From contig JAGAYZ010000025.1 in the NCBI GenBank assembly GCA_017940245.1, forward strand, positions 1 through 64,000: DNA of 64,000 bases. Direction: 5' to 3'. The DNA comes from Muribaculaceae bacterium. Lineage in GTDB: Bacteria; Bacteroidota; Bacteroidia; Bacteroidales; Muribaculaceae. The notes under the pieces are model-generated. The model was not told the origin of the DNA, searched no databases, and saw only the letters and a program-made list of their open reading frames with translations. Position 1 is the stretch's first letter. Each line of letters starts with the position of its first letter. Made by a program: the position numbers and the translations under genes. Shown in pieces: positions 1 to 64,000 of the stretch.

Positions 1-44
1 CTGGGCAGTATATAGCCCAGCAGTTTTTTATAGGCGTTCTCCAT
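1..44 (-). CDS. 5' end of a gene cut by the window edge (possibly an IS transposase N-terminus)
   Basis: Reading leftwards from an ATG at 44, the sequence encodes MENAYKKLLGYILP and stays open to the edge. A Bacteroidota -7 box lies 23 bases upstream at 67-74, which supports this as a true start. The short N-terminus resembles the beginning of some IS-type transposases of Bacteroidota, but 14 residues are too few to assign a family, so the function is left open. Confidence 0.45.
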   Translation of the reverse strand, partial: MENAYKKLLGYILP

Positions 45-66
45 ATCCTCTGCGTTTTTTATTACG

Positions 67-74
67 CAAAGGTA
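67..74 (-). promoter_or_regulatory. -7 promoter box for the gene at the left edge
   Basis: TACCTTTG on the minus strand matches the Bacteroidota -7 consensus TAnnTTTG and sits just before the ATG at 44. No clear TTTG -33 box is seen at the usual distance. Confidence 0.55.
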
Positions 75-123
75 CATATTTTCACTCTAATTGAGACTGT
101 AAATAAAATTTAACACACAGGTT

Positions 124-155
124 TTTGCGGGTGTCCCAAAAAATGCTTACTTTTG
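124..155 (+). promoter_or_regulatory. Promoter of the outer-membrane protein gene at 221
   Basis: TTTG at 124-127 is followed after exactly 20 bases by TACTTTTG at 148-155, a full match to the Bacteroidota housekeeping promoter. The predicted transcript start lies about 60 bases before the ATG at 221. Confidence 0.65.
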
Positions 156-220
156 CGCCTTGAAATTGCGTTTTGCAATATTAGTAACCAAAAAAGCATT
201 AAACAATAAGTTATTGCACT

Positions 221-751
221 ATGAAAAAGTTTTTTATCTGCTTGGTCACTGCTTTGGTAGCCTCTCTGAACCTCAGTGCCCAAAATGAGTGGAAAAATGA
301 AATTAGTATTTCCTATGGACCTGGGACATTTACCGATTTGAGTTCGTCTTATCTCAAAGGAATCTTCTCTGGCAAGCAAACCAACTACATCGGCGCTTTC
401 GGCGTAGAATATTTCCATCGTCCCAAGACGGCACTCGGCGTGGGTCTCGTGGGCACGTTTAGCACTTGCAAATGGAACGACAGCGACAAAGCGCGCACAA
501 AGTACCTGAGCATCATGCCGGCCGTGAAGTATAACTGGCTACAACGCGACCACTTCAGCATGTACTCAAAAGCCGCTATCGGCGTTCTCATAGGTATCGA
601 TACCGGCGATAACACCGATAAAACAAAAGTCTCATTTGGCTGGCAAGCCTCGCTTGTGGGAGCCGAATTCGGCGGTGCTTTCAGAGGGTTTGCCGAACTG
701 GGATTTGGCGAGCAAGGCCTCCTCGTGGCAGGTTTGCGATATAAGTTCTAA
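221..751 (+). CDS. Secreted protein, probable small outer-membrane beta-barrel
   Basis: The 176-residue product opens with a signal peptide (MKKFFICLVTALVASLNLSA, cleavage near SAQ). The mature part is made of alternating polar and aromatic strands with Gly-rich turns and ends in GLRYKF, a terminal Phe of the kind recognised by the BAM complex. It has the size of an eight-stranded OmpA/OmpX-type porin-like barrel. No catalytic motif is visible, so the function is unknown. It has its own promoter upstream and converges on the gene ending at 866 through a shared hairpin terminator. Confidence 0.7.
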   Translation: MKKFFICLVTALVASLNLSAQNEWKNEISISYGPGTFTDLSSSYLKGIFSGKQTNYIGAFGVEYFHRPKTALGVGLVGTFSTCKWNDSDKARTKYLSIMPAVKYNWLQRDHFSMYSKAAIGVLIGIDTGDNTDKTKVSFGWQASLVGAEFGGAFRGFAELGFGEQGLLVAGLRYKF

Positions 752-799
752 TATCAGTGCAACACCCGGCGGCAACGCCTGCGGGTGTGTCACATCATT

Positions 800-852
800 C
801 TCGGCTACGCCTCAGCATTGTTCAAACCGGACTCTGCCGAGGGGTAGCCGAG
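800..852. terminator. Bidirectional hairpin between convergent genes
   Basis: CTCGGCTACGCCTC (800-813) pairs with GAGGGGTAGCCGAG (839-852) with one mismatch, and a second weaker GC-rich inverted repeat lies just before it around 763-788. It stands between a plus gene ending at 751 and a minus gene ending at 866, so a shared terminator is the likely role. Confidence 0.6.
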
Positions 853-865
853 AAGTTTTATCACA

Positions 866-1729
866 TCAGAAAATTTTGTAGGCGAGGCGTATCTGTATCA
901 TGGGGTAAGCACTGAACCACGAGATAAAGTGGGTGATGCCCGATTCCTTTGAACTCGATTTGATTTTCTTTCCGTTGTTGAAAACGAAACTTGGTTTGCC
1001 CCAAAACAGGAGACCCGCATCCAAAGCGAAACTCAGGCGGTGGTAACGCGCCATGCTTTGCCCGAAGCCGATGCCCAGATATGGCTTAACGGCCCAGGTC
1101 TTCATCTTCACGTCGATATTGTAGTTCTCGTCGGCCGTAAACACGTAATCACCAAACTTGAGTCCCACCGGCGGATAGTTGGTGCGGAACTGTTGGTTGT
1201 AGTCTTCTACCTTTTTATTGGCATCGTAAAGCGATTCTAGCGCTCCGTCGTTGGTGTTGCGGAAGTGCAGGAACGTGCGGTTACCGGCAAAAAGCCCTGC
1301 CGAAAAATAGAATGGCGACGTGAAGGGGTGCACCTCTGCCATGATGAATGCGTTCCAGAAGCGTGGCTTGATGGCTAGCTCCACCTTGTCCACCATCTTG
1401 GCCTGCCTGATGGCATCGTCTTCTACGAGTTGCATTTGCGTGACTTGGTCTACAGTGTTGATGGCTTTGAACTTAATGTCTCCAATTGCGTTGCCCACGA
1501 TGCCGGCACGCATGGTGACCAAGCGGTGCAGGGGCATCGCCACATCAATTCCGGTGCCACCCATGCCCGTTTGGAGTCCCACGGCAAGGTGATTCAACAT
1601 GCCGTTCTCGCTGTGAAGTTTCAGGTTCTTGTTCTCCTGTGCGCTTGTGGCAGGAGCCAAAAGGGCGATTGCCACAGCCACCGCTGCCACACGGCAAAAC
1701 TGAGATATAAAGTTTCTATACTGTTTCAT
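866..1729 (-). CDS. Secreted protein, probable outer-membrane barrel, function unknown
   Basis: The 287-residue product starts with a long signal peptide (n-region MKQYRNFISQFCR, hydrophobic core AVAVAIALLAPA, cleavage near TSAQ). The mature chain has amphipathic beta-strands, repeated GxG turns and a C-terminal strand IRLAYKIF ending in Phe, which suggests an outer-membrane barrel. The middle part (about residues 80-190) is more polar and could form long loops. It begins 21 bases after the stop of the PI-PLC-like lipoprotein gene at 1751, so the two are probably co-transcribed. No named family is recognised. Confidence 0.65.
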   Translation of the reverse strand: MKQYRNFISQFCRVAAVAVAIALLAPATSAQENKNLKLHSENGMLNHLAVGLQTGMGGTGIDVAMPLHRLVTMRAGIVGNAIGDIKFKAINTVDQVTQMQLVEDDAIRQAKMVDKVELAIKPRFWNAFIMAEVHPFTSPFYFSAGLFAGNRTFLHFRNTNDGALESLYDANKKVEDYNQQFRTNYPPVGLKFGDYVFTADENYNIDVKMKTWAVKPYLGIGFGQSMARYHRLSFALDAGLLFWGKPSFVFNNGKKIKSSSKESGITHFISWFSAYPMIQIRLAYKIF

Positions 1730-1750
1730 GACGATATCAAAGCATGTTGA

Positions 1751-3001
1751 TTATTTAAAAAATTTCTTATTCGACTTAATAAGTAGGTTGGTCAGCGACT
1801 GGCTGCGCGGATAGAACCCATAGAGATAATCGCTGGTGTAGGGCGTGCCGCCATTGATGATACAGTGCACGTAGTCGTGGCACGACATGTCGATGGGCAT
1901 AATACCCACGGTACCTTCGTTGGAAAGCAGATTCTCAATCACCTTGGGGTGCAGGTTTGAGGCATTGGTAACATATCCTCGTGCCGAGGGCTCGGTATAG
2001 GCCGAGCAGTGGTTCACAATCCAGATGTTCTCGTCGCTTGCGGTGGCCTCACGCGCGCTCTTCATCATGTCGAGCACTGTGGCAATCTTGATTGCCATGC
2101 GCTTCTCGCTAGTTGTCTTGAAGTAGTCTTGCTTATAAAGTGTGGCTTTGACACTCGCATCCTCCATGTTGTAGATGGCGCAACTGCGTTGTTGCTCGGG
2201 ATGCACCGCCTCATCGACATCGGGGTCCTCATCGGGCCAGTCGCAATAAGCTACAGGATAGTGGAAGGCGGGATTGACTGGACGCAGGTCGTAACGACTG
2301 AGCCACAATATCTTGCCGCGCATCTCGCCCACGGTGATGTCGGGGCGCCAATTCTCCACAAACAGGCCCTCATACTTGGGCATCGACAGCACCTTATTGA
2401 GCAAGATCGACCAGTTTTGCTGGCTCTCCATGCCATTATCGGCTTGTATCTTCACAATGAAGAATTCCGAGGGGTGCGACTTGAGGAACTCTTGCATCCA
2501 GTCGATTGACTTCTCAAACGACACATTCACCTCGGTAAAGCCGTGTGCAAGGCGCAAGATTTGCTTGTCTTCGGGCTTCTGGGCGAGGGTGTCGATAGCC
2601 ACCACCGGACGGAAGTCAAAGAAACGAATACCGCACGACATCTGCTCGGCAAAGGTCGAGACGTGGCTGATTGCCAAAATGTTGGAGAAATACTTCACAA
2701 CTGGGGTGTAGAAGCCCATGCCGGTCATGGTGTCGTGAGTGCCTGGAATACTGAGCTTACACACTTTCACATCGTCACGCACAAGCGACAACCAGTCGGA
2801 AATCGGCGCGGCCAGCTCATACGGATACTGGATTTCGTCTTTGTACCCTTCGGTAAAGGCGTAGGGCACATCGAGCGAATTCTCGTCGTAGTACGGCTGT
2901 CCCTTATCTTCGTCACAACTGCACAACGATGCGGCACCTAGCATTGCGAGTGCCATGAAAACGGAATAAATCCATCTTGTTTGTTTAAAATTGATATTCA
3001 T
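1751..3001 (-). CDS. Lipoprotein with PI-specific phospholipase C-like (PLC-X) domain
   Basis: The chosen start MNINFKQTRW gives a lipoprotein signal with lipobox ASLCSC, so the mature protein is lipid-anchored at a Cys followed by DED. An ATG eight codons upstream (3025) would make a poorer signal. The catalytic domain shows the bacterial PI-PLC pattern in order: IPGTHDT (first His and Asp), RFFDFRPV (Asp and Arg), LAHGF (second His), and FFIVKIQAD on the following strand. Known relatives cleave phosphatidylinositol or GPI-type head groups by an acid-base mechanism without calcium. The 416-residue length fits a single TIM-barrel domain with loops. The substrate here is unknown; host or dietary inositol lipids are possible for a gut bacterium. 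Confidence 0.75.
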   Translation of the reverse strand: MNINFKQTRWIYSVFMALAMLGAASLCSCDEDKGQPYYDENSLDVPYAFTEGYKDEIQYPYELAAPISDWLSLVRDDVKVCKLSIPGTHDTMTGMGFYTPVVKYFSNILAISHVSTFAEQMSCGIRFFDFRPVVAIDTLAQKPEDKQILRLAHGFTEVNVSFEKSIDWMQEFLKSHPSEFFIVKIQADNGMESQQNWSILLNKVLSMPKYEGLFVENWRPDITVGEMRGKILWLSRYDLRPVNPAFHYPVAYCDWPDEDPDVDEAVHPEQQRSCAIYNMEDASVKATLYKQDYFKTTSEKRMAIKIATVLDMMKSAREATASDENIWIVNHCSAYTEPSARGYVTNASNLHPKVIENLLSNEGTVGIMPIDMSCHDYVHCIINGGTPYTSDYLYGFYPRSQSLTNLLIKSNKKFFK

Positions 3002-3102
3002 AATGCTTAAGAAAAATAAATTCATTTTCGCTACAAAGCGTAAAGGTCCTGGTTAACAGCGCAATAAAAGGTATTCTTTTGCTCTCATAAGTGTAACATT
3101 TA

Positions 3103-3110
3103 CAAAGGTA
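3103..3110 (-). promoter_or_regulatory. -7 box upstream of the PI-PLC-like lipoprotein
   Basis: TACCTTTG on the minus strand matches the -7 consensus and lies about 100 bases before the ATG at 3001. No TTTG is seen 19-21 bases upstream. This 300-base divergent interval holds regulatory sequence for two genes and no reading frame. Confidence 0.5.
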
Positions 3111-3284
3111 CAACAATTTTTGCAAAATCCGCCATTTCATTGCGGAATCTTTTAATAAATCTAAACCTACTGAATGCCAGTAGTGGGCACCAGTTCATTT
3201 TTTCGCTTTGAAGAAAAAATGTTGCAGCGACCGCTTCACGGGTTAAGTTGTGTTAACGGCTCACAGAGGTAACAAAATTATGTA

Positions 3285-3292
3285 TAACTTTG
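3285..3292 (+). promoter_or_regulatory. -7 box upstream of the dockerin protein gene
   Basis: TAACTTTG matches the -7 consensus. It also decides the start of the next gene: an in-frame TTG at 3290 overlaps the box and would lie at or before the transcript start, so the ATG at 3326 is used. Confidence 0.6.
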
Positions 3293-3325
3293 CATCTGGC
3301 AATTAACCAAATCAAATTAACCATT

Positions 3326-4933
3326 ATGAGAAAATTAATACTTTCAGCTTTGTTGATGCTTGCCGCAGTGGTTGGCTACGCACAGTCACTGAGCGACTAT
3401 GGAGTGATTACCGAGCAACCGGCAGGTGAACTCAAGACCTACGACCGCGCAGGTTATGCCTATTATGTAGTGAACGACTATGTGCGCCGCGGTGCCCAGA
3501 CAGGAACTATCGACATTGTCTTTGCCGAGGGCAACAAGGTATATCTCAAGGACCCGCTGTCTAAACTCATTGTCAATACTTGGGTGGAAGGCACACTGAG
3601 CGACGACGGCACTACCATCACACTGCCCATGGGGCAGAATATCCAATACGACACCGAGGTGCAGCAGCCCATCGCCATTAAGATGGTGGAGTTTGACGAA
3701 GACACCGAGGAAATGACCGTGCTCGACAACGCCCAGGTGACTTACACCATAGGCGATGACAAAATCACCCTCAACGGTACAAGCAAATACACCTGCATCG
3801 GAGCCGTGTGGGCCACCAGCAACGAGTGGGCCGGATTTGCCGACTACAGCAGCGTCTACACTCCTGCCATCACCGACGTGACTGTTGAAGTGCCCGCAGG
3901 ACTCACCACTGCCGTATATAAGTTCAAGGGCAATGAATACCAGGGCGGCGAATTGAACTACAACACCAAGGTGGGCTTTGACGGCAATGATGTCTATATC
4001 CAGGGCATTCTCACCGACATGCCCAACGCCTGGATCAAAGGCACACGCAATGGCAACACCGTGACCTTTGCCAGCAACCAGTATCTGGGCCTGCTGGCGG
4101 GAAAGCCCGTCTACATGACGGCCGTGAACCGCATGAACACCAGCGAAATCCAAGACCTGGTCTTCACCTACGACGAAGCCAACGGAACGTTCAGCAACAC
4201 CACACAGTTCTTGCTGCTCAACGCCAGCCGCAACACGGTGTACTTGATGCAAGCCATCAGCGACTTCACCCTCACCTTGTCAAAGAGTGGAGAAGCCTAT
4301 GATGTGCCCTACAGCGAGTCGTTTGGCTCCAGCACATCGATGAACGATTTTACCATCATCGATGGCAACGGCGACGGCACCACTTGGGCATATAACAACA
4401 TGAGCGGTAACGTGAGTTACAACTGGTCGACGACCAATGCTGCCGACGAGTGGCTCATCACGCCAGCTATCCGCCTAGAGGCCGGCAAGAGCTACAAGTT
4501 CACCGTCAAGGCACGCTCTTTCACCGCATCTATGCCCGAACGCATGGAAGTGATGATGGGCACCGATGCTACCGCCGAGGCCATGACCACTACAGTGATT
4601 GCCGCTACCGAAGTAGCCACCGGCGACCTCACCCCGTTCCAGGGCACAGTGCGCGTCACTGCCGAGGGCAACTACCGCTTTGGCATCCATGCCATCAGCG
4701 ATGCCGACAACATGATGCTCACCATCGACGACATCGCTGTTGAGGAAGACACTACAGCCCCACAGCGTGGCGACATCAATGGCGACGGCCGTGTAGATGT
4801 GAGTGATGTGAACGCCGCAATCAACATTATTCTCAAGGTGACCGACACCGACCTCGCCGCCGACCTCAATAACGATGGAAAGGTGGATGTGGCCGACGTG
4901 AACCTGATTATCAACATCATTCTCAAACTCTAA
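3326..4933 (+). CDS. Secreted multidomain protein with choice-of-anchor J region and C-terminal type I dockerin
   Basis: The 535-residue product begins with a signal peptide (MRKLILSALLMLAAVVGYAQ). Residues of about 20-310 form beta-rich repeats without a recognised family. About 320-475 resemble the choice-of-anchor J fold (SFGSSTSMNDFTIIDGNGDG, later DEWLITPAIRL and a final MLTIDDIAV). The last 55 residues carry two calcium-loop-helix repeats, GDINGDGRVDVSDVN and ADLNNDGKVDVADVN, each followed by an INIILK helix; this is the type I dockerin pattern. Dockerins bind cohesins in cellulosomes; in Bacteroidales they occur on secreted proteins whose partners are often unknown. No cohesin is seen in this window. 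It is monocistronic, with its own promoter and terminator. Confidence 0.75.
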   Translation: MRKLILSALLMLAAVVGYAQSLSDYGVITEQPAGELKTYDRAGYAYYVVNDYVRRGAQTGTIDIVFAEGNKVYLKDPLSKLIVNTWVEGTLSDDGTTITLPMGQNIQYDTEVQQPIAIKMVEFDEDTEEMTVLDNAQVTYTIGDDKITLNGTSKYTCIGAVWATSNEWAGFADYSSVYTPAITDVTVEVPAGLTTAVYKFKGNEYQGGELNYNTKVGFDGNDVYIQGILTDMPNAWIKGTRNGNTVTFASNQYLGLLAGKPVYMTAVNRMNTSEIQDLVFTYDEANGTFSNTTQFLLLNASRNTVYLMQAISDFTLTLSKSGEAYDVPYSESFGSSTSMNDFTIIDGNGDGTTWAYNNMSGNVSYNWSTTNAADEWLITPAIRLEAGKSYKFTVKARSFTASMPERMEVMMGTDATAEAMTTTVIAATEVATGDLTPFQGTVRVTAEGNYRFGIHAISDADNMMLTIDDIAVEEDTTAPQRGDINGDGRVDVSDVNAAINIILKVTDTDLAADLNNDGKVDVADVNLIINIILKL

Positions 4934-4979
4934 TTCTCCACACCCAGGTGTGAACCTTCAAATAAGAAACTGCGAATAT

Positions 4980-5009
4980 GGTCGGGGCGCAATGTCCCGA
5001 CCGTTTTTA
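4980..5009 (+). terminator. Intrinsic terminator of the dockerin gene
   Basis: GGTCGGG (4980-4986) pairs with CCCGACC (4996-5002) and is followed by GTTTTTAT, a standard rho-independent structure. Confidence 0.75.
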
Positions 5010-5111
5010 TTAACAGTCTTACGTCTAAATCGATACTTTGGTTAAACGTTTTCTCTTTTGATACGTCTAATTGAAGTAAAGTTTTTGTTTGACCCTCTAA
5101 TAATTTAAACG

Positions 5112-5747
5112 ATGAAACGAATCATTTCTGCTCTTGTGCTCATCATGACATGGGCACTCACGTGGGCCGACTCGCCGCTCACGTCGTGCGACTTTGCTAA
5201 AGCCTATAGCGCTCACCCCATGGTGAGCATGGCCCTGGGACTGGCCGATGAAGGCGAAGTGGACATCCCTGTGACACTACTCAACTTTATTGCCGACGAC
5301 AAGTCTCCCATCGATTTGCGGCTGGCAGTGGTCAACGCCATAGGGTGGAACTTCGAGGGTAAAAATTCAGGCAAGCAAATTCATGAATACCTCATGACGC
5401 GCTACAAAGTCAAAGACACCGAAAAACTCATCAAGAAACTCGACGCCAAGACACTGGCCGTCTATGCCTATGCCAAGGCCATGAGCAACTATTTCGTGGT
5501 AGACGAGGCTCAGCAACTGGCTCACGAAGCTGTGAACCGCGACAAGGAAGGCAGCTTTTCGGTCGCTTTTATCGCATCGCTCATCGATGCACAGGTGCAT
5601 CTCGACGATGACTGGGGCATGGTCTATAAAGTTGTGGCCGATGTCACGCACAACGGCTCCCTTAAGCTCGACATGCGCCAGGAGGCCATCGACATCGTGA
5701 TGGAGTACATCAACCTCTACAAGGAGTACTACAACGTCTCCTACTAA
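5112..5747 (+). CDS. Secreted alpha-helical protein, function unknown
   Basis: The 211-residue product has a signal peptide ending near TWADS. The mature chain is predicted mostly helical with repeated pairs of amphipathic helices (for example around SPIDLRLAVVNAIGW and KLIKKLDAKTLAVYAYAKAM), which recalls a HEAT or TPR-like solenoid, but no family signature is clear. It stands alone between two terminators. Expression signals upstream are weak. No function is proposed. Confidence 0.6.
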   Translation: MKRIISALVLIMTWALTWADSPLTSCDFAKAYSAHPMVSMALGLADEGEVDIPVTLLNFIADDKSPIDLRLAVVNAIGWNFEGKNSGKQIHEYLMTRYKVKDTEKLIKKLDAKTLAVYAYAKAMSNYFVVDEAQQLAHEAVNRDKEGSFSVAFIASLIDAQVHLDDDWGMVYKVVADVTHNGSLKLDMRQEAIDIVMEYINLYKEYYNVSY

Positions 5748-5764
5748 AAACATCAAACAAAGCA

Positions 5765-5805
5765 CACAGTGCCGCGATAGCAACAAGAGCTATCGCGGCA
5801 CTGTG
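5765..5805. terminator. Strong bidirectional terminator hairpin
   Basis: CACAGTGCCGCGATAGC (5765-5781) pairs perfectly with its complement at 5789-5805 across a 7-base loop. It lies between a plus gene ending at 5747 and a minus gene ending at 5823, so it can serve both. Confidence 0.8.
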
Positions 5806-5822
5806 CATGATGGAGCCACCGC

Positions 5823-6428
5823 TCACCAGGCGTAGGTGGGCACTATGGCATCAAAGGTTTCCTTCACGCTGTTAAATGCCGGTATCAGATTACCGGCACG
5901 GCCATTGTCGTCAACTTCAAAGTCGAGAGTGAGTAAGTCATGCTCATCAACAACGATGCGCTCGGGTATCTGCTTGATGAGTTTGCCTTGATCAAAATAG
6001 AAGCGATATTCCTTCTTGGTGCCGACATCATCGCCCAGCTGGGTGGCGATGAGCAAGAACATCGGTTCGCCGGTTTCAACATCGAAGAGATATTCACGAT
6101 AATAGCGATATATACCGCTGTTCATTGTATACCTTTTTGTGACAAAATACAGTTGCGGGAGCAGCATGTATTCTTCGTTCTCGTCGTCGGTCCAGTAATA
6201 GGTGTCGGTGTGCCGGTACAGACCGGTCCCGGGGTACATGCGATTATAGTTCACAGTCAACTGCTCCACCTCGACACCGTCGTCGTAGGGTTGATTGGCC
6301 ATCATGCCCAGCCGCGCCTCATAAGCGTCGCGTATCACTTTCAAGCGAGCCTCAACACCACTCTGCGCTATGGCAGTGAGAGCAATGGTCAGCATGCTTA
6401 TGGCTAAAAGAAATTGGCGTGTTCTCAT
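5823..6428 (-). CDS. Secreted protein, function unknown
   Basis: The 201-residue product has a signal peptide (MRTRQFLLAISMLTIALTAIAQ). The mature protein is rich in Tyr, Asp and Glu, with strands such as REYLFDVETGEPMFLLIATQ and EYRFYFDQGKLIKQI that read like a lipocalin- or cystatin-sized beta sheet, yet no family is recognised. It starts 7 bases after the msrA stop, so it is the last gene of a short msrA-containing operon. A link to repair of oxidised envelope proteins is possible but rests only on position. Confidence 0.6.
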   Translation of the reverse strand: MRTRQFLLAISMLTIALTAIAQSGVEARLKVIRDAYEARLGMMANQPYDDGVEVEQLTVNYNRMYPGTGLYRHTDTYYWTDDENEEYMLLPQLYFVTKRYTMNSGIYRYYREYLFDVETGEPMFLLIATQLGDDVGTKKEYRFYFDQGKLIKQIPERIVVDEHDLLTLDFEVDDNGRAGNLIPAFNSVKETFDAIVPTYAW

Positions 6429-6435
6429 CGTGTAT

Positions 6436-6960
6436 TTATTTTTTGTCGGTTAATGATTTGCTCTTATAGCGGCGAGCCATCTCGAAGAGCGACAGCGGCA
6501 AGTGGCAATATCCCGTTGGATTCTTGTCCAAGTAGTCTTGGTGATAGTCCTCGGCTGGATAAAAGCAACGCAGTGGCTCCAGTTCCACAGCCAGCGGCTC
6601 CTCATAGAGGGCCGCCATGGTTGCCATGTGGGCTTCAATCGCTGGGCGGTCGGCATCATCGACATAATAGATACCGGTGCGATACTGCGTGCCTTCGTCC
6701 TCACCCTGCTTATTCACGCTGGTGGGATCGATGGCTTTAAAATACATTTCCAGCAGGTCGCTGAGTGCTATTCGGCTCTCATCATAGGCTACGCGCACCG
6801 TCTCGGCATGGCCGGTGGTATCGGTACACACGTCTTGGTAGGTTGGAGATTGGGTCTTGCCATTGGCATAACCCACCTGCGTGTCGATCACGCCATCCAT
6901 CTGTTTGAAGAAATGCTCTGTTCCCCAGAAGCACCCTCCGGCAAAATATATTTCTTTCAT
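6436..6960 (-). CDS. msrA: Peptide-methionine (S)-S-oxide reductase MsrA
   Basis: MsrA reduces the S-epimer of methionine sulfoxide in proteins. The 174-residue chain carries the signature AGGCFWGTEHFF with the catalytic Cys at residue 10, the downstream GYANGKTQSPTYQDVC region, GHAETVRV with its conserved His and Glu, and YHQDYLDKNP near the end. The length equals that of stand-alone MsrA enzymes; no MsrB domain is fused. There is no signal peptide, so it acts in the cytoplasm. The gene lies between a YARHG-domain secreted protein gene upstream and an unknown secreted protein gene 7 bases downstream. Confidence 0.93.
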   Translation of the reverse strand: MKEIYFAGGCFWGTEHFFKQMDGVIDTQVGYANGKTQSPTYQDVCTDTTGHAETVRVAYDESRIALSDLLEMYFKAIDPTSVNKQGEDEGTQYRTGIYYVDDADRPAIEAHMATMAALYEEPLAVELEPLRCFYPAEDYHQDYLDKNPTGYCHLPLSLFEMARRYKSKSLTDKK

Positions 6961-7027
6961 AAATCAGAATGAATCGGTAAAACGAATGCCAGCAGCAAGA
7001 ATGTAGTCATTGCCAGGACTGGTATTC

Positions 7028-8188
7028 TTACTTTTGGTTATATTTTTTCCACACTTTTCCACCCACATTCTTCTGCATTTCCACCTGCTTGATGAGCGCA
7101 TAGTTGAATCGCTCCAGGTCGGTCAGCTGCACTTTGTGGCTGCCGCGTTTGTACCACGGCTGATCATCAAAGTAACGTTGCGTGGCGGGATCGGCAAAGG
7201 TATCGCCATAGCGTGCATATATCTCACCGCGCATCAGCGTGAGCACTTCACGAGGGAAAAACTTGAGCATGCCCGCAGTGAGTGGAATCACCGAGGCAAA
7301 AGCCCACTTGCCATCAAGCCGTTCGTAGGGGCACTTCACCTTGGTCAGCACCGCACCATCGGCCACACGCGGATTGTGATCGACAAACTTTTCATCTCGG
7401 GTCACTTTCACTTTGACTCCTTCCACCGTGGGAGCCACCTGCCACTCCATGGGTCCCATGAGGGCTCCTGCCCCACCTCCGCCAGGCATCTTGCCATACT
7501 TGGGACTGCTGGGGTCGCCATGATTCACTCGGCCACCGCCATAGATAATAGTGAGACAGGTATCTTCGTCGCGGAAGGCATACATGCCTGGGTCGCAATC
7601 ATAGCGGTCGCCTTCGTAGAACGACATTTTCGGTCCAAATACAGCGTGCTCCCCCTCTTTTCCTGTGAGATAATTGCCATCCAGCACATAGTGCATGAAG
7701 ATGGACCAGTAGCCGTTGTTCATCTCATCGTTAGAAATGCTGTAGAACGACTTGACGGGTACACCATGGGCATTGCGGTAAACAAGCATCTTGTAATTGC
7801 CCACTTGCTCCACCGTGACCTTAACCGTGGAATCATGCAGAGGCGTGACATTGCCAGCGCGCACTCGCAGTGTATCTATGACTTCGGTGGGATGCGACAC
7901 ATCGTTGGCATATTCACGAAACACCACGATGATGTGCTCATCTTCAAGATAGAGCGTGACAATCAGCCCTACCCCATCGCTCCAGCAATGCCCCTCATTA
8001 CCTAGCAAGTTCCGCTTCAAGGGAAGCACACGCGAGCCTGCGGCACGCTGTCTGAAATCGGCCTCATAGTGGTCGACCATCAGTTTCTCCACATCATCAA
8101 AATAAAAGCGTGCGACATGATCGGTCTCTGCACTCATCGATTGAGGCATCATCATCATCAAAAGAATAAATAAAAACAGTTGTTTCAT
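7028..8188 (-). CDS. Secreted protein with C-terminal YARHG domain
   Basis: The start MKQLFLFILLMMMM was chosen because it gives a clean signal peptide (cleavage near MSAE); the frame stays open further upstream but adds a charged stretch rich in Cys. The 386-residue product ends with EVLTLMRGEIYARYGDTF...RYFDDQPWYK, the pattern of the extracellular YARHG domain. Residues of about 20-300 are beta-rich with Gly-rich turns (GGGRVNHGDP, GGGGAGALMG) and no recognised family. YARHG domains occur on many secreted bacterial proteins and are thought to bind cell-surface ligands. It heads a three-gene minus-strand group with msrA. Confidence 0.7.
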   Translation of the reverse strand: MKQLFLFILLMMMMPQSMSAETDHVARFYFDDVEKLMVDHYEADFRQRAAGSRVLPLKRNLLGNEGHCWSDGVGLIVTLYLEDEHIIVVFREYANDVSHPTEVIDTLRVRAGNVTPLHDSTVKVTVEQVGNYKMLVYRNAHGVPVKSFYSISNDEMNNGYWSIFMHYVLDGNYLTGKEGEHAVFGPKMSFYEGDRYDCDPGMYAFRDEDTCLTIIYGGGRVNHGDPSSPKYGKMPGGGGAGALMGPMEWQVAPTVEGVKVKVTRDEKFVDHNPRVADGAVLTKVKCPYERLDGKWAFASVIPLTAGMLKFFPREVLTLMRGEIYARYGDTFADPATQRYFDDQPWYKRGSHKVQLTDLERFNYALIKQVEMQKNVGGKVWKKYNQK

Positions 8189-8292
8189 AAGGCACACATT
8201 AGTATTTGGATAACATGGACAAATTTCCGACATTTTCGTCAATTATGCAAATTTTCCCCACGAAAAAAAGGGAACGGCACCGGCAGAAAATC

Positions 8293-8329
8293 AAAACGGG
8301 CACATCCGTTGAGTGGATGCACCCGTTTT
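8293..8329 (-). terminator. Terminator of the rpoBC operon
   Basis: Arms AAAACGGG-CA-CATCC and GGATG-CA-CCCGTTTT pair around a 7-base loop, leaving a 2-base internal mismatch. It sits 18 bases after the rpoC stop, and the minus strand continues with TTTTGATTTT. Confidence 0.7.
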
Positions 8330-8346
8330 GTCGTTATGGCATGTGG

Positions 8347-11300
8347 TTAACGAAGCACGGCACCGTCGGTGACTAGCACCTCATCGTCTTTGAGGATGCC
8401 GGCCAAAGCCAGTTCGTTCTTGTTACCAACAGTAAGAGTCTGATATTCACGCAAGCCAGTGCCGGCAGGAATCAAGTGACCGCAAATCACGTTTTCCTTC
8501 ATGCCCTGCAGCGTATCCACCTTGCCATTGATGGCGGCCTCGTTGAGCACCTTGGTGGTTTCCTGGAAGGAAGCTGCACTCATGAAACTTGACGTCTGCA
8601 ATGCTGCACGCGTGATACCTTGCAGAATCTGCTCGCTGGTAGCGGGCACGGCATCGCGCACTTTCACCACCTTGAGGTCGCGGCGCTTCAGAGCCGAGTT
8701 CACGTCGCGCAACTTGCGAGCCGTGATAATCTGGCCATTCTGCACCTCGGTGCTGTCGCCACAATCGGTGACCACCTTCTTGCCCCAGATGCGGTCGTTC
8801 TCTTCCATGAAGTCGCGCTTGTCCACCACTTGCTGTTCGAGGAATCGAGTATCGCCCGGATCCAGGATGTTGACTTTGCGCATCATCTGACGCACAATCA
8901 CCTCAAAGTGCTTGTCGTTGATCTTCACACCCTGCAAGCGGTACACATCCTGCACCTCGTTCACAATGTAGTCCTGAACGGCCGTGGGACCCTTGATGCG
9001 CAGGATGTCGGCTGGCGTGATGGCGCCATCGGAAAGGGCCGTACCGGCACGCACATAGTCGTTTTCCTGCACCAGAATCTGCTTAGCCAGTGGCACGAGA
9101 TATTTCTTCACCTCACCGATGCGGCTGGTGACGATAATCTCGCGGTTACCGCGCTTAACGCGGCCGAAGGTCACTTCACCGTCGATTTCGCTCACGATAG
9201 CGGGGTTAGACGGGTTACGTGCCTCAAAGAGCTCGGTCACGCGGGGCAGACCGCCCGTGATGTCACCGGCGCCACCCGAAGAGGTGCGCGGGATTTTCAC
9301 AAACGATTCGCCGGCGGTGATTTCCTCGCCTTCGTCCTTCATCAAGTGGGCACCCACAGGCAGCGAGTAGGTCTTCACCAACTCGCCCTCGGCATTGAAC
9401 AACTGAGCCTCGGGGATGCGAGTGTGGTCTTTCGACTCGATGACGATTTTTTCGCTATTGCCCGATGTTTCGTCGATCTCTTTCAGGTAGGTCACACCCT
9501 CAATGAGGTTGTTGAACTTGAGTGTACCACTCACCTCGCTCACGATAACGGCATTGAAGGGGTCCCACTCACATATCACGTCGCCCTTCTGCACAGTATC
9601 GCCACTCTTGAAGAAGAGTTTCGAGCCATAGGAGATATTGGCCGAGGTAAGCACCATCTTGGTGTTGGGATCAATAATCTGCATTTCGCACATACGTCCG
9701 ATAACGATGTCAACACCATCTTTGTTCTTCACGGTGCGGAGCTCTTCAATCTCGAGCACGCCATCGTATTTCGACGTCATGTTGCTCACAGCAGCGATGT
9801 TGCTAGCCACACCACCGACGTGGAACGTACGCAGTGTAAGCTGTGTACCGGGCTCGCCGATCGATTGGGCGGCAATCACGCCCACAGCCTCGCCCTTCTG
9901 CACCATGCGATGCGAAGCCAGGTTGCGGCCATAGCACTTGGCACACACGCCATGCTTTGCTTCACAGGTGAGCACGGAACGGATTTCTACCGACTCAATG
10001 GCCGAGTTGTTGATGCGCTCGGCAGCGGTGTCGCTGATTTCTTCACCGGCCTGCACAATGATTTCACCCGTTGTGGGATCCACCACATCGTGCACCGACA
10101 CGCGACCTACGATGCGCTCGCCCAGCGAAGCCACTACGTCGTCGTTGTTTTTCACCTCGCGGCACACCAGGCCACGCAGCGTTCCGCAATCTTCTTCGGT
10201 GATGACCACATCGTGAGCCACATCCACCAGACGGCGGGTCAGATAACCAGCGTCGGCGGTCTTCAGAGCGGTATCGGCAAGACCCTTACGGGCACCGTGG
10301 GTAGAGATGAAGTATTCCAGCACCGACAGACCCTCCTTGAAGTTGGCGAGGATGGGGTTCTCAATAATCTGGTGACCACCTTCCACACCCGACTTCTGCG
10401 GCTTGGCCATCAGACCACGCATACCGGAGAGCTGACGAATCTGGTCTTTCGAACCACGAGCTCCCGAGTCGAGCATCATATACACCGAGTTGAAACCTTG
10501 CTTGTCTTCTTTCATCTCACTGAGAAGCGTCTCGGTGAGTTTCTTGTTGACGTTGGTCCACACGTCGATGACTTGGTTGTAACGCTCATTATTGGTGATG
10601 AAGCCCATGTTATAGTTGTTGAGGATTTCCTCGATTTGAGCCTCACCGTCTTTGATGTAACCTTCTTTCTCAATGGGCACGAGCACATCGTCGAGATTGA
10701 ACGACAGGCCGCCCTTGAAGGCCATGTAGTAACCCATGTTCTTCACATCGTCGAGGAACTTGGCCGAGCGGGGAACACCGCAACGGCGTATCACCTTGGT
10801 GATGATGTCGCGCAACGACTTCTTCGAGATCAGTTCGTTCACGTAACCCATCTCCTTGGGCACGCAGTTGTTGAACATGATGCGACCCACCGACGTTTCT
10901 TCCACCATCTTGCGAGTGAGCTTGCCGTCGTCGTCGATCACCTCGGCCATCACCGAGATAATGGCGTGCATGGCCACCTTGCCCTCGTTATAGGCAATCA
11001 TGGCTTCCTCGGGGCCGTAGAAACGCAGTCCCTCGCCCATGTCGCCCTTGCGCAACTTGGTGATATAGTAGAGTCCGAGCACCATGTCTTGCGATGGCAC
11101 GGTGATGGGGCTACCGTTGGCGGGATTGAGGATGTTGTGGGGCTCAAGCATGAGCATCTGTGCCTCCACGATGGCCTCGTTGCCCAGCGGCAGGTGAACA
11201 GCCATTTGGTCACCATCGAAGTCGGCGTTGAATGCCGTACATGCCAGCGGGTGCAACTGGATTGCCTTGCCCTCGATGAGCTTGGGCTGGAATGCCTGGA

Positions 11301-12660
11301 TACCCAGGCGGTGCAGTGTCGGGGCACGGTTGAGCAACACGGGATGGCCCTTCATCACATTCTCCAGAATGTCCCACACCACGGGTTCTTTGCGATCCAC
11401 AATCTTCTTGGCGCTCTTCACCGTCTTGACGATGCCGCGCTCAATGAGTTTGCGAATCACGAAGGGCTTATACAGCTCGGCTGCCATATCCTTGGGGATA
11501 CCGCACTCGCCCATGTTCAACTCCGGACCCACCACAATCACCGAACGTGCCGAATAGTCAACACGCTTACCGAGCAGGTTCTGACGGAAACGACCTTGCT
11601 TGCCCTTGAGACTGTCGCTGAGCGACTTCAGCGGGCGATTGGCATCGCTCTTGACGGCACTCGACTTGCGCGAGTTGTCGAGCAGCGAGTCGACGGCTTC
11701 CTGGAGCATGCGCTTCTCATTGCGCAAAATCACCTCGGGAGCCTTGATTTCGATGAGTCGTTTCAGACGGTTATTGCGGATTATCACGCGACGATAAAGG
11801 TCGTTGATATCACTGGTGGCAAAGCGGCCGCCATCCAGGGGGATAAGGGGACGCAAATCGGGCGGAATCACCGGCAACACCTTGAGCACCATCCACTCGG
11901 GGCGGTTGATGTTCTTGGACATGCGGAACGATTCCACCACCTGCAGGCGTTTCAAGGCATCGGTCTTACGCTGCTGGCTGGTCTCCTTGTAAGCCTTGTC
12001 GCGCAGTTCGTTGGCCAGGCTGTCAAGGTCTATTTCACACAGCAGGTCGTAAATGGCCTCGGCGCCCATCTTGGCGATGAACTTATTGGGATCTGTGTCT
12101 TCGAACATGAAGTTGTCCTTGGGCACATTCTTCATCACCTCGCTATATTCTTCCTCCGAGAGCAAGTCAAGTTTCTCCAGGGGAATCATCTCTTTCTTAG
12201 CCTCATCGTAACGGCTCTGGCCACCGGGATTGATGACCACATAACGCTCGTAGTAGATGACGGCATCAAGTTTCTTGGTGGGCAATCCCAGCAAGTAACT
12301 GATTTTGTTGGGCAGTGAACGGAAATACCAGATGTGAGCCACGGGCACCACCAACTGGATGTGTCCGCTGCGCTCACGGCGCACCTTCTTTTCGGTCACC
12401 TCCACACCACAGTGATCGCACACGATGCCTTTGTAACGAATGCGCTTGTACTTACCGCAGTGGCACTCATAGTCCTTTACCGGACCGAAGATGCGCTCGC
12501 AGAACAAGCCATCGCGCTCGGGCTTATAGGTGCGATAGTTGATGGTTTCTGGCTTGAGAACCTCACCATAAGAATTCTCAAGAATCTCGTCGGGCGATGC
12601 CAGACTGATGGAGATTCGCGAGAAATTGCTCTTTATCTTGTTGTCTTTTCTAAAAGCCAT
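8347..12660 (-). CDS. rpoC: DNA-directed RNA polymerase subunit beta'
   Basis: The 1437-residue product is the catalytic beta' subunit. It shows the N-terminal zinc site ([20 protein letters not shown]), the active-site loop [12 protein letters not shown] that holds the catalytic magnesium, the trigger-loop region around [16 protein letters not shown], and the second zinc site with [16 protein letters not shown]. The length fits the Bacteroidota form. It follows rpoB by 26 bases and is closed by a hairpin terminator, so it is the last gene of the ribosomal protein/RNA polymerase operon. Confidence 0.98.
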
Positions 12661-12686
12661 ATTTCAGTGTTCTAAAAAGAAGGTTA

Positions 12687-16493
<3,807 letters not shown>

Positions 16494-16680
16494 TGAAAAA
16501 TGGATTAAGTGAACTCAAAGGAAAAAATGCCTCTCGAAATCTGGCGAAAATCGGGTGCTGCGCACTGCAGGACACTTCTCATCCTGCAGATACGCATACC
16601 CGCAATTTCATTTTTTCGCCCTTTGCGTCAAACCCGAACATCGGTCTTGAAAAGCCGGAAATCGAAATTTGACACAAAAA

Positions 16681-16716
16681 GGTTAAGAATCGACCTTTGA
16701 CGGGGGATTCTTAACC
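16681..16716 (-). terminator. Attenuator-like hairpin between rplL and rpoB
   Basis: GGTTAAGAATC and GATTCTTAACC form a perfect 11-bp stem, and on the transcribed minus strand a TTTTT run follows at once. It is placed 24 bases after the rplL stop, where E. coli has an attenuator that lowers rpoBC expression relative to the ribosomal protein genes. The rest of the 247-base gap (16494-16680) is the rpoB leader; nothing else is seen in it. Confidence 0.75.
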
Positions 16717-16740
16717 TATCCGCCTGATATTCAGGGGTTA

Positions 16741-17118
16741 TTATTTCAGTTCAACCTCAGCACCAAGACCTTCGAGCTCGCTCTTGAGACCCTCAGCCTC
16801 AGCCTTAGCCAGACCTTCCTTAATAGTGCTGGGAGCACCATCAACGAGATCCTTAGCTTCCTTCAGACCAAGACCGGCGAGTTCTTTCACCTTCTTGATC
16901 ACCTGGAGCTTCTGAGCACCAGCGGCCTTCAGAACGACATCAAACGAAGTCTTCTCCTCGGCCTCAGCGGCACCACCAGCGGCGGGACCAGCAGCAACTG
17001 CTACAGCAGCAGCGGCGGGTTCAATACCATAATCATCTTTCAAAATTTGAGCGAGTTCGTTAACTTCCTTCACTGTAAGGTTAACTAACTGTTCTGCAAA
17101 AGCTTTCAAATCTGCCAT
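16741..17118 (-). CDS. rplL: 50S ribosomal protein L7/L12
   Basis: The 125-residue stalk protein has an N-terminal dimerisation part ([23 protein letters not shown]), an Ala/Gly-rich hinge ([20 protein letters not shown]), and the C-terminal factor-binding domain with [19 protein letters not shown] and [12 protein letters not shown]. It recruits translational GTPases such as the EF-Tu encoded upstream. It follows rplJ by 36 bases, the usual L10-L12 pairing, and is followed by a terminator-like hairpin. Confidence 0.97.
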
Positions 17119-17154
17119 TGTTGTATAATTTAAATTGTGATTGTACGTTTTGAA

Positions 17155-17682
17155 TTATTTTTCTTCTTTCTTTGATAGTGTTTCCAGAATTCCGTGGAGC
17201 TTGCCACCACCGCTCTGGAGAGCCGAAACGACGTTCTTTGCAGGAGATTGCAGCAGAGCCACAACGTCGGCAATGAGCTCGTTCTTGCTCTTGAGGGCCA
17301 CCAGCGCTGCGAGGTTCTCTTCACCAACGAAGACAGTTTCCTCAACAAATGCGGCCTTGAAAGCGGGGATAGTCTCTTTCTTCTCGCGGAAGTCCTTGAT
17401 CAGCTTGGCAGGTGCGTTGCCCGTGTTGCTCAGCAGCAACGTGGTGGCACCCGACAGGGAATCGTAAAGACCAGAGTAGTCGATGTCCGACTGCTCAAAA
17501 GCCTTCTTGAGCAAAGTGTTCTTCACCACCATCATCTTCACACCGGCCTTGAAGGCGGCACGACGCAGAGCAGTGGTGCGCTCAGCATTCAGCGAAGTAG
17601 TTTCAGCAAGATAAATTGCACTGTACTCCTTGATTGTTTCCTTGATTTTCTCAATCAATAAACCTTTATCTTCCTTTCTCAT
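17155..17682 (-). CDS. rplJ: 50S ribosomal protein L10
   Basis: The 175-residue product is the stalk base protein that anchors L7/L12 dimers. Typical stretches are the N-terminal KEDKGLLIEKIKETIKEYSAIYLAE (shown here in part), MMVVKNTLLKKAF and the C-terminal helix VSALQSGGGKLHGILETLSKK. In other bacteria L10 with L12 represses its own operon through the leader; the leader here is only 21 bases after rplA, so a control site, if present, would be inside rplA. It lies between rplA and rplL. Confidence 0.96.
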   Translation of the reverse strand: MRKEDKGLLIEKIKETIKEYSAIYLAETTSLNAERTTALRRAAFKAGVKMMVVKNTLLKKAFEQSDIDYSGLYDSLSGATTLLLSNTGNAPAKLIKDFREKKETIPAFKAAFVEETVFVGEENLAALVALKSKNELIADVVALLQSPAKNVVSALQSGGGKLHGILETLSKKEEK

Positions 17683-17703
17683 TTTTGAATACCAATTTAA
17701 ATG

Positions 17704-18399
17704 TTAAGCTTCAATCGACTTGGTATCAACCTTGATACCCTTGCTCATTGTGCTCGAAAGATAAATGCTCTTGATATAAGTACCCTTGGCAGCGGCCGGT
17801 TTCAGCTTGATAAGCGTCTGGATGAACGCCTGGGCGTTCTCGCGAATCATATCAGGCGTGAACGAGACCTTGCCAATCGAGGTGTGTACAATACCACCTT
17901 TATCAACCTTAAAGTCGATCTTACCTTGCTTCACTTCTTTCACAGCCTTTGCCACATCGGGGGTCACTGTACCACTCTTGGGGTTGGGCATCAGGCCACG
18001 GGGACCCAGCACGCGTCCAAGAGGACCAATCTTACCCATAATTTGGGGCTGAGTGATAATCACGTCAACGTCGGTCCAACCACCTTTGATCTTCTCGATA
18101 TATTCGTCGAGACCTACATAGTCGGCACCGGCTTCTTTTGCAGCAGCTTCGGCATCGGCACTGCAAAGCACAAGCACGCGCACTTGTTTTCCTGTTCCAT
18201 GAGGCAGCGAAACAACACCACGCACCATCTGGTTAGCCTTACGGGGATCTACACCAAGACGTACATCGATATCTGCAGAAGCATCAAACTTTGTAAAAGT
18301 GATTTCTTTTAACAATGCTGCAGCTTCCCCAAGAGTGTAACTTTTCCCAGCTTCAATCTTCTCGGCGGCTATCTTCTGATTTTTTGTAAGTTTACCCAT
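17704..18399 (-). CDS. rplA: 50S ribosomal protein L1
   Basis: The 231-residue product forms the L1 stalk that moves E-site tRNA. It contains the family signature near [21 protein letters not shown] (quoted in part: [17 protein letters not shown]), the N-terminal [21 protein letters not shown] region and the final [12 protein letters not shown]. It begins 12 bases after rplK; in many bacteria L1 represses the rplK-rplA pair. Confidence 0.97.
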
Positions 18400-18411
18400 T
18401 TCAATTGAAGT

Positions 18412-18855
18412 TTAAATGTTTTCAGGGAATTCACCCTTTACAGTTATACCCATACTTCTTGCTGTACCGGCCACCATGCGCATAGCCGAGGCTAGTGTAA
18501 AACAGTTCAAATCAGGCATCTTGTCTTCAGCAATTGCTTTTACCTGATCCCAGGTCACGGAAGCCACCTTCTTGCGGTTGGGCTCGCCGGAGCCGCCCTT
18601 AACCTTAGCAGCGTCGATGAGCTGCACGGGCACGGGAGAGGTCTTGACGATGAAGTCAAAGCTCTTGTCGGCATAATAGGTGATCACCACAGGGAGCACC
18701 TTGCCGGCACTGGCTTGGGTACGGGCATTGAATTGCTTGCAAAACTCCATGATGTTAATACCCTTAGAACCCAGTGCAGGGCCTACAGGGGGCGAAGGGT
18801 TTGCTGCTCCACCTTTAATCTGCAATTTGATCTGTCCAGCAATTTCTTTAGCCAT
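18412..18855 (-). CDS. rplK: 50S ribosomal protein L11
   Basis: The 147-residue product has the L11 N-terminal Pro-rich signature [20 protein letters not shown] that binds thiopeptides and the GTPase centre rRNA, and the C-terminal RNA-binding part with [20 protein letters not shown] and the ending MGITVKGE. It follows nusG by 73 bases and starts the L11-L1-L10-L12 series. Confidence 0.97.
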
Positions 18856-18928
18856 TGTAATTGTTTTTTATTTAGTTAAAAACACAATAGGGGCTACCGA
18901 TTCCAGTCTTGTAACAGGGAGACCGGCA

Positions 18929-19486
18929 TCATTCACCTCGTTCTACTTGGGAATTGTCCAACTTGAGTGGCGTTTCGCGACCAAACACTTTCACCATCAC
19001 AGTGAGTTCATGCTTCTCGCGGTTCACCTCCTGGATTTCACCAATGAAACCACTGAAGGGACCGTAGTTCACCTTCACCGACTCACCGACGATATAATCG
19101 TTGGCAGCATCTTCGGTTACCTCGGCCTCGGCCTCGGCAGCACCCAGCATGCGCGCCATCTCGTCGGCATTTGCCGGCTGCGGACGTTTTTCACCGTCTC
19201 GCGAACGCACGAAATCAATAATGTTAGAAGTGTTTTGCAGGAAATTTTCAACATCGCCCTTGAGCTCAGCCTCGACAAAAATGTAACCGGGCAACAAAAT
19301 GCGCTCTTTGAGCACCTTCTTGCCGGCACGCGTCGTATAGACTTTCTCAGTAGGAACCAGCACCTGCGAGATATGGCGGTTAAGTTCTGCGTTGTTTTTG
19401 CATGCTGCATCAACCATTTCCTTAACCTTCAACTCTTTACCAGAGATGGCACGCAACACGTACCATTTTTTACTATCTTCAGCCAT
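18929..19486 (-). CDS. nusG: Transcription termination/antitermination factor NusG
   Basis: NusG binds RNA polymerase and modulates pausing, and couples it to Rho or ribosomes. The start MAEDSKKWYVLRAISGKE was chosen; an in-frame ATG 12 codons earlier adds a stretch without family similarity. The N-terminal NGN domain (residues 6-120) is followed by a KOW domain with GESVKVNYGPFSGFIGEIQEV. The 185-residue length fits. A short acidic insert (EAEAEVTEDAAND) links the two domains. It lies between secE and rplK, the conserved order. Confidence 0.96.
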   Translation of the reverse strand: MAEDSKKWYVLRAISGKELKVKEMVDAACKNNAELNRHISQVLVPTEKVYTTRAGKKVLKERILLPGYIFVEAELKGDVENFLQNTSNIIDFVRSRDGEKRPQPANADEMARMLGAAEAEAEVTEDAANDYIVGESVKVNYGPFSGFIGEIQEVNREKHELTVMVKVFGRETPLKLDNSQVERGE

Positions 19487-19560
19487 TGATTCTGCTACAT
19501 TGAAAATTGACGAAAAACACACACACTTGTGTCACACATCGCTGTGCGAACAACATTCTA

Positions 19561-19764
19561 TCACATCGACGGAATATTGTAAATCAAGTGCATAATCTCA
19601 TTCAGACCCAGGTCGATCAGCCAAATCACAATCGCCAGAATGATGGAAGCAACCATTACGATGACCGTGCTGTTGGCCAGCTCGCTCGCTGTTGGCCAAG
19701 AAACCTTATGAACAAGTTCGTTATAAGATTCCTCGATATCCCTAAGTATTTTATATTTCTTCAT
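19561..19764 (-). CDS. secE: Preprotein translocase subunit SecE
   Basis: The 67-residue product is the small SecYEG subunit. The N-terminal amphipathic part KKYKILRDIEESYNELVHKVSWP contains the conserved helix and VSWP hinge (quoted in part: ELVHKVSWPT), followed by one membrane span, VIVMVASIILAIVIWLI. An upstream in-frame extension runs through the tRNA-Trp gene and is not coding. It stands between tRNA-Trp and nusG, its normal site. Confidence 0.95.
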   Translation of the reverse strand: MKKYKILRDIEESYNELVHKVSWPTASELANSTVIVMVASIILAIVIWLIDLGLNEIMHLIYNIPSM

Positions 19765-19780
19765 ATTAATTATCGCTTTG

Positions 19781-19853
19781 CACGGGAAGTAAGGCTCGAA
19801 CTCACGACCTACGGTTTTGGAGACCGTCGCTCTACCAACTGAGCTATTCCCGT
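19781..19853 (-). tRNA. tRNA-Trp (CCA)
   Basis: The minus strand folds into a full cloverleaf: acceptor ACGGGAA/TTCCCGT, D arm GCTC/GAGC, anticodon stem ACGGT/ACCGT with loop CTCCAAA (anticodon CCA), and a TTCGAGC T loop. It lies between tuf and secE, as in many bacteria. The CCA end is not encoded. Confidence 0.95.
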
Positions 19854-19857
19854 ATGT

Positions 19858-19891
19858 ATAGCCGGTCACCGTAGCAACCGGCTATTTTTTT
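19858..19891 (+). terminator. Hairpin with T tract between tRNA-Trp and tuf, oriented against the operon
   Basis: ATAGCCGGT (19858-19866) pairs with ACCGGCTAT (19877-19885), and a T7 run follows on the plus strand. In the operon (minus) direction the stem is preceded, not followed, by the U/A run, so it should not end operon transcripts. It may mark a processing site between tuf mRNA and the tRNA or stop antisense transcription. Confidence 0.5.
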
Positions 19892-19917
19892 AATCTATTC
19901 TATCGCGATCTAACGAA

Positions 19918-21108
19918 TTAGTCGTCGAGAATGGCAGTGATTTGACCCGAACCCACGGTGCGGCCACCTTCACGGATAGCGAAACGCAGACCTTCGCTGC
20001 AAGCAACCGGAGTGATGAGCTTAACGTCGATTTCCACGTTGTCACCGGGCATCACCATTTCTACACCTTCGGGGAGCATGATCTCACCAGTCACGTCGAG
20101 CGTGCGGATGTAGAACTGAGGACGATAGTGGTTGTGGAACGGAGTGTGACGACCACCCTCTTCTTTCTTCAGCACATAGATAGATGCACGGAAGTGATCG
20201 TGAGGCTTAACCATACCCGGATGGCAGATAACCATACCGCGCTTGATAGTCTTGTAGTCGATACCACGGAGCAGCAGACCTACGTTGTCACCAGCCTGAC
20301 CCTCATCAAGGATCTTGCGGAACATCTCAACGCCGGTAACCACCGACTTCATCTCGGCACCCAGACCCATAATCTGAACTTCGTCACCCACGTGGATAAC
20401 ACCAGTCTCGATACGGCCAGTAGCCACAGTACCACGACCTGTGATGGTGAACACGTCCTCGATAGGCATCAAGAAGGGCTTATCAACATCGCGCGGGGGC
20501 AGAGGAATCCAAGTATCAACAGCATTCATCAGCTCCATTACACAGGGAACCCACTTGGGATCGCCGTTAAGAGCACCAAGAGCAGAACCCTTGATAACGG
20601 GAGTATTGTCACCGTCGAAATCATACTCGTTGAGGAGTTCGCGAACGTCCATTTCAACCAGCTCAATCATCTCCTCGTCAACATCGGGAGAGTCGCACTT
20701 GTTCAGGAAGATCACCAGACGAGGCACGTTTACCTGACGGGCGAGCAGGATGTGCTCGCGAGTCTGAGGCATCACACCGTCGGTAGCAGCAACCACAACG
20801 ATTGCACCGTCCATCTGTGCAGCACCAGTAACCATGTTCTTCACATAGTCGGCGTGGCCCGGACAGTCAACGTGTGCATAGTGACGATTGGCAGTTTCAT
20901 ACTCAACGTGAGCAGTGTTGATAGTGATACCACGCTCTTTCTCCTCGGGAGCGTTGTCGATCGAGTCGAACGAACGAACCTCAGACAGACCAGCCTGTGC
21001 CAGCACGGTGGTGATGGCGGCGGTCAGAGTGGTTTTACCGTGGTCAACGTGACCAATCGTACCGATATTCACATGCGGTTTTGATCTTTCAAATTTCTCT
21101 TTTGCCAT
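19918..21108 (-). CDS. tuf: Elongation factor Tu
   Basis: The 396-residue GTPase delivers aminoacyl-tRNA to the ribosome. It shows [15 protein letters not shown] (P loop), [14 protein letters not shown] (switch I), DCPGHADY (G3), NKCD (G4) and SALGAL (G5), followed by domains II and III ending in [15 protein letters not shown]. Placed between a four-tRNA cluster and tRNA-Trp/secE, it corresponds to the tufB position of E. coli. The plus-strand frame across it is a shadow. Confidence 0.98.
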
Positions 21109-21232
21109 AACTTAGTATTTTAATTTAACGATTAACTTTCGGTTAGTCATTGCATATTTACATATTTTTCTTCGCCCCCCTTTGATACCTGTCGCTATCA
21201 TTAGTGAGGCGAAGCGAATGATATGTAACTTG

Positions 21233-21304
<72 letters not shown>

Positions 21305-21317
21305 AAAATTTCTTTTG

Positions 21318-21390
21318 AGCGGAAGACGGGATTCAAACCCGCGGCCCTCAGCTTGGAAGGCTGATGCTCTATCGACTGAGCTACTTCCGC
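21318..21390 (-). tRNA. tRNA-Gly (TCC)
   Basis: Acceptor GCGGAAG/CTTCCGC, anticodon stem TCAGC/GCTGA with loop CTTCCAA (anticodon TCC), T loop TTTGAAT. Second to last in the tRNA cluster, which keeps the Thr-Tyr-Gly-Thr order of E. coli. Confidence 0.95.
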
Positions 21391-21402
21391 AACTTTTTTA
21401 AG

Positions 21403-21485
21403 TGGGTAGAGATGGATTCGAACCACCGAAGCGATGACGCAGCAGATTTACAGTCTGCCCCATTTGGCCACTCTGGAATCTACCC
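21403..21485 (-). tRNA. tRNA-Tyr (GTA)
   Basis: An 83-nt class II tRNA with acceptor GGGTAGA/TCTACCC, anticodon stem GCAGA/TCTGC with loop CTGTAAA (anticodon GTA) and a long variable arm, as expected for tRNA-Tyr. Confidence 0.95.
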
Positions 21486-21494
21486 AACATTTTG

Positions 21495-21568
21495 AGCCTC
21501 TTGTCGGATTCGAACCAACGACCCCGAGATTACAAATCACGTGCTCTGGCCAACTGAGCTAAAGAGGC
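21495..21568 (-). tRNA. tRNA-Thr (TGT)
   Basis: Acceptor GCCTCTT/AAGAGGC, anticodon stem CGTGA/TCTCG with loop TTTGTAA (anticodon TGT). The middle pair of the anticodon stem is T-T. It is the first gene of the tRNA-tuf unit. Confidence 0.93.
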
Positions 21569-21621
21569 AACATTTGCTTAGTTGAACGCCCAAACTAGGG
21601 GTTGGTTCTCATTAGCGGGTG

Positions 21622-21652
21622 CAAAGTTACAACGAATTTTTGAACTGGCAAA
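21622..21652 (-). promoter_or_regulatory. Promoter of the tRNA-tuf-secE-nusG operon
   Basis: On the minus strand TTTG (21652-21649) is followed after 19 bases by TAACTTTG (21629-21622), about 50 bases before the first tRNA. The rest of the gap to the hydF stop at 21721 is AT-rich with A and T runs and holds no gene. Confidence 0.75.
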
Positions 21653-21720
21653 CAAACCCGACGTTTTTTTTCAAAAAAAAACGCATTTTGTCGATTTCGC
21701 CCCATTTACACCTTATTATA

Positions 21721-22914
21721 TTATAATGCGACTCCATGCAGATGAGCCAGCGCCAGCCCATAATTAGTGATGGGAACTCCCTGCTCCTGCGCACGGGCAA
21801 TGCGCGAGAGCATCATGCGCCTGTTGAACATGCACGCGCCACAATGGATGATGAGGTCATAGGGCGTGAGGTCGGCAGGATAGTCCTTGCCGGCTTTGAC
21901 GTCGAACGACACTCCCTGGCCCACCCGCTCGCGGATGATGCGCGGCAGCTTTTCACGGCCGATGTCCTCGCTCATGGGTGCATGGGTACAAGCCTCGGCT
22001 ATGAGCACTCGCGAGTGCGGCGTGAGACGATCGATGGCAGCCGCTCCTCGTGAGAGCACCTCCAGGTCGCCTTTGAGAGCGGCCATGAGCACCGAGAATG
22101 AGGTGAGCCGCGACTCACGAGGCTTGACAGCCGCTACCTGCGGAAACACCTGCGAATCGGTGATGATGAGGCTGGGAGGCGCTTTAAGTGCAGCCAGCGA
22201 ACGAGGCAGGCCATCGGTCGTACAGCACACCGCGGTGCAGTCCTTGTCGAGCAAGTCGCGGATGGTCTGCACCTGTGGCAGAATAAGACGTCCGCGAGGG
22301 GCCTGAGCATCTTGAGGCATGACCAGCAGCACCACATCGCCGGCAGCGGCTAGAGTTCCGGTCACACTGAGGGGCTTATCCTCGCCCACCAGCGTGGCCA
22401 TTGCCTGTATCAACGCATCTTTACCCTGGCCATTGAGGGCACTCACCACTACCGGGCTCACCCCCAGGGCAGCTTTCACCATATCGGTCTCGGCAGCCGT
22501 GGCCGGGAGAAGGTCGTTCTTGTTGAGCACGGCCACAAATGGAATCTCACGACGCTTCAATTCTTCGACCCAGGCTTTTTCAAGTGTCAAGTCGGTCTGC
22601 CGGTCGAGCACCAGCAGCGCCATGTCGGCCTGATCCAGGACCTGGCGTGTGCGCTCATTGCGCAAGAGTCCCACCTCTCCATCGTCGTCATAGCCGGCCG
22701 TGTCGATGAGCAGACATGGCCCGAGCGGATGCAGCTCGATGGCACGGTTTACGGGGTCGGTTGTGGTGCCCGCCTGAGGCGACACAATAGCCACTTGTTG
22801 ACCGGCAAGCATATTCATGAGCGATGACTTGCCAACATTGCGCCGGCCAAAGATGGCAATGTGTCGCCTCACGGCTTGTGGGGCGCTGTTAAAACCTAAA
22901 GTCGCGTTGTCCAT
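21721..22914 (-). CDS. hydF: [FeFe]-hydrogenase H-cluster maturation GTPase HydF
   Basis: HydF is the scaffold on which the two-iron subcluster is built and from which it is handed to the hydrogenase. The start MDNATLGFNSAPQAVRRHIA was chosen, because the longer frame adds unrelated residues read through hydG. The GTPase domain has GRRNVGKSSLMNML, AGTTTDPVNR, DTAGYDDDGE and NKND. The C-terminal cluster-binding part has CTH followed later by HCGAC, the CxH...HCxxC ligand pattern of the family. It overlaps the end of hydG by 26 bases, so the two are translated together. Confidence 0.93.
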   Translation of the reverse strand: MDNATLGFNSAPQAVRRHIAIFGRRNVGKSSLMNMLAGQQVAIVSPQAGTTTDPVNRAIELHPLGPCLLIDTAGYDDDGEVGLLRNERTRQVLDQADMALLVLDRQTDLTLEKAWVEELKRREIPFVAVLNKNDLLPATAAETDMVKAALGVSPVVVSALNGQGKDALIQAMATLVGEDKPLSVTGTLAAAGDVVLLVMPQDAQAPRGRLILPQVQTIRDLLDKDCTAVCCTTDGLPRSLAALKAPPSLIITDSQVFPQVAAVKPRESRLTSFSVLMAALKGDLEVLSRGAAAIDRLTPHSRVLIAEACTHAPMSEDIGREKLPRIIRERVGQGVSFDVKAGKDYPADLTPYDLIIHCGACMFNRRMMLSRIARAQEQGVPITNYGLALAHLHGVAL

Positions 22915-24304
22915 GAGTGATGTCGTCGAGATGGCGCGAAGCCAGGTTGCGGATGCGGTCGTCGGGCAGTCGTTCAAGTTCACGGCGGATAAGAGCCTCG
23001 CCTTTTTCACGAGTGAGTGGCGACGCATAGTCCTCCAGGTACTCCTTAAGGGTCATCAGCGCATTAGGCGTACAGCAATAACTGATTTTGCCACGCTTGA
23101 CCAGGCTCATGAAGCGGTCGCCTGTGCGGCCCTCGCGATAACAAGCAGTGCAGAAACTGGGCAGGTAGCCGTTGTCGAGCAACCAGCCTATCACCTCGTC
23201 GAGGGTGCGCTGGTCGCTCACGTCAAACTGTGCCGTCTCATCGTGTCGTTCGGGAGTTGTGTAGCCGCCCACACTGGTTCGCGAGCCGCCGCTGATTTGC
23301 GAGATACCAAGCTCCAGCACACGTTCGCGCACGCGTTGCGACTCACGCGTGGAGATAATCATGCCCGTGTAGGGGGCAGCCAGACGGATGATGGCCACAA
23401 TGCGACAGAAGATGTCGTCGGGCAACACATCGGGGAACTCATCGAGCGAGATATCGTCGGCCGGACAGATGCGTGGCACGCTGATGGTGTGCGGTCCCAC
23501 TCCGAAACGTGCCTCAAGGTGCTCGGCATGCATGAGCAGTCCCACAAGGTCGTAGCGGTAAGTGGTGAGGCCATAGAGCACACCGATGCCCACGTCGTCG
23601 CAACCGCCTTGCATGGCGCGGTCCATGGCCTCGGTGTGATAGCAATAGTCGCTCTTGGGACCGGTGGGATGCAGCGCTTCATAGTTCTGCTTGTTATAGG
23701 TCTCCTGGAACAAGATATAGGTGCCGATGCCGGCTTCTTTCAGGCGGCGGTAGTTCTCCACAGTGGTAGCTGCAATGTTTACGTTCACACGGCGAATGGC
23801 ACCATTGCCCTCGCGAGTGTCGTAAATAGTCTTGATGGATTCCAGCACATATTCGATGGGATTGAGCACGGGGTGCTCGCCGGTTTCCAGTGCCAGGCGC
23901 TTGTGCCCCATCCGCTCCAGCGCAATGACTTCCTGGCGGATTTCGTCTTGCGTGAGTTTCTTGCGTGGAATGGTGTGATTCTTTCCGTGATATGGACAAT
24001 AGACGCAGCCGTTAATGCAATAGTTGGACAGATATAACGGTGCGAACAGCACAATGCGATTGCCGTAGAGGCGCTGTTTGAGTTCGCGTGCCAGTTCCTC
24101 ATATCGTTGCACCAGGTCGGGCTGGTCACATTCCAGCAGCACAGCCGCTTCGCGATGTGTGAGCCCCTTGCATGTGGCGGCTTTGTTGATGATGTCTTCT
24201 ATCAAAGTACGATTACTGCGGTTCTGCGCCGCCCACTCTAGCGTTTCCAGTATCTCGCCGTGGTCGATAAACTCTTCGGCGTGACTCGATTTAGGATTAT
24301 ACAT
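22889..24304 (-). CDS. hydG: [FeFe]-hydrogenase maturation radical SAM tyrosine lyase HydG
   Basis: HydG cleaves tyrosine to supply the CO and cyanide ligands of the hydrogenase H cluster. The 471-residue product has the radical SAM motif CINGCVYC, the strand ALETGEHPVLNP, and a C-terminal cluster site CTACYREGRTGDRF...YCC typical of HydG and lacking in ThiH. It starts 41 bases after the TPR gene and overlaps hydF. HydE, the third maturase, and the hydrogenase itself are not in the window. Presence implies an H2-evolving or sensing [FeFe] enzyme elsewhere. Confidence 0.93.
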   Translation of the reverse strand: MYNPKSSHAEEFIDHGEILETLEWAAQNRSNRTLIEDIINKAATCKGLTHREAAVLLECDQPDLVQRYEELARELKQRLYGNRIVLFAPLYLSNYCINGCVYCPYHGKNHTIPRKKLTQDEIRQEVIALERMGHKRLALETGEHPVLNPIEYVLESIKTIYDTREGNGAIRRVNVNIAATTVENYRRLKEAGIGTYILFQETYNKQNYEALHPTGPKSDYCYHTEAMDRAMQGGCDDVGIGVLYGLTTYRYDLVGLLMHAEHLEARFGVGPHTISVPRICPADDISLDEFPDVLPDDIFCRIVAIIRLAAPYTGMIISTRESQRVRERVLELGISQISGGSRTSVGGYTTPERHDETAQFDVSDQRTLDEVIGWLLDNGYLPSFCTACYREGRTGDRFMSLVKRGKISYCCTPNALMTLKEYLEDYASPLTREKGEALIRRELERLPDDRIRNLASRHLDDITHGQRDFRF

Positions 24305-24344
24305 TTCGATGGTTAATAGTTATATATGTTGAATACTCTAAAAT

Positions 24345-26054
24345 TTACTGATTTGCTTTTGACTTAAGCGTTTTGCTGTCGGGATCCAGTTCCAGAGCGC
24401 GCTTCCACTGCTTCACGGCTTCGTCGTGTTGTCCGTCGCGTTCCAGTATATCCCCGTAGTGCTCCAGCAGGTCGCTGCTGGGCGAGTCGTCGTTGGCGAT
24501 GGCTTTGCGAATGTATTCCAGTGCCTTTGCTGTATCACCTTTTTTATATAGCACCCAAGCATAGGTGTCGAGATAGGTAGCGTTATCGGGATACATTTTG
24601 ATGACTGTGGCCGCCATGCGTTCTGCCTCGTCGAGTCGCAGTCCGCTCAGCGACAGGAAGTAGGCATAATTGTTCATCACGCCGGCGTTGAGTGGGTTCA
24701 ATTCCAGTGCCTGTCCATAGACCTCAAAAGCCTTTACCGTATCGCCACGCTCAAAGTAGACATCCCCCATGCCGCCTATCAGGTCGCTGCGGGTCATCAC
24801 ATCGGCGCTGTCGGTCATGGCCAGTGCTTTTTGGTATATATCCAGTGCCTTGTCATACTCTTTCATCTGGTAATAGGCCGGGGCGATGTAGGAATACAGG
24901 TCAAGGCTGTCGGGATTGTATTCCAGCGCACGCTCGGCAGCACGTATGGCAGCAGGATAATTGTCGTCCATCATGTCTATAATCATCAGTCGGCGCCAGC
25001 CGTTGGCATCGGTAGGATTGATGTCAAGGGCATAGCTCTGCTGCTCGGCCGCGGCCTTGTAGTCGTCGTGTGCCATGAGATATTCGCAGTAGAGCTGATG
25101 AATGTCGGCCTCATGCGGATGCTGACTGAGCATGACGTCAAACAGCTGGACGGCACGGCGTGCGCTATCACCATTCTGCATCTGCTGGCGAATATAAGTC
25201 ACCAGCACGCCCAGTTTCGACTCCACTTCCAGATTTTCGCTGGTGAGCGCATGGTAAATTTGCTGGTCATAGGCTACTGTGTCGCCAATTTCTTGAAAAT
25301 ACTCGGCTTTGGCCAAATAAGTGTAGCCATTGTTGGGCTCCACTTCCTGCGCCACATTGAGGTAGTGCAATGCGCTGTCGCTCTTGCCAAACTGCTGCAT
25401 CACTCCCGCCATGCCCATGTTGTAGCGGGCGTTGCGTGGTGCTGTGTCGAGCAGGCGGCGCATCTCGGCGATGGCTTGGACCGTGTCGTTGAGCGCGACA
25501 TAATTATTGATTTTCTTGCTCGTGAGCTGGAACGACTGTCCGTGATGCAGCTCGATGGTGTCGAGCGTTGCCGTAGAGCGCGCATAGTCGCCCGTGCGCG
25601 CATAGGCTTCGGCAAGGCGCGCTTGCAGTTCCAGCTTTTCGGGATTGCTGGCACACAATCGTTTAAGAGCCGTCAAGGCCTCGTCGGTGTGGCCAAGCAT
25701 CATGCAAGCGTCGCTATAGAACGTGGTCTCATAAAAATCATCGGGATGCGCGTCGAAATGCTTCTTGATAAGCGACAGCGCACGCTCATATCGATCTTTA
25801 TTGGCGCCACGCATGGTGAGCAGACAGTGGCCCAGGTAAAAGGCCGCCGTTGTGTTGGTCGTGTCTAGCTCGTAGGCATAGCGCACCAAATCGAAATAGG
25901 CATCGGCCTGGTCGCGCGACTTCTCGTTTTGCGCCTCAAGGAAAATATAGCTCGACTTGCGCCGCGCGGCTTCGTCGCCTTTTCCCCACATCATGGCAGG
26001 CACAACCAGCAGCAAGGCCAGCACGAGCAACGTTATGTTTCTGAATCGTTTCAT
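24345..26054 (-). CDS. Secreted tetratricopeptide-repeat protein
   Basis: The 569-residue product begins with a signal peptide (MKRFRNITLLVLALLLVVPAMMWG), then a long series of TPR helices from about residue 35 to the end. Typical units are ATAYFELGH-like stretches such as LDTYAWVLYKKGDTAKALEY and PSSDLLEHYGDILERDGQHD, with the usual W/L-G-Y-A-P spacing. TPR arrays act as protein-binding scaffolds, here in the periplasm. It follows dut by 12 bases; a dut-TPR gene pair is common in Bacteroidales, where envelope biogenesis genes often follow. Here hydG and hydF follow instead. Confidence 0.85.
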   Translation of the reverse strand: MKRFRNITLLVLALLLVVPAMMWGKGDEAARRKSSYIFLEAQNEKSRDQADAYFDLVRYAYELDTTNTTAAFYLGHCLLTMRGANKDRYERALSLIKKHFDAHPDDFYETTFYSDACMMLGHTDEALTALKRLCASNPEKLELQARLAEAYARTGDYARSTATLDTIELHHGQSFQLTSKKINNYVALNDTVQAIAEMRRLLDTAPRNARYNMGMAGVMQQFGKSDSALHYLNVAQEVEPNNGYTYLAKAEYFQEIGDTVAYDQQIYHALTSENLEVESKLGVLVTYIRQQMQNGDSARRAVQLFDVMLSQHPHEADIHQLYCEYLMAHDDYKAAAEQQSYALDINPTDANGWRRLMIIDMMDDNYPAAIRAAERALEYNPDSLDLYSYIAPAYYQMKEYDKALDIYQKALAMTDSADVMTRSDLIGGMGDVYFERGDTVKAFEVYGQALELNPLNAGVMNNYAYFLSLSGLRLDEAERMAATVIKMYPDNATYLDTYAWVLYKKGDTAKALEYIRKAIANDDSPSSDLLEHYGDILERDGQHDEAVKQWKRALELDPDSKTLKSKANQ

Positions 26055-26066
26055 GGTCTGGATTGA

Positions 26067-26510
26067 TTACTTGGTGCCCGTGTGTCCAAATCCGCCTTCA
26101 CCGCGCTCTGTTTCGTCGAGTGCAGTCACTGGCAGCCATTGCACCGTGGCATGGCGGGCCACCACCAACTGGCAGATGCGTTCACCGTCCTCAATGGTTT
26201 GTGGCTCAGCACTCAGGTTGACCAGTATCACGCACACCTCGCCACGGTAGTCGGCATCTATGGTGCCCGGCGTGTTCAGCACGGTCAGACCACGTTTCAA
26301 GGCCAAGCCGCTACGCGGCCTCACCTGGCACTCATATCCCTCTGGCAGAGCCATGTAAACACCCGTATGAATCATCGTTCGCTCCAGCGGGGCTAGCGTG
26401 ACCGGCTCGGGCAACCAAGCGCGCAAATCCATGCCGGCGCTCAGCGGCGTGCCGTATTGCGGAAGGGCATGCGGCCCTTTATTCACTATTTTCACTTCCA
26501 CGTTATCCAT
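26067..26510 (-). CDS. dut: dUTP diphosphatase
   Basis: The enzyme hydrolyses dUTP to dUMP and keeps uracil out of DNA. The 147-residue chain shows the five trimeric dUTPase motifs in order: [33 protein letters not shown], and the C-terminal GEGGFGHTG that closes over the substrate. The length is typical. A -7 box TAATTTTG (minus, 26538-26531) lies about 20 bases upstream. It is the first gene of the dut-TPR-hydG-hydF group. Confidence 0.96.
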
Positions 26511-26841
26511 GTCGTTCTCGTTTTAACCGACAAAATTACTAATTAATTATGAATTATGAATGATGAATGATGAATTATTTGACTCCGCTCACCCCGGCAC
26601 GACTGTCACCGGCACGACTGTGGCGGGCTTACGCCCGGATATTCTCCCTAATATTTCTTCCAGAGTTCGCATCAGCATCCGTTTGTCTCATATTGAGGGG
26701 GGCTAAACGAGAATGATCTCTTGCCGATTAATGGTGATGCGGATAATTGCAAATGGTGAAATTTACGTTATGAAACGTGGCCACACAATAAATGAGGATT
26801 TTATTCGTTTCTCTATAATAAAAAAGTATGCATACACCATC
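26511..26841. repeat. Intergenic region between dut and the PorU gene, with short tandem repeats
   Basis: This 331-base divergent gap has an AT-rich run of GAATGAT-type repeats (about 26537-26578) and a 13-base direct repeat CCGGCACGACTGT at 26594-26606 and 26609-26621, followed by GGCGGGCTTACGCCC, a small GC-rich inverted repeat. No protein family is visible in its frames; the frame upstream of 26842 lacks secretion features. Confidence 0.5.
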
Positions 26842-29800
26842 ATGATAAAACTGCAAAAACACAGAATAACGACCCTGCTCACGCTGATTTTGTGGGCCGG
26901 TACATGGCTTGCAAACGCATTTCCTACAAGTCATTACGCTTCGCAGTCAAAGCTTGCGACGGGGAAATGGGCACGCGTGCAAGTGTGGGAAAGCGGAATC
27001 TATCAATTAACCCACGCCGACTTGACTCAGATGGGGTTCCACAACATGGACAGTGTGAAGGTCTATGGTGCCGGCGGTGCACCGCTGAGCGAGTCGCTCA
27101 CAGCCGATATTGCCGACGACCTGCCGCAGGTGCCCGTCGTTAGGCTCAAGGACCGCATCCTTTTCTATGCTCAGGGATTAACCACATGGACCTCGCTGAA
27201 CACCAACGAGTTTCGCCAGCAACTGCACCCCTATGCCACCGAAGCCTATTATTTTGTCACCGAACAATCTGGCGACCCCGACATCAAGCCTCAGCAAGCC
27301 GGCAATGAGATTATCGGGACACCGGTGAACTCTTTTATTGAGCATATCTACCATGAGGAAGAAATGGTGAATCCGGGCCAGACGGGCCGCAACATGCTGG
27401 GCGAAGACCTGATGAACGGCACCGGCTCGGTAACCGTGAAATTTGAACTGCCAGGACTGGTGAACGGCAGCGAGATCACTGTGCGCACTCGCGCGGGCTC
27501 GAAATTACTCTCAGGGTCATTCGGGCTTAAATTCCAATTCAACAATGAAGAATTGCCATCGACACGAAACGACTCTTTTTCATTAACGAGCGCCAACTCC
27601 AACTATTATGACACCTTGGAAGTGGCTAAAACCTTCCACCTCGAAGGCACCAACGAACTCAACTACACAGTGACAGCACAAAAGTCGGGAACACTGAATT
27701 TTGCCAATCTCGACTACATCACCGTCAACTATCGGCGCGAACTGGCCATGACCGATGGCCAACTCCGGTTTACACAAAACAAATTTACCGGTACCGATGT
27801 GCAATATGTGATAGACCGCGCCACCGACAGCACGCATGTGTGGGACGTGACTGTGCCCTATGCTCCCATCGAAATGAACACCCGCTATGCCGACGGCAAA
27901 CTCACGTTCAGCCCATCGCAGAGCGGACACCGCGAATATGTCGCCTTTGACGAGAACGGCACCTTTGAAACGGCTGAACATCAGGGCAATCCCAGCCATC
28001 AGGACCTGCACGGTTCCGAGACTCCCGACATGATTATCATCACACCCACTCAATACTTAAACCCGGTGAACCGACTGGCCAAGTTCCATCGCGAAAACGA
28101 TAGCATAAAGGTGATGGTGGTCACCCCCAACCAGGTGTACAACGAGTTCTCGTCGGGCATCACCGACGCCATGGCCTATCGCATGCTGTGCAAAATGATG
28201 TGGGATCGAGGTGTGGACACCGCCGGACACCACTTGCAATACTTGCTGCTCATGGGCGACGGCACCTACGACAACAAACTGCTCACACAGGAAGTGCGCA
28301 GCATGCACAAATACAGTCTGCTCACCTGGCAGACCCAAAACAGCAGCACCGAGAATGGCTCATATTCAACCGATGACTGCTTTGGCATTCTGGCCGATAA
28401 TGCAAGCGCCGACTTCCGCAGTGGCAAAATGGACATAGCCGTGGGGCGCTATCCCGTGAGCACACTCATCGAAGCATCGACGGTGGTCGACAAGCTCATT
28501 AAATACATGGGCACGCCCGACTATGGCCCGTGGAAAAACAACGCCCTCATCGTCGCCGACGACCAAAATGGAGGCACGCACATGTCGCAAGCCGAAGACG
28601 TCATCGCCACATCGCGTGAATATGGCGGCCAAGACATGGTTTACACGCATGTGTTTATCGATGCGTTCCCCGTCACTTCGGTGGGCGCAGCCCGCACATT
28701 CCCCGAGGCTAAGGCCCTCATGATGAATAAGCTGCAAGAGGGTGTTCTATGGTGGAACTACACCGGTCACGCCAGTCCCAACAACTGGGGTGCCGAGGGC
28801 ATGCTCCGCCGCAACGACATCACCGACAACCTCTACTACGACCACCTGCCGGTGCTCTATGCCGCCACGTGCAGCTTTGCCAAATTTGACGCATTGCAAG
28901 AATCAGGCACAGAAACCATGGTGCTCAATCCGCGTGGAGGGGTCATCGCCGCCATCTCGGCAGCCCGCGAGGTGCTCATGAACAACAACGGCCCACTCAA
29001 CAAGGCTGTGGCAAAATATATCTACGCGCGCGACAAAGACGGCCGCCCCTACCGCATCGGCGACATTCTGCGCATGGGAAAAAACGACATCGAAAGCGAG
29101 AATAACAAGTTGAAGTATTTTCTCTTTGGTGACCCGGCATTGCGACTGGCTTTGCCCGAGAATCGCGCCGTCATCAAGTCCATCAATGGCCAGGAAATAA
29201 GCAGTGAAAACCGGCCTACATTCCAAGGGCGACAGACGATAACGCTCGAAGGCTCAATCGTTGACCGCAAAGGACAGAAACTCTCCGATTTCAACGGCCA
29301 CATTCAGTCCACGCTCTTCGACAGCGAGCAGAGCGTGACCACCAACGGCTATGGAAACGGAGAACCGTTCACCTATCTGGAACGCCCCAACAAACTGGCC
29401 ATGACCATCGACTCTGTTACAAGCGGCGATTTCTCTATCAAGATCACCATTCCTTCAGAACTGATGGCCACCTACGAGAACTTCAGCCCATCGCTCATCA
29501 ACCTTTATGCCTACGACAAGGTTAACAACCTTGAGGCCACAGGCAGCAACAGCGACTTCTACATTTACGGCTACGACTACAGCCAAGCGACCGACACCGT
29601 GGGGCCGGAAATCTCATTCTTCGGGCTGAACACAACAGAGTTTGTCGATGGCTCGGCCGTGAACGAGTCGCCCCTGGTGCTGGCCACCATCAGCGACGAG
29701 AGCGGTGTGAATTTCTCCACAGCCGGTGTCGGGCATAACCTGACTCTAGTGCTCGATGGCACAAAGACCTATAGCGAACTCACGCCCTACTACACCCCGC

Positions 29801-30261
29801 AAACGTGTGATGAGGGCACACTGGGCTCGCTGAGTTTCCCGCTGAGCGAACTCGACAATGGCGAACACACCCTACGCCTGCGCGCTTGGGACGTGCTCAA
29901 CAACATGAGCGAGAAGACCATCCGCTTCAGCGTTTCACGCGGGTTAAAGCCCGAGGTGGCAGAAGTCTATGCCACCAGCAATCCGGCCAGGACTTCCACC
30001 ACATTCTATGTCAAGCACAACCGGCCCAACGCACAAATGATCGTGGGCATCGAAGTCTTCGACCTGATGGGACGCATGGTGTGGAGCACACAGCAAAGCG
30101 GAAAATGCAACCAATCCATGACCTTCCCCATCACTTGGGACTTAAACATGACTGGAGGCAACCGCGCACCACGCGGCATCTACATCTACCGGGCAACGAT
30201 TTCCACCGATGGCGAGCACGAAGCATCCAAAGCAAAGAAATTGGCCATAACTGCCGAATGA
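26842..30261 (+). CDS. porU: C25-family protease, PorU-type sortase of the type IX secretion system
   Basis: PorU removes the C-terminal signal of type IX substrates at the cell surface and attaches them to lipopolysaccharide. The start MIKLQKHRITTLLTLI was chosen because it gives a proper signal peptide (cleavage near LANAF); the frame extends 43 codons upstream. The 1139-residue chain has a beta-rich N-terminal region, the gingipain-like domain with LLLMGDGTYDN, and the catalytic pair His 643 (YTGHAS) and Cys 677 (AATCSF), then Ig-like modules, and an end (RAPRGIYIYRATIS) resembling a type IX C-terminal or FlgD-like domain. PorV is not adjacent. It is the first of three C25 genes here. Confidence 0.85.
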   Translation: MIKLQKHRITTLLTLILWAGTWLANAFPTSHYASQSKLATGKWARVQVWESGIYQLTHADLTQMGFHNMDSVKVYGAGGAPLSESLTADIADDLPQVPVVRLKDRILFYAQGLTTWTSLNTNEFRQQLHPYATEAYYFVTEQSGDPDIKPQQAGNEIIGTPVNSFIEHIYHEEEMVNPGQTGRNMLGEDLMNGTGSVTVKFELPGLVNGSEITVRTRAGSKLLSGSFGLKFQFNNEELPSTRNDSFSLTSANSNYYDTLEVAKTFHLEGTNELNYTVTAQKSGTLNFANLDYITVNYRRELAMTDGQLRFTQNKFTGTDVQYVIDRATDSTHVWDVTVPYAPIEMNTRYADGKLTFSPSQSGHREYVAFDENGTFETAEHQGNPSHQDLHGSETPDMIIITPTQYLNPVNRLAKFHRENDSIKVMVVTPNQVYNEFSSGITDAMAYRMLCKMMWDRGVDTAGHHLQYLLLMGDGTYDNKLLTQEVRSMHKYSLLTWQTQNSSTENGSYSTDDCFGILADNASADFRSGKMDIAVGRYPVSTLIEASTVVDKLIKYMGTPDYGPWKNNALIVADDQNGGTHMSQAEDVIATSREYGGQDMVYTHVFIDAFPVTSVGAARTFPEAKALMMNKLQEGVLWWNYTGHASPNNWGAEGMLRRNDITDNLYYDHLPVLYAATCSFAKFDALQESGTETMVLNPRGGVIAAISAAREVLMNNNGPLNKAVAKYIYARDKDGRPYRIGDILRMGKNDIESENNKLKYFLFGDPALRLALPENRAVIKSINGQEISSENRPTFQGRQTITLEGSIVDRKGQKLSDFNGHIQSTLFDSEQSVTTNGYGNGEPFTYLERPNKLAMTIDSVTSGDFSIKITIPSELMATYENFSPSLINLYAYDKVNNLEATGSNSDFYIYGYDYSQATDTVGPEISFFGLNTTEFVDGSAVNESPLVLATISDESGVNFSTAGVGHNLTLVLDGTKTYSELTPYYTPQTCDEGTLGSLSFPLSELDNGEHTLRLRAWDVLNNMSEKTIRFSVSRGLKPEVAEVYATSNPARTSTTFYVKHNRPNAQMIVGIEVFDLMGRMVWSTQQSGKCNQSMTFPITWDLNMTGGNRAPRGIYIYRATISTDGEHEASKAKKLAITAE

Positions 30262-30263
30262 TG

Positions 30264-30294
30264 TTGCTACATTAAAAAAAAAGATGTAAATTTG
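30264..30294 (+). promoter_or_regulatory. Promoter of rex
   Basis: TTG at 30264-30266, a 20-base spacer, then TAAATTTG at 30287-30294. The transcript would start about 10 bases before the ATG at 30310. Confidence 0.6.
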
Positions 30295-30309
30295 CGTGCT
30301 TAAATATAT

Positions 30310-30972
30310 ATGGACAGAATGACTGAGGCGAAAACCATACAGCGTCAAGCACTGCCTGAGCCCACGCTCAGGCGGCTGCCGTGGTATTTGGCCTATGTGA
30401 AGATGCTCGATGGCCAGCAAGTGGCTCACGTGTCATCAACACAGATTTCCAAGGCGCTGAGTGTGGATTCGTCACAGATAGCCAAAGACTTGTCGTTTCT
30501 CAACATCAAGGGAAAGACACGCATCGGCTATGAAGTACACAGCCTGGCCCAGACCCTGGCCGACTTTTTGGGCTTCACGCAGCATCACCGCGCAGTGGTC
30601 ATTGGCGTGGGCAGTCTGGGCAGTGCACTGCTCAGCGACGTGGGTCTGTCGCAATATGGGCTGAGCATCGTGGCAGGTTTCGACATCAATCAGGCGCTGG
30701 TGGGACGCAACGTGGGCGACATTCCCGTGCATCACATCGACGACCTGGCCACCTGGCAAAACCAGCATCATGCCGACATTGCCATCCTGGCCGTGCCTGT
30801 AGAACACGCACAACAAGTGGCCGACCTGGTAGTGAACAGCGGTATCAGTGCCTTGTGGAACTTCACTCCCGTGCGCATCAAGGCTCCCGAACGCATCGCT
30901 ATTGCCAACACGTCGATCTATGCGCATCTGGCCATCATATACAACCGCATGAGTGTCAACAACAATGCTTAG
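30310..30972 (+). CDS. rex: Redox-sensing transcriptional repressor Rex
   Basis: Rex binds DNA when NAD+ is abundant and lets go when NADH rises, so fermentation and respiration genes follow the redox state. The 220-residue product has an N-terminal winged helix (LPWYLAYVKMLDGQQVAHVS, then SSQIAKDLSFL) and a Rossmann domain with the dinucleotide loop GVGSLGSALL and VAGFDINQAL. The start could be the first or the fourth codon (both ATG). It lies between the PorU gene and a small unknown gene 6 bases downstream. Hydrogenase maturation genes about 6 kb away are plausible targets, but no operator was found by eye. Confidence 0.93.
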   Translation: MDRMTEAKTIQRQALPEPTLRRLPWYLAYVKMLDGQQVAHVSSTQISKALSVDSSQIAKDLSFLNIKGKTRIGYEVHSLAQTLADFLGFTQHHRAVVIGVGSLGSALLSDVGLSQYGLSIVAGFDINQALVGRNVGDIPVHHIDDLATWQNQHHADIAILAVPVEHAQQVADLVVNSGISALWNFTPVRIKAPERIAIANTSIYAHLAIIYNRMSVNNNA

Positions 30973-30978
30973 CGAGCA

Positions 30979-31530
30979 ATGAAGATTTTGACATTCAACG
31001 CACAGAGCGAAGAGATAATGGGAACAGGCACAGCGGTGCTCTATACCGACTCTTCGGTGATTACCTCAGGCAAGCCGCTGTTTTTGCCCGACTGGAGTAA
31101 GGCTTTCGCTACACAAGTGGCTTTGGGGGTAAGAATCTGCCGTTTGGGAAAACACGTCGCCCTGCGATTTGCCCACCGCTACTGGGACGCAGCAACGATG
31201 TGCCTGGTGACCACAAGCACCGACGACCAACGGCACGACGCGCTCTCGCAAGCCTTTGACGGTGCCATCGCCCAGGGCAAGTGGGTACAGATGCAACACC
31301 CTGCCATCATAAAGCCCGAGGTGCGATTCAATGGCCAAGTGTGGACATTGCCTTCATTGTCGCTCGAAGAGCTGGTAAACAAAGCCATTGTGGCCGCCAG
31401 CGAGCGCATGACCATAAAAATGGGCGATATATTTTGCCTGAAACTGGGACAGCCACGCGACATCGCTATAGGCGACACCCTGACTGGAAAAATAAACGAG
31501 CAAGAAATATTATCGATTAGAATCAAGTAA
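30979..31530 (+). CDS. Conserved-looking protein of unknown function, C-terminus like FAA hydrolase family
   Basis: The 183-residue product has no signal peptide or membrane span. Its last 40 residues (MGDIFCLKLGQPRDIAIGD, then TLTGKINEQEILSIRIK) resemble the end of the fumarylacetoacetate hydrolase fold, but the N-terminal half lacks the metal-binding Glu/Asp set in clear form. It may be a degenerate or distant member without known substrate. It begins 6 bases after rex, which indicates co-transcription, and 25 bases before the next C25 protease gene. Confidence 0.55.
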   Translation: MKILTFNAQSEEIMGTGTAVLYTDSSVITSGKPLFLPDWSKAFATQVALGVRICRLGKHVALRFAHRYWDAATMCLVTTSTDDQRHDALSQAFDGAIAQGKWVQMQHPAIIKPEVRFNGQVWTLPSLSLEELVNKAIVAASERMTIKMGDIFCLKLGQPRDIAIGDTLTGKINEQEILSIRIK

Positions 31531-31555
31531 TTCGTTACGAAGAATAGATGTAATT

Positions 31556-34500
31556 ATGCAAAATAAGACCCTTCTTAGACTGGCCACCATAGTGGCTCTG
31601 TGTGTGGCCATACCATGCACTGCTCTGGCTTTGAACTCCAAGCAGTTCACAACCACCTCAAAGTTGTCGACGGGGAAATGGGTGAAGATTTCGGTTCCCA
31701 CCGACGGCATCTACGAACTCACGGCCGACGAACTTGCCGGCATGGGTTTTTCCGACATCAGCCGCGTGGCCATCTACGGCTCGGGAGGATACATGATGAG
31801 CGAAGTGCTTGATGGCAGCGCACCCGATGACCTGAAACCGGTGGCATCGATGCTCATCAACGGCAAATTATATTTCTATGGCTGTGGAGCGGTCAATATC
31901 AACCTGGCGCAAAAAAACTCACTGGTGGGCATGGCCTTCCAGCGCACAATTAATGCCTATTCGCTACTAGGTCACTATTTCTTGACCGAAGAAGACGCCC
32001 CCCTACGCGTGGGGTCTACAACTAAAAACATCCCCGCCAACATCACCTCGCCGCGCACCACCTCGCTGGCCTACTGGTATCATGAGCGCGAATTGTGCTC
32101 TATCAGCCACACAGGAAAAGACTTGCTGGGTGAAGACTTGCTGAATCAGCTCGAACTCGAATACACACTGCCACAAATCGCCGACGGCAACATTATCGTG
32201 GGCGTGCGCGCAGCGGCAGCCTCCACCGACAGCAGTTACATCATCTGCAACCTGGCTTCCGGCTCTGAGACAAAAGCCGTGTCGTTTTCGCTAAGCGATT
32301 CCAAATTATTCTCTATCTCCGGACTAATCGGATGGAAATACGACATCACCATGCCCTACGGAAAGGCCACTATGAGCAATCAAGCCGAATCGGGCAAAAT
32401 GATTGTGCGCATTGATCCGGCATTGAGCACTCCCCCAACAACGGCCAAACTCGACTACGCGATTATGACCTACAACCGCAACAATGCCTTTGCCTCACCC
32501 GAGGAAGGGCAATTCAAGATGTGGTTTAGCGCCTTGAAATCGACCGATGTTGTGGCTCTTCCCGGAGCAGATGCCGATGTCATGGTTTGGGATTTGACCG
32601 ACAACCGCCTTCCTGTCAACCAGAAGACCACCCTGCGCGACGGCAACCTCTACTTTGCTTCAACAAGAACGGCCAACACTGCCCAAATGATTGCATTCCA
32701 ACCTAGCCGCCAGCAACTCAAAGTGTCGGGATATGAAGCCGTCGCCAACCAGAACCTGCATGGCCTGGAAGTGCCCGACCTGCTCATCGTCACCAACAGT
32801 GCCTTTGCAGAACAGGCCAAGCGTCTGGCTCGCCTCCATCATGAGCATGACGGCATCACAGCCACTGTGGTCACGCAAGAGCAAGTATTCAACGAGTTCT
32901 CTTCAGGAACTCCCGATGCCACTGCCGTGCGACTGTTGTGCAAGATGTTCTACGACCGCAATTCCAGCAAGTTCAAGAACCTGATCATGTTTGGTGAGGG
33001 CACTTACGACAACCGCGGCTTGGTGCAGCGCAAGACTTACCCGGTCATTACTTTTGAAAGCACCGAAAGCAAGGACGAGCTCACCAGTTACGCCTGCGAC
33101 GACTATTACGGTTTTCTCGACGACAATTCCGGAGCAAGCCTGAATCAGTGCCTACTCAGAATAGGCGTTGGTCGATTCACTTCCTCATCGTTGAGCGAAG
33201 CGAAAAGCGATGTCGATAAGGTGGTGAAATACCTCACCGACAACGACTACGGCGTGTGGCGCAACAACTTCCTGCTCACAGCCGATGAAGGCACCATAAC
33301 GGGCACCAATTCCGACATCGGGCTACACTCATCGCAGGCCGAGGGCATCGGCAACCTGTTTGGTCAACACAATGCCTTCATGCACGAAAACAAATCTTAT
33401 GTCGAGATGTTCCCCCGCGATCCCACCGAGACTTCGATAGCCGATGTGAAACGCCGCACCAGCCTCGACGGCCGCCGGCACATTGTCGAAGCATTAAATG
33501 CGGGCCAGTATTTCATGACCTATGTGGGGCATGCCGGTGGAACCGTGTTTACCAGCCACAGCCGATTGTGGCGCAGTAGCGATGTGCAAAGCAACAAATT
33601 CAGCCATTTGCCCATCGTCACCACCGCCTGCTGCGATGTGGCACGATATGATTCACCATCTCGCGGCATTGCCGAGACCATGTTCCACCAGCCCGATGGT
33701 GGCGCCATCGCCCTGCTCACTTCATCACGCAGTGTGAAGGCACAATATAACGACGAACTTAACCGCGCCTTTGTCACGGCTATGTTCACTCCCGATGCCG
33801 ACGGCAACTTCCGCACACTGGGCGAAGCCTATATGCAGGCCAAGCAATATAAAGGCAAAACCGAAGAACCCAACAAGATGTCGTTCCTTTTGATGGGCGA
33901 CCCGGCCATACGCTTCAATTTTCCGCGTCCGCTCATGAAAGTCACTGCCATCAACGGCCAGACCGTGGCCAATGATGCCATCACCATCAGCCCCATGCAG
34001 CGCGTCACCTTCGAAGGCTGCGTGATGACACGCGACGGACAAAGCATAGACGAGTCGTTCACCGGAAACGCCACCTTCTCGTTCTACGGACCTGAGACCT
34101 ACTACACGTCCTACAACATTAAAATCAGTGGCTGGATCGAGACCGTGAAACTGTATCTGGAACGCCCGCTTCTTGCTCAAGTGGAAGGACGCGTAGAAAA
34201 TGGCCACTTCACAGGGTCGTTCACAGTTCCGCGTTACGAACAAAGCAGTGAACCGATGCAACTCCTACTCTACGCACATAAGACCGGAACCGAGGAAATG
34301 GTCAATGGCGGGTTTGCCAACTTGAATCTGGGTGAATACGACGCCACACTGGCCGAAACCGACTCACAATCGCCCGTGATTGAAACCATGTTCCTCAACG
34401 ACGAAGCCTCTTTTGCGCAGAACAGTGCCGTGCAGGACGATGCCATGCTCTACATCACAGCGAGCGACGACGTGAGCATCAACATGCAGAACAACACTCC

Positions 34501-35011
34501 GGGACAGGCCATGCAACTCATGCTTGACGGCAACAAAACGATTTACAACACCGTCAAGCAATATGCCACATGCAGCGATGAAGGCCGCAAAGTGAACGTT
34601 GCCTTCCCCCTGACCGGACTGGCAACAGGACACCACACACTCACCTTCATGGTGTGGGATGTGGCAGGCAACTCCACTTCCCAAACGATTAATTTCCTGG
34701 TTGACCGCAACAATGCCGTGTCGCTAGCCGTTGAGCAAGTTCCCGCTGTGGAAAAAGCCACGTTCAATCTCATGAACTCGTCACTGACGTCTACACCCTC
34801 GATGAACATCAAGGTCACCAACGCACAGGGCCATCTCGTGTGGAGCACCACCACAGATGCCTTCCCCGTGACCTGGGACTTAAAAGGCTCTAACGGGGAG
34901 CGCGTGCCGGCCGGACTCTACAAATTCTTCGGCACCTACCTCAACGGCAACAACTATGGAGGCACCTCCATCGACAACTTGATAGTGATTGACCCCATCG
35001 CGGGCAATTAA
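31556..35011 (+). CDS. C25-family protease, second PorU-like paralogue
   Basis: The 1151-residue product has a signal peptide (MQNKTLLRLATIVALCVAIPCTA, quoted in part), then the same domain order as the PorU-type gene at 26842: beta-rich N-terminal part with STGKWVKISVPTDGIYELTA, peptidase core with LIMFGEGTYDNRG, His 659 (YVGHAGG) and Cys 692/693 (TTACCD), then Ig-like modules and a FlgD-like end (ERVPAGLYKFFGTYL). The catalytic His and Cys are kept, so it is probably active. It is closer to the third paralogue (35055) than to the first by motif wording (VFNEFSSGTPDA, TACCDVAR). Whether it is a sortase or a surface protease is not known. Confidence 0.8.
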   Translation: MQNKTLLRLATIVALCVAIPCTALALNSKQFTTTSKLSTGKWVKISVPTDGIYELTADELAGMGFSDISRVAIYGSGGYMMSEVLDGSAPDDLKPVASMLINGKLYFYGCGAVNINLAQKNSLVGMAFQRTINAYSLLGHYFLTEEDAPLRVGSTTKNIPANITSPRTTSLAYWYHERELCSISHTGKDLLGEDLLNQLELEYTLPQIADGNIIVGVRAAAASTDSSYIICNLASGSETKAVSFSLSDSKLFSISGLIGWKYDITMPYGKATMSNQAESGKMIVRIDPALSTPPTTAKLDYAIMTYNRNNAFASPEEGQFKMWFSALKSTDVVALPGADADVMVWDLTDNRLPVNQKTTLRDGNLYFASTRTANTAQMIAFQPSRQQLKVSGYEAVANQNLHGLEVPDLLIVTNSAFAEQAKRLARLHHEHDGITATVVTQEQVFNEFSSGTPDATAVRLLCKMFYDRNSSKFKNLIMFGEGTYDNRGLVQRKTYPVITFESTESKDELTSYACDDYYGFLDDNSGASLNQCLLRIGVGRFTSSSLSEAKSDVDKVVKYLTDNDYGVWRNNFLLTADEGTITGTNSDIGLHSSQAEGIGNLFGQHNAFMHENKSYVEMFPRDPTETSIADVKRRTSLDGRRHIVEALNAGQYFMTYVGHAGGTVFTSHSRLWRSSDVQSNKFSHLPIVTTACCDVARYDSPSRGIAETMFHQPDGGAIALLTSSRSVKAQYNDELNRAFVTAMFTPDADGNFRTLGEAYMQAKQYKGKTEEPNKMSFLLMGDPAIRFNFPRPLMKVTAINGQTVANDAITISPMQRVTFEGCVMTRDGQSIDESFTGNATFSFYGPETYYTSYNIKISGWIETVKLYLERPLLAQVEGRVENGHFTGSFTVPRYEQSSEPMQLLLYAHKTGTEEMVNGGFANLNLGEYDATLAETDSQSPVIETMFLNDEASFAQNSAVQDDAMLYITASDDVSINMQNNTPGQAMQLMLDGNKTIYNTVKQYATCSDEGRKVNVAFPLTGLATGHHTLTFMVWDVAGNSTSQTINFLVDRNNAVSLAVEQVPAVEKATFNLMNSSLTSTPSMNIKVTNAQGHLVWSTTTDAFPVTWDLKGSNGERVPAGLYKFFGTYLNGNNYGGTSIDNLIVIDPIAGN

Positions 35012-35054
35012 ATAACATCCACCACAAGCGAAATTCTCTTTAGACTCTTCAATT

Positions 35055-38000
35055 ATGGCACAATTATTCAATAAACGACTGGCACTAGCATTGACCATGG
35101 CATGCTCAATGGCATTGGCAGCATGGTCGTTTCAGGCGAACATTTATTCCACATCTTCGGTCTTGTCATCGGGTAAATGGGTGAAAATTGAGATTCCCGA
35201 GGATGGTGTGTATGAAATCACTAGCGATGAGTTGGCTCAAATGGGCTTCAACGACATCAATAACGTGGCGCTCTATGGCTACGGCGGGCACATGCTTAAC
35301 GAGGTGCTTACCGGCACACACACCGATGACCTCAAGCAGATGCCCATGCTGCAAGTGGGCAACAAGTTGTGTTTTTACGCAAAAGGGGCATTGGAAACGA
35401 CCCTCAACAACCCCGCAAGCGCGATGCCATACTTCGACCGCACGCTTAACACCTACTCGCGAAATGGTTACTACTTCTTAACCGAGAATAATGGTGAGAG
35501 CCCATCGCGCATACGCAATTTTAAATGGGTAAACAATGAAAAAGCCACATGTCATGCCACCAGCTTAAACTGGTTCTTGCATGAACAGGAATTGAACTCA
35601 ATCTCACGCTCGGGCAAAGACTTGCTGGGTGAAAGGCTCTTCGACGTACCAGCCGAAGTTGATTACAACCTCCCCAATTTGGCCTCGACCAATCTCACCG
35701 TGCTCACCCGTGTGGCCGCCGTTATCACCTCTGCGTCGAACCAAATCGGGGCATCGGCTAGCGCATCGGTTATTGCCGGAGGCCAAAACCTGCCTTTGGA
35801 TTATTCTACCACGCTGATTCCGCGGCTCAAACCAAATTCTTTGGAAAGATATCACATCAAGGGACCAGTAGCCAGCGTGACTCTGCCCAGTATCTTGCCT
35901 TCAGGCAAGGTTAGAGTCAACAACGTGGTGCCTAGCCCCGACGGAGCCGATGCAACCATCTCAAATTCCTATCTGGATTACGTGATAATCACCTATGAGC
36001 AGCACAACTCTCTTTCGTCCGACAACTACAACCAGCTGGAAATGTTTTATCCAACTATAGAAGTAGGAGACACGATTTTGCTGCGCAACGCTTCGAGCAC
36101 GGCCATGGTGTGGAATCTGGACGGACCTGTTCCGGTGAGCCTGCAACGCCTCAACAACAGCTCCAACGAAGCGATGTTTACCTCGCCCACTATCGGGCGT
36201 GGTGCACATTTTGTAGCTTTTGACCCGAATAAAAAACTGCGTCGCATTACGGCTTTTGAAAGTATCGGTAATCAAAACCTGCACGCATTGGCAACCCCCG
36301 ACTACTTGATTTTTACACGTAAAGAATTTGTTGACGCTGCAGAGCAACTGGCTCAATTACACCGCTCACACGATGGAATGGACGTGCTGGTTGTGACGCA
36401 AGACCAGGTCTTTAACGAGTTTTCGTCGGGCACCCCCGACGCTATGGCGCTGCGCCTGTTCTGCAAAATGCTGTATGACCGCAACCCCAACAAATTCAAG
36501 TACCTGCTCATGTTCGGCCAGGGCACATTCGATAATCGACAGTTGATCTCTAAGAAAGAACGCACCCTTGTCACCTTTGAAACCGACAATAGCGACGATG
36601 AGGCACAGAGTTATTCCAGCGACGATTTCTATGGCATCCTGGGCGATGGCACCGGCTCAAAGATTTCCAGCGAGCGCATCTGTTTAGGTGTAGGCCGTCT
36701 CACTCCCGAGAATGTAGAAGAAGCCGAAGCCGCCGTGCTCAAAGTATCGAAATATGTCACAGAGCCCAACTACGGACCGTGGCGAAACAATTCCTTTATC
36801 GCGGCCGATGAAGGTAACAACGATTTGCACATATCCCAGGCTCAGGCCATCATCTACACGATGGAAAACACCAACGGTATTTTGCTGAATCAATATAAGG
36901 ACTATGTGCCTTTCTTCCCCAAAGCCGTCGATGAAGTGATGGCAGCCGAGAGCAATCGCTCGGCACCATCCACCACTCAATACATGGCCGACGCCTTGAG
37001 CCGTGGAATGTATTTTGCATCCTACGTGGGCCATGCCTATCATGGCGGATTCACGTCTAAGGCCAAGATGTGGCTCAGTTCGGATGTCACCAAGACAGCC
37101 TACACGCATCTGCCCATCATGACCACCGCTTGCTGCGATGTGGCTCGCTTCGATTCCAACGTGCGCGGCATTGCCGAGCACATGATTAACAAGGTCGATG
37201 GCGGTGCCATTGCATTGCTCACCGCATCACGCACAGTGTATGCCAACGACAATCATGCGCTGAACAACGCATTCACCAATGCGTTCTTCACCAGAAACAC
37301 AAATGGAGTCATGCCCACCCTGGGAGAGGTGACCATGAAGGCCAAGCAGTCGTTCACCTCGGCCAACAACAACAAGATGATGTTCTTGTTGCTGGGCGAC
37401 CCCGCTATCAGAATCAACTATCCACTGCCTCTGATCAAGACCACAAAGTTAAATGGCACAGCCATCGAAGATAGCATCACAGTGGCTATTGCTCCGATGC
37501 AATACCTCGACATCGAGGCTCAGGTGATGAGTGACGACGGGGAGACGCCCGACAACTCGTTCACCGGCGATGCCACGGTAACATTGTTTGATGCCGAGCG
37601 CTTCTACAAGTCGGTGAAACTGCAGTATATGTATTACGACATCAATTATCCACGGCAGCAATTGGCACAGGTCGATGCTAAAGTGGTGAACGGGAAACTC
37701 AAGGCACGACTACTGGTGCCGCGCGACCTGGGCATAACCACAGGCAACATGCGTCTGAGCCTGTATGCCCACAAAACCGGCACAAGCCAGATGGTCAATG
37801 GGCGCTTTGACAACCTGACGGTGAACACCGCCAATACCAGCACTCCCGTGACCGACAACCAGGCTCCGGTGATTACAGCCATGTATTTCGACGACGAGGC
37901 CACATTTGCCGACAACAAGACCACCACTCCCGATGGTATCCTCCACATCTCGGCCACCGATGAAACGGCGCTGAATATGGGGTCAGGGACTTCGGGCAGC

Positions 38001-38495
38001 ATGAAACTGGTGCTTGACAATGGTTCCGAATCGCTCTTCTTGATAAAGAACTGCGGTACGCTCAGTAATGGCGGTAAGTACCTCGACGTGGTGATGCCCA
38101 TGAGCGGAATGCAAGCCGGCAACCACACCCTCACGTTCACTCTGCAGGATGTGGCAGGCAACGTAGCCACCAAGTTCATCGACTTCAAAGTGGCCGAAAC
38201 GCCGAGCGTGGAACTGGCTGTAGCCGAATTGCCGGCAACCCACCAGGCCACTTTCAATGTTGCAAAGAATGCGTTGCCCGTACTGCCTGAACTCACCATC
38301 AAGGTGACCGACGCCACCGGAAAAATCGTGTGGCAGAAAACCGCCAGCCAGTTCCCCTGCACGTGGAACTTGACCGGACTTGACGGTAAACGCGTGCCCA
38401 ATGGCGTGTATCGCTTCTGGGGTACCTACGACGACGAGTCCTACTATGGTGGAACGTCGAAGCGCGACCTCATCGTGGTAGAACCGGCCAACTGA
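35055..38495 (+). CDS. C25-family protease, third PorU-like paralogue
   Basis: The 1146-residue product has a signal peptide ending near AAWSFQ, the N-terminal SSGKWVKIEIPEDGVYEIT part, peptidase core with LLMFGQGTFDNRQ, His 660 (YVGHAYHGG) and Cys 693/694 (TTACCDVARFD), and the C-terminal KRVPNGVYRFWGTYDDE module. It starts 43 bases after the second paralogue and is followed by a terminator, so the two form the end of the rex-led group. The duplicated pair arose by tandem duplication, as the shared wording shows. The function is probably cell-surface protein processing. Confidence 0.8.
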   Translation: MAQLFNKRLALALTMACSMALAAWSFQANIYSTSSVLSSGKWVKIEIPEDGVYEITSDELAQMGFNDINNVALYGYGGHMLNEVLTGTHTDDLKQMPMLQVGNKLCFYAKGALETTLNNPASAMPYFDRTLNTYSRNGYYFLTENNGESPSRIRNFKWVNNEKATCHATSLNWFLHEQELNSISRSGKDLLGERLFDVPAEVDYNLPNLASTNLTVLTRVAAVITSASNQIGASASASVIAGGQNLPLDYSTTLIPRLKPNSLERYHIKGPVASVTLPSILPSGKVRVNNVVPSPDGADATISNSYLDYVIITYEQHNSLSSDNYNQLEMFYPTIEVGDTILLRNASSTAMVWNLDGPVPVSLQRLNNSSNEAMFTSPTIGRGAHFVAFDPNKKLRRITAFESIGNQNLHALATPDYLIFTRKEFVDAAEQLAQLHRSHDGMDVLVVTQDQVFNEFSSGTPDAMALRLFCKMLYDRNPNKFKYLLMFGQGTFDNRQLISKKERTLVTFETDNSDDEAQSYSSDDFYGILGDGTGSKISSERICLGVGRLTPENVEEAEAAVLKVSKYVTEPNYGPWRNNSFIAADEGNNDLHISQAQAIIYTMENTNGILLNQYKDYVPFFPKAVDEVMAAESNRSAPSTTQYMADALSRGMYFASYVGHAYHGGFTSKAKMWLSSDVTKTAYTHLPIMTTACCDVARFDSNVRGIAEHMINKVDGGAIALLTASRTVYANDNHALNNAFTNAFFTRNTNGVMPTLGEVTMKAKQSFTSANNNKMMFLLLGDPAIRINYPLPLIKTTKLNGTAIEDSITVAIAPMQYLDIEAQVMSDDGETPDNSFTGDATVTLFDAERFYKSVKLQYMYYDINYPRQQLAQVDAKVVNGKLKARLLVPRDLGITTGNMRLSLYAHKTGTSQMVNGRFDNLTVNTANTSTPVTDNQAPVITAMYFDDEATFADNKTTTPDGILHISATDETALNMGSGTSGSMKLVLDNGSESLFLIKNCGTLSNGGKYLDVVMPMSGMQAGNHTLTFTLQDVAGNVATKFIDFKVAETPSVELAVAELPATHQATFNVAKNALPVLPELTIKVTDATGKIVWQKTASQFPCTWNLTGLDGKRVPNGVYRFWGTYDDESYYGGTSKRDLIVVEPAN

Positions 38496-38517
38496 CGCCA
38501 ACACTCCCCTAAACACC

Positions 38518-38554
38518 AGGCAGGGCACCGCCATCACAGCGGTATCCTGCCTGT
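38518..38554 (+). terminator. Intrinsic terminator after the third C25 gene
   Basis: CAGGCAGG-GC-ACCGC pairs with GCGGT-AT-CCTGCCTG around a 7-base loop and is followed by TTTCGTT. It lies between convergent genes, so it may also serve pncB. Confidence 0.7.
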
Positions 38555-38596
38555 TTCGTTATATCATATTCGGCCAGCTGAGGCTGGCGCAACACA

Positions 38597-39823
38597 TCAC
38601 ACGCCTATCTGACTCAGCAAATAAGCACACTTGTCGGGATTACCCAGTGTCTTGCCTTTGTCGCACGACAGTTTCACGCAGTCGTGCCACTCACGCAGTT
38701 CGGTGATGCGCATGCGTGTAAGTTTAATCACGATGTTCATGGGCTTCACATCCTTGATGTCGCACGTCAGATGCGTGCCTATTCCGTAGCTGTCTTGCAT
38801 GCGGCCGGCCGTGAACGCATGCAGTTCCAGTGCTCGGTCGATGTTGAGCGCGTTGCTGTACACAATCTGCTTGGTGGCCGGATCAATGCCCAGCGACTCA
38901 TACTTGGCCACAATCTTCTCCAGCTGCTCTTCCTCTTTGCCACTGTCCACGCGCAGTCCCTTGTACATCATCGCCATGCGCTTGCTCAGGTTGTTGAAGA
39001 ACACCGTGTCGCCAAAGCAGTCGTAGAGGTAGATACCATTGTCGCCGTCAAACACGTCGCTAAACTTGCGCATCACATTGAAGTTGCACTCAAACAGGCC
39101 GCTCACGTTCTCCTCAAACGAGATGAGCTGGTGGCTCATGGTACCGATGGGGGTGAGGTCGTATTTCATGGCCAGATACACGTTGCTCGTGCCGGGGAAT
39201 GAACCCGTGAACTTGTGGTACTGGCCTTGTTCGTCGGTATAGCCACCTTGTTCGGCCACTTCCTTAAACACGCGCACCACCATGTCCTGATGCTCAAAGT
39301 TGAAGCGGCGGCGCGTGCCAAAGTCGCTGATGGCCAGCCCGCCGGCCAGGGCGCGAACGGCCTTGTCGCGGGTGCGCTGCTGTTCCAGCGCTGCGTCATA
39401 CTTGTCCATGTCGCCCTGCAACTGGTGCATCAACTCGCTGATGCACGGCAGCAGCACCATTTCCCACATGATGGTAGAGTACCACTTACCGCGGATGTTG
39501 ATGTCGAGAAAGCCCTCGGCATCCTGGCTGATTTTCACCTCCTCGGGCGAGAAGCGATAGCCTCGCAGGAATGTGAAATACCATTCCGGCAGGTAGTACA
39601 TCTTGCGACGCATGAAGGCGATTTCCTCTTCGGTAATAACCACGCCCGGCATATAGTTCACCTGTTCTTGCAGCAACTGGGCGAACCCCTGCGGGTAGCG
39701 CGTGTGGTTGCGGTCGAAGAAAGTGTATTCCACCTCGGCGCGAGGGTACTTTTGCAAGATGTAGTACAGGCAACTGAACGTGTAGGCGTCGTTGTCGGTC
39801 AAGTGTTGAATAATCTGTTTCAT
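38597..39823 (-). CDS. pncB: Nicotinate phosphoribosyltransferase
   Basis: PncB makes nicotinate mononucleotide from nicotinate and PRPP for NAD salvage. The 408-residue product has the N-terminal DNDAYTFSCLYYILQKYP, the DFGTRRRFNFEHQD motif of the family with the base-stacking residues, the SLISFE-like HQLISFEENV site and the SYGIGTHLT phosphate-binding loop (here DSYGIGTHLTCDI). The length is normal. It is monocistronic with a clear promoter upstream, divergent from the nuclease-like gene at 39983. Confidence 0.95.
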   Translation of the reverse strand: MKQIIQHLTDNDAYTFSCLYYILQKYPRAEVEYTFFDRNHTRYPQGFAQLLQEQVNYMPGVVITEEEIAFMRRKMYYLPEWYFTFLRGYRFSPEEVKISQDAEGFLDINIRGKWYSTIMWEMVLLPCISELMHQLQGDMDKYDAALEQQRTRDKAVRALAGGLAISDFGTRRRFNFEHQDMVVRVFKEVAEQGGYTDEQGQYHKFTGSFPGTSNVYLAMKYDLTPIGTMSHQLISFEENVSGLFECNFNVMRKFSDVFDGDNGIYLYDCFGDTVFFNNLSKRMAMMYKGLRVDSGKEEEQLEKIVAKYESLGIDPATKQIVYSNALNIDRALELHAFTAGRMQDSYGIGTHLTCDIKDVKPMNIVIKLTRMRITELREWHDCVKLSCDKGKTLGNPDKCAYLLSQIGV

Positions 39824-39887
39824 CCTATTTTGTATTTTATCGAAATTTCAACGAAGGTTAATTCCGGTCAAACAACCATTTATGCCA

Positions 39888-39919
39888 CAAATTTAGAGCG
39901 AAATATCGGCATCGCCAAA
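39888..39919 (-). promoter_or_regulatory. Promoter of pncB
   Basis: On the minus strand TTTG (39919-39916), 20 bases, then TAAATTTG (39895-39888), about 65 bases before the ATG at 39823. Confidence 0.7.
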
Positions 39920-39982
39920 TTTTTCACTCTTTTTCCACGTTTTCACGACTCTACTGGCACGTTTTTTGCCATACTGGACAAT

Positions 39983-40681
39983 ATGCTTACCGACACACTC
40001 AAATCATTGATGAAACTACAGGTGCCGCTGTTGCTCAACAAGCGGCTGGATCTGCGCAAGCCCGGCCCACAGATCGTGAACTACAACTTGGCCGACGGCG
40101 ATCAGGCGGTCTATCCGCAGTTGCTGGCACCACAGCGCGGCACACGCATCGTGGCACCCGCGCGCGGCAAAGGCTGCAAGCGTGGACCGGGCGAGCAGTG
40201 GCTGGGACTCTGGATCAGACGGCACAAGCTGAAGAACTTTTACGACAATCAGGCGTTGCGCGTCGGCGGTCACCGCTATGAGCCCGACCTGGCCTACATC
40301 GATGTGGAGCGCGGCATCTTCATCGACATTGAGAACGACGAGCCCTACACCCTGGGGCGCCGTGTTCCCACCCACATTGCCGGCCGAGACGACCGGCGCA
40401 ACCGCCACTTCACCGAGGCCGGATGGATCGTACTGCGCTTCAGCGAGCGGCAGTGCATCACGTCGCCGGCCAGTGTGGTGCGCACCGTGATAGACGTGGT
40501 GCGCAGCATCGCTCCCGACGTGGAAATGCCACGAGCATTGCGCGGCGCCGGGCCTACCAGTCCCGAACCACGCTGGGACTACCCCACCGCCTGCCGCCAT
40601 GCCTCCAGCCGCTACCGCGACACCTACATGGACCGCCACCTGCCCCTCTACCGCATCTACCGCCGCATCTTCGCCCGCTGA
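39983..40681 (+). CDS. PD-(D/E)XK nuclease-like (DUF559/Vsr-type) protein
   Basis: The 232-residue product starts at MLTDTLKSLMK; the frame is open far upstream but there it only shadows pncB. Around residues 90-150 it has YEPDLAYIDVERGIFIDIENDEP (key residues Asp in EPDLAY and Asp-x-Glu in FIDIENDE), then RDDRRNRHFTEAGWIVLRF, the layout of the Vsr/DUF559 branch of the PD-(D/E)XK fold. The final Lys/Gln could be in FSERQ. The N-terminal 60 residues are basic and rich in Pro and Gly. No methylase or helicase partner is nearby, so its target is unknown. It is GC-rich, like the core genome. Confidence 0.65.
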   Translation: MLTDTLKSLMKLQVPLLLNKRLDLRKPGPQIVNYNLADGDQAVYPQLLAPQRGTRIVAPARGKGCKRGPGEQWLGLWIRRHKLKNFYDNQALRVGGHRYEPDLAYIDVERGIFIDIENDEPYTLGRRVPTHIAGRDDRRNRHFTEAGWIVLRFSERQCITSPASVVRTVIDVVRSIAPDVEMPRALRGAGPTSPEPRWDYPTACRHASSRYRDTYMDRHLPLYRIYRRIFAR

Positions 40682-40729
40682 CACCACACTCAAACCGACT
40701 CATTTACATCGAATTACGTAAACAAAAAT

Positions 40730-40861
40730 CCACTTGTTCCGTTTTTTAACGTTAATTTTCTTCCACTTATTCCATTTTTTAAGACCTTATTTTACCCACT
40801 TATTCCGTTTTTAAGTAACCGTTTTCACCCACTTATTCCATTTAGTTACTATCGCTCGACA
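40730..40861 (+). repeat. Four tandem 33-bp repeats upstream of the RAYT gene
   Basis: CCACTT(A/G)TTCC(A/G)TTT starts at 40730, 40763, 40796 and 40829, an exact 33-base period. After the 11-base core each of the first three units carries a T-rich tract and AA. The fourth unit runs into the promoter-like module at 40845. The array fills the gap between the nuclease-like gene and the transposase. Confidence 0.85.
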
Positions 40862-40910
40862 AAAACAAAACCAGTTTTTTTGTTTTTGTACTCACTTATT
40901 CGTAACTTTG
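40845..40910 (+). repeat. Left copy of a ~70-bp promoter-bearing direct repeat flanking the RAYT
   Basis: The unit runs GTTAC-ATCGCTCGACAAAAAC, an A/T-rich hairpin (CAAAAACAAAA against TTTTTGTTTTTG) and the promoter end CTCACTTATTCGTAACTTTG. A nearly identical copy is at 42334-42404, after the gene. Confidence 0.85.
40879..40910 (+). promoter_or_regulatory. Promoter of the RAYT gene
   Basis: TTTG (40879-40882), exactly 20 bases, TAACTTTG (40903-40910). The ATG follows at 40932. Confidence 0.75.
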
Positions 40911-40931
40911 TAGACAAAAAGCAAGTATTAT

Positions 40932-41948
40932 ATGGAGGAGCGTGAGCAATGGCATTGGCAGGAGGAGGGAACGGCATGGAGGGGTGCCGGGGTATATCAC
41001 GTCACGCTGACGGTGCCCTCGCGTGAGCCATTGCTCGGTACTTTGGTGCTCCCGGAGAATGACCCTTCTCAGGCCAGGGTAGAGCGTACGCCATTGGGAA
41101 ATGCCGTTGTTAATGAGCTTTATGTGATGTGCAATCACTACCCCGAAATACGCATTTTACAATTCTGTTTAATGCCCGACCACTTGCACGCTGTTATTCA
41201 TGTGACCCGGGCGATGGAAACAAGCATCCGCAGCGTTGTCCGGGGCTATTGGCAAGGAGTGAAGAAGCATGGCAGAGCCTATACTTTGTCTGTTGCTTCC
41301 GAATTAAATTCGGAAACAACCAACGAAGGACCTGTTGGCTATCCTTTCCCAGTTTTCACTGAACGCCCGTTCATCCGTCCCTTGTCACGTCGCAGACAAT
41401 TGCATACAATGATTCATTATGTCAAGATGAACCCTCAACGGTTGGCCGCCAAACGCCTAAAGCCGGGCTTTTTCCGTGTGCAGAATGGAATATATATTGG
41501 CTCGCGAAGATATGATGCCGTTGGTAATGTTGCACTGCTGATGCAACAAAGGTTTGATACGGTTCATGTGCGGAGCACGATGGTGAAGGCTGCAGAACAC
41601 GGCGACGACCAGCAGCTACGCAACTATATGAACAGCCGTGTTTTCATGGCTCGCAAAGGGGTGGTGCAGGTCTCTCCCTTTATCTCACCGCAGGAGAAGC
41701 GAGTGATGCAGGTGCTGTTACAGGAAGGGCATCCAGTCATTCTCCTTGCCGACAATGGCTTTCGTGAATATTACAAACCTTCAGATGCCCTGTTCCAAGC
41801 GTGTGCCGCAGGCCGCTTGCTCATTCTCAGCCCTTGGCTCTATGAAGAGGGTAAACGCCATATCAGTCGTGCTGAGTGTGTGGCTCTCAACACTATGGCA
41901 GACGAAATATGCCAGAGCCTTAATGCTGTAGAGACCACTCAGTTATAA
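40932..41948 (+). CDS. REP-associated tyrosine transposase (Y1/HUH) with C-terminal extension
   Basis: The 338-residue product carries the HUH motif CLMPDHLHAVIHV (His 84 and His 86) and the catalytic Tyr 163 in MIHYVKMNPQR, the set used by IS200-like and RAYT enzymes to nick single-stranded DNA at hairpins. The Y1 domain takes the first ~200 residues. The remaining ~140 form a second domain with VILLADNGFREYYKPSDALF and CAAGRLLILSPW, which reads like a Rossmann-type (DprA/LOG-like) fold and is unusual for the family. It is a single gene with its own promoter and is surrounded by repeats and palindromes that could be its substrates. Confidence 0.8.
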   Translation: MEEREQWHWQEEGTAWRGAGVYHVTLTVPSREPLLGTLVLPENDPSQARVERTPLGNAVVNELYVMCNHYPEIRILQFCLMPDHLHAVIHVTRAMETSIRSVVRGYWQGVKKHGRAYTLSVASELNSETTNEGPVGYPFPVFTERPFIRPLSRRRQLHTMIHYVKMNPQRLAAKRLKPGFFRVQNGIYIGSRRYDAVGNVALLMQQRFDTVHVRSTMVKAAEHGDDQQLRNYMNSRVFMARKGVVQVSPFISPQEKRVMQVLLQEGHPVILLADNGFREYYKPSDALFQACAAGRLLILSPWLYEEGKRHISRAECVALNTMADEICQSLNAVETTQL

Positions 41949-42028
41949 CAATAATTATAGGCAGAATTACGCCAAATCTATTTTTCGACACATGGGTTGT
42001 GCTGCCTCTTCCGAAATTTGGGGTGATG

Positions 42029-42051
42029 GCTGCGCCGACGTCGCACGCAGC
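42029..42051. repeat. REP-like palindrome downstream of the RAYT
   Basis: GCTGCG-C-CGACGTCG-CA-CGCAGC: the outer hexamers pair and the centre CGACGTCG is itself a perfect palindrome. Confidence 0.6.
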
Positions 42052-42070
42052 TCAGTCACTCAATGGTAAA

Positions 42071-42116
42071 ACAAAGTGCTTCGAAGAGGCGTTGTGGGTC
42101 TAAGACCCCACTTTGT
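42071..42116. repeat. Nested inverted repeats downstream of the RAYT
   Basis: ACAAAGTG (42071-42078) is inverted at 42109-42116, and inside lies the hairpin GTGGGTCT/AGACCCCAC (42094-42111, one bulged C). Confidence 0.55.
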
Positions 42117-42134
42117 GTTAAAGACCATGCAAGA

Positions 42135-42147
42135 ACCCCAGCGGGGT
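42135..42147. repeat. Short GC-rich palindrome
   Basis: ACCCC-AGC-GGGGT forms a 5-bp stem with a 3-base loop. It is the third hairpin in a 120-base stretch after the RAYT gene. Confidence 0.45.
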
Positions 42148-42333
42148 GCGCAGCTTGGCCACAGCAATCGGTCGCTGCAAGTGCCTCGAAGAGGAACTTC
42201 AACATTATCTGTGTTCCGACACATTAAATTGTCATTTAATCTCTCTGTGAACCTACAAGTAATATTTTCATCAAAAAAAACGCACATTTTTTGTTCTTCA
42301 CAACAATTTCCGTAACGTTGACCTTCGGTCGAA

Positions 42334-42404
42334 GTTACATCGCTCGACAAAAACAAAATAAAACCAGTTTTTTTTGTTTTTTTACTCACTTATACGTAAC
42401 TTTG
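42334..42404 (+). repeat. Right copy of the promoter-bearing direct repeat flanking the RAYT
   Basis: Same order as 40845-40910 with a 4-base insertion (TAAA) in the A-rich arm and a few substitutions. It is preceded by the palindromic GTTGACCTTCGGTCGAA at 42317-42333. Confidence 0.85.
42373..42404 (+). promoter_or_regulatory. Candidate promoter of the Cys-rich peptide operon
   Basis: TTTG (42373-42376), 20 bases, TAACTTTG (42397-42404). It is the last strong promoter before the gene at 42774 and would leave a leader of about 360 bases. No gene is seen on the plus strand between 42405 and 42773. Confidence 0.55.
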
Positions 42405-42499
42405 CACATTCCTAGCAGAAGTCTCATCACAGGAGGTGGGGCTATGGTAGGGAAAACATAGATTAGATGGCGTTTACTTGACGCTTTGTTCTTGACGTA

Positions 42500-42688
42500 T
42501 CAGAATCTCGCAAATTCTTTATTATCGAAGTCAAGAATGAGGCAACAGTAGATGTCCAATGTGGGATATGTACATACTATGAGTGACCCTTGGTCTTTCT
42601 CATAATACATATCATGCGTGGGCTTCTGCGTTGCTCGTTCAACTTCGATAGGCAATGCGAGAGCCTTGATACGTGGGACGAGTAACAA
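42500..42688 (-). CDS. Possible small or remnant gene, function unknown
   Basis: A 62-residue frame opposite to its neighbours (begins MLLVPRIKALALPIEVERAT, ends LDFDNKEFARF). Its composition looks protein-like and it lies in an otherwise empty 825-base gap, but it has no promoter, signal peptide or known motif. It may be the remainder of a lost gene. Low support. Confidence 0.2.
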   Translation of the reverse strand: MLLVPRIKALALPIEVERATQKPTHDMYYEKDQGSLIVCTYPTLDIYCCLILDFDNKEFARF

Positions 42689-42773
42689 GTACAGACTCCC
42701 GCGCTTTCTATTTGTGTTACAAAGGCTTACGTTTTACAGTCACGCGTGGGGAGTTGCGGGACGCAAATCTTTC

Positions 42774-43973
42774 ATGCCCATGAAAAGAATATATTTTGTT
42801 CCGTTAGTGTTGCTTCTGCTCACCTCGTTTCAGTTAAGCGCAATAGAGCTCAAGGTTGGTGAGAGAACTACATTGTATTTAAGCAATCCTCCACAATACC
42901 TGGCTGGTTGCATTTGGACAAGTAGCCATCCTTTTGATGTCGTTTTCGACCCCACCCCTGCCTCCTATGCGACATCTGCAACAATTAAAGCAGTAAGGCC
43001 ATTAGACACAACTTCTCCTTGTATTATTCACTGCGAATACAAATACAATGAGCTAGATCCTATCAGTGGGCGATACATATACCAGCGATCAGGTTATCAG
43101 GACTGGTATGTGTATGTCAAAGCAAATGACCCAACTAGCGTTACAATCACACCAGCCTCCACAAGCATATTCGTGGGTGAAAGAGCCAGACTTGAGGCCA
43201 CGATTTACCCAAGTAACGCATCTACAACTCTTGACTGGTGGTTAGACAAAGTCGATGGAGATGCTTTCTATACACAAAGCCAACAAAGCGTAATCAATGT
43301 GACCGGTGAAGCACCTGGTGTAGTATATGCCAATGTGAGAACAAGCAATGGCTTGACAGCAAGATGCAAAATCACCATCAATTCTAAAGATCCCACATCA
43401 ATCAGCATTACAAGCCCGGGAACAATGATAGTGGGCGACCGGAAAACTCTATATCCAAGCATTCAACCACCAGGAGCCACAACTTCGCTCACATGGAAAT
43501 CAAGCGATGACAGGATTGTTGAAGTATCCAATGGTGTACTCATTGCTAAATCTAAAGGAACTGCAAAAATTACGGTTACAACTCATAATGGAAAGACATC
43601 ATCGTGTGATGTTACCGTTAAGAATGCCCCTGAAAAGCCTACTTCAATTAAAATTCCTCCAACATTGACGGTATACACCTCGGTCACCAAGACTATTGAC
43701 GTGACACTTGCGCCAGATGACGCCGAGAGCACATTAAAATGGTCTTCCAGCGATAGTAACATAGCCTCTGTATCTACAGCCGGAAAAGTTACAGGGAAAA
43801 ACGCAGGAAAAGCTACCATCACTGTTACCACTGCCAACAATTTATCGGCTTCATGCGAAGTTACTGTAATTGAGATGCCGGCCGGATTGACGTCTTCTAA
43901 GATTCAGAATAAAATCAACAACGTCAATAATCTTTTAAATAGAACCATCAACAAAGTACCCACCTCTAAATAA
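42774..43973 (+). CDS. Secreted protein with three BIG2-type Ig-like domains
   Basis: The ATG at 42774 (or 42780) gives a signal peptide MKRIYFVPLVLLLLTSFQLS; the frame continues upstream without secretion features. After a divergent first domain come about three group 2 bacterial Ig-like modules, seen in VTITPASTSIFVGERARLEA, SITSPGTMIVGDRKTLYP and SIKIPPTLTVYTSVTKTIDV, the last two ending in the typical GTAKITVTT and GKATITVTT strands. The 399-residue product ends without an anchor. BIG2 domains usually serve adhesion or display. It starts the plus-strand series that leads into the Cys-rich peptide genes (8 bases to the next gene) and is AT-richer than the core genes. Confidence 0.75.
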   Translation: MPMKRIYFVPLVLLLLTSFQLSAIELKVGERTTLYLSNPPQYLAGCIWTSSHPFDVVFDPTPASYATSATIKAVRPLDTTSPCIIHCEYKYNELDPISGRYIYQRSGYQDWYVYVKANDPTSVTITPASTSIFVGERARLEATIYPSNASTTLDWWLDKVDGDAFYTQSQQSVINVTGEAPGVVYANVRTSNGLTARCKITINSKDPTSISITSPGTMIVGDRKTLYPSIQPPGATTSLTWKSSDDRIVEVSNGVLIAKSKGTAKITVTTHNGKTSSCDVTVKNAPEKPTSIKIPPTLTVYTSVTKTIDVTLAPDDAESTLKWSSSDSNIASVSTAGKVTGKNAGKATITVTTANNLSASCEVTVIEMPAGLTSSKIQNKINNVNNLLNRTINKVPTSK

Positions 43974-43981
43974 GTAAAACT

Positions 43982-44431
43982 ATGAAACGGTTATATGTAA
44001 TAATATTTTCCGCAATTCTATTTGCAAGCCTGTTATCGTGCGGCGACGACTCTGAATTGATGTCAAAAGTATTCATTAATCAACCTGATTTGACATGGGG
44101 CGCTCCTATGGATGCCATAGAGTCAAAGATGCAGAAATTTGAGTTAATTGATAGTGATGCTCAAAATTTGTATTACGCAGGAGGCGGAATGGAACATGCT
44201 ATTTCCTATTATTTCGTTGATGGGAAACTCGACGCGTCGCTAGTTACCGTCAGCGCCGACAAAGTTTCCCTAGAAGCACTAGAATCTTTACTAAAAACAT
44301 ATACACATTTAGGCGAATACAGCGGAGCTAATGTGTATTGCAAAGAATCTACAAACACGCTTGCCGTTATTTCCAAAAAGAAAATAAATGGCAACGACTG
44401 GTTGTATATCGGTTATTCAAGAATAGAATAA
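43982..44431 (+). CDS. Small lipoprotein, function unknown
   Basis: The 149-residue product has a lipoprotein signal with lipobox ASLLSC followed by GDDSE, so it should be anchored at the outer membrane and perhaps exposed. The mature part has a few strands (YYFVDGKLDASLVTVSAD) and an amphipathic helix; no family is recognised. It starts 8 bases after the BIG2 gene. Confidence 0.65.
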   Translation: MKRLYVIIFSAILFASLLSCGDDSELMSKVFINQPDLTWGAPMDAIESKMQKFELIDSDAQNLYYAGGGMEHAISYYFVDGKLDASLVTVSADKVSLEALESLLKTYTHLGEYSGANVYCKESTNTLAVISKKKINGNDWLYIGYSRIE

Positions 44432-44515
44432 TCGAGATATATCAAAGACACGACATGACATAACCAATCTTTCATCATTTAAAACAATCTACTAATTTTT
44501 AACAACTTACTCAAA

Positions 44516-45139
44516 ATGAACAGATTCTTAATGAAGTTATGGGTTCTAGCCCTCATAATTCTTAATTCTTCAAAACTATTCGATGTCTGCGCTGCCGACG
44601 TTGATGATGGTGTGTACCGTACTCACTTTTTATCGTCATGCATGACTCCTATCAAAGATGACGGCAAAATGGATAAAAGTAATCTAAAAAAGCTGCCACA
44701 GGTCATACGCGTTGATATCATCGAGGATTCTAAAGTGAAAATTGTTGTGGGGCAATACCAATCTGGGCGCGATAAACTTATCCCCTCTCAAGAATATGTT
44801 ATTAGGACTCAAGAATCAGTATTGCTAATTGATAATACAGAAGATAAGCATGTTGTTACAAGCATATTTTTTAAATATGGGACAAAACTGAAATGCATTG
44901 ATTTCAATGCTATAGATGATAAGGGTTACATATCAATAAGCGATTTGTCTAGTGATTTAATCACGAGAGAAAATGGGATATATTATTTAATTACTCCACT
45001 AAGCCTTTTTAGCTCTGAAGAACTAAAAGAATTACCAGCTTCAGTTAAGAGAGAAGCTGAGAATTTCAATTTTTATGAATCTCTTGTGTTCCAAAATCTG
45101 TTTTTGGACGGCTGCAACTGGAAGAGTCATAAAGAATAA
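44516..45139 (+). CDS. Secreted protein, function unknown
   Basis: The 207-residue product has a signal peptide (MNRFLMKLWVLALIILNSSK, cleavage probably near VCAAD). It has only a few Cys in the mature part and no recognised domain; strands such as QVIRVDIIEDSKVKIVVGQY suggest a beta sandwich. Codon use is strongly AT-rich (many AAA, GAA, ATA), unlike the neighbours after 48 kb. It belongs by spacing to the same series as the BIG2 gene. Confidence 0.6.
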   Translation: MNRFLMKLWVLALIILNSSKLFDVCAADVDDGVYRTHFLSSCMTPIKDDGKMDKSNLKKLPQVIRVDIIEDSKVKIVVGQYQSGRDKLIPSQEYVIRTQESVLLIDNTEDKHVVTSIFFKYGTKLKCIDFNAIDDKGYISISDLSSDLITRENGIYYLITPLSLFSSEELKELPASVKREAENFNFYESLVFQNLFLDGCNWKSHKE

Positions 45140-45217
45140 CAATCGCTTAACCCAGTTGTAAGACTCACGATTGGAGATTGATTAATAATCAGATTAAAAC
45201 AAAACTATATATTCACT

Positions 45218-46108
45218 ATGAAGCTTAAATTGATAACTTTATTAATATTATTATTTGTGCCTGCATTCTTGATGGCGCAAGGGAAATATCGTGTAAATAC
45301 CACAAAACTAAATGTAAGAGTTTCACCGTCTGTAAAAGCCCGGGCCATAGGGTCGTTAAAAAAAGGTGACTTGGTAATGGTAAAATCCATCGCCAATGGT
45401 TGGGCTTTAATCAAGTACAAGTCCAAGGAACGCTATGTGAGTGCAAAATATCTCACTCTGATTTCAGCGGCTGAAGATGAATCCAAGCCCACACAAAAAC
45501 CAGCCAAGACAGAAACATATAGCTATCAAAAAACTAATGATGAAATCCCACCACGTTCATCTTCCCGAAATCAGGAGGCACAAGAAAAATACTATGATGA
45601 TGACGATGAAGATCGACTGTCGCTTTTCGTGTCTGGTTTCGCCGGAATGACATCTTTCTCGTGGTCCGGGACTACACCAAAATATGGAATAGCCTATGGT
45701 GGCGGTGTCGGTTTAAGATACAAGTACAATCTGTTCAGTCGCAAAATCCCTTCTGGGTTGTTTGGCGACTTGACTGTTGAGTATGCTCATCGTGGCTCAA
45801 ACGCCTATCCCATCGATTATATTTCTACTCATTTTCAACCCATCGGTTACACTTATTCTTTTAAGCACTCAATAGGTGTTTTTGTTAAAGCCGGAGGATA
45901 TTTCGCATACCCGATTTCAGGCAGTATTGGTCGTTATAATACAAGAATGGATTATGGACTTTCTGGTGCTGTAGGATTTCGGTTTAAACGATTTGAATTG
46001 AGTGGATCTTACGACTATGGATTCGCCGATATTACAGATAACGCCCCTGTCGAATTAAAAAATATGGGAGCTATTCTTACTTTATCTTACCATTTTAAAT
46101 TAAAATAG
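45218..46108 (+). CDS. SH3b-domain protein with C-terminal outer-membrane barrel
   Basis: The 296-residue product has a signal peptide (cleavage near FLMAQG), a bacterial SH3 domain at residues 22-80 (TTKLNVRVSPSVKARAIGSL, then VMVKSIANGWALIKYKSKE), an acidic low-complexity linker ending in YYDDDDEDR, and a barrel-like C-terminal half (GGGVGLRYKYNLF ... MGAILTLSYHFKLK). SH3b domains often bind peptidoglycan, so it may link the wall to the outer membrane. It ends one base before the first Cys-rich gene, so the two are surely co-transcribed. Confidence 0.75.
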   Translation: MKLKLITLLILLFVPAFLMAQGKYRVNTTKLNVRVSPSVKARAIGSLKKGDLVMVKSIANGWALIKYKSKERYVSAKYLTLISAAEDESKPTQKPAKTETYSYQKTNDEIPPRSSSRNQEAQEKYYDDDDEDRLSLFVSGFAGMTSFSWSGTTPKYGIAYGGGVGLRYKYNLFSRKIPSGLFGDLTVEYAHRGSNAYPIDYISTHFQPIGYTYSFKHSIGVFVKAGGYFAYPISGSIGRYNTRMDYGLSGAVGFRFKRFELSGSYDYGFADITDNAPVELKNMGAILTLSYHFKLK

Positions 46109-46109
46109 C

Positions 46110-46622
46110 ATGGATAATCTATTACAAAGTCGCCGTGCATTCTTTAAGAATCTGGCGAGCAAATCATTACCCATACTTGCAGGTATTTCATTAGGACCCA
46201 TCCTATTTTCATGTGATACCGACGATGAACCTCTCAATAGAGCATTAGCAGGCAATAATGGTGGCTCTTCTTGTTCTTCTTGCGGCAACGGGTGCGGGAC
46301 GAATTGCAGCAGTAACGCAACATCCTCGCCATGTTCTTCTTGTGGCAACGGGTGCGGCACGAATTGTAGCAGTAACGCAACAAGTAATTGTTCTGACTGT
46401 TCGAGGCAGTGCGCCAGCAATTGTGAAACAGGTTGTGACAACGGTTGTTATTATGACTGTAAAGTGAGTTGTGGTGGTGGATGTGATAGAGCTTGTTATA
46501 ATTGTTCTGCAATGTGCAGTTCTAGTTCAAAGGTCGCTTGCTCTAGTTGTGGCGCAGCGTGCAAAAATAACTGCTCAACAACTTGTCAATTGGGTTGTTA
46601 TCAACAACTCAAGAATAATTGA
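46110..46622 (+). CDS. Cys-rich CXXX-repeat precursor 1 with twin-arginine lipoprotein signal
   Basis: The 170-residue product has a Tat motif (QSRRAFFKNLASKSLPIL), a hydrophobic core and a lipobox (ILFSC), so it is probably a Tat-exported lipoprotein. The mature part carries about 27 Cys. From CSDCSRQCASNC on they recur at three to four residue steps, and two 20-residue units repeat in tandem before that. Similar proteins in Bacteroidales are grouped, from memory of the NCBIfam descriptions, as targets of a radical SAM CXXX-repeat system. The final modification is unknown. Gene order and spacing place it as first of four precursors. Confidence 0.8.
   Translation: MDNLLQSRRAFFKNLASKSLPILAGISLGPILFSCDTDDEPLNRALAGNNGGSSCSSCGNGCGTNCSSNATSSPCSSCGNGCGTNCSSNATSNCSDCSRQCASNCETGCDNGCYYDCKVSCGGGCDRACYNCSAMCSSSSKVACSSCGAACKNNCSTTCQLGCYQQLKNN
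46272..46391 (+). repeat. 60-bp tandem duplication inside precursor 1
   Basis: Two in-frame 60-base units encode CSSCGNGCGTNCSSNATS plus two residues each. The units differ at few bases, so the duplication is recent. Confidence 0.85.
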
Positions 46623-46698
46623 TGTCTAAAGTTTATTGGAACTTAAACAAAGTCTTTAAGAAGACAATTTAATAATCAAATTTCAACATTTTACTCTT

Positions 46699-46989
46699 AT
46701 GGAAAAGAACAAAACTAATGAAAATGTGCAGTCACGCCGTCAGTTTTTCAAGCGTGCTGCCCAGGGGGCACTGCCCATTCTTGGAGCTGCCCTTCTGAGC
46801 CAGATTCCATTCATCTCCCATGCCCAAGAAAGCCAAAACGAGATGGGATGTCGACTAAATTGTAGTGGTATGTGTAGAGATAACTGCCGCCTGAATTGTA
46901 CTGGAACTTGCAAAAGAAATTGTGGCGGGAACTGCACTGGGACATGTCACGGCACATGCAAAACCTCATGTATTCGAGGTTCCAAATAG
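46699..46989 (+). CDS. Cys-rich CXXX-repeat precursor 2 with twin-arginine signal
   Basis: The 96-residue product has a Tat signal (QSRRQFFKRAAQGALPILGA, cleavage near SHAQ) and a mature part with 11 Cys in perfect four-residue register, from CRLNCSGMCRDNC to CHGTCKTSC. The residues between are small, polar or basic (Thr, Gly, Asn, Arg, Lys). It is the shortest and cleanest of the four precursors and shows the core repeat best. It has no lipobox. Confidence 0.82.
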   Translation: MEKNKTNENVQSRRQFFKRAAQGALPILGAALLSQIPFISHAQESQNEMGCRLNCSGMCRDNCRLNCTGTCKRNCGGNCTGTCHGTCKTSCIRGSK

Positions 46990-46999
46990 TATCGCCTTT

Positions 47000-47035
47000 A
47001 AAGGCTCCGCTCCACTTTGGTGGGGTGGAGCCTTT
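47000..47035 (+). promoter_or_regulatory. Stable RNA hairpin between precursors 2 and 3
   Basis: Bases 47000-47015 pair with 47020-47035 over 16 bp (two G-U pairs) around the loop TTTG, 10 bases after the stop of precursor 2. No U run follows, so it is more likely a transcript-stabilising or partial-termination element than a full terminator. Confidence 0.65.
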
Positions 47036-47063
47036 GAACTGCAACAAGCAAATATAAAATCCC

Positions 47064-47675
47064 ATGAAAAAAGATCAGCAATTACAATCTCGGAGAGAGT
47101 TCTTGAGAGGTGCATCACAAAAGATTCTCCCTATTCTAGGATTTCTCATGATTCCTGGGCAATCTCTATTTGCAAAGAGCATCTCTGCCACCGGTTGCGG
47201 AGGAACTTGCAGCGGAGATTGCTATAGATCATGTGGAGGCTCATGCCAAAATAGTTGTTTGGGCTTTTGCGAGACTTCGTGCATGTATACTTGTGATAGA
47301 GCTTGTGTGGAATCATGCGATTCTCTTTGCACTCAGGCATGTGCCGACGATTGCACTTATACTTGCGATGGGACATCCGATGCGGCCAAAAACTGCAAAG
47401 ACTGTAATCATTCTTGCTCAAAGACCTGTAAAAAAGGATGCAAAGACAGCTGCGACACCACTTGCAAAGGTTCATGTTACAAGGGGTGCAAAGACAGTTG
47501 CGACACGACATGTAAGGGTGAATGTGTGAAGGCTTGCAAGGGAACTTGCAAAGGGAGTTGCGGTGGCAACTGCGGCTGGGCTTGCGTCGGTCGATGCCAA
47601 AACACGTGTTCCGGTTGTTTAGGCACATGCATGGGAACTTGCTTTGGCTCTTGCTTTTATTCTATGTATTACTAG
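47064..47675 (+). CDS. Cys-rich CXXX-repeat precursor 3 with twin-arginine signal
   Basis: The largest precursor, 203 residues, has a Tat signal (QSRREFLRGASQKILPILGF, then a hydrophobic stretch to LFAKS). The mature part has about 38 Cys: an unbroken run of 15 at four-residue steps, a short break around DGTSDAAKNCKDC, then a second long run ending at FGSCFYSMYY. Many inter-Cys triplets are of the types KGT, KDS, DTT. Ribosomal products with this regularity are substrates rather than enzymes. The gene contains a 48-bp internal duplication. Confidence 0.82.
   Translation: MKKDQQLQSRREFLRGASQKILPILGFLMIPGQSLFAKSISATGCGGTCSGDCYRSCGGSCQNSCLGFCETSCMYTCDRACVESCDSLCTQACADDCTYTCDGTSDAAKNCKDCNHSCSKTCKKGCKDSCDTTCKGSCYKGCKDSCDTTCKGECVKACKGTCKGSCGGNCGWACVGRCQNTCSGCLGTCMGTCFGSCFYSMYY
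47436..47531 (+). repeat. 48-bp tandem duplication inside precursor 3
   Basis: Two in-frame units encode GCKDSCDTTCKGSCYK and GCKDSCDTTCKGECVK. Confidence 0.85.
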
Positions 47676-47688
47676 TTTATTATTGCTT

Positions 47689-48072
47689 ATGAACAGAAGA
47701 CAATTTTTACGAAAAGCGGCAGGCTCTTTATTGCCGATACTTGTTGGCATAACTGTGGGATTAAATTCACCGTTGATAGTCTCAGCACAAATAAAGCCGA
47801 CAAATTGCAACAGTTCGTGCCAGCAGACGTGTAGAGCAATGTGCATCGGAATGTGCCGCGATACGTGTAGAGCAATGTGCTTCGGAATGTGCCGCGGTGG
47901 TTGTACAGGTTGTGCAAATACGTGCGGAAGAACATGTGGTCATGGTAGCTCTTGTATGGCCTGTTGCTGTGGACGTTGTGCCAACGGTTGTAAGTCAACT
48001 TGCATGGGAAGCAATGCAATGAAAACTGACTCTAGTCAAGTCGCTAAGCCCGATTCCATAAAATTAAAATGA
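47689..48072 (+). CDS. Cys-rich CXXX-repeat precursor 4 with twin-arginine signal
   Basis: The start MNRRQFLRKAAGSLLPILVG was chosen since it places the Arg pair at the N-terminus; the frame is open 15 codons upstream inside the previous gene. After the signal (to VSAQ) come about 19 Cys, first in strict CXXX register (CRAMCIGMCRDTC), then less regular with ACCCGRC. The tail SSQVAKPDSIKLK is free of Cys. The stop overlaps the start of the radical SAM gene by ATGA, so precursor and enzyme are translationally coupled. Confidence 0.8.
   Translation: MNRRQFLRKAAGSLLPILVGITVGLNSPLIVSAQIKPTNCNSSCQQTCRAMCIGMCRDTCRAMCFGMCRGGCTGCANTCGRTCGHGSSCMACCCGRCANGCKSTCMGSNAMKTDSSQVAKPDSIKLK
47827..47898 (+). 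repeat. 36-bp tandem duplication inside precursor 4
   Basis: Two in-frame units encode TCRAMCIGMCRD and TCRAMCFGMCRG. Confidence 0.8.
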
Positions 48073-49310
48073 ATGGTATGAACGAAGATAATAAACCCTT
48101 TAAAGAAAATGACCCTGGTTGGCAGGGGGGAGTTGCCAAGAACATTACGTTTATTGTGACGAAGGACTGCCAGCTGGCCTGCAAGTATTGTTACCTTGTG
48201 GGCAAGAACGAGAAGGAGCGAATGTCGTGGGAGACCGCCAAGGCGGCTATTGACTATATCCTGGGGCACGAGGCCGACTTCCCGGAGGCGAGCGTGGTGT
48301 GGGACTTTATCGGTGGCGAGCCATTCCTTGAGATTGAGTTGATCGACAAGATTTGCGACTATTTGAAAACGGAAATGTTCCGCTTGCGACACCATTGGTT
48401 CGACAGCTATCGCTTCTCGTTCTCGACCAACGGCATCAACTACCACACCGACAAAGTGCAGGATTTCATCAAGAAGAATCACACGCACCTGTCGATAGGC
48501 ATCACCATCGACGGCACACGCCGCAAGCACGACCTGAACCGCATCTGGAAAGGCGATGGACCGGAGCGCGGCTCCTACGACGACGTGGTGCGCAACATCC
48601 CGCTGTGGCTGGAGCAGTTCCCCGGCGGCGGCACCAAGGTAACCATCAGCAGTGCCGACATTCCCTACATCTGCGAGAGCGTGCTGCACCTTTACAGCCT
48701 AGGCATCCATGAGGTGAACATCAACTGCGTATTTGAGGATGTGTGGAGCGAGGGTGACGACAAGCGCTTTGAAGACCAACTGATGCAACTGGCCGATGCC
48801 ATCATCGACGGCGGTTACTATCAAGACTATGCCTGTTCGTTTTTCAGCGAGCACATCGGCAAGCCGCTCGACCCTGAGCTGGAGAATCAGAACTGGTGCG
48901 GTGCAGGCAAGATGCTGAGCGTGGATGCGGCGGGCAACTTCTATCCCTGCACACGTTTTGCGGCCTACTCGCTGCGTGAGAAACGTCCCATCATCATCGG
49001 CAACGTGCGCGACGGCATCGATAAGAACAAGTTGCGCCCCTTCCTCACGCTCGACCGCCTGACGCAAAGTCCGCGTGAGTGCATCGACTGCGAGGTGGCC
49101 AGCGGATGTGCTTGGTGCCAGGGCGAGAACTACGACGCGGCTGCCACGCCCACCGTCTATCAGCGAGCCACCGCCATCTGCCTGATGCACAAAGCCCGAG
49201 TGCGCGCCAATAACTACTACTGGAACCGCTTGTTCCGCAAGCTGGAACTGGAAGGGGAGCGTGAACAATGGGAGAAGAACAAACCGGAGTCTAACGATGT
49301 AATCTGTTGA
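48069..49310 (+). CDS. Radical SAM/SPASM peptide maturase of the CXXX-repeat system
   Basis: The 413-residue product has the radical SAM cluster motif CQLACKYC (Cys 34, 38, 41), the GGEPFLE strand, and a C-terminal SPASM-type set of Cys (NWCGAGKM, NFYPCTRFA, ECIDCEVASGCAWC, AICLMHK) for auxiliary iron-sulfur clusters. Such enzymes form thioether, C-C or epimerised residues in ribosomal peptides. It follows the four precursors, overlaps the last by 4 bases, and precedes a second maturase-like gene by 4 bases. From memory of NCBIfam, the closest named family is the radical SAM maturase with CXXX-repeat target. Unlike the precursors it is GC-rich. It is cytoplasmic, so modification would precede Tat export. 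Confidence 0.88.
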   Translation: MNGMNEDNKPFKENDPGWQGGVAKNITFIVTKDCQLACKYCYLVGKNEKERMSWETAKAAIDYILGHEADFPEASVVWDFIGGEPFLEIELIDKICDYLKTEMFRLRHHWFDSYRFSFSTNGINYHTDKVQDFIKKNHTHLSIGITIDGTRRKHDLNRIWKGDGPERGSYDDVVRNIPLWLEQFPGGGTKVTISSADIPYICESVLHLYSLGIHEVNINCVFEDVWSEGDDKRFEDQLMQLADAIIDGGYYQDYACSFFSEHIGKPLDPELENQNWCGAGKMLSVDAAGNFYPCTRFAAYSLREKRPIIIGNVRDGIDKNKLRPFLTLDRLTQSPRECIDCEVASGCAWCQGENYDAAATPTVYQRATAICLMHKARVRANNYYWNRLFRKLELEGEREQWEKNKPESNDVIC

Positions 49311-49314
49311 TGCC

Positions 49315-50247
49315 ATGTTACAGTATATGATTATCCTGCTGGACGATACCAGCACTTCGTTTTGCCACTATGAAGTGAACAAAACAGAGCGACACCTGAT
49401 CAGCCTTGATGACTTGCGAGCCGGAATACGTCTGGCCATGATCGAGAACCTGAACGTGCAGATGGTCTATCCCGACTATGAATTGCCTCAAGAATATAAA
49501 GAGTTGATCAACACCATCGACCATAGCGACATCGTTCCCATAGCATTAAACCACAATGATGCCGATGTGGTTGTCACCGACGGGTGGAACAGCACACCGC
49601 CGGCAGGTGGCGTGGCTGTGATACGCACCACGCTGGCCGAATTGCTACAGCATGGCGAAGACGTGAGCAAGTGGCTTGCAACCGTAACACGATTGAATAT
49701 CGTCATTACCGATGTTGCTTCGTTCACCGACGATGACCAAAAAGCATACAGCAATTTCTTGAACCTGCTGGGTGAAAACATTGACAAACTATATGTGAAT
49801 GGAGCTTCGCCTCAACTGAATCTGCTCACCGACCGCATGATGCTCAGCGCCATGAACAACTGCGGTGCCGGCGACACGTGCATCACGCTGGCTCCTAACG
49901 GCAAGTTCTACGTGTGCCCGGCTTTCTACTATGAAAATCCCGATGAAAGCGTAGGTGATTTGGAAAATGGCATCAACATCCCCAACAAGCAACTCTACAA
50001 GTTGGACTATGCGCCACTATGCCGACAGTGCGACGCATGGCACTGCAAGCGATGCGTGTGGCTCAACAGACAGCTCACGCTGGAAGTGAACACGCCCGGC
50101 CGCGAGCAATGTGTGATGTCCCACTTAGAGCGCAACGCATCGCGCCAACTGCTGACGAGCATCAGGCAAAAGGGCACTTTCTTGCCCGACAAGCCTGAGA
50201 TTACTGAGATAGATTACCTAGATCCATTTGACAAAATCAAGAATTAA
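49315..50247 (+). CDS. CXXX-repeat peptide maturase-like protein, SPASM-type without radical SAM motif
   Basis: The 310-residue product lacks CxxxCxxC at the N-terminus, yet its second half carries a SPASM-like Cys set: NCGAGDTCITLAPNGKFYVC, then PLCRQCDAWHCKRC and GREQCVMSH. The N-terminal ~180 residues look like a Rossmann or degenerate barrel (MIILLDDTSTSFCHYEV). It may be a paralogue that lost the SAM site and now presents substrate or clusters to the radical SAM enzyme encoded just before. NCBIfam has a CXXX repeat peptide maturase family with this neighbourhood (from memory). Confidence 0.75.
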   Translation: MLQYMIILLDDTSTSFCHYEVNKTERHLISLDDLRAGIRLAMIENLNVQMVYPDYELPQEYKELINTIDHSDIVPIALNHNDADVVVTDGWNSTPPAGGVAVIRTTLAELLQHGEDVSKWLATVTRLNIVITDVASFTDDDQKAYSNFLNLLGENIDKLYVNGASPQLNLLTDRMMLSAMNNCGAGDTCITLAPNGKFYVCPAFYYENPDESVGDLENGINIPNKQLYKLDYAPLCRQCDAWHCKRCVWLNRQLTLEVNTPGREQCVMSHLERNASRQLLTSIRQKGTFLPDKPEITEIDYLDPFDKIKN

Positions 50248-50268
50248 TCATAATAACAAACAAATAGT

Positions 50269-50550
50269 ATGGCAAAGAAAAAAGTAGGACAGGTAACACC
50301 TGTCGAGCGCGACGAGATTCAGCGGCTATTTGAACGCCGTAATGGGTTGAATGAACTGGCCAAGATTCTCACGGCCGATAATGCGGAACTATACGAGCGT
50401 CTGGTAACCGATATGGGCGAGACAGGCACAAAGTTCCAGCAATGGTGGGACACGATGGCCCAGAAATATAGCTGGGAAAGCATCCCCGACGGCAACTGGG
50501 AAATCAACTTCGACACTTGTGAAATCTTTTTAGTTACGCCCGAAGTATGA
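50269..50550 (+). CDS. CXXX-repeat modification system accessory protein
   Basis: The 93-residue, Cys-poor product has a basic N-terminus, two helices (VERDEIQRLFERRNGLNELA and NAELYERLVTDMGE) and a WWDTMAQKYSWESIPDGNW segment. By size and place it could act as a RiPP recognition element or chaperone that brings precursors to the maturases, though it does not look like a PqqD winged helix. It follows the second maturase by 21 bases and overlaps tatA by 4 bases (ATGA). Confidence 0.7.
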   Translation: MAKKKVGQVTPVERDEIQRLFERRNGLNELAKILTADNAELYERLVTDMGETGTKFQQWWDTMAQKYSWESIPDGNWEINFDTCEIFLVTPEV

Positions 50551-50771
50551 CACTTGCAATGATTGGAACCACCGAGCTGCTGCTCGTTGGCGGACTGGCT
50601 CTGCTGCTATTTGGCGGAAAGAAACTGCCCGAGATGATGCGTGGACTGGGACAAGGGGTGCGCGAGTTCAAAAAGGGAGTGAACGACATCAAGGAACCGA
50701 TTGCCGAAGACACGGAACAATCGGAGGAAAATGAAACTTCGGAATCGACCAAAGACACACCATCGGCATGA
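50547..50771 (+). CDS. tatA: Twin-arginine translocase subunit TatA
   Basis: The 74-residue product has the short membrane helix ELLLVGGLALLLFGGKKLPE with the FG(G)KKLPE hinge, the amphipathic helix MMRGLGQGVREFKKGVNDIK, and an acidic tail, the standard TatA layout. TatA oligomers form the pore for folded proteins. ATGA overlaps on both sides couple it to the accessory gene and to tatC. Confidence 0.93.
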   Translation: MTLAMIGTTELLLVGGLALLLFGGKKLPEMMRGLGQGVREFKKGVNDIKEPIAEDTEQSEENETSESTKDTPSA

Positions 50772-51553
50772 GCGATGATCAAATGATGACATTCGGCGGG
50801 CACCTGGAGGTGCTCCGCCGAATGATGTTTCGCATTCTGGGTGTGACACTGATGCTGGCAGTGGTGATATTCTGTTTCAAAGAAACCACCTTCAGCATTC
50901 TGTTTGCGCCCAGCAACAGCGAGTTTGTCACTTATCGGTTCATCGAGCGACTATGTGCAGCCGTGGGCATCAACTTCCACTTTGCTCCCTATAACGTGGC
51001 TCTCATCAACACCGAGTTGTCGAGCCAATTCATGACGCACCTCACCACTTCAATCTATCTGGCTCTGTTAGGCGCATCGCCCTATATCGTGGTAGAATTG
51101 TTTCGATTCATCACTCCGGCACTCTACGACGATGAAAGGCGCTACAGCGTAGCTATCGCAATAGCGGTTTATTCCCTGTTCATTTTGGGTGTGCTCATGA
51201 GTTATTATGCGCTCTTTCCATTTGCATTCCGCTTTTTAGGCACATATCAAGTGGATGCACGAGTGGTGAACCAAATCAACTTGGATTCCTATATCACCAC
51301 CTTTACTACGCTTACATTTTTAATGGGTGTCGTGTTTCAAATTCCGGTGGTGACTTTTTTCTTGGCAAAGATGGGAATTGTCGATGCCGCAATGATGGCA
51401 CACTATCGGCGTCATGCACTGGTGCTGATTGCGCTGGTAGCAGCGATCATCACCCCACCCGATTTACTCACGCTGGTACTGGTTACGGTGCCCATGTATG
51501 CGCTTTACGAAGTGAGTATTCATGTGGCGGCGCACGTCACCCCCACCGAATAA
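50768..51553 (+). CDS. tatC: Twin-arginine translocase subunit TatC
   Basis: TatC is the receptor for twin-arginine signals. The 261-residue product has the N-terminal FGGHLEVLRRMMFRI signature with its conserved LR, six membrane spans (for example LMLAVVIFCF, AIAVYSLFILGVLMSYYALF), and the motif FRFLGTYQVDARVV before span four. Stop and start overlap with tatA. It is the last gene of the series and is followed by a terminator. No other Tat substrate is visible in the window besides the four Cys-rich proteins. Confidence 0.95.
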   Translation: MSDDQMMTFGGHLEVLRRMMFRILGVTLMLAVVIFCFKETTFSILFAPSNSEFVTYRFIERLCAAVGINFHFAPYNVALINTELSSQFMTHLTTSIYLALLGASPYIVVELFRFITPALYDDERRYSVAIAIAVYSLFILGVLMSYYALFPFAFRFLGTYQVDARVVNQINLDSYITTFTTLTFLMGVVFQIPVVTFFLAKMGIVDAAMMAHYRRHALVLIALVAAIITPPDLLTLVLVTVPMYALYEVSIHVAAHVTPTE

Positions 51554-51593
51554 TCTCAAACTCCCCAAATCTTGATATTTCTTTGAGATTTGG
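51548..51593 (+). repeat. Left 46-bp direct repeat around the ATPase gene
   Basis: Starts GAATAATCTCAAACTCCCCA and ends GAGATTTGG; it matches 53421-53466 at 41 of 46 bases. It contains the tatC terminator stem. Confidence 0.85.
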
Positions 51594-51602
51594 GGATTTT
51601 TT
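51563..51602 (+). terminator. Intrinsic terminator after tatC
   Basis: CCCCAAATCT pairs with AGATTTGGGG (51586-51595) and is followed by ATTTTTT. Confidence 0.85.
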
Positions 51603-51717
51603 ATACCTAAATTCCCCAAATGAATGTCAGTAAGACAGCAAATTACCAATATTTCAATAGCCCTGAAAATCTTCTCTCTTTTTGAAGAACTATATCATTT
51701 TGCTTGTTATTAATTGA

Positions 51718-51746
51718 GCTATAACCCATTTTTTATGGCTTATAGC
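51718..51746. terminator. Hairpin after the ATPase gene
   Basis: GCTATAACCCAT pairs with ATGGCTTATAGC (one mismatch) around a T-rich loop, 32 bases after the minus-strand stop. It may end ATPase transcripts. Confidence 0.5.
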
Positions 51747-51778
51747 CAAGAACATTTCGGGGTCATATCTGCAAATCC

Positions 51779-53218
51779 CTACAATTTATCCGCAAATAAA
51801 TGTTCCAAGTTCACCGTTTGATCTATGACTCCAGCATTGGCATTAAGCTTTAATCCCCATGGTGTTATTAAGGTCATGTGCAAGGCATATCGAGTCTTCG
51901 TCACACTGCGAAACGTAGAACAACGTTCACGAAGTTCCTTATTGTATTTTGGGGTAATTTCATAGTCGTATGCTGAATATTTCATTTCACAGAGATTTAT
52001 TACTTTGTCACGACGGGTTATAAGCATATCTATCTGTGCACCAGTGGTATATTGATCACCAGCAAAACGCCATGAACTCACCTCTGTTTGTACGCCAGCA
52101 ATGCCTAAGGCCTGTTTGATTTGTGGAACATGCAACAGACACACTTGCTCAAATGCGATACCAGTCCAGGTACGTCTTGAAGGACTGTCAATAAGATTTG
52201 TCCAATGGTGTTCGTCTTTGCCATTATACCTTTCCACAAATCTTTTGTAGAAAAGAATGGATAAGTCTGTGAGTTGATACAATGCATCACGCTCCTTCTT
52301 GCCAAATGCACTATATTTTCTGATAAAATCGCAATTTACAAGATTCTTCAGAGCCTTGGTTAGTGTCCCATTTGCACTCACTTTGGCTTGAGCTACAATC
52401 TCCTGCCGAGTAATGCCCATATTCTTTTTACTGATGGCATCTACTATACGTATATAGAAATCTGAATCCTTGAACAACGACCTAAAGAGGAATTCATATT
52501 CATCATGAAGTGGCGCACCTTCACGGAAAAACATTTCGTCAACATTAGCATCAAGACTCAGATTCTTTTTCAACATACTCAGGTAAAGAGGTACTCCTCC
52601 AAATACCATGTAAGCGTCAAGAACAAGAAAACGATCCCAATCCACGCCATTCGATTTTAGCAAAGCTTCTGATTCATGAAGATTAAATGGAGCGAGATAA
52701 ATACGCTCAGTTGTACGGTTATAAAGTCCACCCTTACCGCTTATAAATTTGTCTGTCATCCATGTTGTAGCACTTCCGCAAACAATCATCTTAAGGTTGT
52801 CTTGCGTAGATCCCCAACTATTCCAAAACCATTCAAATGCTTTCAGGAATTGTCCAGATGGAACATCGAACCAAGGCAATTCGTCGAGGAAAACAATGAT
52901 GCGTTTCTTTCGCAACCCCTTTAAGTAGTCACGTAAAGCGGTGAAAGCATCCATCCATGTTTCAATGGGAGGTATAGCTTTGCCATCTTTGGAATTTTGG
53001 CGGAGCATATCACAGAAAGCATCCAGTTCTTCTTGCTTACTGCCTTCGAAGATGCCTGTAGCATAATAATCAAACTTCTCATTGAAGAATTCCTTTACAA
53101 GAAAAGTCTTTCCTATACGCCTACGTCCATACACAGCAACCAGCTCTGCCTTATTTGAGTTGAATACTGAACTCAGCTTTTCTAGTTCTTTTTTCCGTCC
53201 GATGATTTTCCGTATCAT
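51779..53218 (-). CDS. AAA-family ATPase with C-terminal nuclease-like (DUF234-type) domain
   Basis: The 479-residue product has Walker A YGRRRIGKT near residue 30, Walker B RIIVFLDELPW, a sensor-like MIVCGSATTWMT, a winged-helix middle part (GITRQEIVAQAKVSANGTLT) and a C-terminal GAQIDMLITRRDKVINLCEMK, which resembles the D...ExK core of a PD-(D/E)XK fold. This is the layout of the large Bacteroidota/archaeal ATPase family (PF01637 plus DUF234), common as accessory genes in several copies per genome and of unclear role. It is AT-rich compared with the neighbours and bracketed by 46-bp repeats and similar hairpins. Confidence 0.85.
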   Translation of the reverse strand: MIRKIIGRKKELEKLSSVFNSNKAELVAVYGRRRIGKTFLVKEFFNEKFDYYATGIFEGSKQEELDAFCDMLRQNSKDGKAIPPIETWMDAFTALRDYLKGLRKKRIIVFLDELPWFDVPSGQFLKAFEWFWNSWGSTQDNLKMIVCGSATTWMTDKFISGKGGLYNRTTERIYLAPFNLHESEALLKSNGVDWDRFLVLDAYMVFGGVPLYLSMLKKNLSLDANVDEMFFREGAPLHDEYEFLFRSLFKDSDFYIRIVDAISKKNMGITRQEIVAQAKVSANGTLTKALKNLVNCDFIRKYSAFGKKERDALYQLTDLSILFYKRFVERYNGKDEHHWTNLIDSPSRRTWTGIAFEQVCLLHVPQIKQALGIAGVQTEVSSWRFAGDQYTTGAQIDMLITRRDKVINLCEMKYSAYDYEITPKYNKELRERCSTFRSVTKTRYALHMTLITPWGLKLNANAGVIDQTVNLEHLFADKL

Positions 53219-53238
53219 ACCTTTAAGATTTATGGGAA

Positions 53239-53246
53239 CAAAGGTA
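53239..53246 (-). promoter_or_regulatory. -7 box of the ATPase gene
   Basis: TACCTTTG on the minus strand, 21 bases before the ATG at 53218. Confidence 0.55.
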
Positions 53247-53285
53247 CAAATTTTAATTTAAGCAATCGAATAAAATGAAATAAAA

Positions 53286-53324
53286 TTGAGCTATAACCCG
53301 AAAAAAAATCGAGTTATAGCTCAA
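53286..53324. repeat. Perfect inverted repeat upstream of the ATPase gene
   Basis: TTGAGCTATAAC pairs with GTTATAGCTCAA around an A-rich loop. Its left arm ATTGAGCTATAACCC also occurs at 51713-51727 after the gene, in the same orientation. Confidence 0.65.
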
Positions 53325-53420
53325 AACATACCAAAATCCATGTGCTGCCCGAAGGCTGACTTGATGGAGTTGAACTACAGGCGAGTTCTATAATAAGAAA
53401 AGTAAAACACGACCCTCGTT

Positions 53421-53466
53421 GAATAATCTCAAATTCCCCAAATGTCGGTATTTTTTTGAGATTTGG
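53421..53466 (+). repeat. Right 46-bp direct repeat around the ATPase gene
   Basis: Second copy of the 51548-51593 element with 5 substitutions. The stem is weaker here, and a third CAAATTCCCCAAAT lies just after at about 53479. Confidence 0.85.
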
Positions 53467-53510
53467 TTAAAATCGCTTGCCAAATTCCCCAAATATCACT
53501 AGGCCGGGGG

Positions 53511-54374
53511 TTAACGGGCGAGCCAGTCACTCAGGTCCTGAAGCATGGGCAGGTGATAGCGGAAACTGGACTTGATGCCCCAGCCGTGGCCTCCGCTGGG
53601 ATAAATGTGGATGGCGCTGGGCACGCCGCAGCGCACCAGCGCCTCGTAGTAGCGGGCCGAGTTGAGCACAGGCACATCACCATCGTCGGCACTGGCAGCG
53701 ATGAAGGCGGGCGGCGTGTCGCTGCTCACTTGCAGTTCGTTGCTGTAGTAGCGCTTCAGCTCGGCACTGGGATGCTCGCCCATGAGGTTACGGCACGACC
53801 AGTGGTGCGTGAACGAGTCGTCGGTGGTAATGACCGGATAGAGCAGGATTTGAAACGCCGGGCGCAATGCTTCGGGCGCATGGGTGGCGACGGTAGCGGC
53901 CAGATGTCCACCGGCCGACGACCCCATGATGCCTATCTGATCCGGATCTATGCCCCACTCCTGCGCATGCTGGCGGGTGAGGCGGATGGCCTCCAGCACA
54001 TCTTCGGCAGGCACCTGGTGGTGTCCGTGCGGCAAGCGGTAGAGCAGCACCAGCGCGGCAATGTTGCGGCTGGTGAAAAATTCTTTCCACTCAAATCCCT
54101 CGTGATACATGGCCAGTCCGCCATAGGCTCCGCCGGGGCAGATGACCACGGCGCGCGACGGCTTGCCACGCTCAGGCAGGAACACATGCAGTTGGGGCTT
54201 GACGTCGCGATCGTTGTCGGCCGCCAGATGGGCATAGTCCACGCCGTTGTGGGTGGGAGCGCCATCGGGCCACAGGTCGATGACGATGTGGTCGCCCAGC
54301 CGGTCGCTATCCCATGAGCGAGCGCCGACTGTGATGGCGACAAGTGCCAGCAAGCAAGAGAGTAGTTGTTTCAT
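53511..54374 (-). CDS. Secreted alpha/beta-hydrolase, probable carbohydrate esterase or lipase-type
   Basis: The 287-residue product has a signal peptide (MKQLLSCLLALVAITVGARS). It shows the hydrolase oxyanion stretch VICPGGAYGGLAM, the nucleophile elbow GSSAGGHLA, the acid loop SADDGDVPV and the His loop PSGGHGWG, so the Ser-Asp-His triad is complete. Relatives annotated as xylan or acetyl esterases release acyl groups from polysaccharides. The substrate is not determined. It follows dgt by 41 bases on the same strand. Confidence 0.85.
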   Translation of the reverse strand: MKQLLSCLLALVAITVGARSWDSDRLGDHIVIDLWPDGAPTHNGVDYAHLAADNDRDVKPQLHVFLPERGKPSRAVVICPGGAYGGLAMYHEGFEWKEFFTSRNIAALVLLYRLPHGHHQVPAEDVLEAIRLTRQHAQEWGIDPDQIGIMGSSAGGHLAATVATHAPEALRPAFQILLYPVITTDDSFTHHWSCRNLMGEHPSAELKRYYSNELQVSSDTPPAFIAASADDGDVPVLNSARYYEALVRCGVPSAIHIYPSGGHGWGIKSSFRYHLPMLQDLSDWLAR

Positions 54375-54415
54375 AAACTTGAATGTTGGAAATGATTGCG
54401 GGGAATGATGGTGGG

Positions 54416-55747
54416 TTACACGGTGGGCAGGGCAATGCCGTCGAGCTGGCGGTAGAGGTTGAGCGCGTAGATGTCGGTCATGGCGCTGATGTGGTCGAGC
54501 ACGGCCTGAATTTTCTCAAACAGCGTGGGGGCATGCACGTCGTACTGCTGCGGGAACTTGTTGAGCAGCAGTTGCGAGTAGTTGCGTTCGGGGTGCAACA
54601 CGGCATCGATGAGCTTTTCCAGCAGCAAGTTGATGATGCGGTTACCTGCCAAGTCCACATCCACCACATAGCTGGCACGATATAGGCGCTCATAGGCCAG
54701 GTGGCTGCACTGCTCGTAGCCGGCAATGGCCAGCGGCGAGATGTGGTCGATGAGCGATCCCTCAAAGCGCCCCTGCATGATTTCCTCTTCATGCTCCACA
54801 AAGGTGGCGGCACATTCCTGCACCAGCAGCCCTACGATGCACGAGCGCAGATAGGCGATTTTCTCGTTGGGGTCGGCCACAGTATCCATCACCTCGCGCA
54901 TGTGCTCTTGGCGCTCGGCAGGGAAGAATGCCAGCAGCAGGTCGATGGTCTCGTCGGTGCCGATAATCTTGAGCTTGTGTCCGTCCTCGATGTCCATGAT
55001 TTGGTAGCAGATGTCGTCGGCGGCCTCGACCAGATACACCAGCGGATGGCGGGCATACCGCTCCTCGCCTAGCCTGATGAGGCCCAGCTCGGTGGCGATG
55101 CGCTCAAAGACTTCCTTCTCGGTGGTAAAAAAGCCGAATTTTCCTTTCTTACCAGCTTGCGACGACGAGAATGGATACTTGACAATGGAGGCCAGCGTGG
55201 AGTAGGTCATGGCGAATCCACCGGCACGGCGCCCGTTGAAGCGGTGCACCAGCGTGCGCAGCGAGTTGGCGTTGCCCTCGAAGTGAATCAAGTCGTTCCA
55301 CTGCGACGCGGTGAGCTGGTCTTTGAGTTCCAGTCCCCTACCCTCACTAAAGTAAGCTCCGATGGTCTTCTCGCCCGAATGGCCGAAAGGCGGATTGCCC
55401 AAGTCATGTGCCAGACAAGCCGCGGCCACAATCTCGGTAATGTCGCGCAGTCGCTCGGCCCAGGGCTCACCGGCATATTTATCCTTGAGCCGCAGTGCCA
55501 CTTCGCCTGCCAGCGATTTGCCCACACTCGACACTTCCAGGCTGTGAGTGAGGCGGTTGTGCACAAAGATGCTGCCTGGCAGGGGGAACACCTGCGTCTT
55601 GTTCTGCAGCCGGCGGAAGGGCGACGAGAACACCAGCCGGTCGTAGTCGCGCTCGAAGTCGCTGCGCACACCACCCTTACTGTCGTGGCGGTCTTCCTGC
55701 CCCAGCCGCTTGTCACAAATCAGTCGGTCCCAATTCATTCGGTTCAT
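54416..55747 (-). CDS. dgt: Deoxyguanosinetriphosphate triphosphohydrolase-like HD protein
   Basis: The enzyme splits dGTP (or other dNTPs) to the nucleoside and triphosphate. The 443-residue product has the N-terminal DYDRLVFSSPFRRLQNKTQV, HNRLTHSLEVSSVG (first metal His), CLAHDLGNPPFGHSGE (HD pair) and EAADDICYQIMDIEDG (last Asp), the order of the family. Start may be codon 1 or codon 4. It lies 23 bases after glsA and before the esterase gene. Confidence 0.93.
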   Translation of the reverse strand: MNRMNWDRLICDKRLGQEDRHDSKGGVRSDFERDYDRLVFSSPFRRLQNKTQVFPLPGSIFVHNRLTHSLEVSSVGKSLAGEVALRLKDKYAGEPWAERLRDITEIVAAACLAHDLGNPPFGHSGEKTIGAYFSEGRGLELKDQLTASQWNDLIHFEGNANSLRTLVHRFNGRRAGGFAMTYSTLASIVKYPFSSSQAGKKGKFGFFTTEKEVFERIATELGLIRLGEERYARHPLVYLVEAADDICYQIMDIEDGHKLKIIGTDETIDLLLAFFPAERQEHMREVMDTVADPNEKIAYLRSCIVGLLVQECAATFVEHEEEIMQGRFEGSLIDHISPLAIAGYEQCSHLAYERLYRASYVVDVDLAGNRIINLLLEKLIDAVLHPERNYSQLLLNKFPQQYDVHAPTLFEKIQAVLDHISAMTDIYALNLYRQLDGIALPTV

Positions 55748-55770
55748 ATTCGGCGTTTTATTTAAGATGG

Positions 55771-56685
55771 CTAGAAAATGGATTCGGCAGTCTCGGTGGT
55801 GAGCAGTTCCAGCGCTTTAAGCCCCATCACCGAGTTGCCCTTAGCGTTGAGTCGCGGGCTCCACACCGCCACCGAGTAGGTGCCGGGGTTCACGGCTGCG
55901 ATGCCGCCACCCACACCGCTCTTGCCGGGCAGGCCCACCAGATAGGAAAAGTCGCCCGCCTCGTCATAGAAGCCGCACGTCTGCATGATGGCATTAATAC
56001 GTTTCACCTGCGACACAGTGAGTTCCACACCGGCAAAGCTGAACGGCCGCCGATGGTCGGCAAAGGGGCGGAACGCCTGTGCCAACTCGCAGCAATTCAT
56101 TTCCACCGAGCAGCACAGGAAATAGAAATGCAGCACATCGCTGATGTGGTTGCGGATGTTTCCGTGATGCTTGAGCAGGTTGGCGATGGCCGTGTTCAGA
56201 TAGGCCTGCCGCTCCTCACTGCGCGCCACTTCGTGGTCATAGTCCACAAAACTGCCACTCATTTCGCGCACGAAACTGATAAATTCCTTCTCGGGGTTGC
56301 TCAGGCGGCTGATGAGCACATCGGCCATGACCAGCGCACCGGCATTGATAAACGGATTGCGCGGCTTGCCGTGCTCATATTCCAGCTGCACCAGCGAGTT
56401 GAACGAAGTGCCGCTCGGTTCCTTGCCCATGCGCGTCCACAGGTTGTCGCCTTCCATGCTCAGGCACATGGCCAGCATAAACACCTTGGTGATACTCTGC
56501 ACCGAAAAGCGCGTCTGCGCTTCGCCCACCTGCGCTACAGCATCGTCGCCCACCGGCACGATGCAGATGCCAAACTGGTCGGGGTTCACCTCGGCCAGCG
56601 CCGGAATGTAGTCGGCCTGTTTCCCGACACCCATCAGCGGCAGCGCACCCTCATATATTTTCTCTAAAACTTTCTGATAATCCAT
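55771..56685 (-). CDS. glsA: Glutaminase A
   Basis: The enzyme hydrolyses glutamine to glutamate and ammonia. The 304-residue product shows the beta-lactamase-like SVQSITKV (catalytic Ser and Lys), NPFINAGALV, the Tyr in FSYLVGLPGKSGVGGGI and the ending RLNAKGNSVMGLKALELL. The length matches the family. It heads a minus group with dgt and the esterase, behind a promoter that has been duplicated. Confidence 0.95.
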   Translation of the reverse strand: MDYQKVLEKIYEGALPLMGVGKQADYIPALAEVNPDQFGICIVPVGDDAVAQVGEAQTRFSVQSITKVFMLAMCLSMEGDNLWTRMGKEPSGTSFNSLVQLEYEHGKPRNPFINAGALVMADVLISRLSNPEKEFISFVREMSGSFVDYDHEVARSEERQAYLNTAIANLLKHHGNIRNHISDVLHFYFLCCSVEMNCCELAQAFRPFADHRRPFSFAGVELTVSQVKRINAIMQTCGFYDEAGDFSYLVGLPGKSGVGGGIAAVNPGTYSVAVWSPRLNAKGNSVMGLKALELLTTETAESIF

Positions 56686-56750
56686 GGTTTTACATCATTA
56701 AATTTCCCTGGCAATGAGCCACTTGAGTGCCCATTGCCCGAAATGGATTG

Positions 56751-56782
56751 CAAAGTTAGTGCAAGTTGAGCGAAAAAGCAAA
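56751..56782 (-). promoter_or_regulatory. Promoter of glsA
   Basis: On the minus strand TTTG (56782-56779), exactly 20 bases, TAACTTTG (56758-56751). It overlaps copy 1 of the 62-bp repeat. Confidence 0.75.
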
Positions 56783-56816
56783 GTTTACTTTGATTTTTCC
56801 GAAACGCCGCCTAACT
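56755..56816. repeat. 62-bp direct repeat, copy 1 (glsA promoter)
   Basis: Starts GTTAGTGCAAGTTGAGCG and ends CCGCCTAACT; it carries most of the active glsA promoter. Confidence 0.9.
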
Positions 56817-56833
56817 TGGGCCGACAGGCCAAC

Positions 56834-56895
56834 GTTAGTGCAAATCGAGCGAAAAAGCAAAGTTTACTTTGATTTTTCCGAAACGCAGCCTAACT
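56834..56895. repeat. 62-bp direct repeat, copy 2 (decayed promoter)
   Basis: Same 62 bases with three substitutions, 79 bases further. The -7 box here reads TAACGTTG instead of TAACTTTG, so this copy is probably inactive. Confidence 0.9.
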
Positions 56896-56900
56896 AGAAG

Positions 56901-57074
56901 GGCAACGTGGAGAATGCAAACAAACTTGTAAGATTCTATCTACCAAAAGGAACTGATTTTGACGCCGTTAGCAACGCCACTATACATAAAATACAAAGAA
57001 AATTGAACTCAAGACCAAGAAAAAAACTTGATTTCAGCACACCTCTAAAAGAGTTCTTCAAACATTTTCTGTAA
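56901..57074 (+). pseudogene. IS30-family transposase remnant (C-terminal end)
   Basis: A 57-codon open stretch to a stop at 57072-57074 encodes VENANKLVRFYLPKGTDF, later IQRKLNSRPRKKLDF and STPLKEFFKHFL. This is the C-terminal part of IS30-type transposases, with the PKGTDF and LNxRPRKxL motifs. The catalytic core and any start are missing and the left side is replaced by the 62-bp repeats, so it is a relic. Confidence 0.8.
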
Positions 57075-57110
57075 ATTTGCAACATAATATGCATTTGCTT
57101 GTTGACTCTA

Positions 57111-57185
57111 CAGCAAAAATTAAATGTTGTTTAATTTTGCTTTCACCTTGCTCAATATTTGGCTTTTCGCTCGCTTATTCGTCAT
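57111..57185 (+). repeat. 75-bp direct repeat, copy 1 (decayed pyrG promoter)
   Basis: Starts CAGCAAAAATTAAATGTTGT, which has a small inverted repeat AAAATTAAA/TTTAATTTT. TTTG is present at 57158-57161 with the right spacing, but the -7 position reads TCATGTTG. It is followed by the palindromic GTTGACCTTCGGTCGAA at 57186-57202. Confidence 0.9.
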
Positions 57186-57255
57186 GTTGACCTTCGGTCG
57201 AAATTACTTCCGCTCGGAAATGCTCAAATAAATTTTGATAATATTGGCGGCGGTT

Positions 57256-57330
57256 CAGCAAAAATTAAATGTTGTTTAATTTTGCATTCACCTTGCTCAA
57301 TATTTGGCATTTCGCTCGCTTATTCGTAAT
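57256..57330 (+). repeat. 75-bp direct repeat, copy 2 (pyrG promoter)
   Basis: Second copy, period 145, with few changes; it runs into an intact -7 box. Confidence 0.9.
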
Positions 57331-57334
57331 TTTG
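57303..57334 (+). promoter_or_regulatory. Promoter of pyrG
   Basis: TTTG (57303-57306), exactly 20 bases, TAATTTTG (57327-57334), about 30 bases before the GTG start. Confidence 0.75.
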
Positions 57335-57353
57335 CAGGTTGAATTTTTTGTAA

Positions 57354-58985
<1,632 letters not shown>

Positions 58986-59042
58986 TAACCAAGAACCTCC
59001 GGCACGTGGCCGGAGCAGATTTTTACACCGTAATATTGATAT

Positions 59043-61151
59043 ATGGATAAAAACACCATCACTGGAATGTTGCTCATGTGCGCCGTGATTTTCGGCTTCA
59101 TGTGGCTCAACTCGCCCAGCGAGGCCGAGCGAGCCGAGATGCAGCGACAGCAGGATTCCATTGCCCGTGTGCAAAAAGAGGCTAAAACCAAAGCCGCCAG
59201 CGCCACCATAGACATGCTCAATGTCGACGAGGTGAACCAACTCAAGAATGTGCTTGCACAGATGAAGGCCGACTCCACCGGACAACAGGCCATCATCGAC
59301 CGCGAGGGCGTGAAGGTTTCACTGGCTGGCAACGACTTGACCGGTACCATCGCACTGGCCGACACCACGCTCAACTTCGACGAGGTGCTCTCCAGCACCA
59401 GCGCCAATCCTGTCTTGCACAACCAGGCTGTGGCTGCCGTCAAGAAAGCCATGGACAGTTACTTGAAGAACGGCTCGTTTGCCAACTTTCTGAGTGGAAC
59501 CGAGCAAATTGTGAAACTGCAAAATGACTCTCTGCTGGTGGAAGTATCCACCAAGGGAGGCGTAATCTCTCGCGCTTCACTCAAAGCCTACAAGGCATTT
59601 AACGCCCCCATGGTAGAAGTGTTCACTCCGGGTGAAAACAATTACAGTTTCACACTGAGCAACAACACCCAGCGATTTGAAACCAAAGACTTCTATTTCA
59701 CTCCCGAACAGGTGACCGACACCAGTGTGGTGATGAGTCTGGACCTGGGCGGCGGCGCCAAGTGGTCGCTGCGCTACAGCCTGGAACCGAAGTCCTACAT
59801 GGTGCGCATGGCCATGGAGCAGACCGGCATGCAAAGCATCATCCCGCTCAATATCAACAGCGTGGACTTCAACTGGCACCAAAAGATGGCACGCCACGAA
59901 GAAGGAAAAATGTTTGAGGAGCGCAACTCGGCCATCTACTACAAGTACTATGGCGACGGCGACGTGGAATATACCAAGGAAAGCGGCGACGACGAGAAGG
60001 ACATCAAAGACAAACTCAAGTGGATTTCCACCAAGAACCAGTTCTTCAGCGCCGTGCTCATCGCCGACAGCCTTTTCAGCGGAGCTCAACTCACCAGCAA
60101 GGAAATGCAGAAGGGCACCGAAGAGTATCAGAAGTATCTCAAGGACATGACCATACGCACGTCCATCCCCTATGCGAGCGACAAGGCCAGTCCAGCGGCT
60201 TTCTACTTCTACTTGGGTCCCAACCGATACCACACGCTCTCGGTCATGGACAAGTTCTCGCCCGGCGAAGACCTGAAACTCACCAAGCTCATCCCGCTGG
60301 GATGGAAGCTCTTCCGCTGGATCAACACAGGTGTGATTATTCCCGTGTTCAACTGGCTGGGCAAGTTCATCAGCAATTACGGCATCATCATCTTGCTGCT
60401 CACCATTCTCATCAAGCTCGTGCTCTCGCCGCTCACGTTCAAGAGCTACATGTCGCAAGCCAAAATGCGCATTCTGGCTCCCGATGTGGCTGCCATCAAC
60501 GAGCAATACCCCAATCAGGAGGATGCCATGAAGCGCCAGCAGAAGACCATGGAGCTCTACAGCTTGGCCGGTGCCAGCCCCTTCGGCGGCTGCCTGCCCA
60601 TGCTGCTGCAGATGCCCATCCTCATTGCCATGTTCACGTTCTTCCCCTCGTGTATCGAGCTGCGCGGACAGTCGTTCCTGTGGGCCAACGACCTTTCGGC
60701 TCCCGACAAGATTGTGGAGTGGACCGGACAAATTCCGTTCATCACCAACTACTTCGGCAACCACATCAGCCTGTTCTGCTTGCTCATGACGGTGACCAAC
60801 ATCATCTACACCTATCTCACCATGCAGTCGCAGAGCCAGCAGAACGCCATGCCCGGCATGAAGTGGATGATGTATCTGATGCCCATCATGTTCCTCGTGT
60901 TCTTCAACAATTACGCGTCGGGCTTGAGTTACTACTACTTTATCTCACTGCTCATCACCATCGCGCAGACCTATCTGTGCCGCTTGTTTGTGAGCGAAGA
61001 CAAAGTGCGTGCCCAGATTGCCGAGAATCGCAAGAAGCCCAAAAAGAAAAGTGGTTTCATGGCTCGCCTCGAGGAAGCTCAGCGCCAGCAACAAGCCATG
61101 CTGCGCGAACAGGAAAAGCGCAAGGGAGGCAAGAGCAAAGCGCGTCGATGA
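59043..61151 (+). CDS. yidC: Membrane protein insertase YidC
   Basis: YidC inserts inner-membrane proteins, alone or with SecYEG. The 702-residue product has an N-terminal span (MLLMCAVIFGFMWL), a large periplasmic beta domain (about residues 60-420), and the conserved membrane part with YGIIILLLTILIKLVLSPLT, ASPFGGCLPMLLQMPILIAM and the last spans MYLMPIMFLVFFNNYASGLS, ending in a basic Lys/Arg tail. The periplasmic part is longer than in E. coli. The pyrG-yidC pairing is typical of Bacteroidales. Confidence 0.95.
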   Translation: MDKNTITGMLLMCAVIFGFMWLNSPSEAERAEMQRQQDSIARVQKEAKTKAASATIDMLNVDEVNQLKNVLAQMKADSTGQQAIIDREGVKVSLAGNDLTGTIALADTTLNFDEVLSSTSANPVLHNQAVAAVKKAMDSYLKNGSFANFLSGTEQIVKLQNDSLLVEVSTKGGVISRASLKAYKAFNAPMVEVFTPGENNYSFTLSNNTQRFETKDFYFTPEQVTDTSVVMSLDLGGGAKWSLRYSLEPKSYMVRMAMEQTGMQSIIPLNINSVDFNWHQKMARHEEGKMFEERNSAIYYKYYGDGDVEYTKESGDDEKDIKDKLKWISTKNQFFSAVLIADSLFSGAQLTSKEMQKGTEEYQKYLKDMTIRTSIPYASDKASPAAFYFYLGPNRYHTLSVMDKFSPGEDLKLTKLIPLGWKLFRWINTGVIIPVFNWLGKFISNYGIIILLLTILIKLVLSPLTFKSYMSQAKMRILAPDVAAINEQYPNQEDAMKRQQKTMELYSLAGASPFGGCLPMLLQMPILIAMFTFFPSCIELRGQSFLWANDLSAPDKIVEWTGQIPFITNYFGNHISLFCLLMTVTNIIYTYLTMQSQSQQNAMPGMKWMMYLMPIMFLVFFNNYASGLSYYYFISLLITIAQTYLCRLFVSEDKVRAQIAENRKKPKKKSGFMARLEEAQRQQQAMLREQEKRKGGKSKARR

Positions 61152-61216
61152 TTGGCACACTATTTGCATGAATTGTCAACGACAACGATTTTAGTAACAA
61201 TTAATACACATCAGTT

Positions 61217-61717
61217 ATGGTACAGTATCAATGTCCTAAATGTCACAGCCAGTTCACCACAGCCGAGCAGGTGAACACCGTTCGCTGCCCCTATTGCGGC
61301 AACGAGTTCCAAGTGATCACGGGTCAACCGGGTCAGCAACCGCCACAATTCGGCCAGCAGCAACAGTACGGTCAGCAGCCTCAGTACGGCCAGCCTCAGT
61401 ATGGCCAGCAGCCCCAGTACGGGCCGCAGATGGCTTATGGCCCGCAACCGGCCGACATCGGCGTGTTTGATGCCGGACCGTCGGGCAAGAGCCGCGGTGT
61501 GGCCGGCCTGCTCGCCATCCTCTTAGGCTATTTGGGAGTACACTACTTCTACCTGGGCAAAACCGGTGGTGGCTTCCTGTGCATCCTGCTCTCCTGCGTC
61601 ACCTGCGGATGCTGGTCGATTCTCACGCTCATCCAGGGCATCTTGATGATGACCATGAAATCCGACGATTTTGAGCGTAAATACGTCTACAGCACCTCCA
61701 CGATGCCACTGTTCTGA
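61217..61717 (+). CDS. TM2-domain protein with N-terminal zinc ribbon
   Basis: The 166-residue product has a zinc ribbon (CPKCHSQF ... RCPYCGNEF), a Gln/Tyr/Pro-rich linker of GQPQYGQQ-type repeats (about residues 36-80), then the TM2 domain with two spans: AGLLAILLGYLGVHYFYLGK, followed by GGGFLCILLSC and ILTLIQGILMMTM. TM2 proteins are small membrane proteins of unclear role. The stop overlaps the next start (TGATG), so it is coupled to the muramidase gene. Confidence 0.85.
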   Translation: MVQYQCPKCHSQFTTAEQVNTVRCPYCGNEFQVITGQPGQQPPQFGQQQQYGQQPQYGQPQYGQQPQYGPQMAYGPQPADIGVFDAGPSGKSRGVAGLLAILLGYLGVHYFYLGKTGGGFLCILLSCVTCGCWSILTLIQGILMMTMKSDDFERKYVYSTSTMPLF

Positions 61718-62478
61718 TGGCGCGTGCAGGCCGAAAAAGCACCTCTTCACCAAGGCCCGACTACATCAAGTGGGCCTTGGTGGCGGGAGCGGCGATTATC
61801 GTAGTTCTCGTTGGTTTTTTAGCCCGGCGCTACTGGTGGCACCCCACCGTGAACGTAGACAAATACCCCATCAAGGGCATCGACGTGTCGGGACATAACT
61901 CCATCACCGACTGGAACGCGGTGGCGCAAAGCGGCATCACATTTGTCTACATCAAGGCCAGCGAAGGCGCATCCTACACCAATCCGCACTTCCATCAGCA
62001 ATACACCGGAGCCCGCAAGGCCGGACTGATGGTGGGCTGCTACCACTTCTTCCGCAAAAACCGTGACGGCGTGGCGCAGGCATCACACTTCATCGCTTCG
62101 GTGGCCAGGCTCCAGCTCGACCTGCCGCTGGTGGTCGACGTGGAAGACTGGAACGGAGACCGGGGCATAGACGAGGCCACCACGCGTCGGCGGCTCACCG
62201 ACATGGTTTCCACGCTCGAGCGACACGGATTCAAGGTGATGATCTACACCAATGGCGACGGACACAAGGCCTATTACCTGCCCGCGCTCGACGGCCACGA
62301 CCTGTGGCTCAGTTCGTTCAACGAGCCCGAAAAGATGCAACACGTGGGGCACCGCATACAGCAGTACAGCCACTGGGGCACCATCGACGGCGTGGAGGGC
62401 GACGTGGACCTCAACGTGTTCATGGGCTCCAAGCAAGAATGGAATCAATGGCTCGATTCACTTCAATTGAATCCCTAA
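61717..62478 (+). CDS. GH25-family muramidase, membrane-anchored
   Basis: The 253-residue product has an N-terminal membrane anchor (WALVAGAAIIVVLVGFLARRY) and a glycoside hydrolase 25 barrel: IKGIDVSGHNSITDW (first catalytic Asp region), FVYIKASEGASYTN, GCYHFFR, LVVDVEDW (Asp and Glu) and the ending GVEGDVDLNVFMGS. The family cleaves the MurNAc-GlcNAc bond of peptidoglycan. It overlaps the TM2 gene by one base and is followed by a small secreted protein gene after 12 bases. Confidence 0.92.
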   Translation: MARAGRKSTSSPRPDYIKWALVAGAAIIVVLVGFLARRYWWHPTVNVDKYPIKGIDVSGHNSITDWNAVAQSGITFVYIKASEGASYTNPHFHQQYTGARKAGLMVGCYHFFRKNRDGVAQASHFIASVARLQLDLPLVVDVEDWNGDRGIDEATTRRRLTDMVSTLERHGFKVMIYTNGDGHKAYYLPALDGHDLWLSSFNEPEKMQHVGHRIQQYSHWGTIDGVEGDVDLNVFMGSKQEWNQWLDSLQLNP

Positions 62479-62490
62479 TTATCAACGACT

Positions 62491-63078
62491 ATGGCACGAA
62501 AATTATCTTCTCTGCTCGCTCTGCTGATTTGCAGCTTGGCTGCTCAGGCTTCTATCTACACCTGGAGCAAATACAACCTCACCTTTGAGGTGCCTGACAA
62601 CGGATTCGTCACCTATAGTTCCAACACCCGATTCGAGATTCAGTGGGACGAAATGGTGATGACGGTGCACCTGTATAATAAGGACAAGAGCGACGACAAA
62701 TTCCTGCGCGAGAACTTGCAACGCAAAGCGCTGAGCTACAACATGTACGACCTCAAGCAAGGCAAGAGCAAGGTCAAAGGATTCAAGGGACTGAACATCT
62801 CCGGCACCATGCCCGACGGCTCGCGGGCCATCATCGCCGACCTTATCTCCAAAAAGCAAAACCTGATTGTGGAAATCACCATCAACTACCTCTACGGCAA
62901 CCGCGAGGTGGTGGACGACATCATCAAGAGCTTCGCCGAAAACAAAAAACAGCAGCCCAACCACGAGAAGAAGCGCCAGCGCGTGCAGTCGAAACAGGAG
63001 GCCGACAGGCAGAACAAACAAGAAAAGAAACAGCCCGCCACGCCACGCCGCGACGAAGGCCCCCTCTATGATGCCTAA
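62491..63078 (+). CDS. Secreted protein with basic Gln/Lys-rich tail, function unknown
   Basis: The 195-residue product has a signal peptide (MARKLSSLLALLICSLAAQA), a beta-rich globular part to about residue 148 (KYNLTFEVPDNGFVTYSSNT, then NLIVEITINYLYGNREVVDD) and a disordered, charged tail (KKRQRVQSKQEADRQNKQEK). No family is recognised. By position it belongs to the muramidase group, so a periplasmic role is plausible. Confidence 0.65.
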   Translation: MARKLSSLLALLICSLAAQASIYTWSKYNLTFEVPDNGFVTYSSNTRFEIQWDEMVMTVHLYNKDKSDDKFLRENLQRKALSYNMYDLKQGKSKVKGFKGLNISGTMPDGSRAIIADLISKKQNLIVEITINYLYGNREVVDDIIKSFAENKKQQPNHEKKRQRVQSKQEADRQNKQEKKQPATPRRDEGPLYDA

Positions 63079-63111
63079 ATAATCATTCAACACAAAAAAG
63101 ACACAACCAGC

Positions 63112-64000
63112 ATGAAAAAGATACTCCCAACTCTAGCCGGCATGGCAATCACAGCAATAGCGGCCTGCGCACAAACCCAGGCCGACTATCTGCTCTTCCC
63201 GCTCATCTTTGAACAGCAGCAGACCCTCGACGAATCCATCACGGCACCACCGCTGCAGGCCGAGCAAGCCGACGCCTACCAGCTCGACGCTCACGACCAG
63301 TGGCTCAAGCAGGCACAGCAGCTCTCGCGCCACATCCATGCCACCCGCTATCGCGCCATGATGGCTCACCCGCAACTCGTGGCCTACAACGAGCACTCGC
63401 TGCCCGAGCCACCCGAAGAGTATGAGCTCACCGCCGACCCGTCGCAGGGCATGCTCACCATCGCACCGCCGCAAGTGGCGCAGCCGGTGGAAACCACCAT
63501 TGCCGAGCCACCTGTCAACGTGCGCAACTGGCTGCACACCTTCCAAAGCTCGCTCCACTTCACACAAGCCTACATCAGCGACAACTGGTATCAGGGCGGT
63601 GAAAACAACTTCAACATCCTGGCCGACCTCAAGTGGGAGTGCAACCTCAACCAGGAGAAGCATCCCAAGTGGCTCTTCAACAACATGGTGGCCTACAAGC
63701 TGGGCGTGGCCACCGCACCCGGCGACTCACTGCGCAAATACATGATCAACGAGGACAACTTCCTCTACACCTCGCAACTGGGCTACAAGGCCGTGAAGCA
63801 CTGGTACTACAGCGCCATGCTACAATTCAAGACCCAGTTTTTCAACAACTACAAGAGCAACACGCGCCAGATGACCGCCGCACTGCTCTCGCCCGCCGAG
63901 CTGAACCTGGGTCTCGGTATGACCTACGACCACAAGACGCCCGACGGCAACCGCACCATCACCGTGGCCATCGCGCCGCTGTCCTACAACCTGAAGATTT
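63112..64000 (+). CDS. DUF3078-like outer-membrane protein, truncated by the window end
   Basis: Starts MKKILPTLAGMAITAIAACA with a signal peptide (cleavage near CAQ). After a Pro/Gln-rich stretch (to about residue 140) comes NWLHTFQSSLHFTQAYISDN followed by WYQGGENNFNIL, the start of the DUF3078 barrel of Bacteroidota. The frame is open at 64000, so 296 residues are seen and the rest lies outside. Function unknown, probably an outer-membrane barrel. Confidence 0.8.
   Translation, partial: MKKILPTLAGMAITAIAACAQTQADYLLFPLIFEQQQTLDESITAPPLQAEQADAYQLDAHDQWLKQAQQLSRHIHATRYRAMMAHPQLVAYNEHSLPEPPEEYELTADPSQGMLTIAPPQVAQPVETTIAEPPVNVRNWLHTFQSSLHFTQAYISDNWYQGGENNFNILADLKWECNLNQEKHPKWLFNNMVAYKLGVATAPGDSLRKYMINEDNFLYTSQLGYKAVKHWYYSAMLQFKTQFFNNYKSNTRQMTAALLSPAELNLGLGMTYDHKTPDGNRTITVAIAPLSYNLKI

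Follow-up and report, generated by a model that had tools for sequence, protein, structure and literature searches.

Gene organization of the locus

The window, that is the whole stretch of 64,000 nucleotides of Muribaculaceae DNA analysed, carries between positions 46110 and 51553 the genes that the initial annotation had placed there, and their content was confirmed: four Cys-rich precursors with twin-arginine signals, a radical SAM/SPASM enzyme (rSAM), a SPASM-like protein, an accessory protein, tatA and tatC. With the adjoining features the region reads as follows.

45218..46108, plus strand: SH3_3-domain protein gene with a weak outer-membrane barrel match (PF08239, 39.7 bits, cut-off 27)
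46110..46622, plus strand: precursor 1, 170 aa, 27 Cys (TIGR04117, 13.6 bits, below cut-off 50)
46699..46989, plus strand: precursor 2, 96 aa, 11 Cys, the shortest and most regular of the four (TIGR04117, 44.3 bits, below cut-off 50)
47064..47675, plus strand: precursor 3, 203 aa, 38 Cys (TIGR04117, 61 bits, above cut-off 50)
47689..48072, plus strand: precursor 4, 127 aa, 19 Cys (TIGR04117, 27.3 bits, below cut-off 50)
48069..49310, plus strand: rSAM/SPASM peptide maturase, 413 aa, C-terminal residue Cys (TIGR04115)
49315..50247, plus strand: SPASM partner lacking the SAM site (CXXX repeat peptide maturase), 310 aa (TIGR04119)
50269..50550, plus strand: small accessory protein, 93 aa (TIGR04116)
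50547..50771, plus strand: cluster tatA (TIGR01411, 62 bits, cut-off 53.9)
50768..51553, plus strand: cluster tatC (TIGR00945, 158.2 bits, cut-off 132.7; trees)
51562..51596, plus strand: terminator-like hairpin closing the unit, 14 pairs followed by a run of six T (consensus scan)

The intergenic gaps from precursor 1 to tatC measure 76, 74, 13, -4, 4, 21, -4 and -4 bases. All nine genes are on the plus strand, as expected of the single unit proposed initially, but that unit probably starts upstream of 46110 with the SH3-domain gene as its likely first member, since this gene ends one base 5' of precursor 1. The start of precursor 4 is most likely the ATG at 47689 (chosen by eye) rather than the TTG at 47644 of the ORF list. 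Genes for rSAM, partner, accessory protein, TatA and TatC, where present, share a strand and keep the same order in all related loci compared (80 of 80). One of these loci (L032) belongs to a cultured relative, Xylanibacter rarus 109. Further core genes are unsupported, no family being found in more than 6 of 81 loci among flanking ORFs of at least 90 aa, and an RNA family scan found no RNA families near the cluster. Four points described below go beyond the initial annotation: the upstream SH3-domain gene, a lipoprotein-type signal on precursor 1, the fixed Leu-Pro of the signals, and the separate lineage of this tatAC, which is a second pair beside a housekeeping one.

Family assignment

A search with NCBIfam profiles, the check suggested with the initial annotation, scored rSAM at 631.3 bits against TIGR04115 (cut-off 350), the partner at 236.7 bits against TIGR04119 (cut-off 150) and the accessory protein at 96 bits against TIGR04116 (cut-off 50), which bears out the proposed CXXX family. 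The proposed pairing of maturation genes with tatA and tatC likewise holds, TIGR01411 and TIGR00945 both being above cut-off. The same check succeeded for the three maturation proteins and for precursor 3, the only one of four to pass the cut-off of target model TIGR04117, and failed for precursors 1, 2 and 4; against repeat model TIGR04114 the best precursor reached 15.7 bits, below the cut-off of 20. The locus is therefore like the NCBIfam CXXX-repeat system (TIGR04114, TIGR04115, TIGR04116, TIGR04117, TIGR04119) in rSAM, partner, accessory protein and precursor 3, and differs from it in that three of the four precursors remain below the target cut-off and none reaches TIGR04114. A Pfam search gave no match for any of the four precursors, whose composition is Gly/Ser-rich.

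Judged by these profiles, the CXXX-repeat peptide maturation system is of an already known kind, since NCBIfam names the enzyme set (three models above cut-off). Chemistry and role seem undescribed, as had been supposed: our literature search gave no paper on the system, and no described product of a CXXX-repeat system was found in the literature searched. New in this analysis are the constant gene order, the separate TatC lineage, the fixed Pro of the signals, the make-up of the partner and the lipobox precursors with their SH3-domain gene; as far as searched, there is no earlier description of the tie to a separate Tat lineage, of Leu-Pro or of the lipobox/SH3 class.

The cysteine repeat

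Precursors 1 to 4 contain 17, 10, 33 and 12 Cys-x3-Cys steps. In 2000 shuffles of each sequence the number of steps averaged 2.6, 1.1, 3.8 and 1.9 and never went above 10, 5, 11 and 8; since the observed steps exceed these maxima, the spacing is not due to chance. Among precursors of related loci the Cys gap is exactly four in 2077 of 2289 gaps, and Cys, at 22.8% of the repeat bodies, is the sole fixed residue of the repeat. Gly (16.1%), Ser (16.0%) and Thr (9.3%) are abundant, Leu, Ile and Val together make up only about 3.6%, and 19% of the inter-Cys tripeptides contain Asp or Glu. In three precursors a long non-repeat domain follows or separates the Cys arms.

A donor-acceptor pairing rule among the Cys was considered and is unsupported: of 141 bodies, 71 have an even and 70 an odd total of Cys, runs of at least four Cys show a slight even excess (134 even, 107 odd), and repetition of the X residues is slight (X2 at lag 2, z 2.5; X3 at lag 4, z 3.3). 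In the filtered set 41 loci have one precursor and 36 have two to eight. In 77 of 80 loci the precursors adjoin the rSAM gene; the three remaining loci start no more than about 600 bases from it.

rSAM, SPASM partner and accessory protein

The CX3CX2C motif of rSAM and its seven SPASM Cys are conserved in 81 of 81 sequences. Its second-best model is the PapB family NF047865 (185.8 bits, E 1.2e-54, below cut-off 340), followed at a distance by the SCIFF maturase model (E 2e-29), sulfatase maturase TIGR03942 (E 2e-14) and cyclophane formers (E 3e-11 and weaker). By these scores the enzyme is nearest to thioether formers. A sequence comparison with the PDB at E<=0.01 matched the SCIFF maturase CteB alone (5e-21; PDB 5wgg, 5why), and this match omits the first 80 CteB residues, where its leader-binding domain lies.

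rSAM ends in Cys in 80 of 81 loci and in 119 of 120 proteins; the one that does not is labelled partial. As a universal feature of rSAM the C-terminal Cys was rejected: in the family sample, where loci were available for 30 of 37 cluster genomes, only 25 of these 30 have it. Three of four genomes without linked tatC lack it, versus two of 26 with linked tatC (p 0.009), an association that is weak because the genomes are related.

The partner shares its fold with CteB and retains the seven SPASM Cys; it differs from CteB in having no SAM-cluster motif CX3CX2C. C17 is its only invariant Cys N-terminal of residue 183 in an alignment of 51 of the 68 non-redundant sequences found. From its motif content, the partner is a fold relative and not a functional radical SAM enzyme. 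The accessory protein gave a predicted model with a pLDDT of 93.9, for which there was no PDB match at E<=0.001.

Signal peptides and the predicted lipoprotein class

RR-x-F is present in all four precursors. None was above the cut-off of 22.7 of the Pfam Tat-signal model PF10518 (best 9.1 bits, precursor 4), which may be because Leu-Pro replaces the usual Gly-rich stretch. Pro occupies position +13 in 133 of 141 precursor signals versus 0 of 22 ordinary Tat signals used as control. Where a locus has no linked tatC it is retained (13 of 13 precursors), and by eye it is present in four of four precursors from three genomes with housekeeping TatC only, these two sets overlapping by one locus. 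Because it is kept where only housekeeping TatC was found, the fixed Pro more likely serves maturation; common descent could also explain the conservation of Leu-Pro. The idea that Leu-Pro contacts the dedicated TatC is not favoured, as the motif persists where a dedicated TatC was not found; for the 11 loci without linked tatC, the search for a cluster-type TatC elsewhere covered only those in genomes of the TatC census.

In precursor 1 the twin-arginine signal with Leu-Pro is followed by the lipobox LFSC and the acidic stretch DTDDE. It is a predicted surface lipoprotein, by comparison with the acidic surface-export consensus for lipoproteins of Bacteroidota given in PMC5080379. A rule-based scan found a lipobox Cys with acidic start in 29 of 140 precursors and, among the four studied here, in precursor 1 only. 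Of the 29 lipobox precursors, 10 have an SH3-domain gene immediately upstream, this locus included, versus 0 of the 111 others. In a separate search an SH3-domain gene was found in 10 of 80 related loci; in nine of them it immediately precedes a lipobox precursor, and in locus L075 it lies upstream of the accessory gene. The SH3-domain protein of this locus scores 23.8 bits against the outer-membrane barrel model PF13568, below the cut-off of 27.

The proposed dedicated Tat pair

The housekeeping TatC of the same genome is encoded on contig C53, and in the trees the cluster TatC is a lineage separate from it. Among 40 genomes of the genus, the eight that carry the cluster, and no others, have a second TatC; at least two TatC were found in 21 of 37 cluster genomes versus 7 of 260 genomes without cluster. 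In 12 genomes of the family the cluster TatC is the only TatC found. The tree groups 46 of 49 linked TatC rows, including all 12 sole copies, in one clade with support 100/100. Three linked TatC (L073, L076, L085) fall outside on long branches, and a single clade for all linked TatC was not rejected (p-AU 0.154). Four of the 37 cluster genomes have no linked TatC in use. Counting against a dedicated Tat system, one of the 12 sole-copy genomes (G125) has two ORFs with ordinary-looking Tat signals.

Proposed function and alternatives

The genomic evidence fits both Cys modification and export of the folded product, as first suggested. On balance, and with modest confidence, we favour thioether-type cross-linking of Cys in the cytoplasm followed by export to the envelope through the cluster's TatA/TatC. 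rSAM, probably together with the partner and accessory protein, would join repeated Cys to nearby carbons of the same chain, forming thioether rings before transport, and the stiffened chains would then be carried to the cell envelope by the cluster's own TatA/TatC. The twin-arginine signal may double as the leader recognized by the maturation proteins, with Leu-Pro as part of the site, and every Cys may be an independent modification unit. The partner could act as an electron relay or a second substrate-binding unit, given that in PapB, the closest enzyme family with a name, electrons must pass between molecules from one turnover to the next (PMC10470005). The product would reside in the periplasm, with the lipoprotein class instead exposed at the outer surface next to SH3-domain or Ig-like proteins, and might be a rigid stalk or coat, not a small diffusible peptide.

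A stronger version would have a Tat branch specialized for one rSAM-built protein class, some lineages keeping Tat only to export it; the signal would be both ticket and leader, with Leu-Pro as site, and the chain would bear one small thioether ring per Cys, up to about 40, as a rigid rod anchored to the surface as stalk or coat. Taken whole, this version is rather doubtful.

Against thioether formation stands that the place of the PapB acceptor, Asp/Glu, is here the next Cys. The missing acceptor would suit another rSAM chemistry in which thiols are not donors, such as conversion of Cys to formylglycine, epimerization or carbon-carbon cyclization, and SPASM enzymes of such kinds also match (TIGR03942, E 2e-14; cyclophane formers, E 3e-11). 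Thioether families nevertheless give much stronger matches (PapB, E 1e-54; SCIFF maturase, E 2e-29) and Cys is the only fixed repeat residue, so that we hold such chemistry unlikely. Alternatively, rSAM might make a minor change in thiol-rich metal binders resembling copper storage proteins or metallothioneins, whose mostly free Cys would bind Cu(I), Zn or Fe-S before Tat exported the loaded chain. One class of copper storage proteins is Tat-exported. Tat transports cofactor-loaded proteins, Cys reaches 22.8% of the repeat bodies, and copper storage proteins have Cys-lined helices. Bodies rich in Gly/Ser/Thr with about 3.6% Leu, Ile and Val would, however, be unusual for a helix bundle. As the rSAM gene neighbours the precursors in 77 of 80 loci and the flanks show no recurring family of metal transporters or regulators (commonest family 6 of 81 loci), a metal-binding role appears quite unlikely.

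The several divergent precursors per locus (two to eight in 36 loci) recall bacteriocin arsenals, and rSAM peptides are mostly discussed as antimicrobials. Secreted antimicrobials or signals, cleaved to small active peptides with Tat as mere exporter, are all the same distinctly unlikely here: 29 of 140 precursors have a lipobox with acidic start, three have a long non-repeat domain, and the flanking genes include no recurring dedicated peptidase or immunity-type gene (best family 6 of 81 loci). Disulfide bonds are common in secreted Cys-rich proteins, and the precursors might be ordinary proteins of that type with rSAM acting on another substrate. We consider this highly improbable, given that full Cys pairing is not enforced (totals even in 71, odd in 70) and that the precursors adjoin the rSAM gene in 77 of 80 loci, the remaining three starting at most some 600 bases from that gene.

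Comparison with known systems

PapB/freyrasin (a ranthipeptide) represents the nearest named rSAM family after the cluster rSAM's own. The cluster rSAM stays below the PapB cut-off, and the acceptor place holds Cys in 2077 of 2289 gaps, not Asp/Glu. We know of no separate SPASM partner or Tat system for PapB. Freyrasin has many Cys at a spacing of four to the acceptor (Cys-X3-Asp/Glu), and the PapB product contains six rings, according to PMC9413430. Bufferins, too, are modified Cys-containing precursors with a signal peptide, which by their authors' preliminary data is part of the enzyme recognition sequence; according to PMC12452194, bufferins are the only case in which a natural host has been shown experimentally to employ a general export machine, here Sec. 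They differ in using Sec not Tat and an MNIO not rSAM, and in having few Cys.

Under the thioether reading, chains exported by Tat and offering tens of candidate sites would extend the chemistry of ring-forming peptides to materials of protein size built from repeats, and Tat export of Cys-repeat chains would explain the second Tat pair in some gut and rumen Bacteroidales. In Bacillus subtilis the Tat pair TatAdCd is encoded beside one substrate, PhoD, which differs from the present precursors in being a phosphodiesterase and not a modified Cys-repeat protein.

Gene cluster and family assignment

The initial annotation described four Cys-rich precursors, a radical SAM/SPASM enzyme (rSAM), a second SPASM-like protein (partner), a small accessory protein, tatA and tatC. 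All nine genes were found on the plus strand at the same coordinates.

46110-51553, plus strand: CXXX-repeat peptide cluster
48069-49310, plus strand: rSAM gene

Successive intergenic gaps are 76, 74, 13, -4, 4, 21, -4 and -4 bases, and a terminator-like hairpin begins 8 bases downstream of tatC. Precursors 1-4 contain 27, 11, 38 and 19 Cys, with 17, 10, 33 and 12 Cys-x3-Cys steps, in each case above all 2000 shuffles of that precursor. One base before precursor 1 ends an SH3-domain gene, whose product shows a weakly matched outer-membrane barrel after the SH3 domain.

The NCBIfam profile check proposed at the outset bore out all three maturation proteins: rSAM scored 631.3 bits against TIGR04115 (cut-off 350), partner 236.7 bits against TIGR04119 (cut-off 150) and accessory 96 bits against TIGR04116 (cut-off 50). 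Cluster TatA and TatC were also both above cut-off. The precursors agreed only in part with target model TIGR04117 (cut-off 50): precursor 3 scored 61, the other three 44.3, 27.3 and 13.6. Up to E 1 this model has six matches in the window's genome, which is 80% complete, and each of them falls within the cluster. Since NCBIfam names the enzyme set, the CXXX-repeat system is, judged by sequence, of a kind already known by name. These CXXX-related families reportedly originate from Haft and Basu 2011. A limited literature search by family names, repeat and twin-arginine terms gave no account of the product, in line with the earlier statement that it is undescribed; a word search of PMC10352776, which surveyed Bacteroidales RiPP clusters in 2023, found CXXX and Tat both absent as whole words.

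Conservation of gene order and repeat

Scanning a single genome of each species, we confirmed 350 rSAM relatives and used the best 80, a choice that biases the set to close relatives. The order rSAM, partner, accessory, tatA, tatC on the same strand was found, for the genes present, in 80/80 loci, with partner missing in two and accessory in six, always at the locus end. tatC is present in 60 loci, cut off in 9 and absent from 11 despite at least 1.5 kb of room. Precursor-like ORFs adjoin the rSAM gene in 77 of the 80; the filtered set accounts for 76 of these, and L060 was added separately because its long precursor had failed the length filter. The three other loci start about 600 bases or less from rSAM.

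The 169 candidate ORFs, including duplicate pieces from the window, were reduced to the 141 shorter than 260 residues that have six or more Cys-x3-Cys. One of these, L018:1004, is no real precursor; it was included in the repeat and Pro counts (141) and excluded from the lipoprotein count (140). The Cys gap is exactly 4 in 2077 of 2289 gaps. Ser, Gly, Thr, Asn and Ala together account for 80.5% of X3 and Gly for 37.9% of X2; X1 is the least constrained and has most Lys and Arg (entropies of X1, X2 and X3: 3.67, 3.16 and 3.06 bits).

Of 395 genomes sampled from the phylum, 6 contain the partner family, the window's genome counted, and the system is therefore uncommon outside the Muribaculaceae.

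Several loci showed peculiarities. L030 (6258-11761) has additional partner, accessory, tatA and precursor pieces and looks partly duplicated. L233 (G233:C33:8500-18500) carries a tandem pair of TIGR04115-type rSAM genes, the second divergent (420 bits, cut-off 350) and without terminal Cys. Cys is the final rSAM residue in 80/81 loci, 119/120 proteins and 25/30 family-sample genomes; three of the five exceptions in the latter lack linked tatC. Loci L033, L046, L051 and L086 come from MAGs titled Clostridia, Ruminococcus, Clostridium and Pseudoflavonifractor; the L086 title is probably a mislabel, since L086 and G010, the latter from the same family as the window, have identical TatC.

TatC copies and phylogeny

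In the family sample rSAM exceeded the TIGR04115 cut-off in 37 of 297 genomes. TatC is present in all 37, versus 210 of the 260 others, and at least two TatC were found in 21/37 versus 7/260. Among 40 sampled genomes of the window's genus, TatC occurs twice in each of the 8 with cluster and exactly once in each of the 32 others. The window's genome has its further tatC on contig C53, by eye behind a tatA-like gene. As for the seven genomes with at least two TatC and no rSAM, in G068 a partner gene adjoins TatC at a contig edge, in G028, G082, G089 and G101 the second match is partial or interrupted by stops, and G088 and G220 have two near-complete TatC and no cluster.

TatC adjoins rSAM in 33 of the 37 cluster genomes. 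No further TatC was found in 12 of these 33, nine of the 12 being at least 90% complete, although a second copy may have been missed in individual cases. The Pfam Tat-signal model, which is lossy since it misses CXXX precursors too, matched at E<=0.005 in each of the 8 genus genomes (8 of the 21 with both TatC); in the 12 genomes with cluster TatC only it gave no match below 0.09, and in seven none up to 1. In one of these 12 genomes, G125, which is 83% complete, two weak matches resemble real Tat signals and count against the no-signal result.

A tree was built of 100 TatC: full-length copies from the 37 cluster genomes, 26 from non-cluster genomes and 15 of the 60 locus copies. One clade of 48 rows (SH-aLRT 99 in a quick tree, 100/100 in a careful tree) holds 46 of the 49 linked TatC rows, including all 12 sole linked copies. 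Its other two rows are a long-branch copy of G263 and the second copy of G010, which adjoins an accessory gene. The four sole TatC unlinked to rSAM all fall outside, as do linked copies L073, L076 and L085, on long branches; a single clade for every linked TatC was not rejected (p-AU 0.154). The second G010 locus, L239 (G010:C11:346000-357000), has accessory, tatA, tatC and a weak partner fragment only, and no rSAM or precursor was found across its 11 kb.

A Leu-Pro motif in the signal

With the first Arg numbered 0, Pro stands at +13 in 133 of 141 precursors and Leu-Pro at +12/+13 in 123, versus 0/22 for both among ordinary Tat signals from nine cluster-bearing family genomes. The eight precursors without Pro at +13 comprise, by eye, one non-precursor, two register errors, three with Pro one residue earlier and two without Pro.

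This conservation could reflect common descent. Pro is retained in 13/13 precursors of loci without linked tatC and, by eye, in all 4 precursors identified in three genomes whose only TatC found is of housekeeping type, G042, G046 and G016 (the G046 locus is L043, so it is in both sets); in G209 the pattern used found no precursor. From this retention without linked TatC we infer a role of Leu-Pro for the maturation proteins, in which case the twin-arginine signal would also be the leader. On preliminary data, a double role of this kind has been suggested for the Sec signal of bufferins, which are Sec-exported, MNIO-modified RiPPs (PMC12452194).

Proposed chemistry and export

Most likely rSAM would form one putative thioether per Cys. 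In PapB, the nearest named rSAM family after its own and a thioether former, the acceptor is found four residues further along (PMC9413430). Here the next Cys occupies that place, which would call either for a ladder from Cys to Cys or for an acceptor at X3 or X1. The absence of parity in Cys numbers speaks against disulfide pairing and for units that would be modified independently. Threading through Sec would be difficult for a cross-linked chain, which would explain the use of Tat, the predicted route.

Predicted lipoprotein class and probable destination

Precursors were counted as predicted lipoproteins if they had a lipobox Cys between +19 and +36 and two or more Asp/Glu within the following nine residues. 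There are 29 among 140, precursor 1 included, with a median of 27 Cys versus 14 in the others (p 3e-6); their acidic start resembles Bacteroidota surface export signals (PMC5080379). A gene related to the window's SH3-domain gene lies directly upstream of 10/29 lipobox versus 0/111 other precursors (p 3e-8, the effective number being smaller as some loci are close relatives). All nine such proteins of other loci contain SH3_3, and two of the nine match the barrel at E<=0.01, below cut-off. For the 19 lipobox precursors without SH3 gene, nine upstream proteins were scanned: four contain Big_2 (Ig-like), and one each an InlB-type repeat, a weak barrel and a DnaJ-like Cys-rich domain, with nothing found in two. 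A Big_2 protein is also encoded in the window.

42618-43973: Big_2 protein

In the precursors of L032, L042 and L060 a long domain without repeats follows the Cys arms or separates them; against Pfam the only match was Lcl_C in L032 (E 0.0021), below cut-off. Taken together, the lipobox class, SH3/Big_2 neighbours and long non-repeat domains favour a putative envelope structure rather than a small secreted antibiotic.

Other observations

The non-repeat domain of L032, L042 and L060 shares the motif GY.YVDLGLSVKWA. Across 46110-49310, third-position G+C is 0.76 in the rSAM gene versus 0.35 to 0.44 in the precursors. The following genes also lie in the window.

51779-53218, minus strand: ATPase_2/AAA protein, also weakly matched by DUF234, immediately following the cluster
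26713-30261, 31556-35011 and 35055-38495, plus strand: tandem of three large genes encoding products of 1146 to 1182 aa, all of which contain a gingipain-type domain (Peptidase_C25)
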